This document shows, in pieces, positions 1 to 64,000 of a DNA stretch of 64,000 nucleotides (positions are counted from its first letter, which is position 1; the number at the start of each line of letters is the position of its first letter). Source of the DNA: Ornithinimicrobium ciconiae (lineage in GTDB: Bacteria > Actinomycetota > Actinomycetes > Actinomycetales > Dermatophilaceae). The notes below the pieces were generated by a model. The model made no database searches and had not been told where the DNA came from. It saw only the letters and a program-made list of their open reading frames with translations. The stretch is from the NCBI RefSeq assembly GCF_007197575.1, contig NZ_CP041616.1, forward strand, positions 744,001 to 808,000. The letters are read 5' to 3'. A program made the translations under genes and the position numbers.

Positions 1-1
1 C

Positions 2-82
2 GTGCTCGGTGGTTGGTGCCGTGCCCGGTGGTTGGTGCCCCTGTGCCCGGTGGTTGGTGCCCCTGTGCCCGGTGGTCAGTGG
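2..82. repeat. 22-bp tandem repeat at window edge
   Basis: Two exact 22-bp copies (21-42 and 43-64) begin GTGCCCGGTGGTTGGTG. A partial copy lies before them (2-20) and another after (65-82). I see no gene in 1-118; the array sits just beyond the stop of the small leftward gene at 119-355. Confidence 0.8.
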
Positions 83-118
83 CTGCGGAGAGAAGCTCCG
101 CGACAGGTGGCGAGAGGC

Positions 119-355
119 TCAGCGCCGCTTGGAGAAACGCTCCGCCAGTAGATAGAGGGCACCGCCCAGAAGGCCACCGATCAGGCCGAACGGGATGGCC
201 AGGGCCAGAGTCTCCTGACCCGTGGAGGCCATGGGGGCGTCTGGCCCGAAGTAGGCGAGCACGGCGCCCAGAAAGAACCCGATGAGGGCCCCGGTTGCCA
301 GGAAGGGCACCATCCGGGGTCGACGGAAGACGGGTCGGCGCTGCGGGGTGGTCAC
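119..355 (-). CDS. Small two-helix membrane protein
   Basis: This is a 78-residue protein of unknown function with a GTG start. A basic N-terminus (about residues 1-15, many Arg and Pro) is followed by two hydrophobic segments, about 16-36 and 50-69, and an Arg/Lys-rich tail. This suggests a two-helix inner-membrane protein with both ends in the cytoplasm. It starts only 5 bases after the stop of the flavin-dependent oxidoreductase gene on the same strand, so the two are probably co-transcribed. I do not recognise a named family. Confidence 0.6.
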   Translation of the reverse strand: MTTPQRRPVFRRPRMVPFLATGALIGFFLGAVLAYFGPDAPMASTGQETLALAIPFGLIGGLLGGALYLLAERFSKRR

Positions 356-360
356 GCCTT

Positions 361-1275
361 CTAGGATGCCACGTCGAGATAACGCTCCAGGACGCCGAGG
401 TCTGCGGCATAGGGAGCCTCCGACCGCGGCCAGTGCACGATGACGTCGGTGAACCCCAGCTCGGCAGCCCGCCCGACCTGCTCCGTCAGGAAACTCACGC
501 TGCTCAACGCGACCGGTCCCGAGGCGTCAAGCGTCAGATAGCGATCCAGCCGCCGGCCACCCGCTGCCTGAGCTGACCCCGCCCCGGCCTTCGCATCGTG
601 CCCGGACGCCGACTCGTGCACGGACGCCTCCGCATCGGTGAACCGCTGCGCCGCGTCGGCGACTCCCCGCCACCACTGCTCCACCGCATCCCGCTCGGCC
701 CAGTCGCCACTGGCCGGTCCGGTGGTGACCCAGCCGTCGGCATACTCCACGGCCAGGGCCATCGCCTTCGGGCCGTCGGCCGCCACGAGCAGGGGAGCCT
801 GCGACGGCGTGAGGTTGCGGCCGTTGACCACGGAGTAGAACTCGCCGGTGTGGTCGACATGGTCCTCCCGGAGACTCCGCTGCAGCAGCGGGACGAACTC
901 ACGAAACCGGCGGGAGCGCTCGCCGCGCGTCAGGGAATCGCCCAGGATGCCCGCGTCCACGTCGCCGCCGGCGCCGACCCCAAGCAGCATCCGACCCCCG
1001 CTGATGTCGTCCAGTGTCACGACGTCGCGGGCCAGCGTCACCGGGTGCCGGAAGTTGGGCGAGCTGACCAGGGTGCCGAGCTGGATGCGCTCGGTGACCA
1101 TCGCCGCTGCGGTCAGTGTGCCCACCGTCGAGTGCCACGGAGCGTCCGGCAGCCCGCCCCACACGAGGTGGTCGTAGGTCCAGGCGTGGTCGAAGCCCAA
1201 CTCCTCGGCACGACGCCAGAGGTGTTGGGCCTCGGCCCAGGGATACTCGGGAAGGATGCAGACGCCGTGACGCAT
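361..1275 (-). CDS. LLM-class flavin-dependent oxidoreductase
   Basis: This 304-residue protein resembles the bacterial luciferase-like (LLM) family, single-domain TIM-barrel enzymes that use FMN or F420. Family signs are the N-terminal FDHAWTYDHL stretch (about residues 28-37), the LGTLVSSPNFRHPVTLARD block (about 67-84) and the following SGGRMLLGVGAGGD turn that lines the flavin phosphate site. The barrel is otherwise full length, with a low-complexity insert near residues 215-240 (Ala/Gly/His rich). The substrate cannot be told from sequence. It lies upstream of a small membrane protein in a likely two-gene operon. Confidence 0.85.
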   Translation of the reverse strand: MRHGVCILPEYPWAEAQHLWRRAEELGFDHAWTYDHLVWGGLPDAPWHSTVGTLTAAAMVTERIQLGTLVSSPNFRHPVTLARDVVTLDDISGGRMLLGVGAGGDVDAGILGDSLTRGERSRRFREFVPLLQRSLREDHVDHTGEFYSVVNGRNLTPSQAPLLVAADGPKAMALAVEYADGWVTTGPASGDWAERDAVEQWWRGVADAAQRFTDAEASVHESASGHDAKAGAGSAQAAGGRRLDRYLTLDASGPVALSSVSFLTEQVGRAAELGFTDVIVHWPRSEAPYAADLGVLERYLDVAS

Positions 1276-1391
1276 GGGGCCAGGGTAGGGCGGTCGCCTG
1301 ACACTCGATGGTCCCCGTGGCCGGTCAGGCCGTCAGGCCACGCGATGCGTCTCTGTTTGTGAAGCGGTGTTGAGCCAGGAGCGGTAGCGGG

Positions 1392-1487
1392 CGGCGAGGT
1401 CGGTGGGGCTGAGGACGGCAACGCGGCGAGGTCGGTGGGGCTGAGGACGGCAACACGGCGAGGTCGGTGGGGCTGAGGACGGCAACA
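1392..1487. repeat. Three 32-bp tandem repeats upstream of purF
   Basis: Three head-to-tail copies of exactly 32 bp start at 1392, 1424 and 1456. The core is CGGCGAGGTCGGTGGGGCTG followed by AGGACGGCAAC. The array ends about 35 bases before the purF start, so it lies in the purF promoter/leader region. The rest of 1276-1521 shows no gene. Confidence 0.9.
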
Positions 1488-1521
1488 CTGCTCGCTCGCT
1501 CGATTGTGGGACGATGTGGCA

Positions 1522-3120
1522 GTGGCACGCGCAGACGGACGGCTCTCTCACGACCTGATGCCCGACGAGAAGGGCCCGCAGGACGCCTGCGGTGTCTTTG
1601 GCGTGTGGGCGCCGGGGGAAGAGGTCGCCAAGCTCACCTACTACGGCCTCTATGCCCTGCAGCACCGCGGCCAGGAGGCCGCCGGGATCGCGACCAGCGA
1701 CGGGCGCTCGCTGCTGGTCTACAAGGACGTCGGTCTGGTCTCCCAGGTCTTTGACGAGTCGAGCCTGGCCTCGCTGCGCGGACACCTCGCCGTCGGGCAC
1801 TGCCGCTACTCCACGACCGGGCGCAACTCCTGGGAGAACGCCCAGCCCACGCTGGGTGGCACCGAGGACCAGACGGTCGCCCTGGCGCACAACGGCAACC
1901 TGATCAACACCGCCGAGCTGCGCGACCGCCTCGCCGAGTTCCACGGAGGAGACCTGCGCAACGCCCCCGGTGAGGTGCGCCGCGGCAACACCACCGACAC
2001 CGCCCTGGTCACGGGGCTGCTGACCGCCGACCCGGACCTCTCCCTCGAGGCCTCGGCCCTGCAGGTGCTGCCCACCCTGCGCGGTGCCTTCTCCCTGGTC
2101 TTCTGCGACGAGCAGACGCTGTATGCCGCACGCGACCCCCAGGGGGTCCGCCCCCTGGTCCTGGGTCGCCTGGAGCGGGGCTGGGTGGTCTCCTCCGAGA
2201 CCGCCGGCCTGGACATCGTCGGCGCCTCCTTCGTCCGGGAGGTCGAGCCCGGTGAGTTGATCGCCATCGACCGGGACGGGCTGCGCAGCCAGCGGTTCGC
2301 CGAGACCGACCGCAAGGGCTGTGTCTTCGAGTATGTCTATCTGGCCCGCCCCGACACCACGCTGAACGGGCGCGGTGTCTATGAGTCCCGGGTGGAGATG
2401 GGCCGCACCCTGGCCCGGGAGCACCCGGTCGAGGCCGACATGGTGATGCCGACGCCGGAGTCGGGGACGCCGGCGGCGATCGGCTATGCCGAGGCTTCCG
2501 GGATCCCCTACGGCAACGGACTGGTCAAGAACGCCTACGTCGGGCGCACCTTCATCGCCCCGAGCCAGACGATCCGTCAGCTCGGGATCCGGCTCAAACT
2601 CAACCCGCTGCGTGAGGTGATCCGCGGCAAGCGGCTCGTCGTGGTCGACGACTCCATCGTGCGCGGCAACACCCAGCGCGCCCTGGTGCGCATGCTGCGC
2701 GAGGCCGGAGCCGCCGAGATCCACGTGCGGATCTCCTCCCCGCCGGTGCGCTGGCCCTGCTTCTACGGCATCGACTTCGCCACCCGCGCCGAGCTCATCG
2801 CGACCGGCCTGGGCACCGAGGAGATCCGTCAGTCGATCGGGGCGGACAGCCTGGGCTACATCAGTGAGGAGGGCATGGTGGCTGCCACCCGCCAGCCGCG
2901 CGAGCAGCTGTGCACGGCGTGCTTCTCCGGGGTCTACCCGATCGAGCTGCCAGCCAGCGACAAGCTCGGCAAGGACGTCCTCGAACTCGAGTTCCCCGGC
3001 GGTGAGGAGCTCGCGGCCCCGGCGGAGCGGCATACGCCCCTGCACGTGCGCGCCGTGGACGTCGACGGGGTCGCCGTGGGTGCCCACGGCGGGGCTGCGG
3101 ACGCCGTCAGCCGACCCTGA
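1522..3120 (+). CDS. purF: Amidophosphoribosyltransferase PurF
   Basis: First committed enzyme of purine synthesis: PRPP plus glutamine gives 5-phosphoribosylamine. The protein has 532 residues from the GTG at 1522; TTG 1504 and GTG 1516 are in-frame alternatives. The N-terminal glutaminase nucleophile is the Cys of DACGVFGVW (about residue 23), preceded by a short propeptide as in Bacillus-type enzymes. The PRPP loop RLVVVDDSIVRGNT lies near 371-384. Four cysteines in KGCVFEY, WPCFYGID and LCTACFSG fit the [4Fe-4S]-carrying class. A permease gene and purM follow on the same strand. Confidence 0.96.
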   Translation: MARADGRLSHDLMPDEKGPQDACGVFGVWAPGEEVAKLTYYGLYALQHRGQEAAGIATSDGRSLLVYKDVGLVSQVFDESSLASLRGHLAVGHCRYSTTGRNSWENAQPTLGGTEDQTVALAHNGNLINTAELRDRLAEFHGGDLRNAPGEVRRGNTTDTALVTGLLTADPDLSLEASALQVLPTLRGAFSLVFCDEQTLYAARDPQGVRPLVLGRLERGWVVSSETAGLDIVGASFVREVEPGELIAIDRDGLRSQRFAETDRKGCVFEYVYLARPDTTLNGRGVYESRVEMGRTLAREHPVEADMVMPTPESGTPAAIGYAEASGIPYGNGLVKNAYVGRTFIAPSQTIRQLGIRLKLNPLREVIRGKRLVVVDDSIVRGNTQRALVRMLREAGAAEIHVRISSPPVRWPCFYGIDFATRAELIATGLGTEEIRQSIGADSLGYISEEGMVAATRQPREQLCTACFSGVYPIELPASDKLGKDVLELEFPGGEELAAPAERHTPLHVRAVDVDGVAVGAHGGAADAVSRP

Positions 3121-3157
3121 CCGCGCGCTCTTTGTCATCGTGACCAAGGATGGTGGC

Positions 3158-4474
3158 GTGCCGACGACACACACGCAGCAGATGGGCGAGGACCCACGCT
3201 TTCTTCGCTTTGAGGCGATCATCGCCTGGCGGCTGATCCTGGTCATCGCCGCGGCGCTGCTGAGCGTCTGGCTCGTCCTGCAGATCACCGTGATCGCGGT
3301 CGCGGCCTTCGTCGGCTTCGCCCAGGCGGCCCTGCTCTGGCCGGCAGTGCAGTGGCTGCAGCGCTATCTGCCGCGGATGCTCGCCGCGATCATCTCCGTC
3401 ACGGTCTATGCCGCGGTGATCTTGCTGCTCGGCTTCTTCATCATCACGCAGATGATCAACGCCTGGCCGCAGTTCTACGACGCCGTGGTCGGCTCCCTGC
3501 GGGCCGCCAACGACTGGGTCGTCGCCCAGGGGTGGACCTTCTCCACCGACCTCACGGCCAACCTGGAGGAGGAGCTGGTCACCCGGCTGGGCACCCTGGC
3601 CTCCGGGCTGGGCGGGGTGGCGATGACCGTGGCTGGGATCCTGGGAGGCATCGCCTCGATCGTGCTGGTCGCGCTCTTCTCCACCCTCTTTGCCCTCATC
3701 GGTGGGGAGAAGATGACCCAGGGCATCGTCGGATTCATGCCGGCGGGCCGTCAGCTCAGCACTTTCGCGGCGATCCGGGACGCCACCACGACCGCCCGGT
3801 GGTGGGTGATCGCCTCCGCCGTCACCGGCGCGGTGGACGGCATCTTCATCGGGCTGGGCCTGGCCGTGCTCGGCGTGCCCCTGGCGGTGCCGCTCGGCGT
3901 CGTCACCTTCATCCTGGCCTTCATCCCGATGATCGGCGCCACCGTCGCAGGGGCCCTGGCCGTGGCTATCGCCCTGTTCTTCGGCGGGGTGCCGACCGCA
4001 CTCTGGACGCTGCTGCTGGTGCTGGCCGTGCAGCAGATCGAGGGCAACCTGCTCTCGCCCCTGTTGCTCTCGCGGGCGATGAACTTCCCTCCGCTGATCA
4101 CCCTGCTGATCTCCACCGGTGCCGGTGTCGCGCTCGGCCTGCCGGGTCTGTTCCTGGCTGTCCCCGCGGCCGGCGTCATCGTCGCAGCGGTGCGGGCCTG
4201 GCGTCGTGAGCTGCCCGAGGATGTCCGGGCGGCGCGCGAGATCGGCGTCAACCCCTCGCCCACCTTCGATCAGCTGGTCGAGCGGGTCTCCGCCCGGCCG
4301 CAGGCAGCAGAGACCGGCGACGACACAGGGGACGACGCTGGAGAGGAGCGGGCTGGCGACGCCGGAGAGGAGCGGGCTGGCGGCGCCGGAGAGGAGCGGG
4401 CCGGGGGCACCGGAGACGGCACCGGGGACGAACCAGAGACCGGCACCAGAAACAGCGCGACGGCCACGCGGTGA
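3158..4474 (+). CDS. AI-2E family transporter (TqsA/PerM-like permease)
   Basis: An integral membrane protein of about 438 residues with seven to eight hydrophobic helices and the long central soluble stretch typical of the AI-2E exporter/PerM family (segments such as GVPLAVPLGVVTFILAFIPMIG and QIEGNLLSPLLLSRAMNFPPL). The family moves small solutes; the substrate here is unknown. I chose GTG 3158 because AAGGA lies 7 bases upstream; GTG 3140 is an in-frame alternative. It starts 37 bases after purF. The hydrophilic C-terminus carries three 8-residue AGEERAGG-type repeats. Confidence 0.85.
   Translation: MPTTHTQQMGEDPRFLRFEAIIAWRLILVIAAALLSVWLVLQITVIAVAAFVGFAQAALLWPAVQWLQRYLPRMLAAIISVTVYAAVILLLGFFIITQMINAWPQFYDAVVGSLRAANDWVVAQGWTFSTDLTANLEEELVTRLGTLASGLGGVAMTVAGILGGIASIVLVALFSTLFALIGGEKMTQGIVGFMPAGRQLSTFAAIRDATTTARWWVIASAVTGAVDGIFIGLGLAVLGVPLAVPLGVVTFILAFIPMIGATVAGALAVAIALFFGGVPTALWTLLLVLAVQQIEGNLLSPLLLSRAMNFPPLITLLISTGAGVALGLPGLFLAVPAAGVIVAAVRAWRRELPEDVRAAREIGVNPSPTFDQLVERVSARPQAAETGDDTGDDAGEERAGDAGEERAGGAGEERAGGTGDGTGDEPETGTRNSATATR
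4337..4408 (+). repeat. In-frame 24-bp triplet repeat in permease C-terminus
   Basis: Three 24-bp copies (4337-4360, 4361-4384, 4385-4408) encode AGEERAGD, AGEERAGG and AGEERAGG. Because the unit is a multiple of three, copy-number changes would keep the frame and only lengthen or shorten the acidic tail. Confidence 0.9.
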
Positions 4475-4535
4475 CGCGCTGGGGGCACGGCATACCCTGG
4501 TCCCGACCGCCCGATCACACACCAAGGGGAGACCC

Positions 4536-5657
4536 GTGAGCGACCAGCCGATCACCTATGCCAGCGCCGGCGTCGACGTCGAGGCCGGCGACCGCGCCGT
4601 CGAGCTGATGAAGGCCTCGGTCGCTGCGGCCCAGCGTCCCGAGGTCATCGGCGGGCTGGGCGGGTTTGCCGGCATGTTCGACGCCAGCGCGCTGCGCGGC
4701 ATGCAGCGCCCCGTGCTGGCGACCAGCACCGACGGCGTCGGCACCAAGGTCGCCATCGCGCAGGCCATGGACGTGCACGACACCATCGGCCAGGACCTGG
4801 TCGGCATGGTCGTCGACGACATCGTGGTGAGCGGGGCCGAGCCGCTGTTCATGACCGACTACATCGCCTGCGGCAAGGTGGTCCCGGAGCGCATCGCGGC
4901 CATCGTGTCCGGCATCGCCCGCGGGTGCGAGCTGGCGGGGGTGGCCCTGGTCGGCGGCGAGACGGCCGAGCACCCGGGCCTGCTGGCCGAGAGCGAGTAT
5001 GACGTGGCAGGGGCTGCCACGGGAGTCGTCGAGTATGACGACGTGCTGGGTCCGCAACGGGTCCGCGAGGGCGACGCCGTGATCGCGCTGGCGTCCTCGG
5101 GGCTGCACTCCAACGGCTACTCCCTGGTGCGCCGGGTCATCGCCGCCGCCGGCTGGTCCTGGGAGCGGCACGTCGAGGATTTCGGTCGCACGCTGGGCGA
5201 GGAGATGCTGGAGCCGACCCGGATCTACACGCGGATGCTGCTGGACCTGATCCGCACCCCGGGCCTCGACGTGCACGCGCTCTCGCACGTCACCGGCGGC
5301 GGATTGGCTGCCAACCTCGGGCGGGTGCTGCCCGTGGGGGCGTTGGCGACCGTGGAGCGCTCAACGTGGACCCCGCCGGCCGTCTTCTCCGTGGTCCAGG
5401 AGCTCGGTGCCGTGCCGCTGGAGGACCTGGAGCGAACCCTCAACCAGGGGGTGGGCTTTGTCGCCGTGCTGCCCGGGGACCAGGCGGACGCAGCGGTCGC
5501 CCGCAGCGCCGAGCTCGGGGTGCCGGCCTGGGTGCTCGGCGAGGTGCAGGCGGACACGGGTGAGACGGGGGAGGGCATCGTGCGCGGCGCCAAGGGCGTC
5601 GACGGTGGCGCGGTGCGCGTCACCGGTGCCTACTCCGGCGGTGCGACCGCCACATAG
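4536..5657 (+). CDS. purM: Phosphoribosylformylglycinamidine cyclo-ligase PurM
   Basis: Fifth step of purine synthesis: ATP-dependent ring closure of formylglycinamidine ribonucleotide to aminoimidazole ribonucleotide. The protein has 373 residues from a GTG preceded by AAGGGGA. Family features are the STDGVGTKVAIAQAMDVHDT segment (about residues 62-81), VVDDIVVSGAEPLFMTDY, the VGGETAEHPG nucleotide loop (about 139) and SSGLHSNGYSLVRR. It is full length for PurM. Its last 28 bases overlap the 3' end of the convergent gene 5630-6166. Confidence 0.96.
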   Translation: MSDQPITYASAGVDVEAGDRAVELMKASVAAAQRPEVIGGLGGFAGMFDASALRGMQRPVLATSTDGVGTKVAIAQAMDVHDTIGQDLVGMVVDDIVVSGAEPLFMTDYIACGKVVPERIAAIVSGIARGCELAGVALVGGETAEHPGLLAESEYDVAGAATGVVEYDDVLGPQRVREGDAVIALASSGLHSNGYSLVRRVIAAAGWSWERHVEDFGRTLGEEMLEPTRIYTRMLLDLIRTPGLDVHALSHVTGGGLAANLGRVLPVGALATVERSTWTPPAVFSVVQELGAVPLEDLERTLNQGVGFVAVLPGDQADAAVARSAELGVPAWVLGEVQADTGETGEGIVRGAKGVDGGAVRVTGAYSGGATAT

Positions 5658-6166
5658 AAGTTCGTCGTCTCGACCGTGCCGAAGTTGCGGGCGAAGACGG
5701 TGCGCTCCACATCGCTGGGCGTCATCTCGCGGTGCACCGTGGGTGGCGTCGTCGAGGCGTCCACGATGAAGACCCTCCCGGCGGGCTCCTCGAGAAAGAC
5801 GTTGAGCCCCATCGTGGAGAAGGCGGACGGCATGTTGCGGAACGTCCAGGTGGTGCCATCGGTCTCGAACTCCTGGGCCGGCTTGCCGACGTCGAGCAAG
5901 GTGACCTCAGCTCCCGGGATCGGGGCCTGCTCGCACCCCGCGGCCTGCAGGTCGGACCAGGCGGGGTCGGCGGTCAGTGGCTCGTCGCAGTGCAGGGTCG
6001 CGACAGTCCAGTCGTCGTACTGCCAGTAGTCGTTGAACCGGGCGAGCGAGAACAGGATCAGCGCGGCGGGGATGAGGAGGAGCCACAACCAGCCCCAGCT
6101 GAACCTGCGCTTCGTGGTGGCGGCATCATCTGGGTCCTCCCAGGTGGCCGCGTGCCATGCCTTCAA
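5630..6166 (-). CDS. Hypothetical single-pass membrane protein
   Basis: A 178-residue protein of unknown function. A cytoplasmic N-terminus with basic residues KRR is followed by one hydrophobic helix (about 22-42, starting WGWLWLL) and a roughly 135-residue exported domain with two cysteines (about 58 and 77) that could form a disulfide. It is convergent with purM and overlaps its 3' end by 28 bases. No family is recognised. Confidence 0.65.
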   Translation of the reverse strand: MKAWHAATWEDPDDAATTKRRFSWGWLWLLLIPAALILFSLARFNDYWQYDDWTVATLHCDEPLTADPAWSDLQAAGCEQAPIPGAEVTLLDVGKPAQEFETDGTTWTFRNMPSAFSTMGLNVFLEEPAGRVFIVDASTTPPTVHREMTPSDVERTVFARNFGTVETTNFYVAVAPPE

Positions 6167-6328
6167 CCTGGCTCCCCTCGCCGATCGGTCCTCGCGCCCT
6201 CACACAACACCGGGCAGCGCATCGGGTCGGGCCCGGCTGGACGGGCGGCCACGGCAGCCCGTCAGATCACTCATATCGTCATGACAGCGCCGCCGGTCCC
6301 AGAGGCCCTGGGACTGGCGGCGGTGGTG

Positions 6329-6529
6329 TCAGTTGTCGGAAGAAGCCCAACGGTCGTAGGCGTCGTCCTCCTCCAACTCGTCCTCACCGGACTCGGCGGC
6401 GTGGGCGGTGACGGGCTTGCCGTCCGCTCCCAACTCGCGCGCGAGTGCGTTGAGGTCAGTCTCCGGAGAGTAGTACTTCAGTCTCCGGGCGACCTTCGTC
6501 TGCTTTGCTTTGGCCCGGCCGCGCCCCAT
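6329..6529 (-). CDS. DUF3073 family small protein
   Basis: A 66-residue hydrophilic protein starting MGRGRAKAKQTKVARRLKYY, with a basic N-terminal half and an acidic C-terminus (EDELEEDDAYDRW). This composition and the MGRGRAKAKQTKVARRLKY opening are typical of DUF3073, a small actinobacterial family often found next to purM. Function is unknown. The ATG at 6529 is preferred over an upstream in-frame ATG because a GGGGG tract lies just before it. The 250 bases between this start and the CopC-like gene hold no convincing gene; in particular no bldC, often found here in relatives. Confidence 0.85.
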   Translation of the reverse strand: MGRGRAKAKQTKVARRLKYYSPETDLNALARELGADGKPVTAHAAESGEDELEEDDAYDRWASSDN

Positions 6530-6778
6530 GGCGAGACCCCCTTGTGCGTTGTGCGGAACGGCATCGCCTGAGTGATGGCACCTTCGTGTCAGCACTCCGC
6601 GGAGCCGGTCCGGGGAATGTATCTGTCGTGAGGCTTACGGTACATGACTTCGCGCACCGAAGCGTCATCGATATCCGCTGAAGTCGTCGAAAGCCCCGTC
6701 GCCGCACCGGCCGGTGGCCGGTTGAGGTGGGTGCCGGCAGAGCCGCCGTCGTGCCCTCTCAGGCCGACTGGGCCCTGC

Positions 6779-7480
6779 TCAGTTGCGTCGGAACGCCAGG
6801 AAGCCGCAGGCCACCAGGCCGACCGCGGCCAGGCCAGCCACCAGCCAGCCCCACGCCGGGATGCCGCTGGAGGACTCGGACGGCGTGCTGGCCGCCGCGT
6901 CAGAGACCGTCTCGGCGCCAGCGTCCGGGGCGGAAGTCGCTGCGGGAGCGGTGGTCTGGGTCGCATCGTCGGCAGGAGCCGGGGGAGCAGTCGCGTCCGT
7001 GGGAGTCTCGGTCGGCGTCGCGGAGTCGGTCTCAGTGCCTGTCTCGGCGGGAGGGTCCGTCTGCGCCGGGTCCTCCGCAGCCGTGCTGGCCTCGATCGTG
7101 AAGACATAGGTGCCCGAGATCGGGTGGCCGTCGGAGGAGGTGACCCGCCAGGCGACCTCGTAGTCGCCGTCAGCGAGCTCCTCGACCAGCTCCTGGGTCA
7201 CGGTGTTGCCGTCGACCTCGGGGGTGCCCAGGACCACATCCCGGTCATCCGGTCCGGTGACCATGAACTGCACCCCGAGATCGGAGATGTCACCCGTGTA
7301 GGTGAGCTCCAGGGCGCTCGGCACCTCGGTGAGCACCTCGCCGTCGGCGGGCGAGCTCCCGCTCAGTGAGTCGTGGGCGCTGGCGGGAATGGCGAGGAGC
7401 GTCAACCACAGGGAGAGCAGGAGCGTGCCGAGAACGGCTCGACCCCCAGGTCGTCGCCCTCGGTGAGTGAGGGTGAACAC
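6779..7480 (-). CDS. CopC-like copper-binding membrane-anchored protein
   Basis: About 233 residues. A signal peptide ends in IPASA, so the mature protein starts with HDSLSGSSPADG, where the N-terminal His is the usual Cu(II) ligand of CopC. A second conserved His lies in SSDGHPISGTYVF. After the ~95-residue beta-sandwich comes a Thr/Ala/Glu-rich linker and a C-terminal helix (GWLVAGLAAVGLVACGFLAF) ending RRN. The role is probably periplasmic copper binding at the outer face of the membrane. The start is uncertain: GTG 7480 gives a normal signal peptide, while ATG 7525 would overlap the divergent gene start. Confidence 0.82.
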   Translation of the reverse strand: MFTLTHRGRRPGGRAVLGTLLLSLWLTLLAIPASAHDSLSGSSPADGEVLTEVPSALELTYTGDISDLGVQFMVTGPDDRDVVLGTPEVDGNTVTQELVEELADGDYEVAWRVTSSDGHPISGTYVFTIEASTAAEDPAQTDPPAETGTETDSATPTETPTDATAPPAPADDATQTTAPAATSAPDAGAETVSDAAASTPSESSSGIPAWGWLVAGLAAVGLVACGFLAFRRN

Positions 7481-7523
7481 CCTTCCAGGGTACGCGGGGT
7501 CCGCAAGCCGTATTCTCCAGGGC

Positions 7524-8156
7524 ATGTCGCGCACCGCCTACCGCACCGTCCGGGGGCCGGTCACCGCCACGATCGAGGAGCGTCGCTCGGTCTTTGAGTG
7601 CTGGTTGCGGCGGGTGGACTCCGAGGAGGCCGCGCGGGCTGTGGTGGAGGAAGCCCGCACCACGCACTGGGACGCCCGTCACCACTGCTCGGCCTGGGTG
7701 CTGGGCCCGGAGGGGGATCTGACCCGCTCCAACGATGACGGGGAGCCGTCGGGCACGGCCGGGATCCCGATGCTGGAGGCCCTCTCTCACAGCGGCTTCA
7801 GCGACGTCGTGGCCGTGGTCACCCGCTGGTTCGGCGGGACCCTGCTGGGCACGGGCGGTCTGGTCCGCGCCTATGGCGATGCGGTCCGCACCGCCCTGGC
7901 GGAGGCGGTGCCGCAGGCCCGGGAGCTGCGCCAGCTCGGCAGCCTCGCGGTGGGTCACGCCGACGCCGGACGCGTCGAGCACGAGCTCCGGGCCGGTGGG
8001 GTGCTGGTGACCGACGCCGACTACGGGGAGTTCGTTACGCTGCACCTGGCGGTGCCGGTCGGGGAGCGGGCCGCGGTGACCGAGGAGGTGGCGCGCCTCA
8101 CCGGCGGAGGGGCCGAGTTCGTCCTCGGCGAAACCGAGTGGGTCGACCGGACGTAA
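7524..8156 (+). CDS. YigZ/IMPACT family protein
   Basis: A 210-residue member of the UPF0029/IMPACT family. The N-terminal IMPACT domain holds SNDDGEPSGTAGIPMLEAL (about residues 71-89) and VVTRWFGGTLLGTGGLVRAYGDAV (about 99-122). A DUF1949-like ferredoxin-fold domain follows at the C-terminus. The biochemical role is not settled in bacteria; eukaryotic IMPACT acts on translation control. The start ATG lies 7 bases after TATTCT (7511-7516), so it may be read from a leaderless message. It is divergent from the CopC-like gene. Confidence 0.9.
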   Translation: MSRTAYRTVRGPVTATIEERRSVFECWLRRVDSEEAARAVVEEARTTHWDARHHCSAWVLGPEGDLTRSNDDGEPSGTAGIPMLEALSHSGFSDVVAVVTRWFGGTLLGTGGLVRAYGDAVRTALAEAVPQARELRQLGSLAVGHADAGRVEHELRAGGVLVTDADYGEFVTLHLAVPVGERAAVTEEVARLTGGGAEFVLGETEWVDRT

Positions 8157-8175
8157 GCAAGGGGGCACGAGCAAC

Positions 8176-9249
8176 GTGGCGACAGCGGGGCGATCGTGGC
8201 GGTCCTGGGCCCGCCCGGCCAGAGGGGTGCTCTCCGGCGCCCTGCTGATCGTGCTCATCGCCTTCGTCCTGCCCACCGTCACGGGCTCGGACTGGCGCTC
8301 GACGTTCGAGACTCTCTCGCTCGTCCGGCTGTGGCACCTGGCTGGTCTGACCGCCCTGTGGTTGGTCGGGGTGTGGGCCTATACCTACGTGATGGCGGCC
8401 TGCCTCCCCGGTCTGCGCAAGACCCAGGCTCTCGGGCTCTATATGGTCGGCAGCGCGGTGTCCAATCTGTTGCCCGTGGGCGGCGCGGTGGGGGTCGCGG
8501 TGACCTGGAGCATGATGCGTGCCTACGGCCACTCGCACGCAGCGATCGGGATCTACACGGTGGTCACCGGACTGTGGAACATCCTGGCGCGCTTGGCTCT
8601 CCCCATCGCCGGCCTGGGTGCCCTCCTGCTGGCTGGTTCGCAGCTCAACGACACCTTCCTCGCTCCCGCACTCGTGGGGGTCGTGTTCGCCGTGCTGCTC
8701 CTGGCGGTCGCGGTCACGGCCCTGGTGCACGACGGCGCGGGCCGGTGGCTGAGCCAGATCACCGGACGGGTGGGTGCCCGGCTCAGCGAGCTCGTCCGCC
8801 GGCCGGTGCCGAAGGACCTCGGGGAGCGACTGGCCGCACTGCTCGCGACAGCGCGGGACCTGCTGCGGACCGGCCGGGTGCCGATTACCGTCGGCATGCT
8901 CGCCTACCTGGTGCTGCAGGGCGTGCTCATGGCAGCCTGCTTCGCCGTCGTCGGGAGCGACCTGGGGTGGGCCGAGGTGACCGCCGGCTACGCGATCGGG
9001 CGCATGCTGACCACGATCATCCTCACGCCGGGTGGCACCGGGTTCACCGAGACCGGGACAGCCGCGGTGCTGGTGGCGCTCGGCGGTGACCCGACCACCA
9101 CCATGGCCGGAGTGCTGCTCTTCAGTTTCTTCACGTTCTTCTGTGAGATCCCCGGTGGGGCCATCGCCTATCCGTGGCACGTCCGGCAGACCCGACCGGG
9201 CCGGGCGTGGTCGATGGAATCCGAGGGCGACCTGAGCAGGGACGCGTGA
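8176..9249 (+). CDS. Flippase-like (UPF0104/LPG synthase TM domain) membrane protein
   Basis: A 357-residue polytopic membrane protein with about eight to nine helices and no soluble catalytic domain. It resembles the membrane half of lysylphosphatidylglycerol synthases (UPF0104), a family that includes lipid flippases. Supporting patches are GSAVSNLLPVGGAVGVAVTWSMMRAYGHS (written here only as landmarks, about residues 95-123) and the late ILTPGGTGFTETG motif (about 279-291), typical of the family. The start is GTG 8176, 19 bases after the YigZ stop, so the two may be co-transcribed. The substrate is unknown. Confidence 0.8.
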   Translation: MATAGRSWRSWARPARGVLSGALLIVLIAFVLPTVTGSDWRSTFETLSLVRLWHLAGLTALWLVGVWAYTYVMAACLPGLRKTQALGLYMVGSAVSNLLPVGGAVGVAVTWSMMRAYGHSHAAIGIYTVVTGLWNILARLALPIAGLGALLLAGSQLNDTFLAPALVGVVFAVLLLAVAVTALVHDGAGRWLSQITGRVGARLSELVRRPVPKDLGERLAALLATARDLLRTGRVPITVGMLAYLVLQGVLMAACFAVVGSDLGWAEVTAGYAIGRMLTTIILTPGGTGFTETGTAAVLVALGGDPTTTMAGVLLFSFFTFFCEIPGGAIAYPWHVRQTRPGRAWSMESEGDLSRDA

Positions 9250-9347
9250 CCCACGCGTCGAGCGCGGCCACGTCGAGCGCGGCCAGCTGACCGCTCACGA
9301 TGCCCGGTCCGGGGCAGCGACTGGGCGGCGCCCGGCGGCGCCAGGTC

Positions 9348-10595
9348 CTAGAAGCCGGAGTCGGTGGGCTTCGGGTAGTACTTCGCGTACTTCTTCACGA
9401 AGTTGGCCTTGGCCGCGAGGACATACCCCTTGCGCCACAGGCTGTCGGGGTAGACCAGCGGGTGGTGCACCCCCTTGGCCGAGATGCGCTTGTGCAGCGA
9501 CTTGGCGTCGCCGCTGAGATAACGGCGCAGCAGCGGCTGGGGAAGCACCGAGTAGAGCACCTCGTTGCGCACGACGACCTGGTCGTGCGACTGCTTTTCG
9601 ATCAGGTCGGTTGTGATGAACTCGGCGACGTTGGCCCCGGCGGCGGTCACGTAGTAGTTGTTGCGGCCAATGCGCGGGTTCATCTCGAAGAACTTCATCA
9701 CGCCATCGCGCGGGTCGAGCTTGACGTCGAAGTTGGCAAAGCCGCGATAGCCGACGTGCTTGAGGAAGCGCTCGGCCTGGTTCATCAGCTCGGGGAAGGG
9801 CGTGGTGACCATGGCGGCGGGGTTGCCGATCGCCAGGGGCTGGTGCTCCTGGAGCAGCACCTGGGCGGTCGCCAGCAGCGTGGCCTCGCCGGAGGAGTCC
9901 ATATAGACCGTGATCGAACGCATGGCGGTGTCGTCGCCGGGGATCAGCTCCTGCACCACGAACCGGTCCCGGAAACCGGCGCCACGCACCCGGCCGAAGA
10001 TCTCGCGGAGCTCCTGAGGGGTGTCGACCTTGTAGATCTTCTGCTTGCCCTCGAACTTCAACCCCTCATAGGCCGCGCCGACTGCAGGCTTGGCCACGAC
10101 GGGGAAGTCCAGGTCGAAGGCCGCGGGCTCCCACCCGGCCGCGTCGGCACCGGAGAAGTCCTGCACCAGGGTGCGCGGGGTCGGGATGTCGAGCTCCTCG
10201 CAGACCTTCGCGAACTCCACCTTGTCGGCCACCATGTCGAGCACGGTCCCCTCGACGGCGGGCACGACATACCACTGGCGCAGCCACTCGGCCTGGTCTG
10301 ACAGCATCCGGCTGAAGGTGTCCGCGTTGGACAACAGCAGAGTGGTGCGCCCGGCGGCCTTGCGCTTCTTGCCCTCGCGCTCCAGTGCGGCGAGCGTCTC
10401 GGGGCGACCGGAGTCCTCGCCGATGTCGATGGTGTCGATGATGCGCGAGTTCTTGATCGGCCCGGCGATCACCCGGGAGATGACCGTGCTCACGATGCCG
10501 TAGCGCTCGTGGAAGGCCCGTGCCAGACCGTAGATGCCGATGTCGGTGCCGAGCAGGACGACGTCGAAGTCCGGGTCGGGGTTCACGGTGGCCAT
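9348..10595 (-). CDS. ATP-grasp carboxylate-amine ligase (D-aspartate ligase-like)
   Basis: A 415-residue ATP-grasp enzyme starting MATVNPDPDFDVVLLGTD. An N-terminal Rossmann-like domain holds LLGTDIGIYGLARAFHERYG. The central ATP-grasp has FPVVAKPAVGAAYEGLKFEGKQKIY (landmark only, near residues 172-196) and VVQELIPGDD. The C-terminal metal site is FANFDVKLDPRDGVMKFFEMNPRIGRNNYY, where the D, E and N residues bind Mg. This layout is that of the COG3919-type ligases, which include the Enterococcus Asl D-aspartate ligase that adds D-Asp to peptidoglycan stem peptides. That role is an inference; other amide-forming reactions are possible. Confidence 0.8.
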   Translation of the reverse strand: MATVNPDPDFDVVLLGTDIGIYGLARAFHERYGIVSTVISRVIAGPIKNSRIIDTIDIGEDSGRPETLAALEREGKKRKAAGRTTLLLSNADTFSRMLSDQAEWLRQWYVVPAVEGTVLDMVADKVEFAKVCEELDIPTPRTLVQDFSGADAAGWEPAAFDLDFPVVAKPAVGAAYEGLKFEGKQKIYKVDTPQELREIFGRVRGAGFRDRFVVQELIPGDDTAMRSITVYMDSSGEATLLATAQVLLQEHQPLAIGNPAAMVTTPFPELMNQAERFLKHVGYRGFANFDVKLDPRDGVMKFFEMNPRIGRNNYYVTAAGANVAEFITTDLIEKQSHDQVVVRNEVLYSVLPQPLLRRYLSGDAKSLHKRISAKGVHHPLVYPDSLWRKGYVLAAKANFVKKYAKYYPKPTDSGF

Positions 10596-10742
10596 GGTGC
10601 TCCTCGGGGTCGTGCCCCGCCCCCGGTGCGCGGCCGCGCGGGCAGGACTGGTGCAGAGGCAGAGCCTAGTCGCTCCGCGGGGGTGTGCTGTGCAGGTCGC
10701 CTGAGTTTCGTGGCAAGCCACGGTCCGTGCGTGGACCGGCCT

Positions 10743-10754
10743 ACCATGCACTCA
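10743..10754 (+). promoter_or_regulatory. Possible leaderless promoter of lipoprotein gene
   Basis: A -10-like TACCAT lies at 10743-10748, five bases before the ATG at 10754. This suits a transcript starting at or next to the start codon. No clear -35 is seen. Confidence 0.3.
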
Positions 10755-12265
10755 TGCCAGGGGGAGCGCAGCGCGAGCACCGGGGGAGTATGCCGACCGG
10801 GCGCCGCTCCCCGTTCCTCACCAGGGTGGTGGCACTGCTGGCTGCCGCGGTGCTCGCCGGGTGTGCCGTTCCGGCTCCCGTCACGATCACCCCGGCGCGT
10901 CCGACCAGTGCTGCCGAAGCCGGCCCCACCCAGACCGACTCCGCTCCGATCCAGACCGATGCCGGTCCGACGGAGACCGGGGCCGATCCCACAGAGGCCG
11001 GTGGTCACGACGGACTGGGCAGCGCAGAGACCCGCCAGGGGCGGGGCCACAAGGCGGGGGTCGACCATGCCGAACTGATCGCGCTCGGGCAGGAGCTGAC
11101 CGCCGCGCTGGACAGCGGGGACGTCGAGCGGTGGCTGGCTCTGACCACGCTCACCGGGGAGGCGGCGCAGCAACAGCGTGACTGGTATGCCGGGGTGCAG
11201 GCGGTGCCGATGGACGTGCGTGAGATGCACCCGACCTGGCTGCTCGAACGCGACGTCGACGGTGAGGTGCACGGCCCGCTGGTGGAGTTCTCCTTCCGCC
11301 ACCGGGTCACCGGTGCCGACAAGGTCCCGGTCGTAGAGCTCTATGAGTTCACCCTCGAGCGGGTCGGCACCGACGGTCCCTACCGCGTGGTCGAGGTGGC
11401 CGGATCGGAGGGCGTCGACTCGGCATACCCGCAGTTGTGGGATCTGGGACCGATCGAGGTCGTCGAGACTGACGCCACGGTGCTGATCGCTGAGCCGGGC
11501 AGCGGGCTCCCGGAGCTCAGCGCGGGCATGGACGAGGCGGCCGCGGCGGTCTTTGACAGCTTCCCGGTGGAGGGCGTGCAGCGGATGGTGGTCTCCGTGG
11601 TCGACGAGTCGCTGGTGGCCACCCTGTTCGGTGACTCGGAAGAGGGGACCTATGCCGGCTTCGCGGTCCCCGTCCTCGCCTCCGCGGAGGTCCAGCCTGG
11701 GCGGAACCTGCCCGATGTTGTGACCGATGACTCGATCGGTGCGCGGCTCATCGTCGATGTGGACTACTCGGCGGACGAGTGGGACATCTTCGACCAGCCG
11801 CAGGGCGGCTCGCCGTTGCTGCGCCACGAGGGGCTGCACCTGGCGATGATGCTGCGCCACCCGGACAACGAGCCGCCGCGGTGGGCCGTCGAGGGCTTCG
11901 CCGGCTGGTTCGAGCTCGCCGGCGACGAGGAGGTGAGGGAGGCCCACGAGGACTGGTATGCCGTGCTGGCCGACGTGGACGACCTACCCGACGCGCTGCC
12001 ACCGGCCGACTACTTCGAGTTCTTCGTCGATGACGACGACAGCGTCGAGCGGCACTATCTGGAGGCGGCCAACGTCTTCCTCTATGTCGAGGAGACTCAC
12101 GGCGCCGACACGGCCGGCGCGCTCGGCGAGGCCCTGCACGGACTCAATCTCTGGGTCGATGAGGACGAGACGCTGGACAACGTGCTGGTGGAGGGGGTCG
12201 GGGTCGACCTGGCGGACTTCGAGGAGGGCTACCTCGACTGGGTGCGCAACACCTATGGCGACTGA
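10754..12265 (+). CDS. Secreted lipoprotein with gluzincin metallopeptidase domain
   Basis: A lipoprotein of about 503 residues with lipobox LAGC (VVALLAAAVLAGC). A Thr/Asp-rich linker and an extracytoplasmic region follow. In the C-terminal half is HEGLH (residues 358-362), an HExxH zinc motif, with WAVEGFAGWFEL 18 residues on, giving the glutamate ligand E380. This pattern fits gluzincin (peptidase MA-like) metallopeptidases anchored outside the membrane. The downstream acidic helix-rich region (to residue 503) is typical of MA-like domains. ATG 10790 is an alternative start but has a GGGGGAG only one base away. Substrate unknown. Confidence 0.75.
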   Translation: MPGGAQREHRGSMPTGRRSPFLTRVVALLAAAVLAGCAVPAPVTITPARPTSAAEAGPTQTDSAPIQTDAGPTETGADPTEAGGHDGLGSAETRQGRGHKAGVDHAELIALGQELTAALDSGDVERWLALTTLTGEAAQQQRDWYAGVQAVPMDVREMHPTWLLERDVDGEVHGPLVEFSFRHRVTGADKVPVVELYEFTLERVGTDGPYRVVEVAGSEGVDSAYPQLWDLGPIEVVETDATVLIAEPGSGLPELSAGMDEAAAAVFDSFPVEGVQRMVVSVVDESLVATLFGDSEEGTYAGFAVPVLASAEVQPGRNLPDVVTDDSIGARLIVDVDYSADEWDIFDQPQGGSPLLRHEGLHLAMMLRHPDNEPPRWAVEGFAGWFELAGDEEVREAHEDWYAVLADVDDLPDALPPADYFEFFVDDDDSVERHYLEAANVFLYVEETHGADTAGALGEALHGLNLWVDEDETLDNVLVEGVGVDLADFEEGYLDWVRNTYGD

Positions 12266-12321
12266 GCCCAGCGCGGGCGCGGCGCCTGCGGAGCCAGTCC
12301 CGGCTTCCCACGGTCACGACG

Positions 12322-12834
12322 GTGCGGGTTGGGGCCTGTGTGTGCTGGGCTGGGAGCCGGGGCCGAACGGCCAGCGCGGGTTGGGGCCTGAGCTTGCCGG
12401 GCGTGCAGATCGGCTGGCAGTTCGCTGGCCAGGGTTCTGTCCCGTCGGCATATCTACAGGTCAGCGGGGTGCGCTGCGGTGGCCGTTGCCGAACTGCCAG
12501 CGCAACTGTCGGGCGGCGCTGGACGGTCGGTGCGGGTTGGGGTGCGTGCCCGGGCGTGCAGATCGGCTGGCAGTTCGCGGACCAGCGTCTGGGGCCGTTG
12601 CCATATCTGCAGGTCAGCGGGGTGCGCTGCGGTGGCCGTTGCCGAACTGCCAGCGCGATTGTCGGGCGCCAGCCGGGGTGGCGCTGGACGGTCGGTGCGG
12701 GTTGGGGCCTGAGCGTGCCGGGCTGGGTGCAGTCGGGCGAGGGCTGGGCGCAGTTGAGGATCTGCCAGCGCCGTCGGGTGCGCGCTGTGGACACAGGAGG
12801 AGTTCTGCCGCGACTGATCGACGCTCACGGCTAG
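12322..12834. repeat. Intergenic block of long direct repeats
   Basis: The 593 bases between 12265 and 12859 hold no credible gene but a repeat block. GCGGGTTGGGGCCTG-like boxes recur at 12324, 12376, 12532 and 12697. The 12376 and 12532 copies start two near-identical units 156 bp apart; the next interval is 165 bp. Each full unit has GCTGGCAGTTCG near its start and the inverse CGAACTGCCAGC about 70 bases later, so each unit could fold back on itself. Confidence 0.8.
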
Positions 12835-12858
12835 AGTGGCTGGTGAGGGAGGTGCACC

Positions 12859-13422
12859 ATGGAGTGGCTCAAGGAGACACAGTGGCTCTGGTGGATCGCC
12901 GGTGCCCTCGTGCTCGGGCTGATCGAGATCGCTTCGCTGGACCTCGTCTTCTTCATGCTGGCTGTGGCCGCGGTGGCGGCGGCCACCGCCGCGGGCCTCG
13001 ACGCCAGCATCACGGTGCAGGTGCTCACCTTCGTCGCCGTCGCCGCGCTCCTGCTGGCGGTGCTGCGCCCCGTGGCGCTGCGCAAGCTCAAGCCCGCGGG
13101 TGAGGAGGAGCGCACCAACGCCGACGCCCTGGTGGGACGCACCGCGGTGGTGCTGCAGGAGGTGACCGACCGCTCAGGTCTGGTCAAGCTCACCGGCGAG
13201 ACGTGGACCGCCCGGACCACGTCTGGCGCGGTCCTGCCCATCGACCAGAGCGTCAACGTGCTGCGGATCGAGGGGGCAACCGCGATCGTCGAGGCCCTGT
13301 CTCCCGTCGCCGGCGGGTCCGGCGTAGTCGAGCCTGACCGTCCCGTCGCCGGTGGGTCCGGTGCCGCCGTCGACGAGCCGGAGCGTCCCGCGGGCGGGAC
13401 CACGCATACCGAAAGTCCCTAA
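12859..13422 (+). CDS. NfeD family membrane protein
   Basis: A 187-residue protein with an N-terminal hydrophobic part (two to three helices, about residues 14-80, rich in Ala/Val/Leu) and a soluble OB-fold domain (about 90-155: DALVGRTAVVLQEV, GLVKLTGETWTAR, GSAV-like turns). This is the short NfeD type (NfeD1b), which pairs with SPFH proteins. A GGGAGG box precedes the ATG. Its stop is 20 bases before the SPFH gene, so the two form an operon. The C-terminus carries two PVAGGSG-type repeats of no obvious function. Confidence 0.87.
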   Translation: MEWLKETQWLWWIAGALVLGLIEIASLDLVFFMLAVAAVAAATAAGLDASITVQVLTFVAVAALLLAVLRPVALRKLKPAGEEERTNADALVGRTAVVLQEVTDRSGLVKLTGETWTARTTSGAVLPIDQSVNVLRIEGATAIVEALSPVAGGSGVVEPDRPVAGGSGAAVDEPERPAGGTTHTESP

Positions 13423-13442
13423 CCACTCACGGAGGTCGTCCC

Positions 13443-16143
<2,701 letters not shown>

Positions 16144-16152
16144 CCCCATCTT

Positions 16153-16247
16153 GATAGCGGTTTCGTACGTCCTACCCGCATTTAGATAGCGGTTTCGTAC
16201 GTCCTTCCGCGTTCTGATAGCGGTTTCGTCCGCGCTAGTAGTCTGCC
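16153..16247. repeat. Three ~31-bp repeats after argG
   Basis: GATAGCGGTTTCGT-starting copies begin at 16153, 16185 and 16216 (spacing 32 and 31). The first two extend through ACGTCCT. The array fills the gap between the argG stop and the ATG at 16252 and could affect either gene. Confidence 0.85.
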
Positions 16248-16251
16248 CGCC

Positions 16252-17100
16252 ATGGCAAGCGAGACTGGGAGGCAACACCCACCTGTGACGGACCGCCACG
16301 CCGTGTCCACACCGGTGAGTTCCCGCATATGGTTTCGGCTCCTCCTGCTGGCCTGTTTCGTCGTCCCGGCGTGGGTGGAGTTGCGGCCTACCCCGGACCA
16401 GGCCCCCGCTGTCGTCGGCGAGGTTCTCCAAGCGCCGTACTCAGTAGCCGTGCCTTGGCTGCTTCCGGTTGCGAAACTGGCACTACTGATCGCCGTCCTG
16501 CTGCCGTTCCTTGGGGTTCGCCAGTCCGGTCGGATTCTCCTGGCCTACTACACCGGGATCCTGCTGCTCGTCGCGTTCTTTCAGAACATGGGGGACACCG
16601 AGTCGTTCGGTTTCGCGTGGCTGATCGGCAACACGATCGTCCAACTGGTCGTGGCCGCCTGGTGCTTGATCGACGTGATCGGCGAACGCACGCGCCTCCG
16701 CCGGAGCACGCTCCGAAGGAACCGCTTGTGGCTGTTGCTTCCCATGGCGTTGGCGTTCCTGATGCCGTACGGGATTGCCGAGGAGCGGATCACTCCGGCG
16801 ATCGGCTCGGTGCTGTGGAACGACGCCGGGGTGACGTTCTGCATGATCACTCCAGTGGTGCTGGGCGTGTTGCTGCTCTTCCCGGACGGCGTCGATCACC
16901 GCACCCTGTCCGTGGCCTCTTTTGTTGGCTTACTGTTCGGACTGGTCAACATGGGGGTCTGGTTCGTGCTCAACTCGGCCGACTGGTGGATGGGCGTGCT
17001 ACACCTGCCACTGGTCGTCATCGCCGCTTTCGGGCTTCGCGAGTCCCGCCACCAAGCCAGCGCGGACCGGCGCCATCGGGACCCTATCGGGGCACGCTAG
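16252..17100 (+). CDS. Hypothetical polytopic membrane protein
   Basis: A 282-residue membrane protein with about eight hydrophobic helices separated by short loops (examples: LLLLACFVVPAWVEL near 30-44, LALLIAVLLPFLGV near 76-89, PLVVIAAFGL near the C-terminus). No family is recognised. Codon use looks less GC-biased at third positions than in neighbouring housekeeping genes, and it sits between a repeat array and a toxin-antitoxin pair, which suggests later acquisition. Its stop overlaps the stop of the convergent toxin gene. Confidence 0.65.
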   Translation: MASETGRQHPPVTDRHAVSTPVSSRIWFRLLLLACFVVPAWVELRPTPDQAPAVVGEVLQAPYSVAVPWLLPVAKLALLIAVLLPFLGVRQSGRILLAYYTGILLLVAFFQNMGDTESFGFAWLIGNTIVQLVVAAWCLIDVIGERTRLRRSTLRRNRLWLLLPMALAFLMPYGIAEERITPAIGSVLWNDAGVTFCMITPVVLGVLLLFPDGVDHRTLSVASFVGLLFGLVNMGVWFVLNSADWWMGVLHLPLVVIAAFGLRESRHQASADRRHRDPIGAR

Positions 17101-17429
17101 CGGTGCCGTAGGTCGAGGGCCAGCACGAGCTCCAGGGCGTCGTCGACGGCCTCGAGATCGTCCCTGTCCAGATGGCCCACGAGGCGGCCCAGCCTGCTGA
17201 CGTCAACAGTCCGCAGGTGCTCGACCAGCACGCAAGTCCTCTCGCGACCCACCTGGATCAGCGGTCGAAAGGATCGGGGCGGGGCGGATCGTGAGGTCGG
17301 CGCCAGGAGCACGGTCGACAGCGGGAGGTCGTCGGACTGCACGACGACGCCCAGTCGTGGGCCGCGCTGCTCGTGTCCCACCGCTCGTCGTAGTGCGGGA
17401 ACCTCGAAGACGTCACCACGGATCAACAT
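17097..17429 (-). CDS. Type II toxin, MazF/PemK family
   Basis: A 110-residue protein starting MLIRGDVFEVPALRRAVGHE. The segments GDVFEVP, RRAVGHEQRGPRLGVVVQSDDLPLSTVLLAPTS (landmark over about 14-46) and later LVEHLRTVDVSRLGRLVGHL match MazF/PemK endoribonucleases, which cleave mRNA at short motifs. Its start lies inside the end of the antitoxin gene (overlap 17413-17429), the usual antitoxin-first order with translational coupling. Confidence 0.88.
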   Translation of the reverse strand: MLIRGDVFEVPALRRAVGHEQRGPRLGVVVQSDDLPLSTVLLAPTSRSAPPRSFRPLIQVGRERTCVLVEHLRTVDVSRLGRLVGHLDRDDLEAVDDALELVLALDLRHR

Positions 17430-17643
17430 CGGCCCACTCCTGCATCGCCGCGCGGATCGCCTCTCGGTCTGCCGGATCGGCCATCGCCAGCCGGGCGTCG
17501 TCCAGCATCGCCCGGCGGCGGCGGAGCGCGACCGCCTCGATCAGCGCCCGGCGGACCGCCTCCGAGGTGCTCGTGCCGTCGGCCGTCAGTTGCTGCAGGG
17601 CACGCTCTGCCTCGCCTGAGATCCGCACATTCACGATCGCCAT
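17413..17643 (-). CDS. Ribbon-helix-helix antitoxin
   Basis: A 76-residue protein. The N-terminal beta strand MAIVNVRISGEAERAL and the STSEAVRRALIEAV helix-turn-helix are typical of ribbon-helix-helix DNA-binding antitoxins. The acidic C-terminus (AMQEWADVDPW) would bind and mask the toxin. ATG 17643 is chosen because the ribbon starts right there. It should repress its own promoter, where two GTGTCACAC repeats lie. Confidence 0.85.
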   Translation of the reverse strand: MAIVNVRISGEAERALQQLTADGTSTSEAVRRALIEAVALRRRRAMLDDARLAMADPADREAIRAAMQEWADVDPW

Positions 17644-17649
17644 GATGCA

Positions 17650-17680
17650 ACGATAGCGCGGTGTCACACAGGTGTCACAC
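17650..17680 (-). promoter_or_regulatory. Toxin-antitoxin promoter with direct-repeat operator
   Basis: Leftward -35 GTGACA (17678-17673) and -10 TATCGT (17655-17650) are 17 bases apart, just upstream of antitoxin ATG 17643. Direct repeats GGTGTCACAC at 17660-17669 and 17671-17680 (period 11, one helical turn) cover the promoter and fit cooperative binding by a ribbon-helix-helix repressor. The rest of 17681-17933 shows no gene. Confidence 0.6.
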
Positions 17681-17933
17681 GCCTCGTTGTGGTCAACTCA
17701 TCCGGCAGCGGGGCTCAGAATGCCCCGGGTCCGTGCGTATGACGCGCAGGTGGGGGGCGATGTCCTCGGCGGCAAAACGCGGTGCATCTCGCGCGGCCGG
17801 ATCCGTGCCTGGCCCTCGGAGCGCAACATCGGCCGCTCACCCGACATACGTGCTTCTGGAATCGAATCCGACGAGTGGGCTGGCTCGCGGGTGACCGGCG
17901 GTGACACCGCAGGCGCGTCATAGGGAGTGAGTG

Positions 17934-18584
17934 ATGAGTCAACTGGCAAGGGTTACCGCGGCATGCGCGGTCGTCGCGGGACTGTCCTGGACAGCTGCGG
18001 CCGTGCTCCACAGCCTTCAGCCGCCGGGCTGCGTGGGTGAGGCGTGTGCGGTCTCCGGACCGATGCGAGGGTCGACGCCGACGACCGACGTCCTCCTCCT
18101 GATCGCGGGGACGATGCTGGCGGCCTCCCTGGTCGGGCTCGCACTCCTGGCACGGCGGCGCGGTGGCGGAGGCCGCGTCGGGTTCACCGGCATGGTCGCG
18201 TCTGGGCTGGGCCTGGCGCTGTTCCTCGCAGCCGGGGCGGTGTCGACCATTGGCGACAGCGACTGGTCGGGCATGCCGTTCCTGGTCATGCCCGGGCTAG
18301 GACTCCTGGTGCTTGGTCTGCTGCTCGTTGCGACGAGTGTCTGGCGTGGCGACGTCCTGCCGCGCGGCCTGTCAGTGGTGGTGGTGCTCAGCGTGCTGCT
18401 GCTGCCCCTGGCCAACGAGCAAACGTCCCAGGTGCTGCTGGCCGTCCCCTTCGGGCTGGCCTGGGCAGGCCTGGGAGTCGTCCTCCTGCGGACCCGCGGT
18501 GCGACCGTCCTGGGCGCCGCCAGCTCGACCGACCTGGGCGCCCCCGGGCCGCCTGACCTGGGCTCCGCCGGCTCGCCCGCGTGA
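17934..18584 (+). CDS. DUF998-like membrane protein
   Basis: A 216-residue membrane protein with about six helices, first ALARV-type signal-anchor (about 5-28), last around 165-185. The loop with two cysteines (PPGCVGEACAV) lies outside the first helix. The pattern of helix-loop-helix with GDSDWSG in the middle resembles DUF998 proteins, of unknown function. ATG 17934 follows AGGGAG by 6 bases; GTG 17931 is an alternative. The C-terminus has a short Asp-Leu-Gly-Ala/Ser-Pro repeat (17-residue segments). Confidence 0.65.
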   Translation: MSQLARVTAACAVVAGLSWTAAAVLHSLQPPGCVGEACAVSGPMRGSTPTTDVLLLIAGTMLAASLVGLALLARRRGGGGRVGFTGMVASGLGLALFLAAGAVSTIGDSDWSGMPFLVMPGLGLLVLGLLLVATSVWRGDVLPRGLSVVVVLSVLLLPLANEQTSQVLLAVPFGLAWAGLGVVLLRTRGATVLGAASSTDLGAPGPPDLGSAGSPA

Positions 18585-18652
18585 GCTGCGAACCCGCCGG
18601 GCTGAGGGAGTCTCGCGGAGCACGGCGGCCCGGTGGCGTCGTAGCGCCCTGA

Positions 18653-19972
18653 CTACCAGAGGCCAGTGCCGTTGAGCACAGGAGGAAGGCCGGGGGCGCT
18701 GAACGGCACTGCTGGGCGGACCTCCGCGCGGTGGTCGTGGGGCGAGGGGATCCCGCTCCCGGCATTCCCAGCGCCTGCCCCGCGGGCGTCCTCGTTGCGG
18801 GTCCGTGGGGTGCCCGTGCCCGTGCCCGTGCCCGTGCTCGCCGCGCTCGCCGCGCGCGGGGGAGTGCTGGTGCCCGCCGGGCGGTCCGCCAGCGCGTCGC
18901 TGATCGCGGCGAAGACCTGGTCGGTCTCGATGAGGAAGGCGTCGTGCCCGTAGGGGGACTGCACGGTGACCAGTCCCCGACAGGCTGGGGACTGGGCGAT
19001 CGTCTCGCCGTCGGCCGGGGTGAACAGCCGGTCGCTGTCCACCACGACGACCGTCAGGTCCGCCGTGATGCGGCGCAGCGCCGCCTCGACGCCGCCACGG
19101 TCCCGGCCGATGTCGTGGCTGTTCATCGACTGGGTCAGCCGCACATAGCTGTTGGCGTCAAACCGACGGGCCAGCTTCTGCCCGTGGTGCTCCAGATAGG
19201 ACTGCACGGCGAACCGGCCACCGGCAGCAGGGTGCTCGCCCTGCTGTGCCTCATTGCCGAACCGGTCCTGCAGCTCCGTGGAACTGCGGTAGGTCGCGTG
19301 TGCGATCTGGCGGGCGATCTCCAGGCCTGTGCGCGGCCCCGGCCCGGGGTAGTAGTCGCCGCGGTGATAACCAGGATCCTGCTGGATCGCGAACAGTTGC
19401 GGTGTGGCCCAGCCGATCTGGTCGGCGGAGGCGACCGCCGAGGTGGCGATCGGCAGACAGCGACGGACCCGCCCGGGGAGGGTGACGGCCCACTCCAGGG
19501 CGCGCATCCCACCCATCGAGCCGCCGATAACGGCCGCGAAGGTGTGAATGCCGAGCCGGTCGGCGAGCAGCGCCTCGGCCCGGACCTGGTCCCGGACGGT
19601 GACCTGGGGGAAGAGCGAACCCCAGGGCCGTCCGTCCGGGCCAGGTGAGGAGGGGCCGGTGCTCCCGCGACACCCGCCGAGCACATTCGGTGCCACGACG
19701 AAGTAGCGGTCGGTGTCCAGCACCCTCCCCGGGCCGATCAGCCCGGGCCACCACCCGGGCGTCGGACTGTCCGGCCCGGCAGGACCCTCCACGTGGGAGT
19801 CTCCAGTGAGTGCGTGGAGCACCAGCACGGCGTTGTCCCTGGCCTCGTTGAGCCGTCCCCACGTCTCGTAGGCCATTCGCACGCCGGGCAGGTGCTCCCC
19901 CGACTCCAGGAGCAGGTCACCGACGGGGAGCGTGTGCCGTCGGCTGCCGGACCGGACAGTGTCAGAGGTCAT
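18653..19972 (-). CDS. metX: Homoserine O-acetyltransferase
   Basis: Acetyl-CoA dependent acylation of homoserine, opening direct methionine synthesis. The protein has 439 residues with an alpha/beta-hydrolase core. The nucleophile elbow is GGSMGG with Ser152; the acid is Asp312 or Asp314 in VVVDSDRLFTP; the base is His343 in YGHDAF. NVLGGCRGSTGP and the start GVRMAYETWG-type region are family landmarks. A ~75-residue low-complexity C-terminal extension (TGTGTGTP and charged residues, after about 365) is not part of the usual fold. It follows metY by 13 bases in one operon. Confidence 0.95.
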   Translation of the reverse strand: MTSDTVRSGSRRHTLPVGDLLLESGEHLPGVRMAYETWGRLNEARDNAVLVLHALTGDSHVEGPAGPDSPTPGWWPGLIGPGRVLDTDRYFVVAPNVLGGCRGSTGPSSPGPDGRPWGSLFPQVTVRDQVRAEALLADRLGIHTFAAVIGGSMGGMRALEWAVTLPGRVRRCLPIATSAVASADQIGWATPQLFAIQQDPGYHRGDYYPGPGPRTGLEIARQIAHATYRSSTELQDRFGNEAQQGEHPAAGGRFAVQSYLEHHGQKLARRFDANSYVRLTQSMNSHDIGRDRGGVEAALRRITADLTVVVVDSDRLFTPADGETIAQSPACRGLVTVQSPYGHDAFLIETDQVFAAISDALADRPAGTSTPPRAASAASTGTGTGTGTPRTRNEDARGAGAGNAGSGIPSPHDHRAEVRPAVPFSAPGLPPVLNGTGLW

Positions 19973-19985
19973 CTGGACTCAGAGC

Positions 19986-21302
19986 TCACAGACCCTTGGC
20001 GGCCCGGAAACCCGTCTCCAGGTCGGCGATGATGTCGTCGATGTGCTCGAGCCCCACGGCCAGGCGCACCAGCCCCGGCGTGACCCCGGCCGCGGCCAGG
20101 GCACCCTCGTTGAGCTGGCGGTGGGTGGTGGAGGCCGGGTGGATGACCAGTGAGCGGACGTCGCCGATGTTGGCGACATTGGAGTGCAGCTCCAGGGCCG
20201 AGACGAAGGCCTTGCCCGCCTCCAGGCCGCCGGCGATCTCAAAGGCGAGCACCGCCCCGGCGCCGTCGGGCAGATACCGCTGCGCGAGCTCGTATGACGG
20301 GTGCCCGGGCAGTCCCGCATAGCTCACCGAGACGACCTGCTCCTGGTCCAGCAGCCAGTTCGCGACCTTCTTGGCGTTGGCCACGTGGCGCTCCACGCGC
20401 AGCGAGAGGGTCTCGACGCCCTGGGCGATCAGGAAGGCGTTGAACGGGGAAATCGCCGGGCCGATGTCGCGCAGCAGGGTGACCCGGGCGCGCAGGATGT
20501 AGGACAGGTTGGTCCCGCCGAAGGTCTCATTGCCGACGCCGAGGTCCTTGGCGAAGGTCAGGCCGTGATAGCCCTCGTCCGGCTCGTTGAAGCCGGGGTA
20601 CTTGTCGGGGTACTGCGCGTAGTCGAAGTTGCCGCTGTCGATCAGCACGCCACCGATCGCGGTGCCGTGGCCACCGAGGTATTTGGTGGCGGAGTGCACG
20701 ACAATGTCAGCGCCGTGCTCGATCGGGCGGGTGAGGTAGGGCGTGGCGATGGTGTTGTCGATGATCAGCGGCACGCCGACCTCGTGCGCGACGTCGGCGA
20801 TCCCACGGATGTCCAGGACGAGACCACTGGGGTTGGCGATGCTCTCACCGAAGAAGGCGCGGGTGCGCTCGTTGGATGCGGCGCGCCAGGACTCCGGGTC
20901 GGTCGGGTCCTCGACGAAGGTGACCTCGATGCCCAGCCGGGGCAGGGTCTGGGCGAAAAGGTTCTGCGTCCCGCCATACAGGCTGGGGGAGGCGACCAGG
21001 TGGTCACCGGCCTGGGCGACGTTGAGGATCGAGAAGGTGGACGCGGACTGGCCGCTGGCCAGCAGCAGGGCCCCCACGCCGCCCTCGAGGTCGGCGAGGC
21101 GGTTCTCCACGACCTCGGTCGTCGGGTTGCCGATGCGGGTGTAGATCGGGCCGAGGTCCTCGAGGTTGAACCGGGCGGCGGCGACGTCCGCGTTGTCGAA
21201 GACGAAGGAGGTGGTCTGGTAGATCGGCAGGGCGCGGGCACCGGTGGCGGTGTCCGGGGTCTGACCGGCGTGGATCTGTCGGGTGGCGAAGGACCAGGAC
21301 AT
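19986..21302 (-). CDS. metY: O-acetylhomoserine sulfhydrylase MetY
   Basis: PLP enzyme that makes homocysteine from O-acetylhomoserine and sulfide. The protein has 438 residues. The PLP lysine is Lys207 in [13 protein letters not shown]; other landmarks are [22 protein letters not shown] (about 54-75) and [19 protein letters not shown] lies just before ATG 21302. It leads the metY-metX operon under the SAM-IV riboswitch, so the pair is expected to be off when S-adenosylmethionine is plentiful. Confidence 0.95.
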
Positions 21303-21521
21303 GGTGTGCTCTCCAAAGGGTTTCAGGGTGCGCGGGTAGGGCGCGCGAGGCGTGTCAGGGAAGGGTGGATCGAGGTGAGGCGGCGTGGTGGCGCCGGCTG
21401 AGTCGCGCAGACTCGGCCCGGGGTCGGGCGTGCTGGTCTCCGGTGGCGGACTCAGCGGTTGGGCATTCGGCAACAGGTCACAGCAGCGCTCCTTTGTGCG
21501 TCACTGGGCCCACCGGTCGAC

Positions 21522-21643
21522 GGGCCCGCGCTTGCGGATCGCAGCTCCGGTGCCACGTCCGCCGGGTCATCACCCGGGGCACCCCACCGCGAGTGGAGGG
21601 TTGCCGCCCAACGAGCCGGGGCTTGACGTTGGGACTCATGACC
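21522..21643 (-). ncRNA. SAM-IV riboswitch upstream of metY-metX
   Basis: Reading leftward from 21643, the conserved blocks are GGTCATGAG, AACGTCAAGCCCCGGCT, GGCGGCAACCCTCC, GGTGGGGTGCCCCGGGTGA and, near the 3' end, GCAAGCGCGGGC. These match in order and spacing the SAM-IV aptamer known from actinobacteria, from my memory of its consensus. A GGGCCC stem 3' of the aptamer may be part of the expression platform. It lies 220 bases before metY. The bases 21303-21521 between aptamer and metY hold no other recognised gene. Confidence 0.9.
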
Positions 21644-21650
21644 TGACGTA

Positions 21651-21679
21651 GTTCTATCAGAAGGCGTCACCGAGGTCAA
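21651..21679 (-). promoter_or_regulatory. metY-metX promoter
   Basis: Leftward TTGACC (21679-21674) and TAGAAC (21656-21651) are 17 bases apart. Transcription would start 7-8 bases later, at or just before the first base of the riboswitch (21643). Confidence 0.75.
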
Positions 21680-21823
21680 TTCGGTTGTCAGGCCTCACAG
21701 GGTGTCCAGATCGAAGGTTCTGCGACAAAACGGCCACGAATCAGTGCGGATCATGCGGTTTGGGCCTTCGGGCCGAAGAGAGGCGGCTACAGTCGGCTGT
21801 CACACCCCAGGAGGAATAAACTC

Positions 21824-23476
21824 ATGGCCACTGTCTCCGCGCATGTCGCCGCCACGCTGACCCGGCACATCAGCCAGGTCTTCGGGGTGATGGGCAACGG
21901 AAACGCACACTTTCTCGACGCGCTCGAGCGGGAGACCGACGCCGTCTTCACGGCGGTCCGCCACGAGGCGGGGGCGGTGGTGGCCGCCGACGCCTGCTAC
22001 CGCGCCGGCGGTGGGCTGGCTGCCGCCACCACGACCTACGGGGCTGGGTTCACCAACACCCTCACCTCCCTCGCGGAGTCGGCCCAGGCACGCATCCCGC
22101 TCATCCTGGTGACCGGGGAGGCGCCCCGCTGGGGGCGCCGACCGTGGGACGTGGACCAGCTGGCCCTAGCCAGCGCCGTGGGGGTGCGCACCTTCACCGT
22201 CGGACGCACCGACTCGGCGGCCACCGCCATGCTCGCGATCGAGCACGCACTGTCCTACTCCCTGCCCGCCGTCCTGGCCATCCCGTATGACGTGGCCGGC
22301 CTTGACGTCGGGGACATCCCGGCGGCGCCGGACCCGATGGTGCCCCCGCCGGTCGCGCCCACCGGTGAGCTGGCGACGGGCAAGGTGGCCGAGATCGCCC
22401 GCGCGCTCGCGGGCGCTCAACGCCCGGTGCTCCTCGCCGGGCGCGGGGCGTGGCTGGCCGGAGCCGGTCAGGACCTGGGGGCGCTCGCCGCCGCCACCGG
22501 TGCGGTCACCGCGAGCACGGCCCTGGCCCGCGGCATCTTCCCCGAGCAGCAGTTCGACCTGGGGGTCGCCGGCGGCTTCGGCGCCGAGGGAGCTATGGAG
22601 CTGATCCACCAGGCAGATGTCGCGGTCGTCTTCGGCGCCTCGCTCAACCAGTTCACGATGCGCTTCGGGGAGCTGTTCGACCCGGCCGCGCGGGTCATCC
22701 AGGTCGACCTGTCCAACACCGCGACCCACCCCCAGGTGGGTGACTACCTGCACGCCGACGCCGCCCTGGCCGCCCGGGCGATCCTGGCCGAACTGGAAGC
22801 GACCGGCGCGCAGAGCAGCACCTGGCGCGAGAGCGTCGACCTGGCGGCGCTGCGTGCCTATGACCCCGGCACCGGGCTGGCCTCAGACGGACGCCTGGAC
22901 CCGCGCTCGGCGGCCCGACGTCTCGCCGAGCTGTTGCCGCAGGACCGGGTCGTGGTGTCCGACGGGGGTCACTTCATCGCGTGGGCCAATATGTACTGGC
23001 CCGTCGCCGCCCCGGACCGGATGATGATGATCGGCACGGCCTATCAGGCCATCGGGCAGGGCTTCCCGTCGGTGGCCGGCGCGGCCCGGGCCAAGCCGGA
23101 CTCGACCGTGGTGCTGACCACCGGTGACGGGGGCGGGCTGATGGCGCTGGCCGATCTCGAGACCGCGGTGCGGGTGGCCGGTGGCCGCGGGATGGCGGTG
23201 GTCTGGAACGACCGGGCCTACGGCGCCGAGGTCCACCTCTATGGCCGGAAGGGCTTTGCCCCTGAGCCGATGCTCATCGACGAGGTCGACTTCGCCGGCC
23301 TGGCCCGCGCGGTCGGTGCCGAGGGTGTGATCGTCCGCACCCTCGAGGACCTCGAGCACCTCGCGCAGTGGACCGAGCGCCCGGTCGCGGAGCGTCCGTT
23401 CCTGCTGCTCGACCTGCGCATCAGCCGCGAGGTGATGGCCCCCTACCAGCGTGAGGTCATCCGAGTGAACGCCTGA
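21824..23476 (+). CDS. Thiamine-pyrophosphate enzyme (acetolactate synthase-like)
   Basis: A 550-residue three-domain TPP enzyme. The N-terminal Pyr domain has the catalytic glutamate in RHEAGAVVAADACYRAGGG. The C-terminal PP domain has the TPP/Mg motif TGDGGGLMALADLETAVR ending in NDRAYG (about residues 435-467). It lacks the IlvB-specific FAD-binding landmarks and sits next to no small subunit, so it is more likely a decarboxylase or ligase of 2-oxo acids than acetolactate synthase. AGGAGGA lies 8 bases before the ATG. It is divergent from metY; the substrate is unknown. Confidence 0.82.
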   Translation: MATVSAHVAATLTRHISQVFGVMGNGNAHFLDALERETDAVFTAVRHEAGAVVAADACYRAGGGLAAATTTYGAGFTNTLTSLAESAQARIPLILVTGEAPRWGRRPWDVDQLALASAVGVRTFTVGRTDSAATAMLAIEHALSYSLPAVLAIPYDVAGLDVGDIPAAPDPMVPPPVAPTGELATGKVAEIARALAGAQRPVLLAGRGAWLAGAGQDLGALAAATGAVTASTALARGIFPEQQFDLGVAGGFGAEGAMELIHQADVAVVFGASLNQFTMRFGELFDPAARVIQVDLSNTATHPQVGDYLHADAALAARAILAELEATGAQSSTWRESVDLAALRAYDPGTGLASDGRLDPRSAARRLAELLPQDRVVVSDGGHFIAWANMYWPVAAPDRMMMIGTAYQAIGQGFPSVAGAARAKPDSTVVLTTGDGGGLMALADLETAVRVAGGRGMAVVWNDRAYGAEVHLYGRKGFAPEPMLIDEVDFAGLARAVGAEGVIVRTLEDLEHLAQWTERPVAERPFLLLDLRISREVMAPYQREVIRVNA

Positions 23477-23507
23477 CCACCGGGCTGACCACCGGGCTGA
23501 CCACGGG
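23473..23507. repeat. 12-bp tandem repeat at TPP gene end
   Basis: CTGACCACCGGG occurs at 23473-23484 and 23485-23496, followed by an 11-bp variant at 23497-23507. The first copy includes the TGA stop of the TPP-enzyme gene. Confidence 0.85.
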
Positions 23508-23517
23508 CTGACCGCCG

Positions 23518-23910
23518 TCAGTCGCCCGGTCCCAGGACGCTTGCCGCGAAGAGCACATGGAGGGCAACGGTGGGGACGATCCACAGCACGGCTGTGACCA
23601 GGCGGCTGCCCGGACCGCCGCGGAGACTGAAAAAGCGGACGCCCTGAGAGATCCCGAAACCCACCAGGGCGGTGTAGAGCAGGCCGAACCCCGTGAGCCA
23701 GACTCCCTCGCCGTCATTCCACGTCGGGTCACCCCGACCGATGGCGACGCTGAGGCCGTGCCACAGCATGAAAGCTCCCACATATGAGAGCACTCCTGCC
23801 AGCAGGCCCCCGGCGAGGGACGCTGCCACGGCGACTACTGTCCCGCCCCTGCGATCACGTCGTTCCCGCACAGACCCTTCGAGGCTGAGGTCCAAGCGGG
23901 AACTGGGCAC
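23518..23910 (-). CDS. Hypothetical membrane protein
   Basis: A 130-residue protein of unknown function with a GTG start. A charged N-terminus with RERRDRR is followed by three hydrophobic segments (about 24-50, 70-90, 101-125). It is convergent with the TPP-enzyme gene. No family is recognised. Confidence 0.55.
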   Translation of the reverse strand: MPSSRLDLSLEGSVRERRDRRGGTVVAVAASLAGGLLAGVLSYVGAFMLWHGLSVAIGRGDPTWNDGEGVWLTGFGLLYTALVGFGISQGVRFFSLRGGPGSRLVTAVLWIVPTVALHVLFAASVLGPGD

Positions 23911-24094
23911 GTGCTGACGGTACAGGGGGATTGCACGCTTCCTCCTGGAGCCCCCCGGACACGGACAACGGCCGGTGACGACGTTCCCCGCGTCGTCACC
24001 GGCCGTTCGGTGGACCGCGCTGCCCTTGCCCGAGGCGTGCGGTCGGGCTCATCGCCCAGATGGTGTGTGTGCGCCCGTCCCCGGACGTTGCAGC

Positions 24095-24538
24095 TCAGCC
24101 GCCGCTGTCGAGGTCCTCGTCGTCATCACTGCGCCGCAGCAGGGCGGCCAGACCGACGAGCACCAGGATGATCCCGAGGCCGACCAGGGTGAGGGGCCCG
24201 GACCGGGTCCAGTCGAGGTCGAGGCTGGCCCACTCGACCCAGAAGGCGCCACCGGCGACGACCAGGCAGATCAGCCCGAGGGCCACCGTGCCCCAGGACG
24301 GACCGGAGGGGCGGGGCAGGGCACGAGGCGGTATGTCGGCGGGCTGCTCCCGCGACCCACTCGCCTCACCCGCGGTGAAGTTCGTGTGGTCACCGTGGGC
24401 AGATGTCGCCTGGTCGCCGTGCCCGAAGGCTGCCTGGTCACCGTGGTCGGTTGTCACCGACTCGTCGTGCTGGAGGGCGGTCGTGTCATCCGACCAGATC
24501 CCCCTGTCATCGTTGCGGAACGCGTCGTTGTTGCTCAC
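24095..24538 (-). CDS. Hypothetical two-helix membrane protein of the PspC operon
   Basis: A 147-residue protein. The first 75 residues are hydrophilic and disordered, with HGDQAAFGHGDQATSAHGDH repeats. Two helices follow (about 82-101 and 113-132), then an acidic tail (DDDEDLDSGG). The GTG start overlaps the stop of the PspC gene by 4 bases, so it is the last gene of that operon. Function unknown. Confidence 0.65.
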   Translation of the reverse strand: MSNNDAFRNDDRGIWSDDTTALQHDESVTTDHGDQAAFGHGDQATSAHGDHTNFTAGEASGSREQPADIPPRALPRPSGPSWGTVALGLICLVVAGGAFWVEWASLDLDWTRSGPLTLVGLGIILVLVGLAALLRRSDDDEDLDSGG

Positions 24539-25962
24539 TGTCCGTCTCCTTCCACCAGGACCTGACCGAGGCCCACGTTGGCCTCGACCTCCAGATCGAT
24601 CGGTCCGTCGCCGACCACGATCACCTCGTCAACACCGATCCCGTCCATCGACCGGCCGTCGTTGACGTCGACGCTGCCCGCGCCGGTGCCCGCCTCGATG
24701 CGGACGGTCAAGTCGTCCGGGACCAGGATGGTCAGGTTGCCGAGGGCGACGCTGGCCAGGATCGGGTCCGGGAAGTCCTGCGGGTCGACGTCGCGCAGGT
24801 CGAGGATCCCGGTGCCGGCACCGAGCCGGAAGGGTCCCTGGTTGTCGATCGTCGCGTCGGGGGTCCAGGTGACATCACCCACCCGGCCGGAGGGCACGAA
24901 GTAGTTGCCGATCGGGAGCGCGACCACGGTCAGGACGAGCGTGCAGATCGCCAGGAAGCCTGGGAAGCCGGAGGTGCGGCCGACCAGCCCGAGCAGCAGG
25001 ATCACCAGCCCCAGCGCGCCCAACGCCCCGGCCAGCCCGACCAACCAGGGGTTGACCGACCAGTTGTACTCGGACGCGGCCCAGGCCAGACCGCCACCTG
25101 CCGACAGGGCCAGACCGGTGCCCAGCAGCGTGCCGGCGACCCCTGCGGAGCGGCGCCCTGGACGGCGCGGCGCCGGCGGAGGCTTTGGCGCGGCCGGTCG
25201 GGCCGCTCGGGGAGGGCCACCCCAACCGCCGTGACCGAGCGCCGGGTCGGTGGTCGTGACCCCGACGTGTGTGGGGTCGGTGGTGCTGGCGGCTCCGGAG
25301 GGCGTCCACGCCGTGGCGCCGCCGGTGCCACCTGAGCTGTCGGAGTGCGACCAGCCCTCGTTGCCGCCCGGGTGGCCCGGTGCAGCGGAGGTCCCAGCGG
25401 AGGTCGCAGCGTAGGGCGGCGGGGCGTGACCCGCCGCACTGCCTGACTCGCCAGGAGCGGCAGACTGCGCGAACTGCTGGGCGCGCTGGCCGTAGAAGCC
25501 GGGCTGCTCACGCTTGGTCCACTCCGTCCACAGCCACCAGACCCCCAGGCCGAGGATCACCAGCGAGATGACCCCCCAACCGGCGAAACCACCGTCCCAC
25601 CAGCCGCCGCCGAACCAGCCGAACGAGCCGAACACGCTCAGCACGGCGGCCACCAGGAGCACGACCGACTCGGCCTTGCCGTCCCGCAGCGCGGACTCGA
25701 TGTGGGTCTCCTCGTGGCGGTTGGGGATGACTAGCCAGGACAGCAGATAGAGCACGACGCCCAGGCCCATCCCCAGGCTCAGCACGACGAACAGGGCGCG
25801 GATCACCAGGGCGTCGACGCCGAGGCGCTCGGCCAGCCCGGAGCACACGCCGCCGAGCCAGCTGTCGTCGGAGCGTCGCAGGTCGATGCGCCGCAGTCCC
25901 GTGAAGAAGTTGTCGGTTCCCGACGGACCGAACTGTCCGCCGTGGGGTGGTGTCTGTGTCAT
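24535..25962 (-). CDS. PspC/toastrack-domain membrane stress protein
   Basis: A 475-residue protein. An N-terminal PspC domain (RRSDDSWLGGVCSGLAERLGVDALVIRALFVVLSLGMG, landmark over about 29-65) is followed by several further helices, a disordered linker and a C-terminal soluble beta domain (after about 370: TIDNQGPFRLGAGTGILDLRD and repeats of short strands) resembling the toastrack/LiaF-type C-terminus. Proteins of this kind sense envelope damage and act with two-component systems. It is divergent, 115 bases away, from a histidine kinase that also carries a PspC domain, which links the two units. Confidence 0.85.
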   Translation of the reverse strand: MTQTPPHGGQFGPSGTDNFFTGLRRIDLRRSDDSWLGGVCSGLAERLGVDALVIRALFVVLSLGMGLGVVLYLLSWLVIPNRHEETHIESALRDGKAESVVLLVAAVLSVFGSFGWFGGGWWDGGFAGWGVISLVILGLGVWWLWTEWTKREQPGFYGQRAQQFAQSAAPGESGSAAGHAPPPYAATSAGTSAAPGHPGGNEGWSHSDSSGGTGGATAWTPSGAASTTDPTHVGVTTTDPALGHGGWGGPPRAARPAAPKPPPAPRRPGRRSAGVAGTLLGTGLALSAGGGLAWAASEYNWSVNPWLVGLAGALGALGLVILLLGLVGRTSGFPGFLAICTLVLTVVALPIGNYFVPSGRVGDVTWTPDATIDNQGPFRLGAGTGILDLRDVDPQDFPDPILASVALGNLTILVPDDLTVRIEAGTGAGSVDVNDGRSMDGIGVDEVIVVGDGPIDLEVEANVGLGQVLVEGDGQ

Positions 25963-26077
25963 GACTCAACTCTCTCCCCGGAGGGGGCCCCGCCGCTATG
26001 AGGGTCGACCCTGATCGGACCCTGACCGCACCCCGATCCGTCGGGGTTGCGGTCTGACATTGGGGGAGGATGGGGAC

Positions 26078-27502
26078 GTGAGCAGCCCACAGCCCTCGTC
26101 GCTGCCGCCGGGGAGTCCTCCGCAGCGGCCGCGACCAGCCCTGCGCCGTGCTGCCGACGGGCGCGTGCTGGCCGGGGTGTGTGCCGGGCTGGCGGATCAT
26201 CTCGGACTGCACCCGCTGGCACTACGGGTGGGATTTATCGTGCTGACCGCCGTCGGTGGTCTCGGTGCCCTGGTCTATGCCTTCCTCTGGGCCACCATCG
26301 AGCCTGCCGTGGAGAGGCAGGCCAGCACGGCGCCACCCGGCTCGGCCGCACCTCGTCCGACCTCGCCCGGCCCCACCTCCCAGCCAGACGCTGTGGGGAG
26401 CGGATCGGCGGGAGGGTCCGGCACGGCATACGGGATGGTCCAGGCACGCCTGCGGCAACCGGGCACGGGCATCCTGCTCGTCCTCGGGGGTGGGTTGGCG
26501 ATCCTGGTGGGAGCCATCGCCCTCGTGCAGACCCTGGGGCTCAACCTGCGCCTGGACATCACCCTCCCCGTGCTGGTGCTGACCATCGGAGCCGTCTTTG
26601 TCTGGTCCCAGCTCGACACCAACGGGCGCGACCGGCTGCTGGCTCACCAGGGCAACCGACAGCAGGCACTGGGGCGGCTGATCATCGGGGTCGGTCTGGT
26701 CGCTGCGGCGCTGATCGCGCTGACCGCCCAGGGACGCAGCCTCGACGAGCTGCGCGATGTCGGGTTCGCCGTGGTGCTGGCGCTGGTCGGGGTGGGCCTG
26801 CTGGCTGCCCCCTATGTGACCCGTCTCTGGCGCGACCTGCGCGAGGAGCAGGCCGCCACCGCCCGCGCGACCGAGCGAGCCGACATCGCCGCGCACCTGC
26901 ACGACTCGGTCCTGCAGACCCTGGCCCTGATCCAGCGCCGCGCGGACGACCCTGGGCAGGTCACCCGCCTCGCCCGCGCCCAGGAGCGCGAGTTGCGCAG
27001 CTGGCTGTATGCCGGACCCGTCGGGCACTCCGCCACCCTCGCCGGGGCGGTCGCGGCCGCGGGACACGACGTGGAGGACCTGTATGGCGTGCCCATCGAG
27101 CTGGTCGTCACGGGGGACCGTCCGCTGGACGACCGTGGTCAGGCCCTGGTGAACGCCCTGCGGGAGGCGCTGATCAACGCGGTGCGGCACGGCGCGGCGC
27201 CGGTGTCGGCCTACGTCGAGGTCGGCACCGCCTCCGTGGAGGCCTTCGTCCGCGACCACGGGCCCGGGTTCGAACTGGACGACGTGCCGGAGGACCGCCT
27301 CGGGGTGCGCGAGTCGATCCTGGGCCGGATGCAGCGCCACGGCGGGACCGCCGCGGTGCGACGCCTGGAGCAGGGGACCGAGGTCAGCCTCGAGCTGCCC
27401 GTGGGCGGGCCCCCGGCGGATGCCGGGCCGCGCCAGCCCGACGCCTCCGCCGCCGCGTCGACCACCCCCGATCATCCGCACGACCAAGGAGCCGACTCAT
27501 GA
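26078..27502 (+). CDS. PspC-domain histidine kinase
   Basis: A 474-residue sensor kinase. An N-terminal PspC domain (RRAADGRVLAGVCAGLADHLG) and further helices form the membrane sensor (about 20-250). The HisKA_3 dimerisation region has LHDSVLQTL with phospho-acceptor His275. The ATPase domain holds LREALINAVRHG (N box) and DHGPGF (G1). GTG 26078 is chosen because GGGGGAGGA ends 7 bases upstream. Its stop overlaps the response-regulator start by 4 bases. With the divergent PspC operon it probably controls envelope-stress genes. Confidence 0.9.
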   Translation: MSSPQPSSLPPGSPPQRPRPALRRAADGRVLAGVCAGLADHLGLHPLALRVGFIVLTAVGGLGALVYAFLWATIEPAVERQASTAPPGSAAPRPTSPGPTSQPDAVGSGSAGGSGTAYGMVQARLRQPGTGILLVLGGGLAILVGAIALVQTLGLNLRLDITLPVLVLTIGAVFVWSQLDTNGRDRLLAHQGNRQQALGRLIIGVGLVAAALIALTAQGRSLDELRDVGFAVVLALVGVGLLAAPYVTRLWRDLREEQAATARATERADIAAHLHDSVLQTLALIQRRADDPGQVTRLARAQERELRSWLYAGPVGHSATLAGAVAAAGHDVEDLYGVPIELVVTGDRPLDDRGQALVNALREALINAVRHGAAPVSAYVEVGTASVEAFVRDHGPGFELDDVPEDRLGVRESILGRMQRHGGTAAVRRLEQGTEVSLELPVGGPPADAGPRQPDASAAASTTPDHPHDQGADS

Positions 27503-28188
27503 CCGACACGCCCGCGCCCATCCGGCTCGTCCTCGTCGACGACCACCGGATGTTCCGCTCCGGTGTCCGCGCCGAGCTCGACGAGATCTCCGCCGGGCGC
27601 CTGGAGATCGTCGGGGAGGCCGGCACCGTCGACGCCGCGGTCGCCGTGATCCACGAGCACCGTCCGGACGTCGTGCTGCTGGACGTGCACCTCCCCGGAG
27701 GCAACGGACGCGGCGGGAGTGATGTGATCGCCGGATGCGCTGGGGTCACCACCGCGAGCGGAGCGCCGGTGCGCTTTCTCGCGCTGTCCGTCTCGGACGC
27801 GGCAGAGGACGTGATCGCCGTGATCCGGGCCGGTGCCCGAGGCTATGTCACCAAGACGATCAGCGGACCGGAGCTCGGCGGGGCGATCGTGCGGGTGGCT
27901 GACGGCGACGCGGTGTTCAGCCCGCGGCTGGCCGGGTTCGTCCTCGACGCCTTCGGCGCGGCCGCCGGTGAGATCGCCGAGGTCGATGAGGAGCTGGACC
28001 GGCTCAGCGCTCGCGAGCGTGAGGTGATGCGGCTGATCGCCCGCGGCTACCAGTACAAGGAGGTGGCCAAGGAACTGTTCATCTCCATCAAGACGGTGGA
28101 GACGCACGTGTCCTCGGTGCTGCGCAAGCTCCAGCTGTCCTCGCGGCACGAGCTCACGGCGTGGGCCTCGGCCCGCCGCCTGCTCTGA
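27499..28188 (+). CDS. NarL/LuxR-type response regulator
   Basis: A 229-residue regulator: receiver domain (about 8-130) with acidic pocket VDDH, phospho-acceptor Asp62 in VVLLDVHLPGG and Lys in YVTKTISG; then a LuxR-type HTH (about 165-226) with LSAREREVMRLIARGYQYKEVAKEL and SIKTVETHVSSVLRKL. The receiver has an extra Gly-rich loop around residues 66-80 compared with the usual form. It is translationally coupled to the kinase and is its partner. Confidence 0.94.
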   Translation: MTDTPAPIRLVLVDDHRMFRSGVRAELDEISAGRLEIVGEAGTVDAAVAVIHEHRPDVVLLDVHLPGGNGRGGSDVIAGCAGVTTASGAPVRFLALSVSDAAEDVIAVIRAGARGYVTKTISGPELGGAIVRVADGDAVFSPRLAGFVLDAFGAAAGEIAEVDEELDRLSAREREVMRLIARGYQYKEVAKELFISIKTVETHVSSVLRKLQLSSRHELTAWASARRLL

Positions 28189-28190
28189 CG

Positions 28191-28270
28191 CCCACCCGGA
28201 CCGGGCGCCGCCCACCCGGACCGGACGCCGCTCAGTCGGGACGGGCGCCGCTCAGCCGGGACGGGTCGGG
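28191..28270. repeat. Four 20-bp tandem repeats
   Basis: Units at 28191, 28211, 28231 and 28251 follow the pattern CCCACCCGGACCGGGCGCCG with the last two more diverged. They fill the gap between the response regulator and the convergent MFS gene, so both transcripts would end in them. Confidence 0.8.
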
Positions 28271-28285
28271 TCAGGTCGGGACGGG

Positions 28286-29479
28286 TCAGGTCTCGCGCTC
28301 GGGGTGGCGGGGCTGCAGCAGGGCCACGACGGCACCGACGACCAGGATCGCGCCGGACAGCAGCAGGCCGGTGCCCAGGTCAGCGGTCAGGTCCGAGACC
28401 CACCCGGTCAGGGTCGGCCCGACCGTCTGACCGAGACCGAAGGCGATGGTGGCGAAGGCGAGTCCCGCGGTCCAGTGCGGCTGGGGCAGCGACTCCCGCA
28501 CCGCGATGCTCACGGCCGTCACGACCGCCAGGAAGCTGCCGCCGACGACCGCGCCGGACAGGTAGGCCGCGACAGGACCGTCCAGCAGCACCGGGAGCAC
28601 GGTGCCCGCGGCCAGGGCGGTCATCACCACGGCCATCCCGCGGGAGCCACCCAGGCGGCCCAGCAGCGGCCCCCAGGCCAGGCCGGAGAGGGCGGCAGCC
28701 AGCCCGACGACCGCCCAGAACCCGGCGATCAGCGGACCGGACATGCCCTCGTCGGTGAGGTACTCGCTGATGAAGGTGAGATAGGCGATATAGCCCAGCC
28801 CGAAGCAGGTGTAGGCGACCACGGCCCAGCCGATGAGCCGCCGGTCCCAGTGTCGGGCCAGGTCCTGGGCAGGCACCGGGTCGCTCACCTGGCGGGCCGC
28901 CCGCGCCGCAGCGAGCGTGGCCACCGCGCCGACGGCGGCCAGGGCGAGCCAGCCCTGCCGCCAGCCCGCGCCGTCGGTCACGTCCAGCAGCAGCGGGACC
29001 AGCAGACCCGCGGCGACGATGCCGGCACCGGCGCCGCCGAAGTAGACCCCGAGCAGCACCGCGGCCCGGCCGCGCGAGCCACGATGGCTCGCTTCCGCCA
29101 CCAGCGCCGCTCCCAGGACGAAGGCCAGCGCCCCAGCCAGCCCGGCGACGAAGCGGATGGTGAGGAGCACGGCATACGTGCTGGTCGCGGCGGTCAGTGC
29201 CAGGGCCACGGTGGTCACCGCGGTGCCCCACACAAAGGTCCGCCGCGTGCCGAAGGACCGGGCCAGTGGCGCCGCGACCAGGGCACCGAGCAGATAACCG
29301 GCGGCGTTGGTGGTGTTGAGGGCGCCCGCCGCGGAGTAGGACCACGACAGGTCGTCGCTCATCGCCGGCAGCAGCAGCGCATAGGCGAACCGGGCCAGGC
29401 CCAGCGCCACGAGCGGCCCCGCGGCCAGCCCGATCGCCACGGCCAACCGACCGTGACCCTCGGCTGCGACGGGCTGCAC
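28286..29479 (-). CDS. MFS transporter (YbfB/YjiJ-type)
   Basis: A 397-residue permease with 12 predicted helices. The first-helix LGLARFAYALLLPAMSDDL and GALNTTNAAGYLLGALVAAPLA regions are characteristic of the YbfB/YjiJ-like MFS group. The substrate is unknown. The start is GTG 29479, 11 bases after the stop of the SnoaL-like gene, so it is probably the last gene of an operon starting with the amino-acid dehydrogenase. Confidence 0.85.
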   Translation of the reverse strand: MQPVAAEGHGRLAVAIGLAAGPLVALGLARFAYALLLPAMSDDLSWSYSAAGALNTTNAAGYLLGALVAAPLARSFGTRRTFVWGTAVTTVALALTAATSTYAVLLTIRFVAGLAGALAFVLGAALVAEASHRGSRGRAAVLLGVYFGGAGAGIVAAGLLVPLLLDVTDGAGWRQGWLALAAVGAVATLAAARAARQVSDPVPAQDLARHWDRRLIGWAVVAYTCFGLGYIAYLTFISEYLTDEGMSGPLIAGFWAVVGLAAALSGLAWGPLLGRLGGSRGMAVVMTALAAGTVLPVLLDGPVAAYLSGAVVGGSFLAVVTAVSIAVRESLPQPHWTAGLAFATIAFGLGQTVGPTLTGWVSDLTADLGTGLLLSGAILVVGAVVALLQPRHPERET

Positions 29480-29490
29480 CGGCGGGAGGG

Positions 29491-29844
29491 TCAGACGGCC
29501 GGGGTGTCGAAGTAGGTGCGGCGCTCGGCCGCCAGCCCCGCCTCGTCGTAGTCCACGAAGTCGCAGAAGCCGACCGTCACCTGGGTGCCGTCCCTGAGCA
29601 CTCCGGTGAACACGCCGCGGACCGCCACCGAGGGGCCGTCCACGATCAGCTGGTCGACCCGGTGACTGCCTGAGGCGATCACCCGCGTGCCGCTGTAGAA
29701 CGCCTGCAGCTCCGCGCGCCCGCGCATCGGCTCATAGCCCGGGCGGTGATAGACCGCGTCGGGGGCAAACCAGTCCACGACGCCCTGGGTGTCCCCGGCG
29801 TCCACCGCGCGGTAGTAGCGCTGGGTGGCCTCGACCAGGTCCAT
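29491..29844 (-). CDS. SnoaL/NTF2-like family protein
   Basis: A 117-residue protein with the cone-shaped NTF2 fold signature: MDLVEATQRYYRAVDAGD, then VDWFAPDAVYHRPGYEPMRGRAELQAFY and late beta strands. Such proteins are small isomerases, hydrolases or binding proteins; no substrate can be assigned. ATG 29844 shares one base with the stop of the upstream dehydrogenase gene (TGATG), so they are translationally coupled. Confidence 0.8.
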   Translation of the reverse strand: MDLVEATQRYYRAVDAGDTQGVVDWFAPDAVYHRPGYEPMRGRAELQAFYSGTRVIASGSHRVDQLIVDGPSVAVRGVFTGVLRDGTQVTVGFCDFVDYDEAGLAAERRTYFDTPAV

Positions 29845-30899
29845 CAGCGCGATTCCGCAGCCCCGGCGAGCCGCTGGGCCGCCCGGTCGCGGGCCGCCTG
29901 CTCGGGCGTCACCCCGCGGCCGTCGGCCTCGGCCAGGATGTCCGTGACTCGCTCGCCGATCCGCTCCAGGGCACTGACCAGGGTGTCCTCGTCCCAGCCG
30001 ACGACTCCGGAGTGGACCTGGATGACACCGCCGGCGTTGGCCACGAAGTCGGGCACGACCGTGACCCCCGCCGAGCGCAGCGCCTCGCCGGCCTCGGCGG
30101 AGTCCAGGGTGTCGTTGGCCGCGCCGGCCACCACGCGGGCGCGGATGCGGCTGGCGTTGTCGGTGGTCAGCACCCGCGCCACCGCGCAGGGTGCGAAGAC
30201 GTCCGTCTCGGCATAGGGCGCCTCGTGCGGGTCGATGATGCTGGCCCCGAGCTCGTCGGCCAGGGCCTGCGCACGGGTGCCGTCGATGTCAGCGACGGAC
30301 AGGAGAGCGCCGTCGGCCGCGGCATACCGGGCCAGGCTGGCGCCGACATGTCCGGTGCCCTGGACGACGACCCGCACCCCCTCCATGTCGCGGTCGAGGG
30401 TGTGCCGCACCGCGGCGCGCATCGCCGCGTAGACACCCCGGGCGGTGTAGGGGCCGGGGTCCACCTCGTCGCAGAACGCGCGCCCGCCGCGGGTCTCGAT
30501 CACCCGCATATCCTCCGGCGTGGTCCCCATGTCCACGCCCGGGATGTAGGTGCCGTTGGTGCGGGCCACGAACTCACCGAAGGCCTCCAGGGCGGCGCGG
30601 CGCTCCTCGCCCGTCAGGGGTGCGTCCGAGTCCTGGAGTATGACGGACTTCGCACCTCCGTAGGGAAGGTCGGCGCACGCGTGCTTGAGGGTCATCGCCG
30701 CGGCGAGCCGCTGCGCCTCGATGACGGCGGCCTCGGGGGAGTCGTACGGCCGCCAGCGGGTGCCGCCGAAGCCCGGTCCCAGGGTCGTGTCGTCGATGGC
30801 GATGACGGCCCGCAGACCCGTCGCGTCGTCGTGGCAGGTGATGACCTGCTCGGAACTGAAGAAGTCAGGAGCCACGTTGCTCCCCGTGTTGGTGCCCAT
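29844..30899 (-). CDS. Leucine/valine dehydrogenase family
   Basis: Oxidative deamination of a branched-chain amino acid to its 2-oxo acid with NAD. The protein has 351 residues, close to valine and leucine dehydrogenases. The substrate domain has MTLKHACADLPYGGAKSV, with Lys72 and catalytic Lys84. The Rossmann domain has VVQGTGHVGASLARYAA. Valine or leucine as substrate is inferred, not proven. It is divergent from a lipoprotein gene (44-base gap) and first in an operon with a SnoaL-like protein and an MFS permease. Confidence 0.88.
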   Translation of the reverse strand: MGTNTGSNVAPDFFSSEQVITCHDDATGLRAVIAIDDTTLGPGFGGTRWRPYDSPEAAVIEAQRLAAAMTLKHACADLPYGGAKSVILQDSDAPLTGEERRAALEAFGEFVARTNGTYIPGVDMGTTPEDMRVIETRGGRAFCDEVDPGPYTARGVYAAMRAAVRHTLDRDMEGVRVVVQGTGHVGASLARYAAADGALLSVADIDGTRAQALADELGASIIDPHEAPYAETDVFAPCAVARVLTTDNASRIRARVVAGAANDTLDSAEAGEALRSAGVTVVPDFVANAGGVIQVHSGVVGWDEDTLVSALERIGERVTDILAEADGRGVTPEQAARDRAAQRLAGAAESR

Positions 30900-30943
30900 G
30901 AGGTCAGTTCACCACAGCGCCGGTCGGTGCGAGGATCAGGGTC

Positions 30944-31999
30944 ATGTCACGCACCACCGCCGCCCTGGCTGCAGTCGTCCTGGTGCTCGCTGCCGGGTGT
31001 GCTGGCGCCGACGACCCGGACACCGCTGGGTCGGAGGCGGTGTCCGACAGCGCAGTGGTGACCACCGCTCCGGCGGACGGCTCTGAGACCGGCCTGTCGG
31101 CATACGGACTCGCGCTGCTGGCCACTCCGGCAGAAGCGACCCACCTGACGGTCACCGATTTTGATGCGATCCGGGCGCGGCTCGGGGTGCCGGACCTGAC
31201 CTCGGCGGACATCATGACCGACCGGCTGGAGTTCTGGCGGTCGGCGGAGACCTCCAGCGTGCTGCTCACCGACGGGCTGCTGCGCGAGGAGAACAGCCGC
31301 TATGACCTGACCTATGACTTCACCCAGGACGACGTCGATGCCGAAGCGCGATGGAGTGGTCCGGACGGTGGTGGATTCCTGCTCGCGCTGCGTCCCGACC
31401 TGGACCTCGACCTGGTGCAGGCGGCCATCGAGGACGGTGCGCCGGGGCTGGGCGGGGCGAGCCTCGACCGGGCGACCTCCACGGTCCTGGAGGGCGCGGG
31501 CACCGAGGGGGTGTGGGCAAGCGGCAGCGCCACCGCCCTCACCGAGGTGGGGGACGTGCCCGCCGAGAGCCTGATCGTGCGCAACGGGTGCGCGCCCTTC
31601 GCTGCCGCGCTGGGCGTGGACGCGACGATCGAGGACCAGGAGCGGGTGCTGAGCGCGCACGATGTCGAGGGCCTCCTGGACGTGGAGGCGGTGGCGATCG
31701 CATTCACCGGGATGTCCGCGACCGTCCGGCTGGGCTATCCAGGCGGCACGGAAACGGTGGCGATCGAGGAGGACCTCGCGGCACGGCTGGCCCTCGCGCA
31801 GGACTGGCCGACGACCGAGTCCATCGGCTTCTCCGACGGGTTCGGCAGCGGATCGGTCACGGGGGCCGACGGCACCGTCGGGGAGCTGGAGTATGCCGTC
31901 ACGAACCCGGGCGCCGCAGCCAACCTCGCCCTCGCCGACCTGGTCCCGCTCGGGGTCTGCAGCGACGTCGACCCGCTGGAGGAGCCGACCGGTCTCTGA
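30944..31999 (+). CDS. Hypothetical lipoprotein
   Basis: A 351-residue exported lipoprotein. The signal peptide ends in lipobox LAAGC with Cys19 as lipidated residue. A short Asp/Thr-rich spacer precedes a ~290-residue mixed alpha/beta domain with regions such as TVTDFDAIRARLGVPDLTS. No domain name is recognised. A single pair of later cysteines (about 211 and 340) could form a disulfide. Confidence 0.7.
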   Translation: MSRTTAALAAVVLVLAAGCAGADDPDTAGSEAVSDSAVVTTAPADGSETGLSAYGLALLATPAEATHLTVTDFDAIRARLGVPDLTSADIMTDRLEFWRSAETSSVLLTDGLLREENSRYDLTYDFTQDDVDAEARWSGPDGGGFLLALRPDLDLDLVQAAIEDGAPGLGGASLDRATSTVLEGAGTEGVWASGSATALTEVGDVPAESLIVRNGCAPFAAALGVDATIEDQERVLSAHDVEGLLDVEAVAIAFTGMSATVRLGYPGGTETVAIEEDLAARLALAQDWPTTESIGFSDGFGSGSVTGADGTVGELEYAVTNPGAAANLALADLVPLGVCSDVDPLEEPTGL

Positions 32000-32051
32000 G
32001 TCGCGGCGCGCAGGGGCGGCTGTGCTGAGGCACGTGTCGGCATACGGAATG

Positions 32052-34088
32052 TCAGATGAGGTCGACGACCCACCCGCCCGTCAGGGTGTCCAGGTCAAAG
32101 CGCGCGAGTCCCTGATAGTCCAGCGTCCAGAGCTCATCGCCAATCACCATCGTGCGGCTAGGTCCCTCACCCCAGTACTCACTCTGGTCAGGGCCGACGC
32201 TGATCTTGCCGTCCTCGGTCAGGTCGCCGTCGTTGACACCGAGCACGACCACGCCACCGAACGACTCGTCCTTGGACTCTCCCCACCGGGCCATCGGCAG
32301 GAAGACCTGACCCGTGGCCGGCCAGGAGGTGAACGCCCGGTGGTCCCACTCGACGGGGGTGTAGCCACCGTCCCAGGTCATCACCGCGGTCTGCGTCGGT
32401 GCACTCAGATCGCTGATGTCGAAGACGGAGACCTGCATGCCCTCGGACTGCCCGCTCTCGGGGTCAGCATCCTGGCCCACTCCGAGCAGCGTGTCCTCGT
32501 CGAGGGGGTGCAGGTATGCCGAGTAGCCAGGAATCTTCAGCTCACCTGTGACGTGGGGCGCGGTGGGATCACTGGTGTCGATCAGATAGAGCGGGTCGGT
32601 CTGGCGGAAGGTCACGACGGCCGCCAGGTCGGCGGACAGGTAGCGCACCGCCCGGACCTGCTCGGTCAGCCCGAGCCCGTCGACGCGACCGGTTTCGGTG
32701 AGGGTGTCGCCGTCCTCGCGCATCATGATCAGCGAGGACTGCGACTCCTCCGAGGCCGCCCGCGGGTCGGTCGTGGTGGCCACCCGGATCACGCCGTCCT
32801 CCTCGTCGAGAGCCCACTGGCTGAGGAGATAGCCGTCGACCGTGCCGGACGCCTGGTAGGTCGTGCCGTTGGGGTCGCTGATGTCGAAGGAGTGCAGGTC
32901 CGTCTGAGCGGTGCTCCCGTCGCCCCACTCGGAGATGTCGCCGTCAGTCCACCGCCACGGGTCCCACCGGTTGGTGGCAACGATCAGCCGGTCAGTGCTG
33001 GCATAGACGGTGCTGCCGGTGGCGACCAGGCCGGCCCCGGAGGTGGGCACCGGTGTGCCGGAGTCGATGTCGAAGCTCAGGACGGTCATCGTGGTCAGTC
33101 CGGCGGGGTCTCGCGGTCGGGAGATGTCCTCGCAGTCCAGGAGTGGCTCGATCGAGAGCACGCTCCCGTCGGCGTCGAGCGTCGAGACGTGCGGGATCCA
33201 GTCGTCGATCTCGGTCGCGCGGATCAGGTCACGGTTGGTCTCCTCAGCCTCCTGCTCCGAGCTGAGCCGGCCATCCTGCGGGCTGGTCTGCTGCACCGAG
33301 GGCGGGTCGCTCACCAGCACCATCCGGACCGTGCCGTCGATCATCCGTGCCGACTGATAGGCGCCCTCCAGCCGCACCGACCCGATGGTGCGCGGCTCAG
33401 CCGGGTCGCTGAGGTCGACCGTGGTGACCACGGTGCGGGACATCGGGAAGGCCAGGTGCTGGGTGTCGCTCGTCGACGCCCAGTGGGGCCACTCGTGCGA
33501 GAGCACCACCAGGGTGCTGTCCTGCAGCAGCAGTTCACCGGCCTGGATGCTGTCTGCCCGTGCCGGGAGCTGGACGGTGCTGAGGACCTCTTCCGTGGCG
33601 ACGTCGATGATCTGGACCGTGCCCGTGATCGTGGTGACGATGATGCGGCCGTCGGTCTTGACCAGGTCGGCCTCGTCGACGCCCTCCTCCTGCACGTTGG
33701 TGGTGGAGTGCTCTGGGGCCGAGCTCGCGCTGGAGCCCGCGGCCGCGCTGTCCTCCACCCCCGCGTCGCCACCGGCGGCGAGCCAGCGGTCGCCGTCATA
33801 GCCGCCGCTGCCGATGCCATAGGGGCCGACCTGCTCCAGAGCGTTGGCCTGGTAGTAGGTGAGCAGCCCGGCGCAGTCGTCGAAGGGCTGGATCAGCGAG
33901 GCGGGCAGGGCTGTGATCGCGGCGGATGCTGTGGTGCTGTCCCACGGCGCCGCCGTGCTCGAGGGTCGTGGCGGTGAGTCTGCCGGAGCGCGGGTGCCGG
34001 GTGGCTGCGCGCACGCGGTGAGGCCGGTCAGCAGCGAGAGGCTGACGAGCGCAGCAAGAGCGGGGCTGGGCAGTGGCGAACGAGGCAT
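32052..34088 (-). CDS. Secreted beta-propeller lipoprotein
   Basis: A 678-residue lipoprotein with lipobox LTAC (Cys26) and then a large beta-propeller domain. The landmark TNVQEEGVDEADLVKTDGRI (about 145-164) is the opening motif of the Beta_propel family of secreted proteins in archaea and actinobacteria. Blade-like repeats continue to the C-terminus (YDIS/FDISDP-type strands). Function is unknown; a surface-exposed binding role is likely. ATG 34088 is chosen because the signal peptide starts there. Confidence 0.83.
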   Translation of the reverse strand: MPRSPLPSPALAALVSLSLLTGLTACAQPPGTRAPADSPPRPSSTAAPWDSTTASAAITALPASLIQPFDDCAGLLTYYQANALEQVGPYGIGSGGYDGDRWLAAGGDAGVEDSAAAGSSASSAPEHSTTNVQEEGVDEADLVKTDGRIIVTTITGTVQIIDVATEEVLSTVQLPARADSIQAGELLLQDSTLVVLSHEWPHWASTSDTQHLAFPMSRTVVTTVDLSDPAEPRTIGSVRLEGAYQSARMIDGTVRMVLVSDPPSVQQTSPQDGRLSSEQEAEETNRDLIRATEIDDWIPHVSTLDADGSVLSIEPLLDCEDISRPRDPAGLTTMTVLSFDIDSGTPVPTSGAGLVATGSTVYASTDRLIVATNRWDPWRWTDGDISEWGDGSTAQTDLHSFDISDPNGTTYQASGTVDGYLLSQWALDEEDGVIRVATTTDPRAASEESQSSLIMMREDGDTLTETGRVDGLGLTEQVRAVRYLSADLAAVVTFRQTDPLYLIDTSDPTAPHVTGELKIPGYSAYLHPLDEDTLLGVGQDADPESGQSEGMQVSVFDISDLSAPTQTAVMTWDGGYTPVEWDHRAFTSWPATGQVFLPMARWGESKDESFGGVVVLGVNDGDLTEDGKISVGPDQSEYWGEGPSRTMVIGDELWTLDYQGLARFDLDTLTGGWVVDLI

Positions 34089-34151
34089 CGTGGCCTCCGG
34101 TGCGAGTCGGGCTGACGGCAGTGTCTGCAGTGAGACGCAGGCCCACCCGAC

Positions 34152-34197
34152 TTCGGTTCCACGCAAGTCCCAGGTTCGGTTCCACGCAAGTCCCAGG
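34152..34197. repeat. 23-bp direct repeat
   Basis: Two exact adjacent copies, TTCGGTTCCACGCAAGTCCC plus AGG (34152-34174 and 34175-34197), lie upstream of the beta-propeller lipoprotein gene. Confidence 0.9.
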
Positions 34198-34228
34198 CCG
34201 TGGCACCCGATCCTTCCCGCTGCCGCGA

Positions 34229-34300
34229 CGTCTTAGAGCCGGAACTGCATCTTCGAGCCGGTTACAACAGGCTCGAAGACACTTTTCCGGCTCTAAGACG
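34229..34300. repeat. 72-bp near-perfect palindrome
   Basis: CGTCTTAGAGCCGGAA (34229-34244) pairs with TTCCGGCTCTAAGACG (34285-34300) over 16 bp. CTTCGAGCC (34251-34259) pairs with GGCTCGAAG (34270-34278) over 9 bp. The two stems are separated by a 6x6 internal loop and capped by 10 bases. It reads alike on both strands and has no T run. The full stretch 34089-34409 holds this, two repeat arrays and no gene. Confidence 0.9.
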
Positions 34301-34349
34301 CCTGCGGCGGGGACGGTCAGGGGGTGCTGGCGCGCCGTGGGGGCGGGGG

Positions 34350-34430
34350 TAGGCCTACGGGTCGGTGGGGCGGGGGTAGGTCTACGGGTCGGTGGGGCGG
34401 TGTGTAGGTCTACGGATCGGTGGGGCGGGC
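34350..34430. repeat. Three 27-28-bp repeats over the malic enzyme stop
   Basis: TAGGCCTACGGGTCGG-like units start at 34350, 34377 and 34405, followed by TGGGGCGG. The third copy includes the stop codon of the malic enzyme gene (34410-34412). Confidence 0.8.
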
Positions 34431-36155
34431 CGAGGGCTCGGCGATCTCGGTGACGACCTCGACCGTGGGATAGACCGGCTGCCACATGAGGTCCTGGATG
34501 TCCTGGATCGGGTTGTCCAGGGTGACCGTGGCCAAGCCTTCCGCCTCTGCGGCTTCCACCACGCGGACTGCCACGGCAGCGGACACCGCGCGCAGCTGCC
34601 GCATCGTCGGCAGGACCGAGGCGCCCAGCCGTTTGGCCGACGTCATCTCGGCCACGGCCCGCGACGCGGCGGCGATCATGCGGTCGCTCACCTTCGTTGC
34701 CCGGCAGGCCACGACACCCAGCCCGATGCCGGGGAAGACCAGCGCGTTGTTGGCCTGGGCGATGTCAAAGGTCGTGCCGGCATACTCGACAGGCCCGAAC
34801 GGTGAGCCGGTGGCGATGAGGGCCTGGCCGTCGGTCCAGGCCAGCAGGTCAGCGGGCACGGCCTCGGCCTTGGCGGTCGGGTTGGACAGCGGCATGATGA
34901 TCGGCCGTTCACATCCTGCGGCCATGTCACGCACGATCGCCTCGGTGAAGGACCCGGACTGCGCGGAGGTGCCGATCAGGATGGTCGGTTGCACATTGCG
35001 CACGACGTCGGCCAGGGCGTAACGACCGGACTCGGCGACGGTCCACGAGGAGAGCTCATCGGACGGGCGGGCATAACGCTCCTGGAAGGGCCGCATCGGA
35101 CCGGACGTGTGCAAGAGTCCGCGGCTGCCCAGGCCCCAGAAGAGACGCGCTGCCTCCTCCTCCGTCATCCCCTCCTGGACCATCACATCGCGCATCAGGT
35201 CGGCGATGCCGATGCCGGCCGTGCCCGCACCGTGGATGACGACGCGCTGGTCGCTCATCCGCTCACCCTTGGCGCGCACGGCCGCGATCGCCGCGGCGGC
35301 CACGACGGCGGCGGTGCCCTGGATGTCGTCGTTGAAGGAGACGTGCTCCTCGCGATAGGTGTCCAGGATGCGGTGGGCGTTGTTGGCGCCGAAGTCCTCC
35401 CAGTGCAGCAGAGCCTTGGGGAAGTGTCGCTTGACGGCGGCGACGAAGGTCGCGATGAACTCGTCATAGCGCTCCCCGCGGACCCGGGCGTGCCGGGCGC
35501 CGAGGTAGGCCGGGTCGTTGAGCAGGGCGAGGTTGTCGGTGCCCACGTCGAGCACGATCGGCACCGCGCGCAGCGGGTGGATCCCGGCGGCAGTGGTGTA
35601 GACGGCGAGCTTGCCGACCGCGATCCGGATGCCGCCGACGCCCTGGTCGCCGATGCCGAGGATGCCTTCCGAGTCGGTCACCACGAGCAGGTCGATGTCG
35701 TCCGGGCCTGCGCCGTGCGAGGCCAGGGCCTCGTCGATGTCCTGAGGGTTGTCGATCGCCAGATAGATGCCGCGGGCCCGGTCGAAGGTTGAGCTGAACC
35801 GTTCGATCGCCTCACCCACGGTCGGCGTGTAGATGATGGGCAGCATCTCGTCCAGGTGCTCGGCGACGAGCCGGTAGTAGAGGATCTCGTTGAGGTCCTG
35901 CAGCTGGTTGAGATAGACGTACTTGCTCAGGTCGTCGGGCTGTCTGTCGAACTGCCGGTAGACCCGCTTGAGCTGCTCGTTCATCGAGTTCACGGCGGGT
36001 GGCAGCAGCCCCTGCAGGCCGAGCGCGCGCCGCTGCTCCAGGGTGTAGGCCGGACCGAAGTTGAGCATCGGGCGCGCGAGAACCTGCCGTCCGCGGACAG
36101 CGATCTGGACGGTCTCGACACCGTTCTCGGTGCGGAACTGAAACTGGCGCGCCAT
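34410..36155 (-). CDS. NAD-dependent malic enzyme
   Basis: Oxidative decarboxylation of malate to pyruvate. The protein has 581 residues, the long type like SfcA/MaeA. Landmarks are EMLPIIYTPTVGEA (catalytic Tyr region), GGIRIAVGKLAVYTTAAGIHP (substrate/cofactor Lys region), ERYDEFI and HWEDFGANNAHRIL (metal ligands), and the nucleotide fold HGAGTAGIGIADLM. The cofactor assignment (NAD) rests on the family, not on tested residues. It is monocistronic; the stop lies inside a repeat array. Confidence 0.93.
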   Translation of the reverse strand: MARQFQFRTENGVETVQIAVRGRQVLARPMLNFGPAYTLEQRRALGLQGLLPPAVNSMNEQLKRVYRQFDRQPDDLSKYVYLNQLQDLNEILYYRLVAEHLDEMLPIIYTPTVGEAIERFSSTFDRARGIYLAIDNPQDIDEALASHGAGPDDIDLLVVTDSEGILGIGDQGVGGIRIAVGKLAVYTTAAGIHPLRAVPIVLDVGTDNLALLNDPAYLGARHARVRGERYDEFIATFVAAVKRHFPKALLHWEDFGANNAHRILDTYREEHVSFNDDIQGTAAVVAAAAIAAVRAKGERMSDQRVVIHGAGTAGIGIADLMRDVMVQEGMTEEEAARLFWGLGSRGLLHTSGPMRPFQERYARPSDELSSWTVAESGRYALADVVRNVQPTILIGTSAQSGSFTEAIVRDMAAGCERPIIMPLSNPTAKAEAVPADLLAWTDGQALIATGSPFGPVEYAGTTFDIAQANNALVFPGIGLGVVACRATKVSDRMIAAASRAVAEMTSAKRLGASVLPTMRQLRAVSAAVAVRVVEAAEAEGLATVTLDNPIQDIQDLMWQPVYPTVEVVTEIAEPSARPTDP

Positions 36156-36346
36156 AGCGGAAATCTAGTCCACCCCGCGGTGTGCAGATCACCGGGGCAG
36201 GTCGAGCCAACCGCGCAGGTCGTAAACGGCGACCCCCGCGCGGGTCCTGGACGGCGACCCCCGCACAGTGCCGGTTGCCGGCGAGCTGCGCGCTCACCTG
36301 TGTGGTCACGCTGCCCACCGCGTTGGGCGACGGGATCCCACCCCGG

Positions 36347-36871
36347 TCAGTGTGGTTCGGCGTCCCAGGGATAGCCGTGCGTGACGAAGGCCGTCCGGAC
36401 AGCGTCCTTGCCGCCCTCGACCTCGCCGCGGAAGAGGGTGCGGCCCTGCTCGGTCTCGAGCACCAGGTTGCCGCCGTCGCGATAGACGGTGGCGACCTGC
36501 GCACGTCTGATGGTGCGCACCTGACCCTTCTGCTCCACATTGACCTGGTCCCGCCCCACGTGCAGCACGGGTGACTGATGGATGATCACGGCAGCAAAGA
36601 CCGCACCCGCCAGCAGTCCCAGAACCGGGAGCGCCCAGGCGACCCACGAGTGGTCGGCCGAGGCGATGAGCCGCAGCGGCCCCTGGAAGGGCACCCACTC
36701 CAGTCCGGTCGCAAAGTCGGCGACCGGCCGGATCGCCACCCCGAGCAGCAGCCCGACGGCGGCGCAGACGCCCGCGACCAGGGCCTTGGCGCTGGTGTCG
36801 AACCCGAGGCGGGTGGCCTGTTGGTCAGGCGGGTCACCCGGTGAGGGGCCCGGCTGGGGAGCGGACGGCAT
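36347..36871 (-). CDS. Membrane protein with PH-like domain (YqeB-like)
   Basis: A 174-residue protein with two helices (about 28-50 and 78-98) and a C-terminal soluble domain of short beta strands (VLHVGRDQVNVEQKGQ, ATVYRDGGNLVLETEQGRTLFR). The two-helix plus PH-like layout resembles YqeB-type proteins. Function unknown. It sits 8 bases after the lpdA stop going leftward from 36880, so it may be co-transcribed with lpdA. Confidence 0.6.
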   Translation of the reverse strand: MPSAPQPGPSPGDPPDQQATRLGFDTSAKALVAGVCAAVGLLLGVAIRPVADFATGLEWVPFQGPLRLIASADHSWVAWALPVLGLLAGAVFAAVIIHQSPVLHVGRDQVNVEQKGQVRTIRRAQVATVYRDGGNLVLETEQGRTLFRGEVEGGKDAVRTAFVTHGYPWDAEPH

Positions 36872-36879
36872 ACGGCCGA

Positions 36880-38280
36880 TCAGAGGTGGACCATGTGGCC
36901 GGCGATGCCGTGCAGCGCCTCCATGACCGCCTCGCCGAGGGTCGGGTGCGCAAAGACGACGCGGGAGAGCTCGTCGGCGGTGAGGTCCCAGGTCTGTGCG
37001 GCATTGAGGACCGGCAGCAGCTCCGTGACGTCCGGCCCGATGAGGTGCGCGCCGATGATCTCGTTGTGCTCTGCGTCCGCGACGATCTTGACGAAGCCGA
37101 CCGCGTCGCCGAGGCCCTGCGCCTTGCCGTTGGCCGAGAACGGGAACTTGGACGTCTTGACGTCGTAGCCCTTCTCCTTGGCCTGCTCCTCGCTGTAGCC
37201 CATGGAGGCGATCTGCGGGTGGCAGTAGGTCGCGCGCGGGATGAAGTCGAAGTCGATCTCCTGGGTCTCGGCCCCGGCGATGGTCTCGGCGGCGACGATC
37301 CCCATGAACGAGGCGGTGTGGGCCAGCATCAGCTTGGCGGTGACATCACCGATCGCATAGACGTTGTCGATGTTGGTGCGACCGCGGCCGTCGACGGCGA
37401 TCGCGCCGCGCTCGGTCGTCTCGACCCCGATCGTCTCCAGGCCGTAGCCCTCGATGCGGGGCGCGAAGCCGATCGCGGACAGCAGCCGGTCGGCCTCGAT
37501 CACCTCGGAGTCGCCACCGTCGGCCGGGCTCACCGTCACCTTGACGCCGCTGCCGGTGTCCTCGACGGACTCGACCTTGGTCTTGAGCATGACCTTGACG
37601 CCGAGCTTCTTGTAGTGCTTGAGCAGTTCCTTGGACACCTCGATGTCCTCGGTGGGGACCATCCGATCCAGGAACTCCACGATCGTGACGTCGACACCGA
37701 AGTTGGTCAGGACGTAGGCGAACTCGACGCCGATCGCGCCGGAGCCGGCGATGACGATCGAGCCGGGGAGGTTCTCGTCGAGGATCTGCTCCTCGTAGGT
37801 CACCACGTTGTCGCTGACCTGCACGCCAGGGATCATCCGGGTGGTGGCCCCGGTGGCCAGGATCAGGTTGTCAAAGGTGAGTTCCTGGCTGCCGCCGTCG
37901 CTCAGCTCGACGCTCATCGAGGTCTTGGAGGTCAGCGTGCCCCACCCGTCGACCTCGGTGATCTTGTTCTTCTTCATGAGGAAGTGCACGCCCTTGACGA
38001 TGCCCGCGGACACCTGGCGGCTGCGCTTGTGCGTTGGGCCGTAGGACATCGTGGCGTCGCCCTCGATGCCGAACTTCGCCTTGTCGTGCGTCAGCGTGTG
38101 CGCCAACTCAGCGTTCTTGATCAGCGCCTTGGAGGGGATGCAGCCGACATTGAGGCAGACGCCACCCCAGTACTGCTTCTCCACGACGGCGACCTTCTTC
38201 CCGAGCTGGGACGCGCGGATCGCCGCGACATACCCTCCGGGACCAGCACCGAGAACAACAACGTCATAGTGATCGGCCAT
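36880..38280 (-). CDS. lpdA: Dihydrolipoyl dehydrogenase
   Basis: Reoxidises dihydrolipoamide of 2-oxo acid dehydrogenase complexes (E3). The protein has 466 residues. The FAD fold is [21 protein letters not shown] (residues 7-27 region), the redox disulfide is Cys42-Cys47 in [13 protein letters not shown], the NAD fold is [15 protein letters not shown], and the interface motif is HAHPT-like, [13 protein letters not shown] near the end. Start ATG 38280 lies just after ATACTGT on the leftward strand, so the message may be leaderless. The upstream gene's end overlaps its start by 17 bases. No E1/E2 genes are near. Confidence 0.95.
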
Positions 38281-39586
38281 GGGGGACAGTATGCCGTTTG
38301 TCGACTCCGAGGGCAGCCGCACCCCGTGCGGCAGAATTCGACGAGGGTGTTTGGCTGCACTCGACACGCAGCCGCTCCTGCTGGAGTGCCTGGGCCGCCA
38401 GAGAGCGCCGGATCTCCCGTCGCAGGTGTGCCCTGAGCAGTCCGGTGAAGTGACCTAGCCGGTGGCCGACAGCCCACGCCACCCACGGTCCGGCGAGGAG
38501 GGCTACTGCCGTCATGAGGGCGACGACGGGTGCGCCACGGAGGACGACGAGGACCGGGTAGACCACTGCGGCGACCCCGATGAGGTGCAGGACCGCCACC
38601 AGCCCATGACCTGCGCTCACGATGCTGGTCGACGCCGACGTGCTGTCCCGCCGAAGAGCTGCGACCCGCTGCGACATGGCCCACCGGACGAGGCCGAGCA
38701 CGAGCAGCAGCAGAGCACCGGCGTAGAACGTCGTGAGCGTCCAGGTGGAGAAGCGCACCTGCAGGAGGATCGCCAGCGGGGTGGCGATGGACACGGCCCA
38801 ACCCACGGGGGCACGCCAGCGGCCCAGTGGCCCGTCCGAGGCCCTGCGGGCTGAGGCGATGTCGAGCTGGCCGAGCGCCGTCCCAAGGTTGTGCCTGCCG
38901 CGGGTGACCTGAGCGAGCAGGTGGGCGTGCAGCGCGGAGTGAGGCCTGCTGAGGGCCGCGAGCCAACTGAGCAGCACCCCGAGGCCCCCGAGCAGCGCCG
39001 CTCCGGGCCAGGCGGCCATCGACGTGAGATCGAGATAGGCGATGGCTCCCCAACACAGAACTGCTCCGGTGATCATGGTCAGGAGGGTCACCGAGTCCAG
39101 CAGGACGCCCCTCGCGATGGCTGCCGGCGTGTTCTGGCCACCCTCGGAGCTGATGCTGACTGCCACAAAGAGGGTCAGGCAGACGGCAACAAGAGTGATG
39201 ACGGCGGGGACCAGCAGGTCGGCCGTAGTGCTCCGGGGTAGGGCTGACAGGTAGTGCCAGAACTGGGTGACGGACGAGCCAGGGGCACCACCGGCTGGGT
39301 CCTGGAGTGCCTGGACGAGGCCGCCGAGCGCAGAGAAGAGGAAGTGCACGCAGAACGCCCCCGCGGCGCTCAGGAAGCTGAACACCAGGGCATTGCGTCG
39401 GATCCGCAGCTGCTCGAGGTGAGTCGCGTCGTCGAGGAGAAAGTCATCCGTGAGGTCTATCCGAGACCGTTGTGGGGAGTGCGCTGGCGCGGCGGCCGCG
39501 TGCCACGTGCTGTAGGCGGCGAGGGCAGCGGCACACGACGCACGCAGAAACCTGGTCCTTCGTCGGTCCGCTCCGGCAGTGCCCAT
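38264..39586 (-). CDS. Hypothetical polytopic membrane protein
   Basis: A 440-residue membrane protein with about nine hydrophobic segments grouped in two halves, separated by a charged region ([27 protein letters not shown]). The N-terminus has a hydrophobic Ala-rich stretch; the C-terminus is basic and soluble. No family is recognised. ATG 39586 is chosen because GAAGGGGG lies 7 bases upstream; a GTG at 39625 is in frame. It is divergent from furA. Confidence 0.65.
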
Positions 39587-39651
39587 CCCTTGACCCCCTT
39601 CGTCGTGCAGCGTAGGTGTCACCACTGACAGAGCTCACGCACGTGACGAAC

Positions 39652-39697
39652 TTGATTAAGTCCAGAAAAGATCTATAATGGATCTAATCCAGAAAAC
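39652..39697 (+). promoter_or_regulatory. furA-katA promoter and operator
   Basis: TTGATT (39652-39657) and perfect TATAAT (39674-39679) are 16 bases apart. AGATC-N7-GATCT (39669-39685) is a dyad centred on the -10 box, and TCCAGAAAA occurs on both sides (39661-39669 and 39688-39696). This is a good candidate for self-repression by FurA. Confidence 0.7.
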
Positions 39698-39729
39698 AAG
39701 CAGGCCACGGGCGAGAACGGAGGGTGAAG

Positions 39730-40197
39730 GTGCTGGCGAGTCACGGCATACACACTCCTGAGGAGAGCCTGCGGCGGGCAGGACTCCGCGTCACGCGGCC
39801 CCGCGTCGCCGTTCTGGAGGCCCTGACAAACCGGCCACACAGCACGGCCGACACCGTCCTGGACGCCCTCCAGGGCCTGGGGGGCAAGGCCGTCTCCCGG
39901 CAGGCCGTCTATGACGTGCTCCACGCGTTGACCGACGCCGGCCTCGTGCGCCGGATGCTGGTCGGCAACGCCTCTCGCTACGAGGTGGACACCCACGACA
40001 ACCACCACCACCTGCTGTGCCGCGGCTGCGGCGCGCTCACCGATGTGCCGTGCGCCGTCGGGTCTGCGCCGTGTCTGTTGCCCAGCGATGATCACGGGTT
40101 CGAGGTCGAGGTCGCAGACGTCCTCTACTCCGGACTCTGCCCGAACTGCCGCGCTGTCGACCGCAGCGCGAATCACACCCACACCCACGGAGGATGA
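39730..40197 (+). CDS. furA: Fur-family peroxide-responsive repressor
   Basis: A 155-residue Fur protein: winged-helix DNA-binding half (LRVTRPRVAVLEALTNRP to VSRQAVYDVLHALTDAGLVRR) and dimer half with the His cluster HDNHHHLLC and two Cys pairs, CRGC and CPNC, which form the structural Zn site. It lies directly upstream of a catalase gene, the FurA/CatR arrangement in which the repressor senses peroxide. GTG 39730 has ACGGAGGG about 6 bases upstream; GTG 39724 is in frame but too close. The stop is followed by the katA ATG without a gap. Confidence 0.92.
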   Translation: MLASHGIHTPEESLRRAGLRVTRPRVAVLEALTNRPHSTADTVLDALQGLGGKAVSRQAVYDVLHALTDAGLVRRMLVGNASRYEVDTHDNHHHLLCRGCGALTDVPCAVGSAPCLLPSDDHGFEVEVADVLYSGLCPNCRAVDRSANHTHTHGG

Positions 40198-41688
40198 ATG
40201 TCTGAGTTTTCAGCTGGCACCCACGAGAATGGCGCCCCGCGCGAGTCCGATGCCCACTCACTGAGCTTGGGGGCCAACGGCCCGCTGATGCTGCACGACG
40301 TCGCGCTGGTCGAGAAGCTCGCCCGGTTCGACCGGGAGCGCATCCCGGAGCGCAGCCCGCACGCCAAGGGGTCGGGGGCCTTCGGCGAGTTCGAGGTCAC
40401 CGAGGACGTCAGCGCCTACACCAAGGCCGCCTTCCTGCAGCCGGGCGCCAAGACCCGCCTGATGGCCCGTTTCTCCACCGTCGCCGGTGAGCTCGGCTCG
40501 CCCGACACCTGGCGCGACGTGCGCGGCTTCGCGCTGAAGTTCTACACCGACGAGGGCAACTTCGACATGGTGGGCAACAACACGCCCATCTTCTTCGTCC
40601 GCGACCCCATGAAGTTCCCGGACTTCATCCACTCCCAGAAGCGCACCCCCGACTCAGGCCTGCGCAGCGGCAACATGCAGTGGGACTTCTGGACCCTCTC
40701 CCCGGAGTCGGCCCACCAGGTTTCCTACCTGATGGGACCGCGCGGTCTGCCCCGCAGCTGGCGTGAGATGAACGGTTACTCCTCGCACACCTACATGTGG
40801 GTCAACGAGGCCGGCGAGAAGTTCTGGGTGGTGTGGCACTTCCTGTCCGACCAGGGCGTGCACAACATGTCCAACGAGGAGGCCGCCGAGCTGGCCGGCA
40901 CCGACGGAGACTTCCACCGCCGTGACCTGTTCGACGCCATCGAGCGCGAGGAGTTCCCGAGCTGGCGCGTCGAGGTGCAGATCATGCCCTACGAGGAGGC
41001 CAAGAACTATCGCTTCAACCCCTTCGACCTGACCAAGACCTGGTCCAAGAAGGACTACCCGCGAATCCCGGTCGGCCGGTTCACCCTCAACGAGAACCCG
41101 GTCAACCACTTCGCCCAGATCGAGCAGGCTGCGTTCAGCCCCTCCAACACGGTGCCGGGCACCGGCGTCTCCCCGGACAAGATGCTGCTGGCGCGCGTCT
41201 TCTCCTACCCCGACGCCCAGCGCAACCGCCTCGGCACCAACTTCAACCAGCTGCCGGTCAACATGCCGGCCATCCCGACCAACTCCTACGACAAGGAGGG
41301 CGCGATGCAGTTCCACCACAGTGGCAACGCGCCGGTCTACGCCCCGAACTCCTACGGTCGTTCCTACGCGGACACCCAGGGCCCGGTCGACAACGGGTGG
41401 GAGTCCGACGGCACGCTGGTGCGCGCGGCCTACACGCTGCACGCCGAGGACGATGACTTCGGACAGGCGCACACCCTGGTCCGCGAGGTCTACACCGAGG
41501 AAGAGCGCCAGGGCCTGGTCGAGACCGTCGTGGGCTCGCTCACCGACGTTGAGGAGCCGGTGCTGAGCCGCGTCTTCGAGTACTGGACCAAGATCGACGC
41601 CGAGGTCGGCGCTGCCATCGAGGCCGCCTACCGCGCCGGTCTGGAGGAGCAGGTTCCTGGCCTGGACCCGGTCGAGCAGACCGCCTGA
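40198..41688 (+). CDS. katA: Monofunctional heme catalase
   Basis: Splits H2O2 to water and oxygen in the cytoplasm. The protein has 496 residues, the small-subunit clade. Catalytic His55 lies in [15 protein letters not shown]; Asn128 in [10 protein letters not shown]; the heme-iron ligand Tyr337 in [16 protein letters not shown]. All key residues are present. The GGAGGA box is within the last codons of furA, so both are read from one message; a strong hairpin follows 50 bases after the stop. Confidence 0.96.
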
Positions 41689-41738
41689 GACGAGGCTAGG
41701 TCCACGGTCGCCTGACCCTGGACCGAGCAGTCCCGAGG

Positions 41739-41782
41739 AGGGCCTGCGGCAGCGGCAGTATGCCGTCCCTGCCGCAGGCCCT
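41739..41782 (+). terminator. katA terminator hairpin
   Basis: AGGGCCTGCGGCAG (41739-41752) pairs perfectly with CTGCCGCAGGCCCT (41769-41782) around a 16-base loop, followed by TCG. There is no long T run, as often in high-GC genomes. Confidence 0.75.
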
Positions 41783-41858
41783 TCGTCATCCGTGCGCGCC
41801 CCCCGAGGGTGAGCTCGGTGCGACGTCGGGAGGGGCGTTCCCTGCCCGGCGAGCGGGC

Positions 41859-42419
41859 TCAGCCGACCTGGTCGGCCAGGTCTCGGACGCTCATCCACTC
41901 GGCCTGCTCGACGTAGGACCGGAGGGTCTCGGCGTCATAGTTCGCGGGGTGGGCGACGAGGACGACGAGGGTGGCGGCCCGCAACTGCCCCTCAGCGAGC
42001 AGGATCGTGCTCGGGCCGTCGGCGTGCGCGGACAGGTCGTGAGCGGTGGACTCGCAGTTGTCGGCCAGCTCCGGCTCCACCTCGCCCAACGCGGCACACA
42101 GGTCCAGGCCCGGGCCGACGCGGATGTTGAGCAACCGGAACTGGGTGATGGGCTCGGCTTCGGCGTCGCGGTAGGTCGCGACCAGCCCGCGGTTGTTCTC
42201 CAGCGGTGCCAGCTCGTCGATCTCCTGGTCCAGGGGCGGGACTCCCACGGAGAGCAGGCCCGGGGCGGTCAGCTCGCCGAGCCGCTGCTCCTCCTGGTGG
42301 CGCTGCCACAGAAAGACGCCGAGCACCGCGCACGCGAGCAGGAAGAGGGCGATGATGGTCACGATGACGATCCGTCCCCGTCGCTGGACCCGCTGGTCGC
42401 CGGTCACATCCGCAATCAC
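41859..42419 (-). CDS. Hypothetical membrane-anchored protein
   Basis: A 186-residue protein with a basic N-terminus (QRRGR), one helix (about 18-38, VIVTIIALFLLACAVLGVFL) and a ~145-residue exported domain with two cysteines (about 107 and 121). No family is recognised. The start is taken as GTG 42419; an in-frame GTG follows at codon 5. It is convergent with katA, facing its terminator. Confidence 0.65.
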   Translation of the reverse strand: MIADVTGDQRVQRRGRIVIVTIIALFLLACAVLGVFLWQRHQEEQRLGELTAPGLLSVGVPPLDQEIDELAPLENNRGLVATYRDAEAEPITQFRLLNIRVGPGLDLCAALGEVEPELADNCESTAHDLSAHADGPSTILLAEGQLRAATLVVLVAHPANYDAETLRSYVEQAEWMSVRDLADQVG

Positions 42420-42556
42420 GATCAGTCCTCCCTCGCTGCCGCTGGCGTCAGTATGCCGCCGAGTCGCCCCATCTCGGACGCCCCCAGGAGCGCTGTGATG
42501 GGGGTCACAACGAATCGCCCTTGCTAAAGCTATGCGTCCGGGTGCATGGTTATGTC

Positions 42557-42604
42557 ATGCACTACGGCCTCGTACTTATTATCTCAGGACGCGTCACGCG
42601 GTAA
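42557..42604 (+). CDS. ilvB leader peptide
   Basis: A 15-codon frame encoding [15 protein letters not shown]. Codons 5-9 are Leu-Val-Leu-Ile-Ile, the regulatory codons expected in a branched-chain amino acid attenuator. It is too short for usual gene callers. Ribosome stalling at these codons would free the downstream stretch from the terminator, raising transcription of ilvB when Leu, Val or Ile is scarce. Confidence 0.85.
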
Positions 42605-42624
42605 CCACTACCGAGACGCGTCCT
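42586..42624 (+). promoter_or_regulatory. ilvB attenuator pause/antiterminator stem
   Basis: AGGACGCGTC (42586-42595) pairs perfectly with GACGCGTCCT (42615-42624) around the leader stop codon. It competes with formation of the terminator that begins at 42625. Confidence 0.75.
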
Positions 42625-42658
42625 ACCTCCGTTGCCCATCTGGGTCGGAGGTTTTTTT
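42625..42658 (+). terminator. ilvB attenuator terminator
   Basis: ACCTCCG pairs with CGGAGGT (stem starting 42625, closing 42651), with CCCA and TGGG pairing inside, followed by a run of seven T (42652-42658). This is an intrinsic terminator placed between the leader peptide and ilvB. Confidence 0.9.
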
Positions 42659-42686
42659 GTACCCGGAACCAGCCAGAGAGAGAACG

Positions 42687-44504
42687 ATGACTGCTCAGCC
42701 CACGCATCCAGCGCCTGCCGAATTGGCCGCGCTGCCGAGCACGACGACCGGTGCCGAGGCACTCGTGGACGCGCTCCTTCGCGTAGGGGCCGAGCACATT
42801 TTTGGCCTCCCCGGTGGTGCGGTCCTGCCGCTCTACGACGCGCTGTACACCCGCCCCGAGCTCCGCCACATCCTGGTCCGCCACGAGCAGGGCGCCGGAC
42901 ATGCCGCCCAGGGCTACGCGGCGGCGACCGGCAGGGTCGGGGTCTGCCTGGCCACCAGCGGGCCCGGCGCGACCAACCTGGTGACCCCGCTGGCCGACGC
43001 CAACATGGACTCGGTGCCGATGGTGGCCATCACCGGCAACGTGCCCAGCACCGCGCTGGGGTCGGACGCCTTCCAGGAGGCCGACATCCGCTCGATCACG
43101 ATGCCGGTGACCAAGCACAGCTTCCTGGTCACCGACCCGGCCAAGATCGGTCCGACCGTCGCCAGTGCCTTCCGGCTGGCGGCCAGCGGCCGACCCGGCC
43201 CGGTGCTGGTCGACGTCAGCAAGGACGCCCTGACGGCGACCACCCAGCGCCTGACCTCGGGTGACCTTCGGCTACCGGGCTATCACCCGGTGACCGAGCC
43301 CGCCGCCGAGGCCGTGCGGGACGCGGTTGCGCTGATGGTGACCGCCCGTCGCCCGGTGCTCTATGTCGGGGGAGGGACGATCCGGTCCGGAGCGCACCGC
43401 GAGCTGCGCGCGCTGGCCGAGCTGACCGGCATGCCGCTGGTCACCACCCTGATGGCCCGGGGCGTGTTCCCCGACAGCCACCCCCAGAACCTGGGGATGC
43501 CGGGGATGCACGGCACCGTCGCCGCCGTCGGTGCGCTGCAGAAGTCGGACCTGATCATCGCCCTGGGCGCGCGCTTTGATGACCGGGTCACCGGTGTGCG
43601 GGACTCCTTCGCACCGCACGCCCGGGTCATCCACGCCGACATCGACCCCGCCGAGATCGGCAAGGTCCGTCCGGTCGAGGTCGGTCTGCTGGGCGACTGC
43701 CGGGCGACCATCGCCGCGCTGACCGCCGAGTTCCGCAGCCAGGTCGAGGCCGGCAACGTCCCGGACTACACCGAGTGGGTCACCTTCTGCGAGCGCACCC
43801 GCGAGCGCTACCCGCTGTCGTATGACGCACCCCCGCCCGGTGAGATGGCACCCCAGCAGGTGATCCAGCGCCTCGGGGAGATCGCCGGACCGGACGCGAT
43901 CTTCACCTCGGGCGTCGGGCAGCACCAGATGTGGGCGGCCCACTATCTCGGTTTCGAGCGGCCCAACACGTGGATCAACTCCGGTGGGCTGGGCACGATG
44001 GGCTACTCCGTGCCGGCGGCGATGGGAGCCAAGGTCGGACGGCCGGACGCCACCGTCTGGTCCATCGACGGCGACGGTTGCTTCCAGATGACCAACCAGG
44101 AGCTGGCCACCTGCGCTGTCGAGGGCATCCCGATCAAGGTGGCGATCATCAACAACGGCACCCTGGGCATGGTCCGGCAGTGGCAGACGCTGTTCTACAA
44201 CGAGCGCTACAGCAACACCGGCTTGCGGGGCACCCCCTCGCGGCCGGAGGCCCGCACCCCGATCCACGTGCCCGACTTCGTGATGCTGGCTCGCAGCTAT
44301 GGCTGTGAGGCGCTGCGCTGCGAGGACCCGGCCGACATCGACCGCACGATCGAGACGGCCATGGCCATCGACGACGTCCCGGTGGTCGTGGACTTCCGAG
44401 TCCACCAGGACGCGATGGTGTGGCCGATGGTCGCCTCCGGCACCAGCAATGACGACATCAAGTACGCCCGTGACCTCGCGCCCCAGTTCGAGGAGGACGA
44501 CTGA
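42687..44504 (+). CDS. ilvB: Acetolactate synthase large subunit
   Basis: First common step of valine, leucine and isoleucine synthesis. The protein has 605 residues: Pyr domain with catalytic Glu67 in [14 protein letters not shown]; central FAD-binding domain ([22 protein letters not shown] landmark); PP domain with TPP/Mg motif [17 protein letters not shown] and [16 protein letters not shown] 42687 is preceded by GAGAGAGAA. It is under an attenuator, and ilvN, ilvC and ilvD follow. Its stop overlaps the start of a 23-codon frame at 44504. Confidence 0.96.
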
Positions 44505-44575
44505 TGACCGACCGCCACCCCTGGCGCAGCCTCCTGATTATCCGAGTCCGGGTGGGGGCCGGGCATCTCAGCTAG
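44504..44575 (+). CDS. Candidate second leader peptide between ilvB and ilvN
   Basis: A 23-codon frame whose ATG shares a base with the ilvB stop (TGATG). It contains SLLIIRVRVGAG, again dense in Leu, Ile and Val codons. Two GC-rich hairpins follow: GGTCCGCG/CGCGGACC near 44590-44608 and GGGCGGC/GCCGCCC near 44620-44640. There is no T run. It may be a translated regulator of ilvN or simply a chance frame. Confidence 0.4.
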   Translation: MTDRHPWRSLLIIRVRVGAGHLS

Positions 44576-44700
44576 CGACCACCGAACGGTCCGCGTCGCG
44601 CGGACCACCACAGATCACCGGGCGGCAACGACGCCGCCCGAGCACACGACATACACCTGTCGCCGCAGTCCCGCGGTGACGCCAACGTAGGGAGCACACC

Positions 44701-45021
44701 ATGAGCCGTCACGCACTGTCTGTCCTGGTCGAGAACAATCCGGGTGTCCTGGCCCGGGTCTCGGTCCTGTTCGCCCGCCGCAGCTTCAACATCGACCACC
44801 TGGTGGTCGGCCCCACCGAGGACCCCAAGGTCTCCCGGATGACCATCGTGCTCAACGTCGGTGACGAGCAACTGCACAAGGTGACCAGCCAGCTAGACAA
44901 GCTGATCGAGGTTATCCACATCGAGGAGCTGTCCGACCCGTCTGCGATCCGCGACCAGCTGTGGGCGATCAACGACAACGGGCCGCGCCCGGTCGGTGCG
45001 ATGGCCGCTGCCTGGGCCTGA
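44701..45021 (+). CDS. ilvN: Acetolactate synthase small (regulatory) subunit, short form
   Basis: The regulatory partner of IlvB, giving valine feedback. The protein has 106 residues. The ACT domain is complete: HALSVLVENNPGVLARVSVLFARRSFNIDHL (landmark over about 4-34) and SRMTIVLNV. The C-terminal domain (about 70-80 residues in the ~165-residue actinobacterial IlvN/IlvH) is absent, so it resembles the ACT-only E. coli IlvN (~96 residues). No trace of the missing half is seen downstream in any frame. AGGGAG precedes ATG 44701. Confidence 0.88.
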   Translation: MSRHALSVLVENNPGVLARVSVLFARRSFNIDHLVVGPTEDPKVSRMTIVLNVGDEQLHKVTSQLDKLIEVIHIEELSDPSAIRDQLWAINDNGPRPVGAMAAAWA

Positions 45022-45100
45022 CCGTGCTGGGAAGGGCATGACGCAGCGGTCGCCGTGCCTGCCCGTGCCACACCTCCCCAAAGTTCCGCGAAACCCGTAA

Positions 45101-47925
<2,825 letters not shown>

Positions 47926-47963
47926 CGCGGCTGGCCTGCCCGGCGCAGTGCCCGTCGTCGCGG

Positions 47964-47993
47964 TGGCCGGGGGTGCCCCATCACCCCCGGCCA
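47964..47993 (+). terminator. ilvD terminator hairpin
   Basis: TGGCCGGGGGT (47964-47974) pairs perfectly with ACCCCCGGCCA (47983-47993) around an 8-base loop, 38 bases after the ilvD stop. There is no T run. Confidence 0.75.
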
Positions 47994-48043
47994 GAACGTT
48001 TCACCAACGGCGCGTGCCGGACCTGTCGCCACAGTGGCAGCGC

Positions 48044-48059
48044 TGGCCTAGTGTGGCCA
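48044..48059 (+). promoter_or_regulatory. Dyad at the dctP promoter
   Basis: TGGCC-TAGTGT-GGCCA, a 5-bp dyad with the -10-like TAGTGT in its centre, ends 29 bases before the dctP ATG. It could be an operator of the sugar-acid locus; no regulator gene is in the window. Confidence 0.35.
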
Positions 48060-48088
48060 CCACCAGCCCTACTGACGGAAGGCCGCCC

Positions 48089-49099
48089 ATGAGACAGCGG
48101 ATCCTGGCGCTTGGCACGGCAGTGGCGGTAGTCCTCGGCCTGGCCGGCTGTGGGGGCGGGGGTGCGGGCAGTGGCGTCACCATCCTGCGGGTCGCGCTCA
48201 ACCAGACCGAGACCCACCCGTCGTATGTCGCGCTGGCCAACTACAGCGACCGGCTCGAGGCGCAGACCGACGGGCGGATGCGGCTGGACATCTTCCCCAA
48301 CGAGACGCTCGGTGCCCAGGCCGAGGTGCTGCAGCTGCTCAGCGACAACATCATCGACCTGGGCATCATCTCCGGGTCCCAGATGGAGAACCTGAGCAAG
48401 GACTTCCTGGTGCTCAACATGCCGGGTGTCTTCGACTCCGTCGAGCACCAGATGCCGGTCGTGCATGACCCGGAGATCGTCGGGGAGCTCTACACCTCCC
48501 TGGAGGACAGCAACGACCTCACGGTGATGGGTGGGTTCACGCAGGGGTCTCGGCACATCTACGTCAAGGACGAGATCAGCTCCCTCGCTGACCTTGATGG
48601 CGTCAAGATCCGCGTCCAGGAGAGCGAGCTGAACCTGGCCATGGTGCGCGCCCTGGGCGGGTCGCCCACGCCGATGGCCTTCGGCGAGGTCTACACCGCA
48701 CTGCAGTCCGGTGTGCTGGACGGCGCCGAGAACAACGAGGTCAGCTACTTCACCCAGAAGCACTTCGAGGTCGCCCCCTACTTCACCAACTCCAACCACC
48801 TGGTCGGACTGGACTACATGGTGGCCAGCACCGAGATGCTCGAGAATCTCGACCCCGCCGACCGCCAGTTGCTCGAGGATGAGTGGGTCAACACCTATCT
48901 GGACCACACCGAGCTCTGGGGTGAGGCCACGCAGGAGGCCATCGACGGTGCCAGAGCGGGCGGCGCAGAGTGGATCGAGATCGACCAGGCAGCGGTCCAG
49001 GCCGCGCTGGAGCCGCTGGCCGATACCTTCCTCACCACGCCCGTGCAACGAGAGCTCTACGACAAGATCCGCGCTGCGGCGCCGAGCCAGGAAGGCTGA
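48089..49099 (+). CDS. TRAP transporter substrate-binding lipoprotein
   Basis: Extracytoplasmic solute receptor (DctP family) that delivers a carboxylate-bearing ligand to the DctQM membrane pair. The protein has 336 residues, lipobox LAGC with Cys21, as in Gram-positive bacteria. Landmarks are the helix-strand YSDRLEAQTDGRMRLDIFPNETLG, IDLGIISGSQM and the specificity region GVKIRVQESELNLAMVRALGGSPTPMAFGEVYTALQSGVLDGAENN (a landmark across about 172-218), with Arg174 the family's carboxylate-binding arginine. GGAAGG lies before ATG 48089. The ligand is inferred to be a hexuronate from the neighbours. Confidence 0.92.
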   Translation: MRQRILALGTAVAVVLGLAGCGGGGAGSGVTILRVALNQTETHPSYVALANYSDRLEAQTDGRMRLDIFPNETLGAQAEVLQLLSDNIIDLGIISGSQMENLSKDFLVLNMPGVFDSVEHQMPVVHDPEIVGELYTSLEDSNDLTVMGGFTQGSRHIYVKDEISSLADLDGVKIRVQESELNLAMVRALGGSPTPMAFGEVYTALQSGVLDGAENNEVSYFTQKHFEVAPYFTNSNHLVGLDYMVASTEMLENLDPADRQLLEDEWVNTYLDHTELWGEATQEAIDGARAGGAEWIEIDQAAVQAALEPLADTFLTTPVQRELYDKIRAAAPSQEG

Positions 49100-49100
49100 C

Positions 49101-49607
49101 GTGGAACCGATCAAGAAGGGGCTGGACCAGGTGCTCAAGGGCGCCTCGGTGGTCCTGTTCGCCCTGCTGGTGGTGATTGTCGTCTGGCAGGTCTTCACCC
49201 GACAGGTGCTCAACTCACCCAGCGCGTGGACCGAGGAGCTGGCCCGCTACACGTTCGTGTGGGTCGGTCTGTTCGCCACGGCACTGGTCTTCTCGGAGCG
49301 TGGTCACATCGCGGTGGACTTCGTGGTGGACAAGTTCTCACCGCGAGTGCAAAAGGTCGTTGCCGTCTGTGTCCAGCTGTCGATCATCCTCTTCGCCCTC
49401 GCCGTGCTGGTGTACGGCGGACTGCGTGCGGCCAACGGCGCCTGGAACCAGTCGCTCAGCGCCCTGCCCACCCAGGTCGGCGTGATGTATCTCGCGATGC
49501 CCATCGTCGGGGTGCTGATCGCCTTCTATGCGGTCTATCACCTCCAGGCCGTCCTGCGTGGTGCTGAGGAAGCCATCGCGCACGAGGAAGACCCCCAGGT
49601 GGTGTGA
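49101..49607 (+). CDS. TRAP transporter small permease
   Basis: The four-helix DctQ subunit, 168 residues. Landmarks are WQVFTRQVLNSPSAWTEELARYTFVWVGLFATALVFSERGHIAVDF over about 30-75 and four hydrophobic helices. GAAGG precedes GTG 49101. It lies one base after dctP and 2 bases before dctM, in one operon. Confidence 0.92.
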   Translation: MEPIKKGLDQVLKGASVVLFALLVVIVVWQVFTRQVLNSPSAWTEELARYTFVWVGLFATALVFSERGHIAVDFVVDKFSPRVQKVVAVCVQLSIILFALAVLVYGGLRAANGAWNQSLSALPTQVGVMYLAMPIVGVLIAFYAVYHLQAVLRGAEEAIAHEEDPQVV

Positions 49608-49609
49608 CC

Positions 49610-50920
49610 ATGGATCCCATTGCACTCGCGGCGATCGTCCTGGTCGGCACGATCGTCATCGGCATCGTCTTCTCCGTCCCGATCGCGGTCAGCATCGGCC
49701 TCGGGTCCTTCTTTGCCGCGATCGTCCTGCTCGACGTCGAGAAGGCTGCCCTGGTCTCCAGCCAGCGGCTGTTCACCGGCATCAACTCGTTCACCCTGCT
49801 GGCGATCCCGTTCTTCGTGCTCGCCGGCGTGCTGATGAACACCGGTGGCATCGCCGGCCGCCTGATCGACGCCGCCAAGGTGCTCGTGGGCAGGACGCCG
49901 GCCAGCCTGGCCAACACCAACGTCGTGGCCAACGCGATGTTCGGAGCCGTCAGTGGTGCCGCGGTGGCTGCCGCCGCGGCCATCGGCACGGTGATGACTC
50001 CGCGGATGAAGGAGGAGGGCTACGACCCGAAGTGGTCGGCTGCCGTCAACGTCGCGTCTGCCCCGGCCGGCATGCTGATCCCGCCAAGCAACACCTTCAT
50101 CGTCTATTCACTGGTCAGTGGTGCCTCGATCTCCGCGCTGTTCATGGCGGGGGTGATCCCGGGGATGATCTGGGCCGGTGCCTGCATCCTGGTCGTGCTG
50201 CTGACCTATCGCCGGTTCAGCACCCCTCAGCCGCCGTCGTCGGTGACCTTCTCGGAGGCATTGCTGGTCATCTGGCGGGCCGTCCCGTCACTGCTGATGA
50301 TCGTCGTGGTGATCGGTGGCATCGTCAGCGGCATCTTCACCGCGACCGAGTCGTCGGCCATCGCGGTCGTCTATTGCCTGGTCCTCGGCTTCGCCTATCG
50401 GACGATCGGTGTCTCGGACCTGCCCAAGGCGCTGCTGGACGCCGCCCGCACCACGGCCATCATCATGCTGCTGGTCGGTGTCTCGACGGCCCTGTCCTTT
50501 GTGATGAGCTTCTCCCACATCCCCCAGGCCGTGTCCGACGGGCTGCTCGGGCTCACGGACAGCCCGCAGGTGATCTTGTTCCTGATGATGATCATCCTGC
50601 TGCTGGTCGGCACCTTCATGGACCCGACTCCCGCGATCCTGATCTTCACCCCGATCTTCCTGCCGATCGTCACGTCCTTCGACATGAGCCCGGTGCACTT
50701 CGGCACGATGATCGTCTATGCCCTCTCCGTCGGTGTCATCACCCCGCCCGTCGGCAACGTGCTCTTCGTCGGGGCACGCGTCGCGGGGATGGGCATCGAA
50801 CCCGTCGTCGGCAAGCTGATCTGGTTCCTGCTGGCCCTGGTCGGCGGACTGCTGCTGGTGATCTATGTCGAACCGCTGTCGCTGTGGATCCCGGAGATGC
50901 TGGGGCTGCTCGGCGACTAG
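49610..50920 (+). CDS. TRAP transporter large permease
   Basis: The 12-helix DctM subunit, 436 residues, of the sodium-driven TRAP system. Landmarks are PFFVLAGVLMNTGGIAGRLID, VSGAAVAAAAAIGTVMTPRMKEEGYDP and TPPVGNVLFVGARVAG-like ITPPVGNVLF near the end. ATG 49610 is chosen; GTG 49604 overlaps the dctQ stop. The stop is 3 bases from that of convergent larB. Confidence 0.93.
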   Translation: MDPIALAAIVLVGTIVIGIVFSVPIAVSIGLGSFFAAIVLLDVEKAALVSSQRLFTGINSFTLLAIPFFVLAGVLMNTGGIAGRLIDAAKVLVGRTPASLANTNVVANAMFGAVSGAAVAAAAAIGTVMTPRMKEEGYDPKWSAAVNVASAPAGMLIPPSNTFIVYSLVSGASISALFMAGVIPGMIWAGACILVVLLTYRRFSTPQPPSSVTFSEALLVIWRAVPSLLMIVVVIGGIVSGIFTATESSAIAVVYCLVLGFAYRTIGVSDLPKALLDAARTTAIIMLLVGVSTALSFVMSFSHIPQAVSDGLLGLTDSPQVILFLMMIILLLVGTFMDPTPAILIFTPIFLPIVTSFDMSPVHFGTMIVYALSVGVITPPVGNVLFVGARVAGMGIEPVVGKLIWFLLALVGGLLLVIYVEPLSLWIPEMLGLLGD

Positions 50921-50923
50921 CAG

Positions 50924-51664
50924 TCAGGCGCTGGCGGCGATCTGCGCGGCCAGGTGTCCGGCGCCATAGCCGTTGTCGATATTGACGACGGCCACCCCGG
51001 GAGCGCACGCGTTGAGCATCGACAGCAGCGGTGCCAGCCCGTCCAGGGCCGCGCCGTAGCCCACCGAGGTCGGCACGCCGATGACCGGGGCGCAGGCCAG
51101 GCCGGCGACCACGCTGGCCAGCGCGCCGTCCATCCCGGCCACCACCACGATGGCCGAGGCGGCGGCGATCTGGTCGACGCGCGCCAGGATGCGGTGCAGG
51201 CCCGCGACGCCCACGTCGACGACCAGCTCGGCCGGCCGGCCGAGGTGCTGGGCGGTCAGCAACGCCTCGCGCGCCACCGGGATGTCGGCCGTCCCGGCGC
51301 ACAGGACCAGGACGGTGCCACCGCTGGGCTCCGGCACCGGACCCGGCCAGGCGACGATGCGGGCCACCGGGTCGTGGACCGCGCCGGGCAGCTCCGCGCA
51401 GACGGCCTCGGCCTGGCTCGCTGATGCGCGGGTGAACAGGATCGTGCCCAACGGGTCGCCCCCGTCGGAGCGACCGCGCTCACCGATGGCACGGGCGATC
51501 GCGACCAGGTGCTCCATCGTCTTGCCCTCGCAGAGCACCGCCTCGGGATAGCCGCGCCGTGCGGCCCGGCCGAAGTCGAACTCCGCGATGCCCTCGAGGC
51601 TGGTGGTCGGCGGGGAAGCTGGGGTGCCGGGCTGGTCAGCTGGAGTGCCGGGCGGGTCAGCCAC
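50924..51664 (-). CDS. larB: Nickel-pincer cofactor biosynthesis protein LarB
   Basis: Carboxylates the pyridinium ring of nicotinic acid adenine dinucleotide and releases AMP, the first step to the nickel-pincer nucleotide (NPN). The protein has 246 residues: an N-terminal region with FDFGRAARRGYPEAVLCEGKT, then an AIR-carboxylase-like (PurE-like) fold with LVLCAGTADIPVAREALLTAQHLG and VAGMDGALASVVAGLACAPVIGVPTSVGYG (a landmark over about 171-200). The start overlaps the larE stop by 8 bases, in the gnd-larE-larB operon. Confidence 0.94.
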   Translation of the reverse strand: MADPPGTPADQPGTPASPPTTSLEGIAEFDFGRAARRGYPEAVLCEGKTMEHLVAIARAIGERGRSDGGDPLGTILFTRASASQAEAVCAELPGAVHDPVARIVAWPGPVPEPSGGTVLVLCAGTADIPVAREALLTAQHLGRPAELVVDVGVAGLHRILARVDQIAAASAIVVVAGMDGALASVVAGLACAPVIGVPTSVGYGAALDGLAPLLSMLNACAPGVAVVNIDNGYGAGHLAAQIAASA

Positions 51665-52619
51665 GGGACACGAGCGGCATCGTGAACGCGCCGGACTGGA
51701 TGCCGACCAGGTCCAGGGCCACGAACCGGAAGCCGGCGGCGCGCACCCCCTCGACGAGGGCGGTGCGGACCTGCGGGTCGGCCGCGCGGGCCAGCTCGTG
51801 GTCGGTCAGCTCCAGACGCGCGACGTCGTCGTGGTGGCGAACCCGGCAGTCCGAGAAGCCCAGGGCGCGCACGGCCGCCTCGGCCCGGTCGATCTGGGTC
51901 AGCTTCTCCGGGGTGACCTCCTTGAAGTGCGGGATGCGCGAGGCCAGGCACGGGGCCGCCGGCTTGTCCGCATTGGGCAGGCCGAGGGCGGCGGCCACCG
52001 CCCGCACGTCGGCCTTGGTCAGCCCCGCGTCGGCCAGCGGCCGGAGCACGCGGTGTTCGGTGGCGGCGCGGGCACCCGGGCGGTCCGGCCGGATCGCGTC
52101 GTCGGCGTTCTCGCCATAGCTGATCGCGGTGAGCCCGTGGGCCACGGCGACGTCGTCGTCGATGCGGGCGAACAGCTCGTCCTTGCAGTGGAAGCAGCGG
52201 TCCGGCCCGTTGGCGCGATAGGCCTGCGACGACCCCTCGTCCGTGGGCACCTCGACGACGCCGACCCCGATCTGGCCGGCGATGTCGTGGGCGGCCGCCC
52301 GCTCGACGGTGGCCAGGCTCGGAGAGACGCCGAGTATGGCGACAGTCCGGTCGGCCCCCAGCGCGCGGACCGCGACGGCCAGGAGGGTGGTGGAGTCCAC
52401 GCCGCCGGAGTAGGCCACACCTAGCCTGCCCTCAGCAGGCAGGTGCGCGGTGACGGCCTCGATCAGGGCCGCGACCTCGGCGGAGACGCCCTGGTGGGCG
52501 TCGACCCGCGCGGCGACCGGCAGGTCCGCCCCGCCGGTGAGCAGGGTGGCCGGGGGGGTGCTGGGGACTCCGGCCTGGGAGACCTCAACAACGGGAAGGA
52601 GACGATGGGTGTCGACCAC
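51657..52619 (-). CDS. larE: Sacrificial sulfur transferase LarE
   Basis: ATP-dependent enzyme that converts the two carboxylates made by LarB to thiocarboxylates in NPN synthesis. The protein has 320 residues. The PP-loop is SGGVDS (71-76). Cys224 in AAPCLASRIP corresponds to the sacrificial cysteine of LarE (Cys176 in Lactobacillus plantarum). RCFHCKDELF carries Cys142 and Cys145. The start GTG 52619 directly abuts the gnd stop (TGA|GTG), showing that the cofactor genes are expressed with 6-phosphogluconate dehydrogenase. Confidence 0.94.
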   Translation of the reverse strand: MVDTHRLLPVVEVSQAGVPSTPPATLLTGGADLPVAARVDAHQGVSAEVAALIEAVTAHLPAEGRLGVAYSGGVDSTTLLAVAVRALGADRTVAILGVSPSLATVERAAAHDIAGQIGVGVVEVPTDEGSSQAYRANGPDRCFHCKDELFARIDDDVAVAHGLTAISYGENADDAIRPDRPGARAATEHRVLRPLADAGLTKADVRAVAAALGLPNADKPAAPCLASRIPHFKEVTPEKLTQIDRAEAAVRALGFSDCRVRHHDDVARLELTDHELARAADPQVRTALVEGVRAAGFRFVALDLVGIQSGAFTMPLVSRG

Positions 52620-54044
52620 TCAGATCTCCACCTCGCTCCGGTCCCCGGACCAGAGCGTGTGGAAGGTGCCGGGCTTGTCGATGCGCGTATAGGTGTGGGC
52701 GCCGAAGAAGTCACGCAGACCCTGGACCAGGGACGCGGGCAGCCGCTCCGACCGGACCGTGTCGTAGTAGGCCAGCGCCGCACTGAAGCCCGGCACCGGG
52801 ACACCGGCCTGGGTGGCCACTGCGACGACGTGACGCCACGCGTCCTGGGAGTTGCCCAGCTCGGCCGCGACCGACGGGGCGGCGAGCAGGGTGGCCAGGT
52901 TCGCCCCGGCATACTCCTGGCGGATCCGCTCGAGCAGCTTGGCCCGGATGATGCAGCCGCCGCGCCAGATGCGGGCCACCTCGGAGATGTTGACGTCCCA
53001 GCCATAGGTGTCACTGGCGGTGCGGATCTGGTCCAGACCCTGGGCGTAGGCGACCACCTTGGAGCTCCACAGGGCGGCGCGCACCGCGTCCACGAGCGCC
53101 GCGCGGTCGTCGGTGGAGATCGTGCGGTCCGGGCCGGTCAACCCCTGCGAGGCCTCACGCAGGCCCGTGTGGCCGGAGGTGGAGCGGGCAAAGACGGACT
53201 CGGCGATCGTGTTGACCGGCACCCCCAGCTCGAGGGCGATCTGCACGGTCCAGCGGCCGGTGCCCTTCTGCTCGGCCTGGTCGGTGATCACCTCGACGAG
53301 GGGTCTGCCGTCGACCTCCTGGTCGAGCACCTCGGAGGTGATCTCGATCAGATAGGAGTCCAGGTCGCCGGTGTTCCACTCGCGGAAGACGTCCGAGACC
53401 TCGCGGGCGGTCATCCCGGCCGCCGTGAGGATGTCGTAGGCCTCGGCGATGAACTGCATGTCGGCATACTCGATGCCGTTGTGCACCATCTTGACGAAAT
53501 GACCGGCGCCGTCGGTGCCCATGTAGGCGCAGCAGGGCTCCCCGTCGACCTTGGCCGAGATGTCCTCCAGCAACGGGCCGAGCGCGGCATACGACTCAGG
53601 GCTGCCACCGGGCATGATGCTCGGTCCCTTGAGGGCGCCCTCCTCACCACCGGAGATGCCCGCCCCCACGAAGTGCAGCCCGACCTCGCGCAGCGCAGCC
53701 TCCCGCCGACGGGTGTCCTCGTAGTGCGCGTTGCCGCCGTCCACCACGATGTCGTCCTTCTCGAGCAGCGGGATCAGCTGCTCGATCACGGCGTCGGTGC
53801 CCAGGCCGGCCTGGACCATGATGATCACCTTGCGCGGTCGCTCCAGGGCGGCCACGAACTCCTCGAGGGTGGGCGCCGCCACGAAGGTGCCGTGCGCGCC
53901 GAAGTCGGCGCTGAAGGTCTCGGTCCTGGCGACGGTGCGGTTGTAGACCGCCACCGTGTGGCCCCGGGAGGCGAAGTTGCGGGCGAGGTTGCTGCCCATC
54001 ACGGCCAGACCGATCACGCCTACCTGAGCTGTTGCTGCGACCAT
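52620..54044 (-). CDS. gnd: 6-phosphogluconate dehydrogenase (decarboxylating)
   Basis: Oxidises 6-phosphogluconate to ribulose 5-phosphate and CO2, usually with NADP. The protein has 474 residues, the long dimeric type. Landmarks are GVIGLAVMGSNLARNFASRG (cofactor), VDGGNAHYEDTRRREAAL, GAGISGGEEGALKGPSIMPGG and GHFVKMVHNGIEYADMQ, with the catalytic Lys and His/Asn pair. It leads gnd-larE-larB; start ATG 54044. In this locus it would drain 6-phosphogluconate made by GntK. Confidence 0.95.
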   Translation of the reverse strand: MVAATAQVGVIGLAVMGSNLARNFASRGHTVAVYNRTVARTETFSADFGAHGTFVAAPTLEEFVAALERPRKVIIMVQAGLGTDAVIEQLIPLLEKDDIVVDGGNAHYEDTRRREAALREVGLHFVGAGISGGEEGALKGPSIMPGGSPESYAALGPLLEDISAKVDGEPCCAYMGTDGAGHFVKMVHNGIEYADMQFIAEAYDILTAAGMTAREVSDVFREWNTGDLDSYLIEITSEVLDQEVDGRPLVEVITDQAEQKGTGRWTVQIALELGVPVNTIAESVFARSTSGHTGLREASQGLTGPDRTISTDDRAALVDAVRAALWSSKVVAYAQGLDQIRTASDTYGWDVNISEVARIWRGGCIIRAKLLERIRQEYAGANLATLLAAPSVAAELGNSQDAWRHVVAVATQAGVPVPGFSAALAYYDTVRSERLPASLVQGLRDFFGAHTYTRIDKPGTFHTLWSGDRSEVEI

Positions 54045-54178
54045 GTCTTCTCCTGTGGGTGGGGACCTGCGCTTGGGCCTACTCTCCCCAACCCGGCGGA
54101 CGTTCACAAGAGGAGGGTCCCGGACCTGGTCAGACCCCACCACTAGAGACTTGCCGACAGACCGGGTTGGATGGAGGC
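54045..54178. promoter_or_regulatory. Divergent control region gnd/uxaC
   Basis: The 134 bases between the start codons of gnd and uxaC must hold both promoters. TGGTCAGACCC (54127-54137) agrees with a GntR/FadR-type half-site pattern TNGTNNNACNA except for its last base and contains the palindrome GGTC-A-GACC. I do not see clear -35/-10 pairs. Confidence 0.45.
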
Positions 54179-55588
54179 ATGGGCACTGCAGCACTGCATC
54201 CGGACCGCCTCCTCCCCGCTGACCCCGGCACGAGGAAGATCGCCAGGGAGCTCTATGCGGCGGTGCAGGACCTGCCGATCATCAGCCCGCACGGTCACGT
54301 GCCGCCGGAGTGGTTGGCCCAGGACACGCCATTCAAGGACCCGACCTCCCTGCTGCTGAGCCCCGACCACTACATCTTCCGGATGCTGCACGCCGCCGGC
54401 GTGCCGCTCGCCGAGCTCGGGGTCGGGGGCGCTGAGCTGGACGAGGCGGGAGCCCGCCGGGCCTGGGCGCACCTGTGCGAGCACTGGCACCTCTTCCTCG
54501 GCACACCGGTGCGCTACTGGCTCGAGGACGAGCTGGTCGGCATCTTCGGCTTCACCCAGACGCTGTCGCCGCAGACCGCCGACGCCAGCTATGACCGGAT
54601 CGCCGAGGTCATCGCGGGTGAGAACTTCCGGCCCCGTGCCCTCATGGAGCAGTTCGACATCTCGGTGCTGGCCACCACGGACGACCCGTGCGACGACCTG
54701 GCGCACCACGCCGCGCTCGCTGCGGACGACACCTTCGACCGGCGGGTGCTGCCGACCTTCCGCCCGGACAAGTATCTCGAGCCCGGCCGCCCCGACTTCG
54801 CTGACCTGGTCGCCCGCCTGGGCGAGGTCTCGGGTGAGGACACCGGGTCGTATGCCGGCTACGTGGCGGCCCTCGAGAACCGGCGCCGCTACTTCGCCGA
54901 GCACGGTGCCGTCTCCAGCGACCACAGCCACGCCGATGTCGTGACCCTCGCCCTGGAGGAGTCGGAGGCCGCCCGGATCTATGCCGGGGCGCTGGCCGGC
55001 ACCGCCACGCAGGATGAGTCCACCGCGCTGCGCCGGCACATGCTGGTCGAGATGGCGCGGATGGCGACCGAGGACGGCCTGGTCATGACGCTGCACCCCG
55101 GGTCCTACCGCAACCACCACGAGCCGACGCTCGAAGCGCACGGACCGGACACCGGCCACGACATCCCGATCCAGATGGAGTTCACCCGTGGGCTGCAGCA
55201 CCTGCTCAGCCGGTTCGGCACCGCCGACGGGTTCAAGCTGATCCTGTTCACCCTCGACGAGACGGTCTTCAGCCGCGAGATCGCGCCACTGGCCGGTTTC
55301 TATCCGAGTGTGTATGCCGGGGCGCCCTGGTGGTTCCTCGACGCACCGGAGGCGATCGGTCGCTATCGCTCAGCGGTGACCGACACGATCGGCTTCTATC
55401 GCACCTCGGGCTTCATCGACGACACGCGGGCCTTCTGCTCCATCCCGGCCCGGCACGACATGTCGCGGCGGCTGGACAGCGGCTTCCTCGCCAGGCTCGT
55501 CGCCGACCACCGGCTGCGTGAGGAGGACGCGCACCAGATCGCCATAGACCTGGTCACCACGATCCCTTCCGCGGCGTTCAACCTCTGA
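54179..55588 (+). CDS. uxaC: Glucuronate isomerase (uronate isomerase)
   Basis: Turns D-glucuronate into D-fructuronate (and galacturonate into tagaturonate). The protein has 469 residues, amidohydrolase-type TIM barrel. Landmarks are LPIISPHGHVPPEW with the metal His pair, SPDHYIFRMLHAAGV, LATTDDPCDDLAHH and CSIPARHDMSRR near the end. GGAGG lies close before ATG 54179. It begins the operon uxaC-uxuB-gntK-larA-homologue-acetyltransferase. Confidence 0.94.
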   Translation: MGTAALHPDRLLPADPGTRKIARELYAAVQDLPIISPHGHVPPEWLAQDTPFKDPTSLLLSPDHYIFRMLHAAGVPLAELGVGGAELDEAGARRAWAHLCEHWHLFLGTPVRYWLEDELVGIFGFTQTLSPQTADASYDRIAEVIAGENFRPRALMEQFDISVLATTDDPCDDLAHHAALAADDTFDRRVLPTFRPDKYLEPGRPDFADLVARLGEVSGEDTGSYAGYVAALENRRRYFAEHGAVSSDHSHADVVTLALEESEAARIYAGALAGTATQDESTALRRHMLVEMARMATEDGLVMTLHPGSYRNHHEPTLEAHGPDTGHDIPIQMEFTRGLQHLLSRFGTADGFKLILFTLDETVFSREIAPLAGFYPSVYAGAPWWFLDAPEAIGRYRSAVTDTIGFYRTSGFIDDTRAFCSIPARHDMSRRLDSGFLARLVADHRLREEDAHQIAIDLVTTIPSAAFNL

Positions 55589-55600
55589 GAGGCAGGCCTG

Positions 55601-56980
55601 ATGAGTGAGCAGCGACTGAGTCGCCAGGAGCACGGTCGCCCGGTCGCGCCGGTGCGGATGGTCCACCTGGGTGTCGGCAACTTCTTCCGCGCCCACCAGG
55701 CGTGGTTCACCGAGCACTCGCAGGACGCCGCGGAGTGGGGCTATGCCGCCTTCACCGGCCGCTCCGCCGGGGTCGCCGACGACCTTGCGGCCCAGGACGG
55801 GATCTACACCCTCCTCGTGCGCGAGCCCGACGGGGACCGGCCGGAGGTGGTCAGCTCGCTGAGCGCCGTCCACCCGGGGAGGGATCTCGCCGCGCTGCGC
55901 GGCTACTTCGCCTCGCCGGAGCTGGCGCTGGTCACCAGCACCGTCACCGAGGCGGGCTATCGCCGCGACACTGAGGGCGGGCTGGACCTGACGGACCTGG
56001 ACGTGGCTGCGGACATCGAGGCGCTGCGGGCTGACCCGGAGAGCAGCGAGGTGAGCACGACCCCGGGCCGTCTGGTGGCCGGCCTCCTCGCCCGCCGCGG
56101 CGCTGATGCCGGGCCGATCGCGCTGGTGCCGTGCGACAACGTGCCCGACAACGGCGCGATGGTCGCCCGAGTCGTGCGCGACCTGGCCGAGCAGGTCGAC
56201 CCGACGCTGGTCGACTGGATCGAGGCCAACGTCACCGTCGTGACCACGATGGTCGACCGGATCACCCCGCGTGGCACCGACGAGGACCGCGACACCGTTG
56301 GCGAGCTGCTGCACGTGGACGACCCGCAGGTCGTGGTCACCGAACCGTTTGCCGAGTGGGTGCTGGCCGGCGAGTTCCCCCGCGGGCGGCCGGAGTGGCC
56401 AGGTGCCCAGTTCGTCGACGACGTCAGCAAGCACGAGCAGCGCAAGCTGTGGCTGCTCAACGGCTCACACTCCCTGATGGCCTATGGCGCCTCGATCCTG
56501 GGTCACGAGACCGTGTCGGCCGCGATCGGGGACGAGACGGTGCGGGGCTGGGTGGAGGAGTGGTGGGACGTGGCCGCCGCACACCTCGAGGTCGACGCGG
56601 ACGAGGTCGCCGCCTATCGCCAGGCCCTGGTGGAGCGCTTCGCCAACTCACGGATCCGCCACCTGCTCGCGCAGATCGCCGCGGACGGCTCGCAGAAGGT
56701 GCCGATCCGGTTCGGTCCGGTGCTCGCGGGCGAGGTGGCTGCCGGACGCTCACCGGCCGGGGCCACCCGCCCGGTCGCCGCCTGGATCGCGCACCTGCAC
56801 GGCCACGGGGCCCCGGTCACCGACGCCCAGCAGGACCGGGTGGCCGAGGTGGCCGCCGCCGAACCGGCCGAGGCGGTCCGGACCGTGCTCGGCTGGATGG
56901 GCATCGACGCACCGGCGGACGACTTGGTCTCGCAGGTGCTGGGTCAGATCGCCGCCCTCGAGGCCGCGGCATCCTCATGA
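55601..56980 (+). CDS. uxuB: Mannitol dehydrogenase family, probable fructuronate reductase
   Basis: An NAD-dependent oxidoreductase of the long-chain mannitol dehydrogenase family, 459 residues. Start MVHLGVGNFFRAHQAWFTEH is the cofactor fold; catalytic motif Lys282-Asn287-His290 is in KLWLLNGSH. Family members include mannitol dehydrogenase, fructuronate reductase and tagaturonate reductase. With uxaC upstream, fructuronate to mannonate is the best assignment; sequence alone cannot separate it from tagaturonate reduction. It lies 12 bases after uxaC and overlaps gntK by 4 bases. Confidence 0.85.
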   Translation: MSEQRLSRQEHGRPVAPVRMVHLGVGNFFRAHQAWFTEHSQDAAEWGYAAFTGRSAGVADDLAAQDGIYTLLVREPDGDRPEVVSSLSAVHPGRDLAALRGYFASPELALVTSTVTEAGYRRDTEGGLDLTDLDVAADIEALRADPESSEVSTTPGRLVAGLLARRGADAGPIALVPCDNVPDNGAMVARVVRDLAEQVDPTLVDWIEANVTVVTTMVDRITPRGTDEDRDTVGELLHVDDPQVVVTEPFAEWVLAGEFPRGRPEWPGAQFVDDVSKHEQRKLWLLNGSHSLMAYGASILGHETVSAAIGDETVRGWVEEWWDVAAAHLEVDADEVAAYRQALVERFANSRIRHLLAQIAADGSQKVPIRFGPVLAGEVAAGRSPAGATRPVAAWIAHLHGHGAPVTDAQQDRVAEVAAAEPAEAVRTVLGWMGIDAPADDLVSQVLGQIAALEAAASS

Positions 56981-57501
56981 CCCGGCACGTGGTGGTGATG
57001 GGAGTCTCGGGGTCGGGCAAGAGCACGATCGCCGCCCTGGTGGCCGAGCGCGTCGGGTGGACCTTCGCCGACGCGGACTCCTTCCACCCTGTGGCCAACA
57101 TCGACAAGATGCGCGCCGGCATCCCCCTCACGGACGCCGACCGGCGACCCTGGCTCCTCGCGCTGGCCGAGTGGATGGCCGAACAGGGACGGGCGGGGAA
57201 GTCGACCGTGCTCGCGTGCTCGGCGCTGATGCGCAGCTATCGCGACCTGCTCAGGACCCACGTCCTGGCGGAGTTCGTCCACCTGCACGGACCTGCGGAG
57301 CTGATCGAGGCCCGGATGCGGGCCCGGGACCACTTCATGCCCGCGAGCCTGCTCACCTCACAGTTCACCATCCTGGAGGAGCTGCAGGAGGACGAGCGCG
57401 GCGTGGTCCTCGATCTGGTGCTGACCCCCGACCAGCTCGTCGACGCGGCCGTCGCGTGGTTGGATCGCGGCCCCCTGGAATCCTTCGGCCCCCAGGACTA
57501 G
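56977..57501 (+). CDS. gntK: Gluconokinase
   Basis: Phosphorylates D-gluconate to 6-phosphogluconate. The protein has 174 residues of the GntK/shikimate-kinase-like fold. P-loop GVSGSGKST (9-17), then ADADSFHPVANIDKMRAGIPLTDADRRPWL (landmark, about 32-61) and CSALMRSYRDLLR are family signatures. The ATGA overlap with uxuB couples their translation. A gluconate kinase in a glucuronate operon is explained if mannonate is turned into gluconate. Confidence 0.93.
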   Translation: MTRHVVVMGVSGSGKSTIAALVAERVGWTFADADSFHPVANIDKMRAGIPLTDADRRPWLLALAEWMAEQGRAGKSTVLACSALMRSYRDLLRTHVLAEFVHLHGPAELIEARMRARDHFMPASLLTSQFTILEELQEDERGVVLDLVLTPDQLVDAAVAWLDRGPLESFGPQD

Positions 57502-57511
57502 GTTGGCCGTC

Positions 57512-58807
57512 ATGACCTGGTTCAAGCACGAGGCCAAGCCCATCGACCGCGCGACCATCGAGGAGATGATCGAGCGGACCCTGACCGAAGCCAAGGAGCG
57601 GCTCGGGATCGCGTCATACACCCGGGTCCTGCTGCTGCCGCCGGACATCACCCGCGCCCACGCCGGTGTCGGCTGGATGACCGAGCACTTCTACAACCTG
57701 CTCACCGAGCAGGGCGCGGACGTGCACCTCATCCCGACCCTCGGCCAGCACGTCCCGCACACCCCTGAGGACAACCGGTGGATGTTCGGGAACATCCCGG
57801 AGGAGCGGATCCACGTCCACGACTGGAAGAACGGGGTCACCAACGTCGGCACGGTGCCGGCGGAGTTCGTCCGGGAGCAGACCGGTGGCGCCGTTGACTG
57901 GGAGATTCCGATCGACCTCAACACCATGACGGTCACCGAGGACTGGGACCTGATCATCAACATCGGCCACGTCGTGCCGCACGAGGTCCTGGGCTATGCC
58001 AACCACAACAAGAACTACTTCATCGGGCTCGGTGGCAAGCGGCTGCTCGGCTCCTCGCACATGGCCTCGGCGGTCTATGGCATCGAGAACAACCTGGGCA
58101 ACCTCATCACCCCCGTGCGGCACTGCTTCAACTATGCCGAGGAGCACTTCCTGGGCGACCTCAAGGACCTCTACTTCCAGGTCGTGATGGACTACGACGA
58201 CAACAGCCAGCTGGTGCACACCGGGGTGTATGTCGGCGACGACCTGGACACCTACCTGGACGCCGCGCGGGCCTCCAAGGCGCAGAACATCACGGCCTTC
58301 GACGAGCCGGTCGACAAGATTGTCGCCGTCATGCAGGCCGATGAGTTCCGGGCGACCTGGGTGGCCAACAAGGCCGTCTATCGCACCCGGATGGCCATCG
58401 CCGACGGCGGTGAGCTGCTCGTCATCGCCCCCGGTGTCGAGCGTTTCGGAGAGCAGCCCGAGGTCGACGAGCTGATCCGCAAGTACGGCTACCTGTCCCA
58501 GTCCGAGGTGCTCGAGCTCTATCGGACCGAGGCCGACATGCAGGACATCCCGCACGGCACCGCGCACCTGGTGCACGGCTCGTCCGAGGGGCGCTTCACG
58601 ATCACCTACGCCCCCGGTGCCCTCTCCCAGGAGGACATCGAGTCCGTGGGTTACCAGTACATGTCGCTCGAAAACGCCCTGGAGCGCTACAACCCGGACG
58701 TGATGAAGGACGGCTGGAACGAGATGCCCGACGGTGAGCGGGTTTTCTACATCTCCACCCCGTCGGCCGGTCTGTGGGCCACCAAGGAGAAGCTTGGCGA
58801 TCGCTGA
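57512..58807 (+). CDS. LarA-family nickel-pincer racemase/epimerase homologue
   Basis: A 431-residue LarA-like (DUF2088) protein, a family using the nickel-pincer nucleotide to invert 2-hydroxy acids by hydride transfer. VPPDIT-like PPDITRAH (43-50) and TLGQHVPHTPEDN (His80) lie in the N-terminal half. His157 in VPHEVLGY, Lys167 in NHNKNYF and His183 in SSHMAS keep the spacing (10 and 16) of His174, Lys184 and His200 in L. plantarum LarA: catalytic base, covalent cofactor lysine and nickel ligand. Placement after gntK suggests a mannonate/gluconate 2-epimerase; that substrate is inference. It lies 10 bases after gntK. Confidence 0.88.
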   Translation: MTWFKHEAKPIDRATIEEMIERTLTEAKERLGIASYTRVLLLPPDITRAHAGVGWMTEHFYNLLTEQGADVHLIPTLGQHVPHTPEDNRWMFGNIPEERIHVHDWKNGVTNVGTVPAEFVREQTGGAVDWEIPIDLNTMTVTEDWDLIINIGHVVPHEVLGYANHNKNYFIGLGGKRLLGSSHMASAVYGIENNLGNLITPVRHCFNYAEEHFLGDLKDLYFQVVMDYDDNSQLVHTGVYVGDDLDTYLDAARASKAQNITAFDEPVDKIVAVMQADEFRATWVANKAVYRTRMAIADGGELLVIAPGVERFGEQPEVDELIRKYGYLSQSEVLELYRTEADMQDIPHGTAHLVHGSSEGRFTITYAPGALSQEDIESVGYQYMSLENALERYNPDVMKDGWNEMPDGERVFYISTPSAGLWATKEKLGDR

Positions 58808-58863
58808 GCCACCGGGTCCTGACCGACGCCCTGCCGCCGCGACCGTTTGGAAAGGTGAATGCC

Positions 58864-59439
58864 ATGAACCTGCAGGACTTTCTGGACCACGTGAACAGCG
58901 GGGCGCTGGTCGAGGCCGGCTCCGAGGCCCACGCCTATATGCACGGCCGGGCTCAGGAGGCGCTGCGGATCCTGGCTGACCTCAATGGCAGCTACCGCAC
59001 CCCGGAGGAGGTGCGGGACCTGCTGTCGCAGCTGACTGGCCGACCGGTCGATGAGTCGGTCGCGCTGTTCCCACCGTTCTACAGCGAGTTTGGTCAGAAC
59101 CTGCGGCTGGGCAAGGGAGTCTTCATCAACATCGGCTGCCGGTTTCAGGACACCGGTGGCATTACGATCGGCGACGGCTCGTTGATCGGCCACGGCAGCA
59201 CCCTGACCACGCTCAACCACGGGATGGATCCGCAGCGACGCGGCGACATGCTCCCTGCCCCGATCGTGATCGGACAGAAGGTGTGGTTGGGGGCGTCGGT
59301 GACGGTCGTGCCCGGCATCACGATCGGCGACGGCGCCGTGGTGGGTGCCGGAGCCGTGGTGACCAAGGACGTCCCAGCCAACACGATCGTCGCGGGCGTG
59401 CCGGCCAGGGTCATCCGCGAGACCGGCTTCGAGGCCTGA
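58864..59439 (+). CDS. Hexapeptide-repeat sugar O-acetyltransferase
   Basis: A 191-residue left-handed beta-helix acetyltransferase like LacA/maltose acetyltransferase. The N-terminal helical part (to about 70) is followed by hexapeptide repeats (ITIGDGSLIGHGSTLTTLNHG, with catalytic His in TTLNHGMD) and closing PANTIVAGVPARVIRE. GAAAGGTGA lies about 6 bases before ATG 58864. It lies 56 bases after the LarA homologue and is probably the last gene of the operon. It may detoxify excess sugar or sugar acid by acetylation; the acceptor is unknown. Confidence 0.87.
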   Translation: MNLQDFLDHVNSGALVEAGSEAHAYMHGRAQEALRILADLNGSYRTPEEVRDLLSQLTGRPVDESVALFPPFYSEFGQNLRLGKGVFINIGCRFQDTGGITIGDGSLIGHGSTLTTLNHGMDPQRRGDMLPAPIVIGQKVWLGASVTVVPGITIGDGAVVGAGAVVTKDVPANTIVAGVPARVIRETGFEA

Positions 59440-59547
59440 CCGCGGCTGGCGGCAAACGGGTGTTGCGCCGTCCTCGGCTGACTCGTCGCCACCGATGGCC
59501 CTGGGCCGGATGACTGGCGGCGCCGACGCTGATGGCAGGATCAGCCC

Positions 59548-61470
59548 ATGCCTTCCGTGCATCCGTTGCTCGACCGTGTCCTCGCCGACCCCGACGGGTT
59601 GTCCTGGGCGCTGCTGTGGCGCGAGGAGGGCCCCGAGGTCGAGCTCCTCGTCGGTGACGTGCACGACGTCGGGGAACTGGCCGACATACCTGCCGCAGAG
59701 CTGGAGCACCCCGTCCTCGCGATGGTGCCCTTCCGGCAGATCACTGAGCGAGGCTTCGACGCCCACGACGACGGGGCGCCGCTGCGCGTCCTGGTCGCCA
59801 CCGAGGTGGCGCGCCTCAAGGTCGACGAGGTGGTCGCCGCCCTACCGACGGACCCGGTCGAGGTGACCGACGAGCGGTTCAGCGTCTCTGACGAGGACTA
59901 TGCGCAGATCGTGCGCCGGGTCATCGAGGACGAGATCGGCAACGGGGCAGGCGCCAACTTCGTCATCCGCCGTGACGTCCTGGCCCGGACCGAGACCGCC
60001 CCGGCGCGGGCCGCGCTGACCTGGTTCCGGACGCTGCTGACCGACGAGCGCGGCACCTACTGGACCTTCGCGGTGCGCACCCCCGGGCACACCCTGGTGG
60101 GGGCTACCCCCGAGCGGCACGTCTCGCTCCGCGCCGGTCGCGTGCGGATGAACCCGATCTCCGGCACCTTCCGGCACCCGGCGGACCCGGCGGAGCTGGA
60201 GCCGTCCTTCCGGCGCTTCATCGCCGACACCAAGGAGACCGAGGAGCTCTTCATGGTGGTCGATGAGGAGATGAAGATGATGTCCCAGATCTGCACCGAC
60301 GGGGGGCGGATCACCGGGCCCTACCTCAAGCAGATGGCGCACCTGACCCACACCGAGTACCTCCTGGACGGCCGTGCCGAGGCGAACCCGAGGGACGTGC
60401 TCCGGGCGACCATGTTCGCGCCCACCGTGACCGGCTCCCCGATGGAGAACGCCTGCACCGTGATCACCCGGCACGAGCCGGGCGGCCGGCTCTACTACTC
60501 CGGGGTGCTCGCCCTGCTGGAGCGGGAGGGCGACGGACGCGGTATGCCGGATGGTCCCGGTGCCGCCGACGACCCGGAGGCCGCTGGCCCAGAATCCCTG
60601 GACGCACCCATCCTGATCCGTGCGGCACATCTCGGCGAGGACGGCACGGTGACCGTGAGTGCCGGCGCGACGCTGGTGCGGCACTCCGACCCGGTCTCGG
60701 AGGTGGCGGAGACCACCGCCAAGGCCAGCGGGATGCTGGCCGCGCTGGGGCTGCGCCCGCGCCGCCTGATCCGGCAGACGCCCGAGCTTGCCGAGCTCCC
60801 CGGGGCGCGGGAGGCACTCGAGGCGCGCAACGAGACCCTGGCTGCCTTCTGGCTGTCCCCGCAGGAGCCGCGGCCGGACCCGGTGCTGATCGGCGTCGAC
60901 GTCCTGGTCGTTGACGCGGAGGACATGTGGACCCAGATGCTGGCCCACCAGCTGCGGCACCTCGGGTTGACCGCGCGGGTGAGCCGATGGGACCAGGTCG
61001 ACGTCGAGGAGATCGCCGGACCCGACCTGGTGCTCTTCGGGCCTGGCCCGGGGGACCCGGACGATCCCGCAGATCCGCGGCTGGCGCACCTGCGCCGGTT
61101 GATCGGCGCGCGGGTGGCCTCGGGGGCGCCCCTGCTGGCGGTCTGCCTGAGCCACCAGGTGCTCTCCCGCCTGGCAGGCCTGGAGATCAGCAAGCTGGAC
61201 CGCCCCAACCAGGGGGTCCAGCTCGAGGTCGACCTGTGGGGGACCCCGGCGCGGATCGGGTTCTACAACACCTTTGTCGCCAGGCCGGGAGCCGCAGTGC
61301 TGGACCGGGCGGGGGAGCGGGTGGAGCTGGAGGTGTCCAGCGATCCGGTGCACGGGGTCGTGGCGCTGCGCGGCCCGGGCATCGCGACCATCCAGGGCCA
61401 CGCGGAGTCGGTGCTGTCCCGCGACGGGCTGGTGACGCTGCACGCGATGATCCGGCACGCCCTGGATTGA
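59548..61470 (+). CDS. PhzE-like chorismate enzyme (synthase plus glutaminase fusion)
   Basis: A 640-residue fusion of an anthranilate-synthase-type chorismate domain and a class I glutaminase. The N-terminal MVPFRQITERGFDAHDDGAPL matches the PhzE opening (LIPYRQIAERGFEALDDGTPL-like, from memory). Landmarks of the first domain are RMNPISGTFRHP, DEEMKMMSQICTDGG and TVTGSPMENA. Glutaminase nucleophile Cys533 lies in AVCLSHQVLS; His618 and Glu620 in QGHAES. PhzE makes 2-amino-2-deoxyisochorismate for phenazines. No other phz gene is near, so the product could be ADIC or anthranilate. Confidence 0.87.
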   Translation: MPSVHPLLDRVLADPDGLSWALLWREEGPEVELLVGDVHDVGELADIPAAELEHPVLAMVPFRQITERGFDAHDDGAPLRVLVATEVARLKVDEVVAALPTDPVEVTDERFSVSDEDYAQIVRRVIEDEIGNGAGANFVIRRDVLARTETAPARAALTWFRTLLTDERGTYWTFAVRTPGHTLVGATPERHVSLRAGRVRMNPISGTFRHPADPAELEPSFRRFIADTKETEELFMVVDEEMKMMSQICTDGGRITGPYLKQMAHLTHTEYLLDGRAEANPRDVLRATMFAPTVTGSPMENACTVITRHEPGGRLYYSGVLALLEREGDGRGMPDGPGAADDPEAAGPESLDAPILIRAAHLGEDGTVTVSAGATLVRHSDPVSEVAETTAKASGMLAALGLRPRRLIRQTPELAELPGAREALEARNETLAAFWLSPQEPRPDPVLIGVDVLVVDAEDMWTQMLAHQLRHLGLTARVSRWDQVDVEEIAGPDLVLFGPGPGDPDDPADPRLAHLRRLIGARVASGAPLLAVCLSHQVLSRLAGLEISKLDRPNQGVQLEVDLWGTPARIGFYNTFVARPGAAVLDRAGERVELEVSSDPVHGVVALRGPGIATIQGHAESVLSRDGLVTLHAMIRHALD

Positions 61471-61528
61471 CGGAAAGGGGCATGGGACTCCTGCGACTGG
61501 TGAGTATCTAGACGCCGGGGCGATTCGG

Positions 61529-63100
61529 GTGGACACTGTGCAGATGGCGAAGGCAACCAAGCGTGAGCAGTGGTCGGGTCAGACCGGATTCCTGCTGGCC
61601 GCGATCGGTTCCGCGGTCGGCCTGGGCAACATCTGGCGGTTCCCAGGTGTCGCCTACGAGAACGGCGGCGGCGCGTTCCTGATCCCCTATCTGGTCGCGC
61701 TGCTCACCGCGGGCATCCCGATTCTCTTCCTGGACTATGCACTGGGCCACCGTTACCAGGGCTCGGCGCCGACGGTCTTCCGTCGGTTGTTCCGAGGCGG
61801 GGAGGCCCTCGGCTGGTTCCAGGTCGCGATCTCCTTCGTGATCATGTGCTACTACGGCGTGATCTTGGCCTGGGCCGCGAGCTTCACCATCTTCTCGGTG
61901 AACGAGGCCTGGGGCGATGACCCGACCGCGTTCTTCCTGGGCGACTACCTGGAGCTGGCCGACGAGCCGGGCCTGAGCCTCGACGTCGTCGGCCACCTGC
62001 TCCTTCCGCTGCTGCTCGTCTGGCTCGCGGTGATGTTCGTGATGGTGCTCGGTGTGCAGAACGGGGTGGAGAAGGCCAACAAGCTCTTCCTGCCGCTGCT
62101 GGTGGTCCTGTTCGCCATCCTGGTCGTCCGGGCGCTCTTCCTGGACGGGGCCATGGAGGGTCTCAACGCGCTCTTCACGCCCGACTTCGGGCAGCTGACC
62201 AACACCGATGTGTGGTTGGCGGCCTACGGGCAGATCTTCTTCTCGTTGTCGATCGCGTTCGGCATCATGATCACCTACTCCAGCTACCTGCGGCGCAAGT
62301 CCGACCTGGCATCGACCGGCCTGGTCGCCGGCTTTGCGAACTCCTCGTTCGAGATCCTGGCCGGTATCGGTGTCTTCGCGACGCTGGGCTTCATGGCTGC
62401 CCAGAGCGGAGTCGGCGTCAATGAGCTGGAGGGGATCACCGGCCCGATCCTGAGCTTCGTCACCTTCCCGCAGATCATCTCGATGATGCCCGGCGGCCCG
62501 ATCTTCGGCGTCCTGTTCTTCGGCTCCCTGGTGCTGGCCGGCTTCACCTCGATGGTCTCCATCACCCAGGTGGTCGTCGCTGCCGTGCAGGAGAAGTTCG
62601 ACCTCGGCCGGGCGGCGGCCTCGGCCCTGATCGTCGGGGTCTGCGGCACCATCTCGATCCTGCTGTTCGCCACGACGACCGGCCTCTACACCCTGGACAC
62701 CGTCGACAAGTACATCAACGAGATCGGCATCATCACCTCGGCGATCCTGATGACGGTCATCGTCGCCTGGGGGGTGCGCAAGCTGCCCGAGCTGCGGGCC
62801 CACCTCAACCGGGTGTCCGTCTTCCAGGTCGGCATGTGGTGGCACTGGCTCATCGCGGTGGTCGTGCCGATCATGCTCCTGGTGATGCTCGGCTCGACGG
62901 GTTACTCGTTGCTGATCGACGGCTACGAGGGCTACCCGACCTGGTATCTCAACCTCATGGGCTGGGGTGCGGTCGGCTTTGCGATCATCTTCGCCCTCGT
63001 CTTCACCGCGCTGCCAGGCCGCCGCGATCGCAGGCACGAGGACGAGCTCTTCGATCCGGACGACCTGCGTGAGGAAGAGGAGAGGGAGGAGGTCCGATGA
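61529..63100 (+). CDS. Sodium-dependent NSS-family amino-acid transporter (MetP-like)
   Basis: A 523-residue NSS transporter with about 12 helices. The unwound helix 1 is LLAAIGSAVGLGNIWRFP (about 22-39); helix 6 region contains IAFGIMITYSSYL. A GTG at 61529 or ATG 61544 starts it. A 51-residue MetS-type subunit follows with 4-base overlap, which marks the MetP/MetS methionine-alanine importer group known from Corynebacterium. The acidic C-terminus ends REEEEREEV. Confidence 0.92.
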   Translation: MDTVQMAKATKREQWSGQTGFLLAAIGSAVGLGNIWRFPGVAYENGGGAFLIPYLVALLTAGIPILFLDYALGHRYQGSAPTVFRRLFRGGEALGWFQVAISFVIMCYYGVILAWAASFTIFSVNEAWGDDPTAFFLGDYLELADEPGLSLDVVGHLLLPLLLVWLAVMFVMVLGVQNGVEKANKLFLPLLVVLFAILVVRALFLDGAMEGLNALFTPDFGQLTNTDVWLAAYGQIFFSLSIAFGIMITYSSYLRRKSDLASTGLVAGFANSSFEILAGIGVFATLGFMAAQSGVGVNELEGITGPILSFVTFPQIISMMPGGPIFGVLFFGSLVLAGFTSMVSITQVVVAAVQEKFDLGRAAASALIVGVCGTISILLFATTTGLYTLDTVDKYINEIGIITSAILMTVIVAWGVRKLPELRAHLNRVSVFQVGMWWHWLIAVVVPIMLLVMLGSTGYSLLIDGYEGYPTWYLNLMGWGAVGFAIIFALVFTALPGRRDRRHEDELFDPDDLREEEEREEVR

Positions 63101-63252
63101 CCGGCACCGCTATCGCCTTCCTGCTGCTGGCGATCATCATCCTGTGGGGCGGTCTTGCCCTGGCCGTCGTCTACTACGTCCGTTCCGGCGCTGCCGGTGG
63201 ACAGCCACCCCGGGACCGGGAGGGCAACGTCTCCTGGCCCCGCGACACCTGA
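63097..63252 (+). CDS. MetS-like NSS transporter small subunit
   Basis: A 51-residue single-helix protein starting MTGTAIAFLLLAIIILWGG and ending REGNVSWPRDT. The helix (about 5-28) followed by YYVRSGA and a short hydrophilic tail is typical of MetS, needed for MetP activity. ATG 63097 overlaps the stop of the transporter gene (ATGA). It is too short for many gene callers. Confidence 0.88.
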   Translation: MTGTAIAFLLLAIIILWGGLALAVVYYVRSGAAGGQPPRDREGNVSWPRDT

Positions 63253-63269
63253 CGACCCGGCTCCCGGCG

Positions 63270-63761
63270 TCAGCCGCGCCTGCCGAACCACTTCTTGCGC
63301 GACGACTCGGGCTCGAAGCCTGGCTGAGACGTGGTTGCGGTGGCGGTCCCGCCGTCCTTGCCCGGGGCTGTCGGTTCCCGGAACGCGATGATCCGGCGCT
63401 GCAACGCGTCTCGCTCGCCCCACGTCATCCACGGCTCCGCGATCACCTGCTCCAGGATCGCCACCGCCTCCGACGTCCGGCCCCGACCGGCGAGCCAGTC
63501 TGACTTCCCGGCCCTGGCCAGGGCGCGCATCAGTGGCTGTTCCAGCGCGATCGCCTGATCGAAGTAACTCTCCGCCTCGTCGTCGCGACCGGCCGCCGAG
63601 ACAGTCAGGGCCAGGTTGTGCACCAGCACGGCACGATCGATCTGCGGCAGTTCCGCTCTCCCGAGCAACTCGTGCCAGCCGGCCTCGGCCGCTGCGAAGT
63701 CCCCGCGGTCGAAGGCCTCGGACAGCTCGATGCAGCGCAGACGGTATTCCTCGTGGTCCAT
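63270..63761 (-). CDS. TPR-like helical protein
   Basis: A 163-residue cytoplasmic protein with helix pairs like tetratricopeptide repeats: LSEAFDRGDFAAAEAGWHELLGRAEL, HNLALTVSAAGRDDEAESYFDQAIALEQ and LARAGKSDWLAGRGRTSEAVAILEQVI across about 12-105. A disordered tail ends RKKWFGRRG. It is convergent with the MetS gene. Function unknown; protein binding is likely. Confidence 0.75.
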   Translation of the reverse strand: MDHEEYRLRCIELSEAFDRGDFAAAEAGWHELLGRAELPQIDRAVLVHNLALTVSAAGRDDEAESYFDQAIALEQPLMRALARAGKSDWLAGRGRTSEAVAILEQVIAEPWMTWGERDALQRRIIAFREPTAPGKDGGTATATTSQPGFEPESSRKKWFGRRG

Positions 63762-63862
63762 GCCCCTATAGTGCCCGCGCTTGCCTCACCGTGGGTGCCT
63801 GCCGGGTCGCGGCGTCGTGCGTCGCCAGTGCGCGACGAGGCGGTAGCCGTGGTGCTGGGACG

Positions 63863-64000
63863 TCAGGTGCTCGGCGGAGGAGTGCTCGTCGGGGCCGAGG
63901 AATCGGCTTCGGGGTACTTGCTGCGGTAATAGCCAACGATCATGTCGACGACCTGCGCATACGTCACGGTGCCAGTGTTGATCACCAGGTCGTAGTACTC
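63863..64000 (-). CDS. Cytidylate-kinase-like protein, C-terminal fragment (cut by window)
   Basis: The last 45 residues of a leftward gene that continues past 64000. YYDLVINTGTVTYAQVVDMIVGY resembles the C-terminal end of cytidylate-kinase-like P-loop proteins (YDLVxNT...AVDLI). The tail SSAPTSTPPPST is disordered. The P-loop lies outside the window, so the call rests on this end only. Confidence 0.6.
   Translation of the reverse strand, partial: EYYDLVINTGTVTYAQVVDMIVGYYRSKYPEADSSAPTSTPPPST

Follow-up and report, generated by a model that had tools for sequence, protein, structure and literature searches.

A predicted glucuronate catabolic cluster around a group-18 LarA homologue in Ornithinimicrobium ciconiae, a genome without recognisable LarC

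The window analysed here is a stretch of 64,000 nucleotides from the complete genome of Ornithinimicrobium ciconiae (NZ_CP041616.1, positions 744,001 to 808,000). At its positions 48089–59439 the initial annotation had named eleven genes: dctPQM, larB, larE, gnd, uxaC, a reductase gene, gntK, a larA homologue and an acetyltransferase gene. All of them were found in open frames, and profile searches confirmed the list by matching each to the expected family (Table 1). Two runs of genes diverge from the region between gnd and uxaC, gnd-larE-larB leftward and uxaC-uxuB-gntK-larA rightward, an arrangement that would keep the pathway and its cofactor synthesis together. The uxuB-like and gntK genes overlap by 4 bases, and dctPQM runs rightward and lies tail to tail with larB.

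Table 1. Features of the cluster, in window positions. Start codons are those of the predicted open frames; that of larE is uncertain because the profile match begins at residue 55.
Feature	Position	Strand	Assignment and basis
dctP	48089..49099	+	TRAP solute-binding protein, predicted D-glucuronate binder; PF03480
dctQ	49101..49607	+	TRAP small permease; PF04290
dctM	49610..50920	+	TRAP large permease; TIGR00786, 392 bits, cut-off 268
larB	50924..51664	-	NPN cofactor synthesis, carboxylase/hydrolase; NF033503, 252 bits, cut-off 175
larE	51657..52619	-	NPN cofactor synthesis, sulfur insertase; TIGR00268, 264 bits, cut-off 150
gnd	52620..54044	-	decarboxylating 6-phosphogluconate dehydrogenase, long NADP type; PRK09287, 691 bits, cut-off 413
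gnd/uxaC divergent intergenic region	54045..54178		134 bases, presumed promoters; from gene starts
uxaC	54179..55588	+	glucuronate isomerase; PRK02925, 570 bits, cut-off 387
uxuB-like	55601..56980	+	polyol/hexonate dehydrogenase, inferred fructuronate reductase; PF01232 and PF08125
gntK	56977..57501	+	gluconokinase; TIGR01313, 173 bits, cut-off 114
larA homologue, group 18	57512..58807	+	predicted D-mannonate/D-gluconate 2-epimerase; NF052594, 579.5 bits, cut-off 500
hexapeptide acetyltransferase	58864..59439	+	PF00132

The best solved relatives of DctP were 4n91, 4mij, 4mhf, 4n15 and 4ln5, and passages of PMC7660916 describe 4n91 and 4mhf as D-glucuronate-binding. According to the same passages (STM3169 numbering), two Arg and one Asn are conserved among the D-glucuronate binders, to which Apre_1383 adds Asn, Gln, Glu and Asp. 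The DctP residues N38, Q39, E72, R155, R175, N215/N216 and D242 match these ligand residues in an alignment to 4n91, the register being inferred. DctP is predicted on this basis to be a D-glucuronate-binding TRAP protein, and the transporter would import D-glucuronate.

The uxaC gene is the only PF02614 match in the genome. The presumed fructuronate reductase is a Mannitol_dh/Mannitol_dh_C protein that scored below every NCBIfam cut-off, with D-arabinitol 4-dehydrogenase (DalD) as the best model (229 bits of 600) and fructuronate reductase as the next (211 of 603). It carries KLWLLNGSH at residue 282, and its solved relatives are the mannitol dehydrogenase 1lj8 and YdfI (4im7); the gene context suggests fructuronate as its substrate. 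Together, UxaC and this enzyme would convert D-glucuronate to D-mannonate, steps that are shared with the canonical UxaC-UxuB-UxuA-KdgK-Eda pathway. Whereas that pathway has UxuA, a search with PF03786 gave zero matches in the complete genome, and the absence of uxuA that had been observed at the locus is thus true genome-wide. ManD was considered as an alternative mannonate dehydratase and rejected, since none of the four enolase-superfamily genes in the genome exceeded the ManD cut-off. Two of these are nearest to muconate cycloisomerase (below all cut-offs), one of the two having a ManD match of 86 bits against a cut-off of 550, and the others are an o-succinylbenzoate synthase and an enolase.

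The LarA homologue exceeded the cut-off of the model NF052594, 'nickel-dependent putative hexonate epimerase', which we take from the model name (NPN_18) to be LarA group 18 of Desguin 2020. The gluconate 2-epimerase clade mentioned in the initial annotation exists as the assayed GntE enzymes of groups 19 and 20, but the window enzyme falls in group 18, which lies outside the assayed groups in the available passages of PMC7583248. The text of PMC11770544, a paper that assigns predicted functions on a tree to about half of the LarA homologues, names group 18 zero times. The nearest solved structure is that of Thermotoga maritima GntE2 (LarAH20, PDB 4nar; 25% identity in the structural alignment), an assayed mannonate epimerase that, according to passages of PMC7583248, acts on unphosphorylated D-mannonate.

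Alignment to 4nar and, before residue 184, also to the lactate racemase 2yjg (a weak match, E 0.18) showed that R48, K167, H183, D45, H80, H157 and K287 correspond to LarA R75, K184, H200, D72, H108, H174 and K298, and the cofactor-binding and catalytic residues were invariant in 81 of 81 sequences. E158 and V159, which follow the second catalytic His in all 81, fit the group-18 signature (EV/S in the loop after this His) given in the passages of PMC7583248. E158, V159, A351 and H352 are likewise invariant and may correspond to the E, V, A and H of the four GntE specificity positions, the register of A351/H352 against LarA W358/T359 being uncertain. With these residues the enzyme would act like other LarA proteins, using H80 and H157 as an acid/base pair, and K167 and H183 would hold the pincer cofactor, whose pyridinium would temporarily store the hydride. 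We predict that the enzyme is a D-mannonate/D-gluconate 2-epimerase.

The cluster as a whole is probably a glucuronate catabolic module. D-Glucuronate would be imported by the TRAP transporter and converted to D-mannonate, which the group-18 enzyme would likely epimerise at C2. The resulting D-gluconate would be taken by GntK to 6-phosphogluconate and by Gnd on to ribulose 5-phosphate. This is the best reading because of the family assignment, GntE2 as the nearest structure, the absence of UxuA and the co-occurrence with UxaC described below. The conversion would be redox-balanced, as UxuB would use one reductant and Gnd would make one NADPH. The by-pass of UxuA suggested at the outset is a prediction that genome context, family and structure support well.

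Rodionova et al. 2012 had already put forward the mannonate-to-gluconate route as such for T. maritima (via passages of PMC6978723 and PMC7583248), and close relatives of the LarA homologue with similar neighbours were found outside the actinobacteria, so that the suggested novelty of the full route in an actinobacterium did not hold. In T. maritima, as in the window, a LarA-family hexonate epimerase keeps the catalytic and NPN residues, and hexuronate breakdown is proposed to join gluconokinase and 6-phosphogluconate dehydrogenase. The two systems differ in that GntE2 belongs to group 20 and the window enzyme to group 18, that UxuA and LarC are present in the T. maritima control genome but missing from the genome of the window, and that the window cluster includes a TRAP transporter. 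The passages of PMC7583248 also describe Corynebacterium glutamicum GntE1 (LarAH19), an actinobacterial LarA homologue with mannonate/gluconate activity in a uronic-acid gene context; it belongs to group 19 rather than group 18. The C. glutamicum control genome contained LarC and no LarA match, and perhaps represents another strain than the source of GntE1.

To our searches the literature yielded no paper on this gene set or on Ornithinimicrobium with glucuronate. UxaC was found in 50 of the 52 genomes with a group-18 enzyme versus 3 of the 28 whose LarA belongs to another group, these control genomes being from actinobacterial families other than that of the window. In one control (G028) uxaC shares a contig with a LarA below the group-18 cut-off, and the link to UxaC is therefore not unique to group 18. 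The gene set recurs in other phyla, which speaks against chance. UxuA exceeded the cut-off in 10 of the 52 genomes; it shares a contig with uxaC and larA in one (G309) and lies 1.4 kb from larB in another (G323), indicating that both routes can coexist.

In an alternative order the kinase acts first: a GntK-like enzyme would phosphorylate D-mannonate, and 6-phosphogluconate would arise directly through a 6-phosphomannonate 2-epimerase activity of the LarA homologue. The window gene set would serve either order, and mannonate kinase and 6-phosphomannonate 2-epimerase activities, with structural genes not assigned, are reported in passages of PMC6978723 for the galacturonate route of Lactobacillus suebicus. 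That route resembles the one proposed here in that it is redox-neutral, avoids KDG and feeds mannonate into the phosphoketolase side at 6-phosphogluconate. However, GntE2 acts on the unphosphorylated substrate, and the kinases near larA belong to two unrelated families, GntK in the window and FGGY in 9 of 80 loci, both closest to gluconokinases. We consider this order unlikely. Several observations count against the route through free mannonate and gluconate: like the window reductase, the SDR and FGGY representatives stayed under the cut-offs of their models (mannonate oxidoreductase and gluconokinase), a GntK-type gene was near larA in only 2 of 80 loci, and three loci have a PfkB-type kinase close to larA that weakly resembles KDG kinases.

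Slightly less likely still is a different substrate for the LarA homologue, either another hexonate or an aldarate (altronate, galactonate, glucarate), with the gnt and gnd genes serving free gluconate on the side. The KM values for D-mannonate are high (120 mM for GntE1 and 17 mM for GntE2), so the native hexonate could differ, and the passages of PMC7583248 go no further than 'a hexonate' for group 18 and question whether mannonate is what group 19 natively acts on. On the other hand, UxaC, a UxuB- or SDR-type reductase, gluconokinase-like kinases and gnd recur around larA in varying subsets. Among the hexonates, it is mannonate that becomes gluconate on inversion at C2. The preferred route through mannonate and gluconate offers a definite substrate to test for group 18 and points to this shortcut as a recurring way of using glucuronate in bacteria without UxuA; redox-balanced and yielding pentose phosphate, it would be useful for uronate-rich plant feedstocks.

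Synthesis of the cofactor would begin with the adjacent LarB and LarE, both of which exceeded their cut-offs. The initial statement that these two build NPN is nevertheless incomplete, as nickel insertion in the known pathway is by LarC (passages of PMC11796402). The mass shift given there for NPN on L. plantarum LarA is 450.2 Da; in the window enzyme the adduct may be non-covalent. No LarC was found in the complete genome with PF01969 at E≤0.001 or with TIGR00299 at E≤1. The LarABCE system of Lactiplantibacillus plantarum likewise comprises a LarA-type enzyme, LarB and LarE, but has LarC. The window LarE carries SGGVDS at 71, CFHC at 142 and CLASR at 224, and is of the CXXC-C type, unlike that of L. 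plantarum; going by the meaning of the motif in passages of PMC9283937, it is predicted to hold a [4Fe-4S] cluster.

The absence of LarC was not peculiar to this genome. LarC was missing from 37 of the 52 group-18 genomes (this one and 36 others), a count in which some absences may reflect assembly gaps and which includes one genome (G321) with a weak TIGR00299 match (19.5 bits, cut-off 90) and nine more with chance-level matches (E 0.04–0.9). It was present in every one of the 34 control genomes whose LarA belongs to another group, which also come from actinobacterial families other than that of the window. Among the 52, LarB exceeded the cut-off in 50 and LarE in 51; of the 37 genomes without LarC, 35 had both above the cut-off, and these 35 keep group-18 LarA, LarB and LarE with no LarC match. 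The LarC-less members are spread over several phyla in a quick tree (no bootstraps, MAGs included); Georgenia and Terriglobus roseus DSM 18391 are among the LarC-less bacteria. Other LarA copies were rejected as a full account of this pattern: the group-18 enzyme was the sole PF09861 match in 42 genomes, 34 without LarC and 8 with a LarC match, and among the 10 genomes with more than one PF09861 match 3 lacked LarC.

A screen for neighbour families recurring in at least 3 stretches and at least 2 phyla revealed no candidate LarC substitute within 6 kb of larB/larE in 38 stretches from 34 LarC-less genomes. The recurring neighbours were larA, gnd, uxaC, SDR, UxaE, gntK and three others in 3–4 stretches (one a PfkB-type kinase), and the remaining recurring frames were, judged by position, opposite-strand shadows of larA, larB and larE. 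Ten neighbours annotated singly comprised three LacI regulators, AP_endonuc_2, GFO_IDH_MocA, two CNNM proteins, an MFS transporter, an SDR and a PfkB kinase.

The lack of LarC leaves some doubt that an active metal cofactor is made. The NPN branch could be decaying, LarC having been lost and the LarA homologue being metal-free and inactive, with glucuronate used otherwise or not at all. The absence of LarC here and in 36 further genomes would fit this, but the invariant residues, the retention of LarB and LarE and the spread over phyla argue against it, and we regard decay as very improbable. Given a functional branch, the metal would be inserted by a protein other than LarC or by chemistry so far undescribed. 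Passages of PMC11796402, PMC8305020, PMC12611868, PMC9283937 and PMC11770544 name no enzyme besides LarC that inserts nickel into the NPN cofactor, and the open-access texts searched gave no report of LarC-less systems. Either a second organometallic insertase exists, or the need for LarC-inserted nickel fails for group 18. We hold it evenly balanced whether a large clade of LarA hexonate epimerases (actinobacteria, acidobacteria and others) works without LarC, LarB and LarE making the ligand and the metal coming from another insertase, or with another metal or none. The LarC gap is more surprising than the hexonate shortcut, and complete genomes such as this one and that of Terriglobus roseus DSM 18391 make the question directly testable.

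As to the margins of the cluster, dctP and uxaC are preceded in the window by stretches with 20 of 28 bases in common; a shared operator was considered but rejected, as the likeness is not kept in two relatives. The acetyltransferase gene is not conserved with the rest of the cluster, having a counterpart in 2 of the 80 loci, and is probably a bystander.

The genome carrying the window is a single contig of 4.09 Mb (completeness 99.99%), of which the window covers bases 744001–808000. All eleven genes named in the initial annotation are present in the window, and their claimed families were confirmed by open frames and profile matches, except for the fructuronate-reductase-like gene, which could be assigned at the superfamily level only. 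The divergent gnd-larE-larB and uxaC-uxuB-gntK-larA runs are separated by 134 bases; taken as its longest frame, larE overlaps larB and begins on the base that adjoins the stop of gnd. The LarA homologue is over the cut-off of NF052594, which we take to be LarA group 18. Among named organisms, its closest relatives come from Ornithinimicrobium (94% identity in one search and 90–91% in another). The two similar 28-base stretches listed in the table were not kept in the two relatives compared.

Features of the window and of compared loci
Feature	Position	Strand or direction	Remark
dctPQM		+	upstream
gnd, larE, larB		leftward	single tight run; open frames
uxaC, uxuB-like, gntK, larA homologue		rightward	tight run; open frames
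Branched-chain amino acid genes	window 42546-47925	+	directly 5' of cluster; include acetolactate synthase large subunit, ketol-acid reductoisomerase
Dihydroxyacid dehydratase-like frame	window 46120-47925	+	judged by eye
Anthranilate/isochorismate synthase-like protein	window 59548-61470	+	under all cut-offs; C-terminal part matches amidotransferase end of anthranilate synthase fusions
Similar 28-base stretches	window 48000-48030, 54100-54130		upstream of dctP and in gnd/uxaC gap; 20 bases identical
UxuA-like match	G334:C10:567283-569715		end about 660 bases from LarC gene; larA on different contig
Tandem larA homologues	L070 4383-6943		Kiritimatiellales MAG; after gnd
Partial LarC1-like gene	G317:C1:773023-773865		Micropruina glycogenica, locus L222

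In the known NPN pathway, as described in PMC11796402, LarB and LarE are followed by LarC, which inserts nickel. By sequence, recognisable UxuA and LarC are both absent from the window's genome: the lack of UxuA noted initially extends to the whole genome, and there was no match to the LarC models PF01969 or, at E≤1, TIGR00299. We examined 52 genomes with a group-18 enzyme (those of 50 of the 80 named loci, the window's own and G136). LarB and LarE were over cut-off in 50 and 51 of them, and LarC was detected by PF01969 (E≤0.001) in 15 (11 near full length, four fragments) and by TIGR00299 over cut-off in 12. Among the 37 genomes devoid of a PF01969 match (the window's own and 36 among G296–G345), 35 had both LarB and LarE over cut-off; in another, G327, LarE was split and under cut-off. 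The initial account of NPN synthesis by LarB and LarE did not mention this gap; both are kept without a LarC match in 35/52 group-18 genomes. LarC was present in every one of the 34 actinobacterial control genomes, whose LarA belongs to other groups (Fisher p 2e-12 for all group-18 genomes versus controls, related genomes being counted as independent). In the group-18 actinobacterial clade, 22 of 23 genomes had no LarC match. The sole exception, Micropruina, has a partial gene that may be the relic of a LarC or a LarC with a frameshift. LarC state changed nine times along a quick LarA tree, six of these changes being forced by well-supported branches. The retention of LarB and LarE without a LarC match is treated as the main new result, and an apparently LarC-less cofactor is the part most likely to surprise a specialist.

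The active site remained unchanged across the LarA sequences while LarC state changed repeatedly. The invariance of the nickel ligand H183 argues that the LarA homologue still holds a metal, whose presence and identity we infer. No recurrent gene that might substitute for LarC was visible near larB/larE in the stretches surveyed. LarE frames near these genes contained CXXC and a third Cys in 41 of 42 cases, the remaining one being a 97-residue fragment. Judged by this motif, the associated LarE is of the [4Fe-4S] type described in PMC9283937.

UxaC was found in 50/52 group-18 genomes and in 3/28 genomes whose LarA homologue is under the NF052594 cut-off; G028, one of the three, carries uxaC and its LarA on a shared contig. 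It lay ≤12 kb from larA or larB in 28/52 genomes (18/23 in the actinobacterial clade). In 80 larA loci, covering up to 10 kb on each side and in many cases shortened by contig ends, sequence clusters near larA matched larB/larE in 28 loci, uxaC in 16, a KduD/mannonate-oxidoreductase-type SDR in 14, gnd in 12, UxaE in 10, an FGGY kinase in nine and uxuB in eight, the SDR, UxaE and FGGY clusters being identified from one annotated representative each; tblastn placed GntK near larA in two loci and dctP in seven. In Georgenia, Flaviflexus, Occultella and Ruania, ten stretches keep larE-larB ≤12 kb from uxaC although larA lies apart; gnd joins them in the latter three genera and is absent from the four Georgenia stretches. 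In five loci of Propionibacteriaceae MAGs (L050, L051, L052, L055, L056), a lipoate-protein-ligase-like gene precedes larA, with larB/larE on the other side and a DEAD-box-helicase-like gene beyond in four; uxaC was on a separate contig in all four of their genomes searched.

Gene content and order, family membership, residue conservation and the cross-phylum association are read directly from the sequences; each enzyme's substrate, the direction of flow and the redox balance we infer. Since the gene logic recurs with unrelated enzymes swapped at the reductase and kinase steps, the neighbourhoods point to mannonate entering and gluconate leaving; Thermotoga maritima UxaD is an SDR with mannonate oxidoreductase activity (PMC5673643). 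It is also conceivable that mannonate is phosphorylated before epimerization to 6-phosphogluconate, an order reported from L. suebicus (PMC6978723), but we prefer epimerase then kinase. The proposed by-pass of UxuA agrees with the window's genome, where no ManD was over cut-off either. Other genomes weigh against a strict by-pass: UxuA was over cut-off in 10/52 genomes, and a PfkB-type kinase with weak likeness to KDG kinases was found near larA in L064, L068 and L070. UxuA shares contig 50 with uxaC and larA in G309 and adjoins larB on contig 58 of G323, so two routes from mannonate may coexist there. The epimerase-then-kinase route is a fresh variant of an already proposed kind of pathway.

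The best solved relatives of DctP were the TRAP binders 4n91, 4mij, 4mhf, 4n15 and 4ln5; of these, 4n91 and 4mhf are reported to bind D-glucuronate in PMC7660916, where the ligand residues are listed. Aligned to 4n91, DctP retained all seven ligand positions (N38, Q39, E72, R155, R175, N215/N216 and D242).
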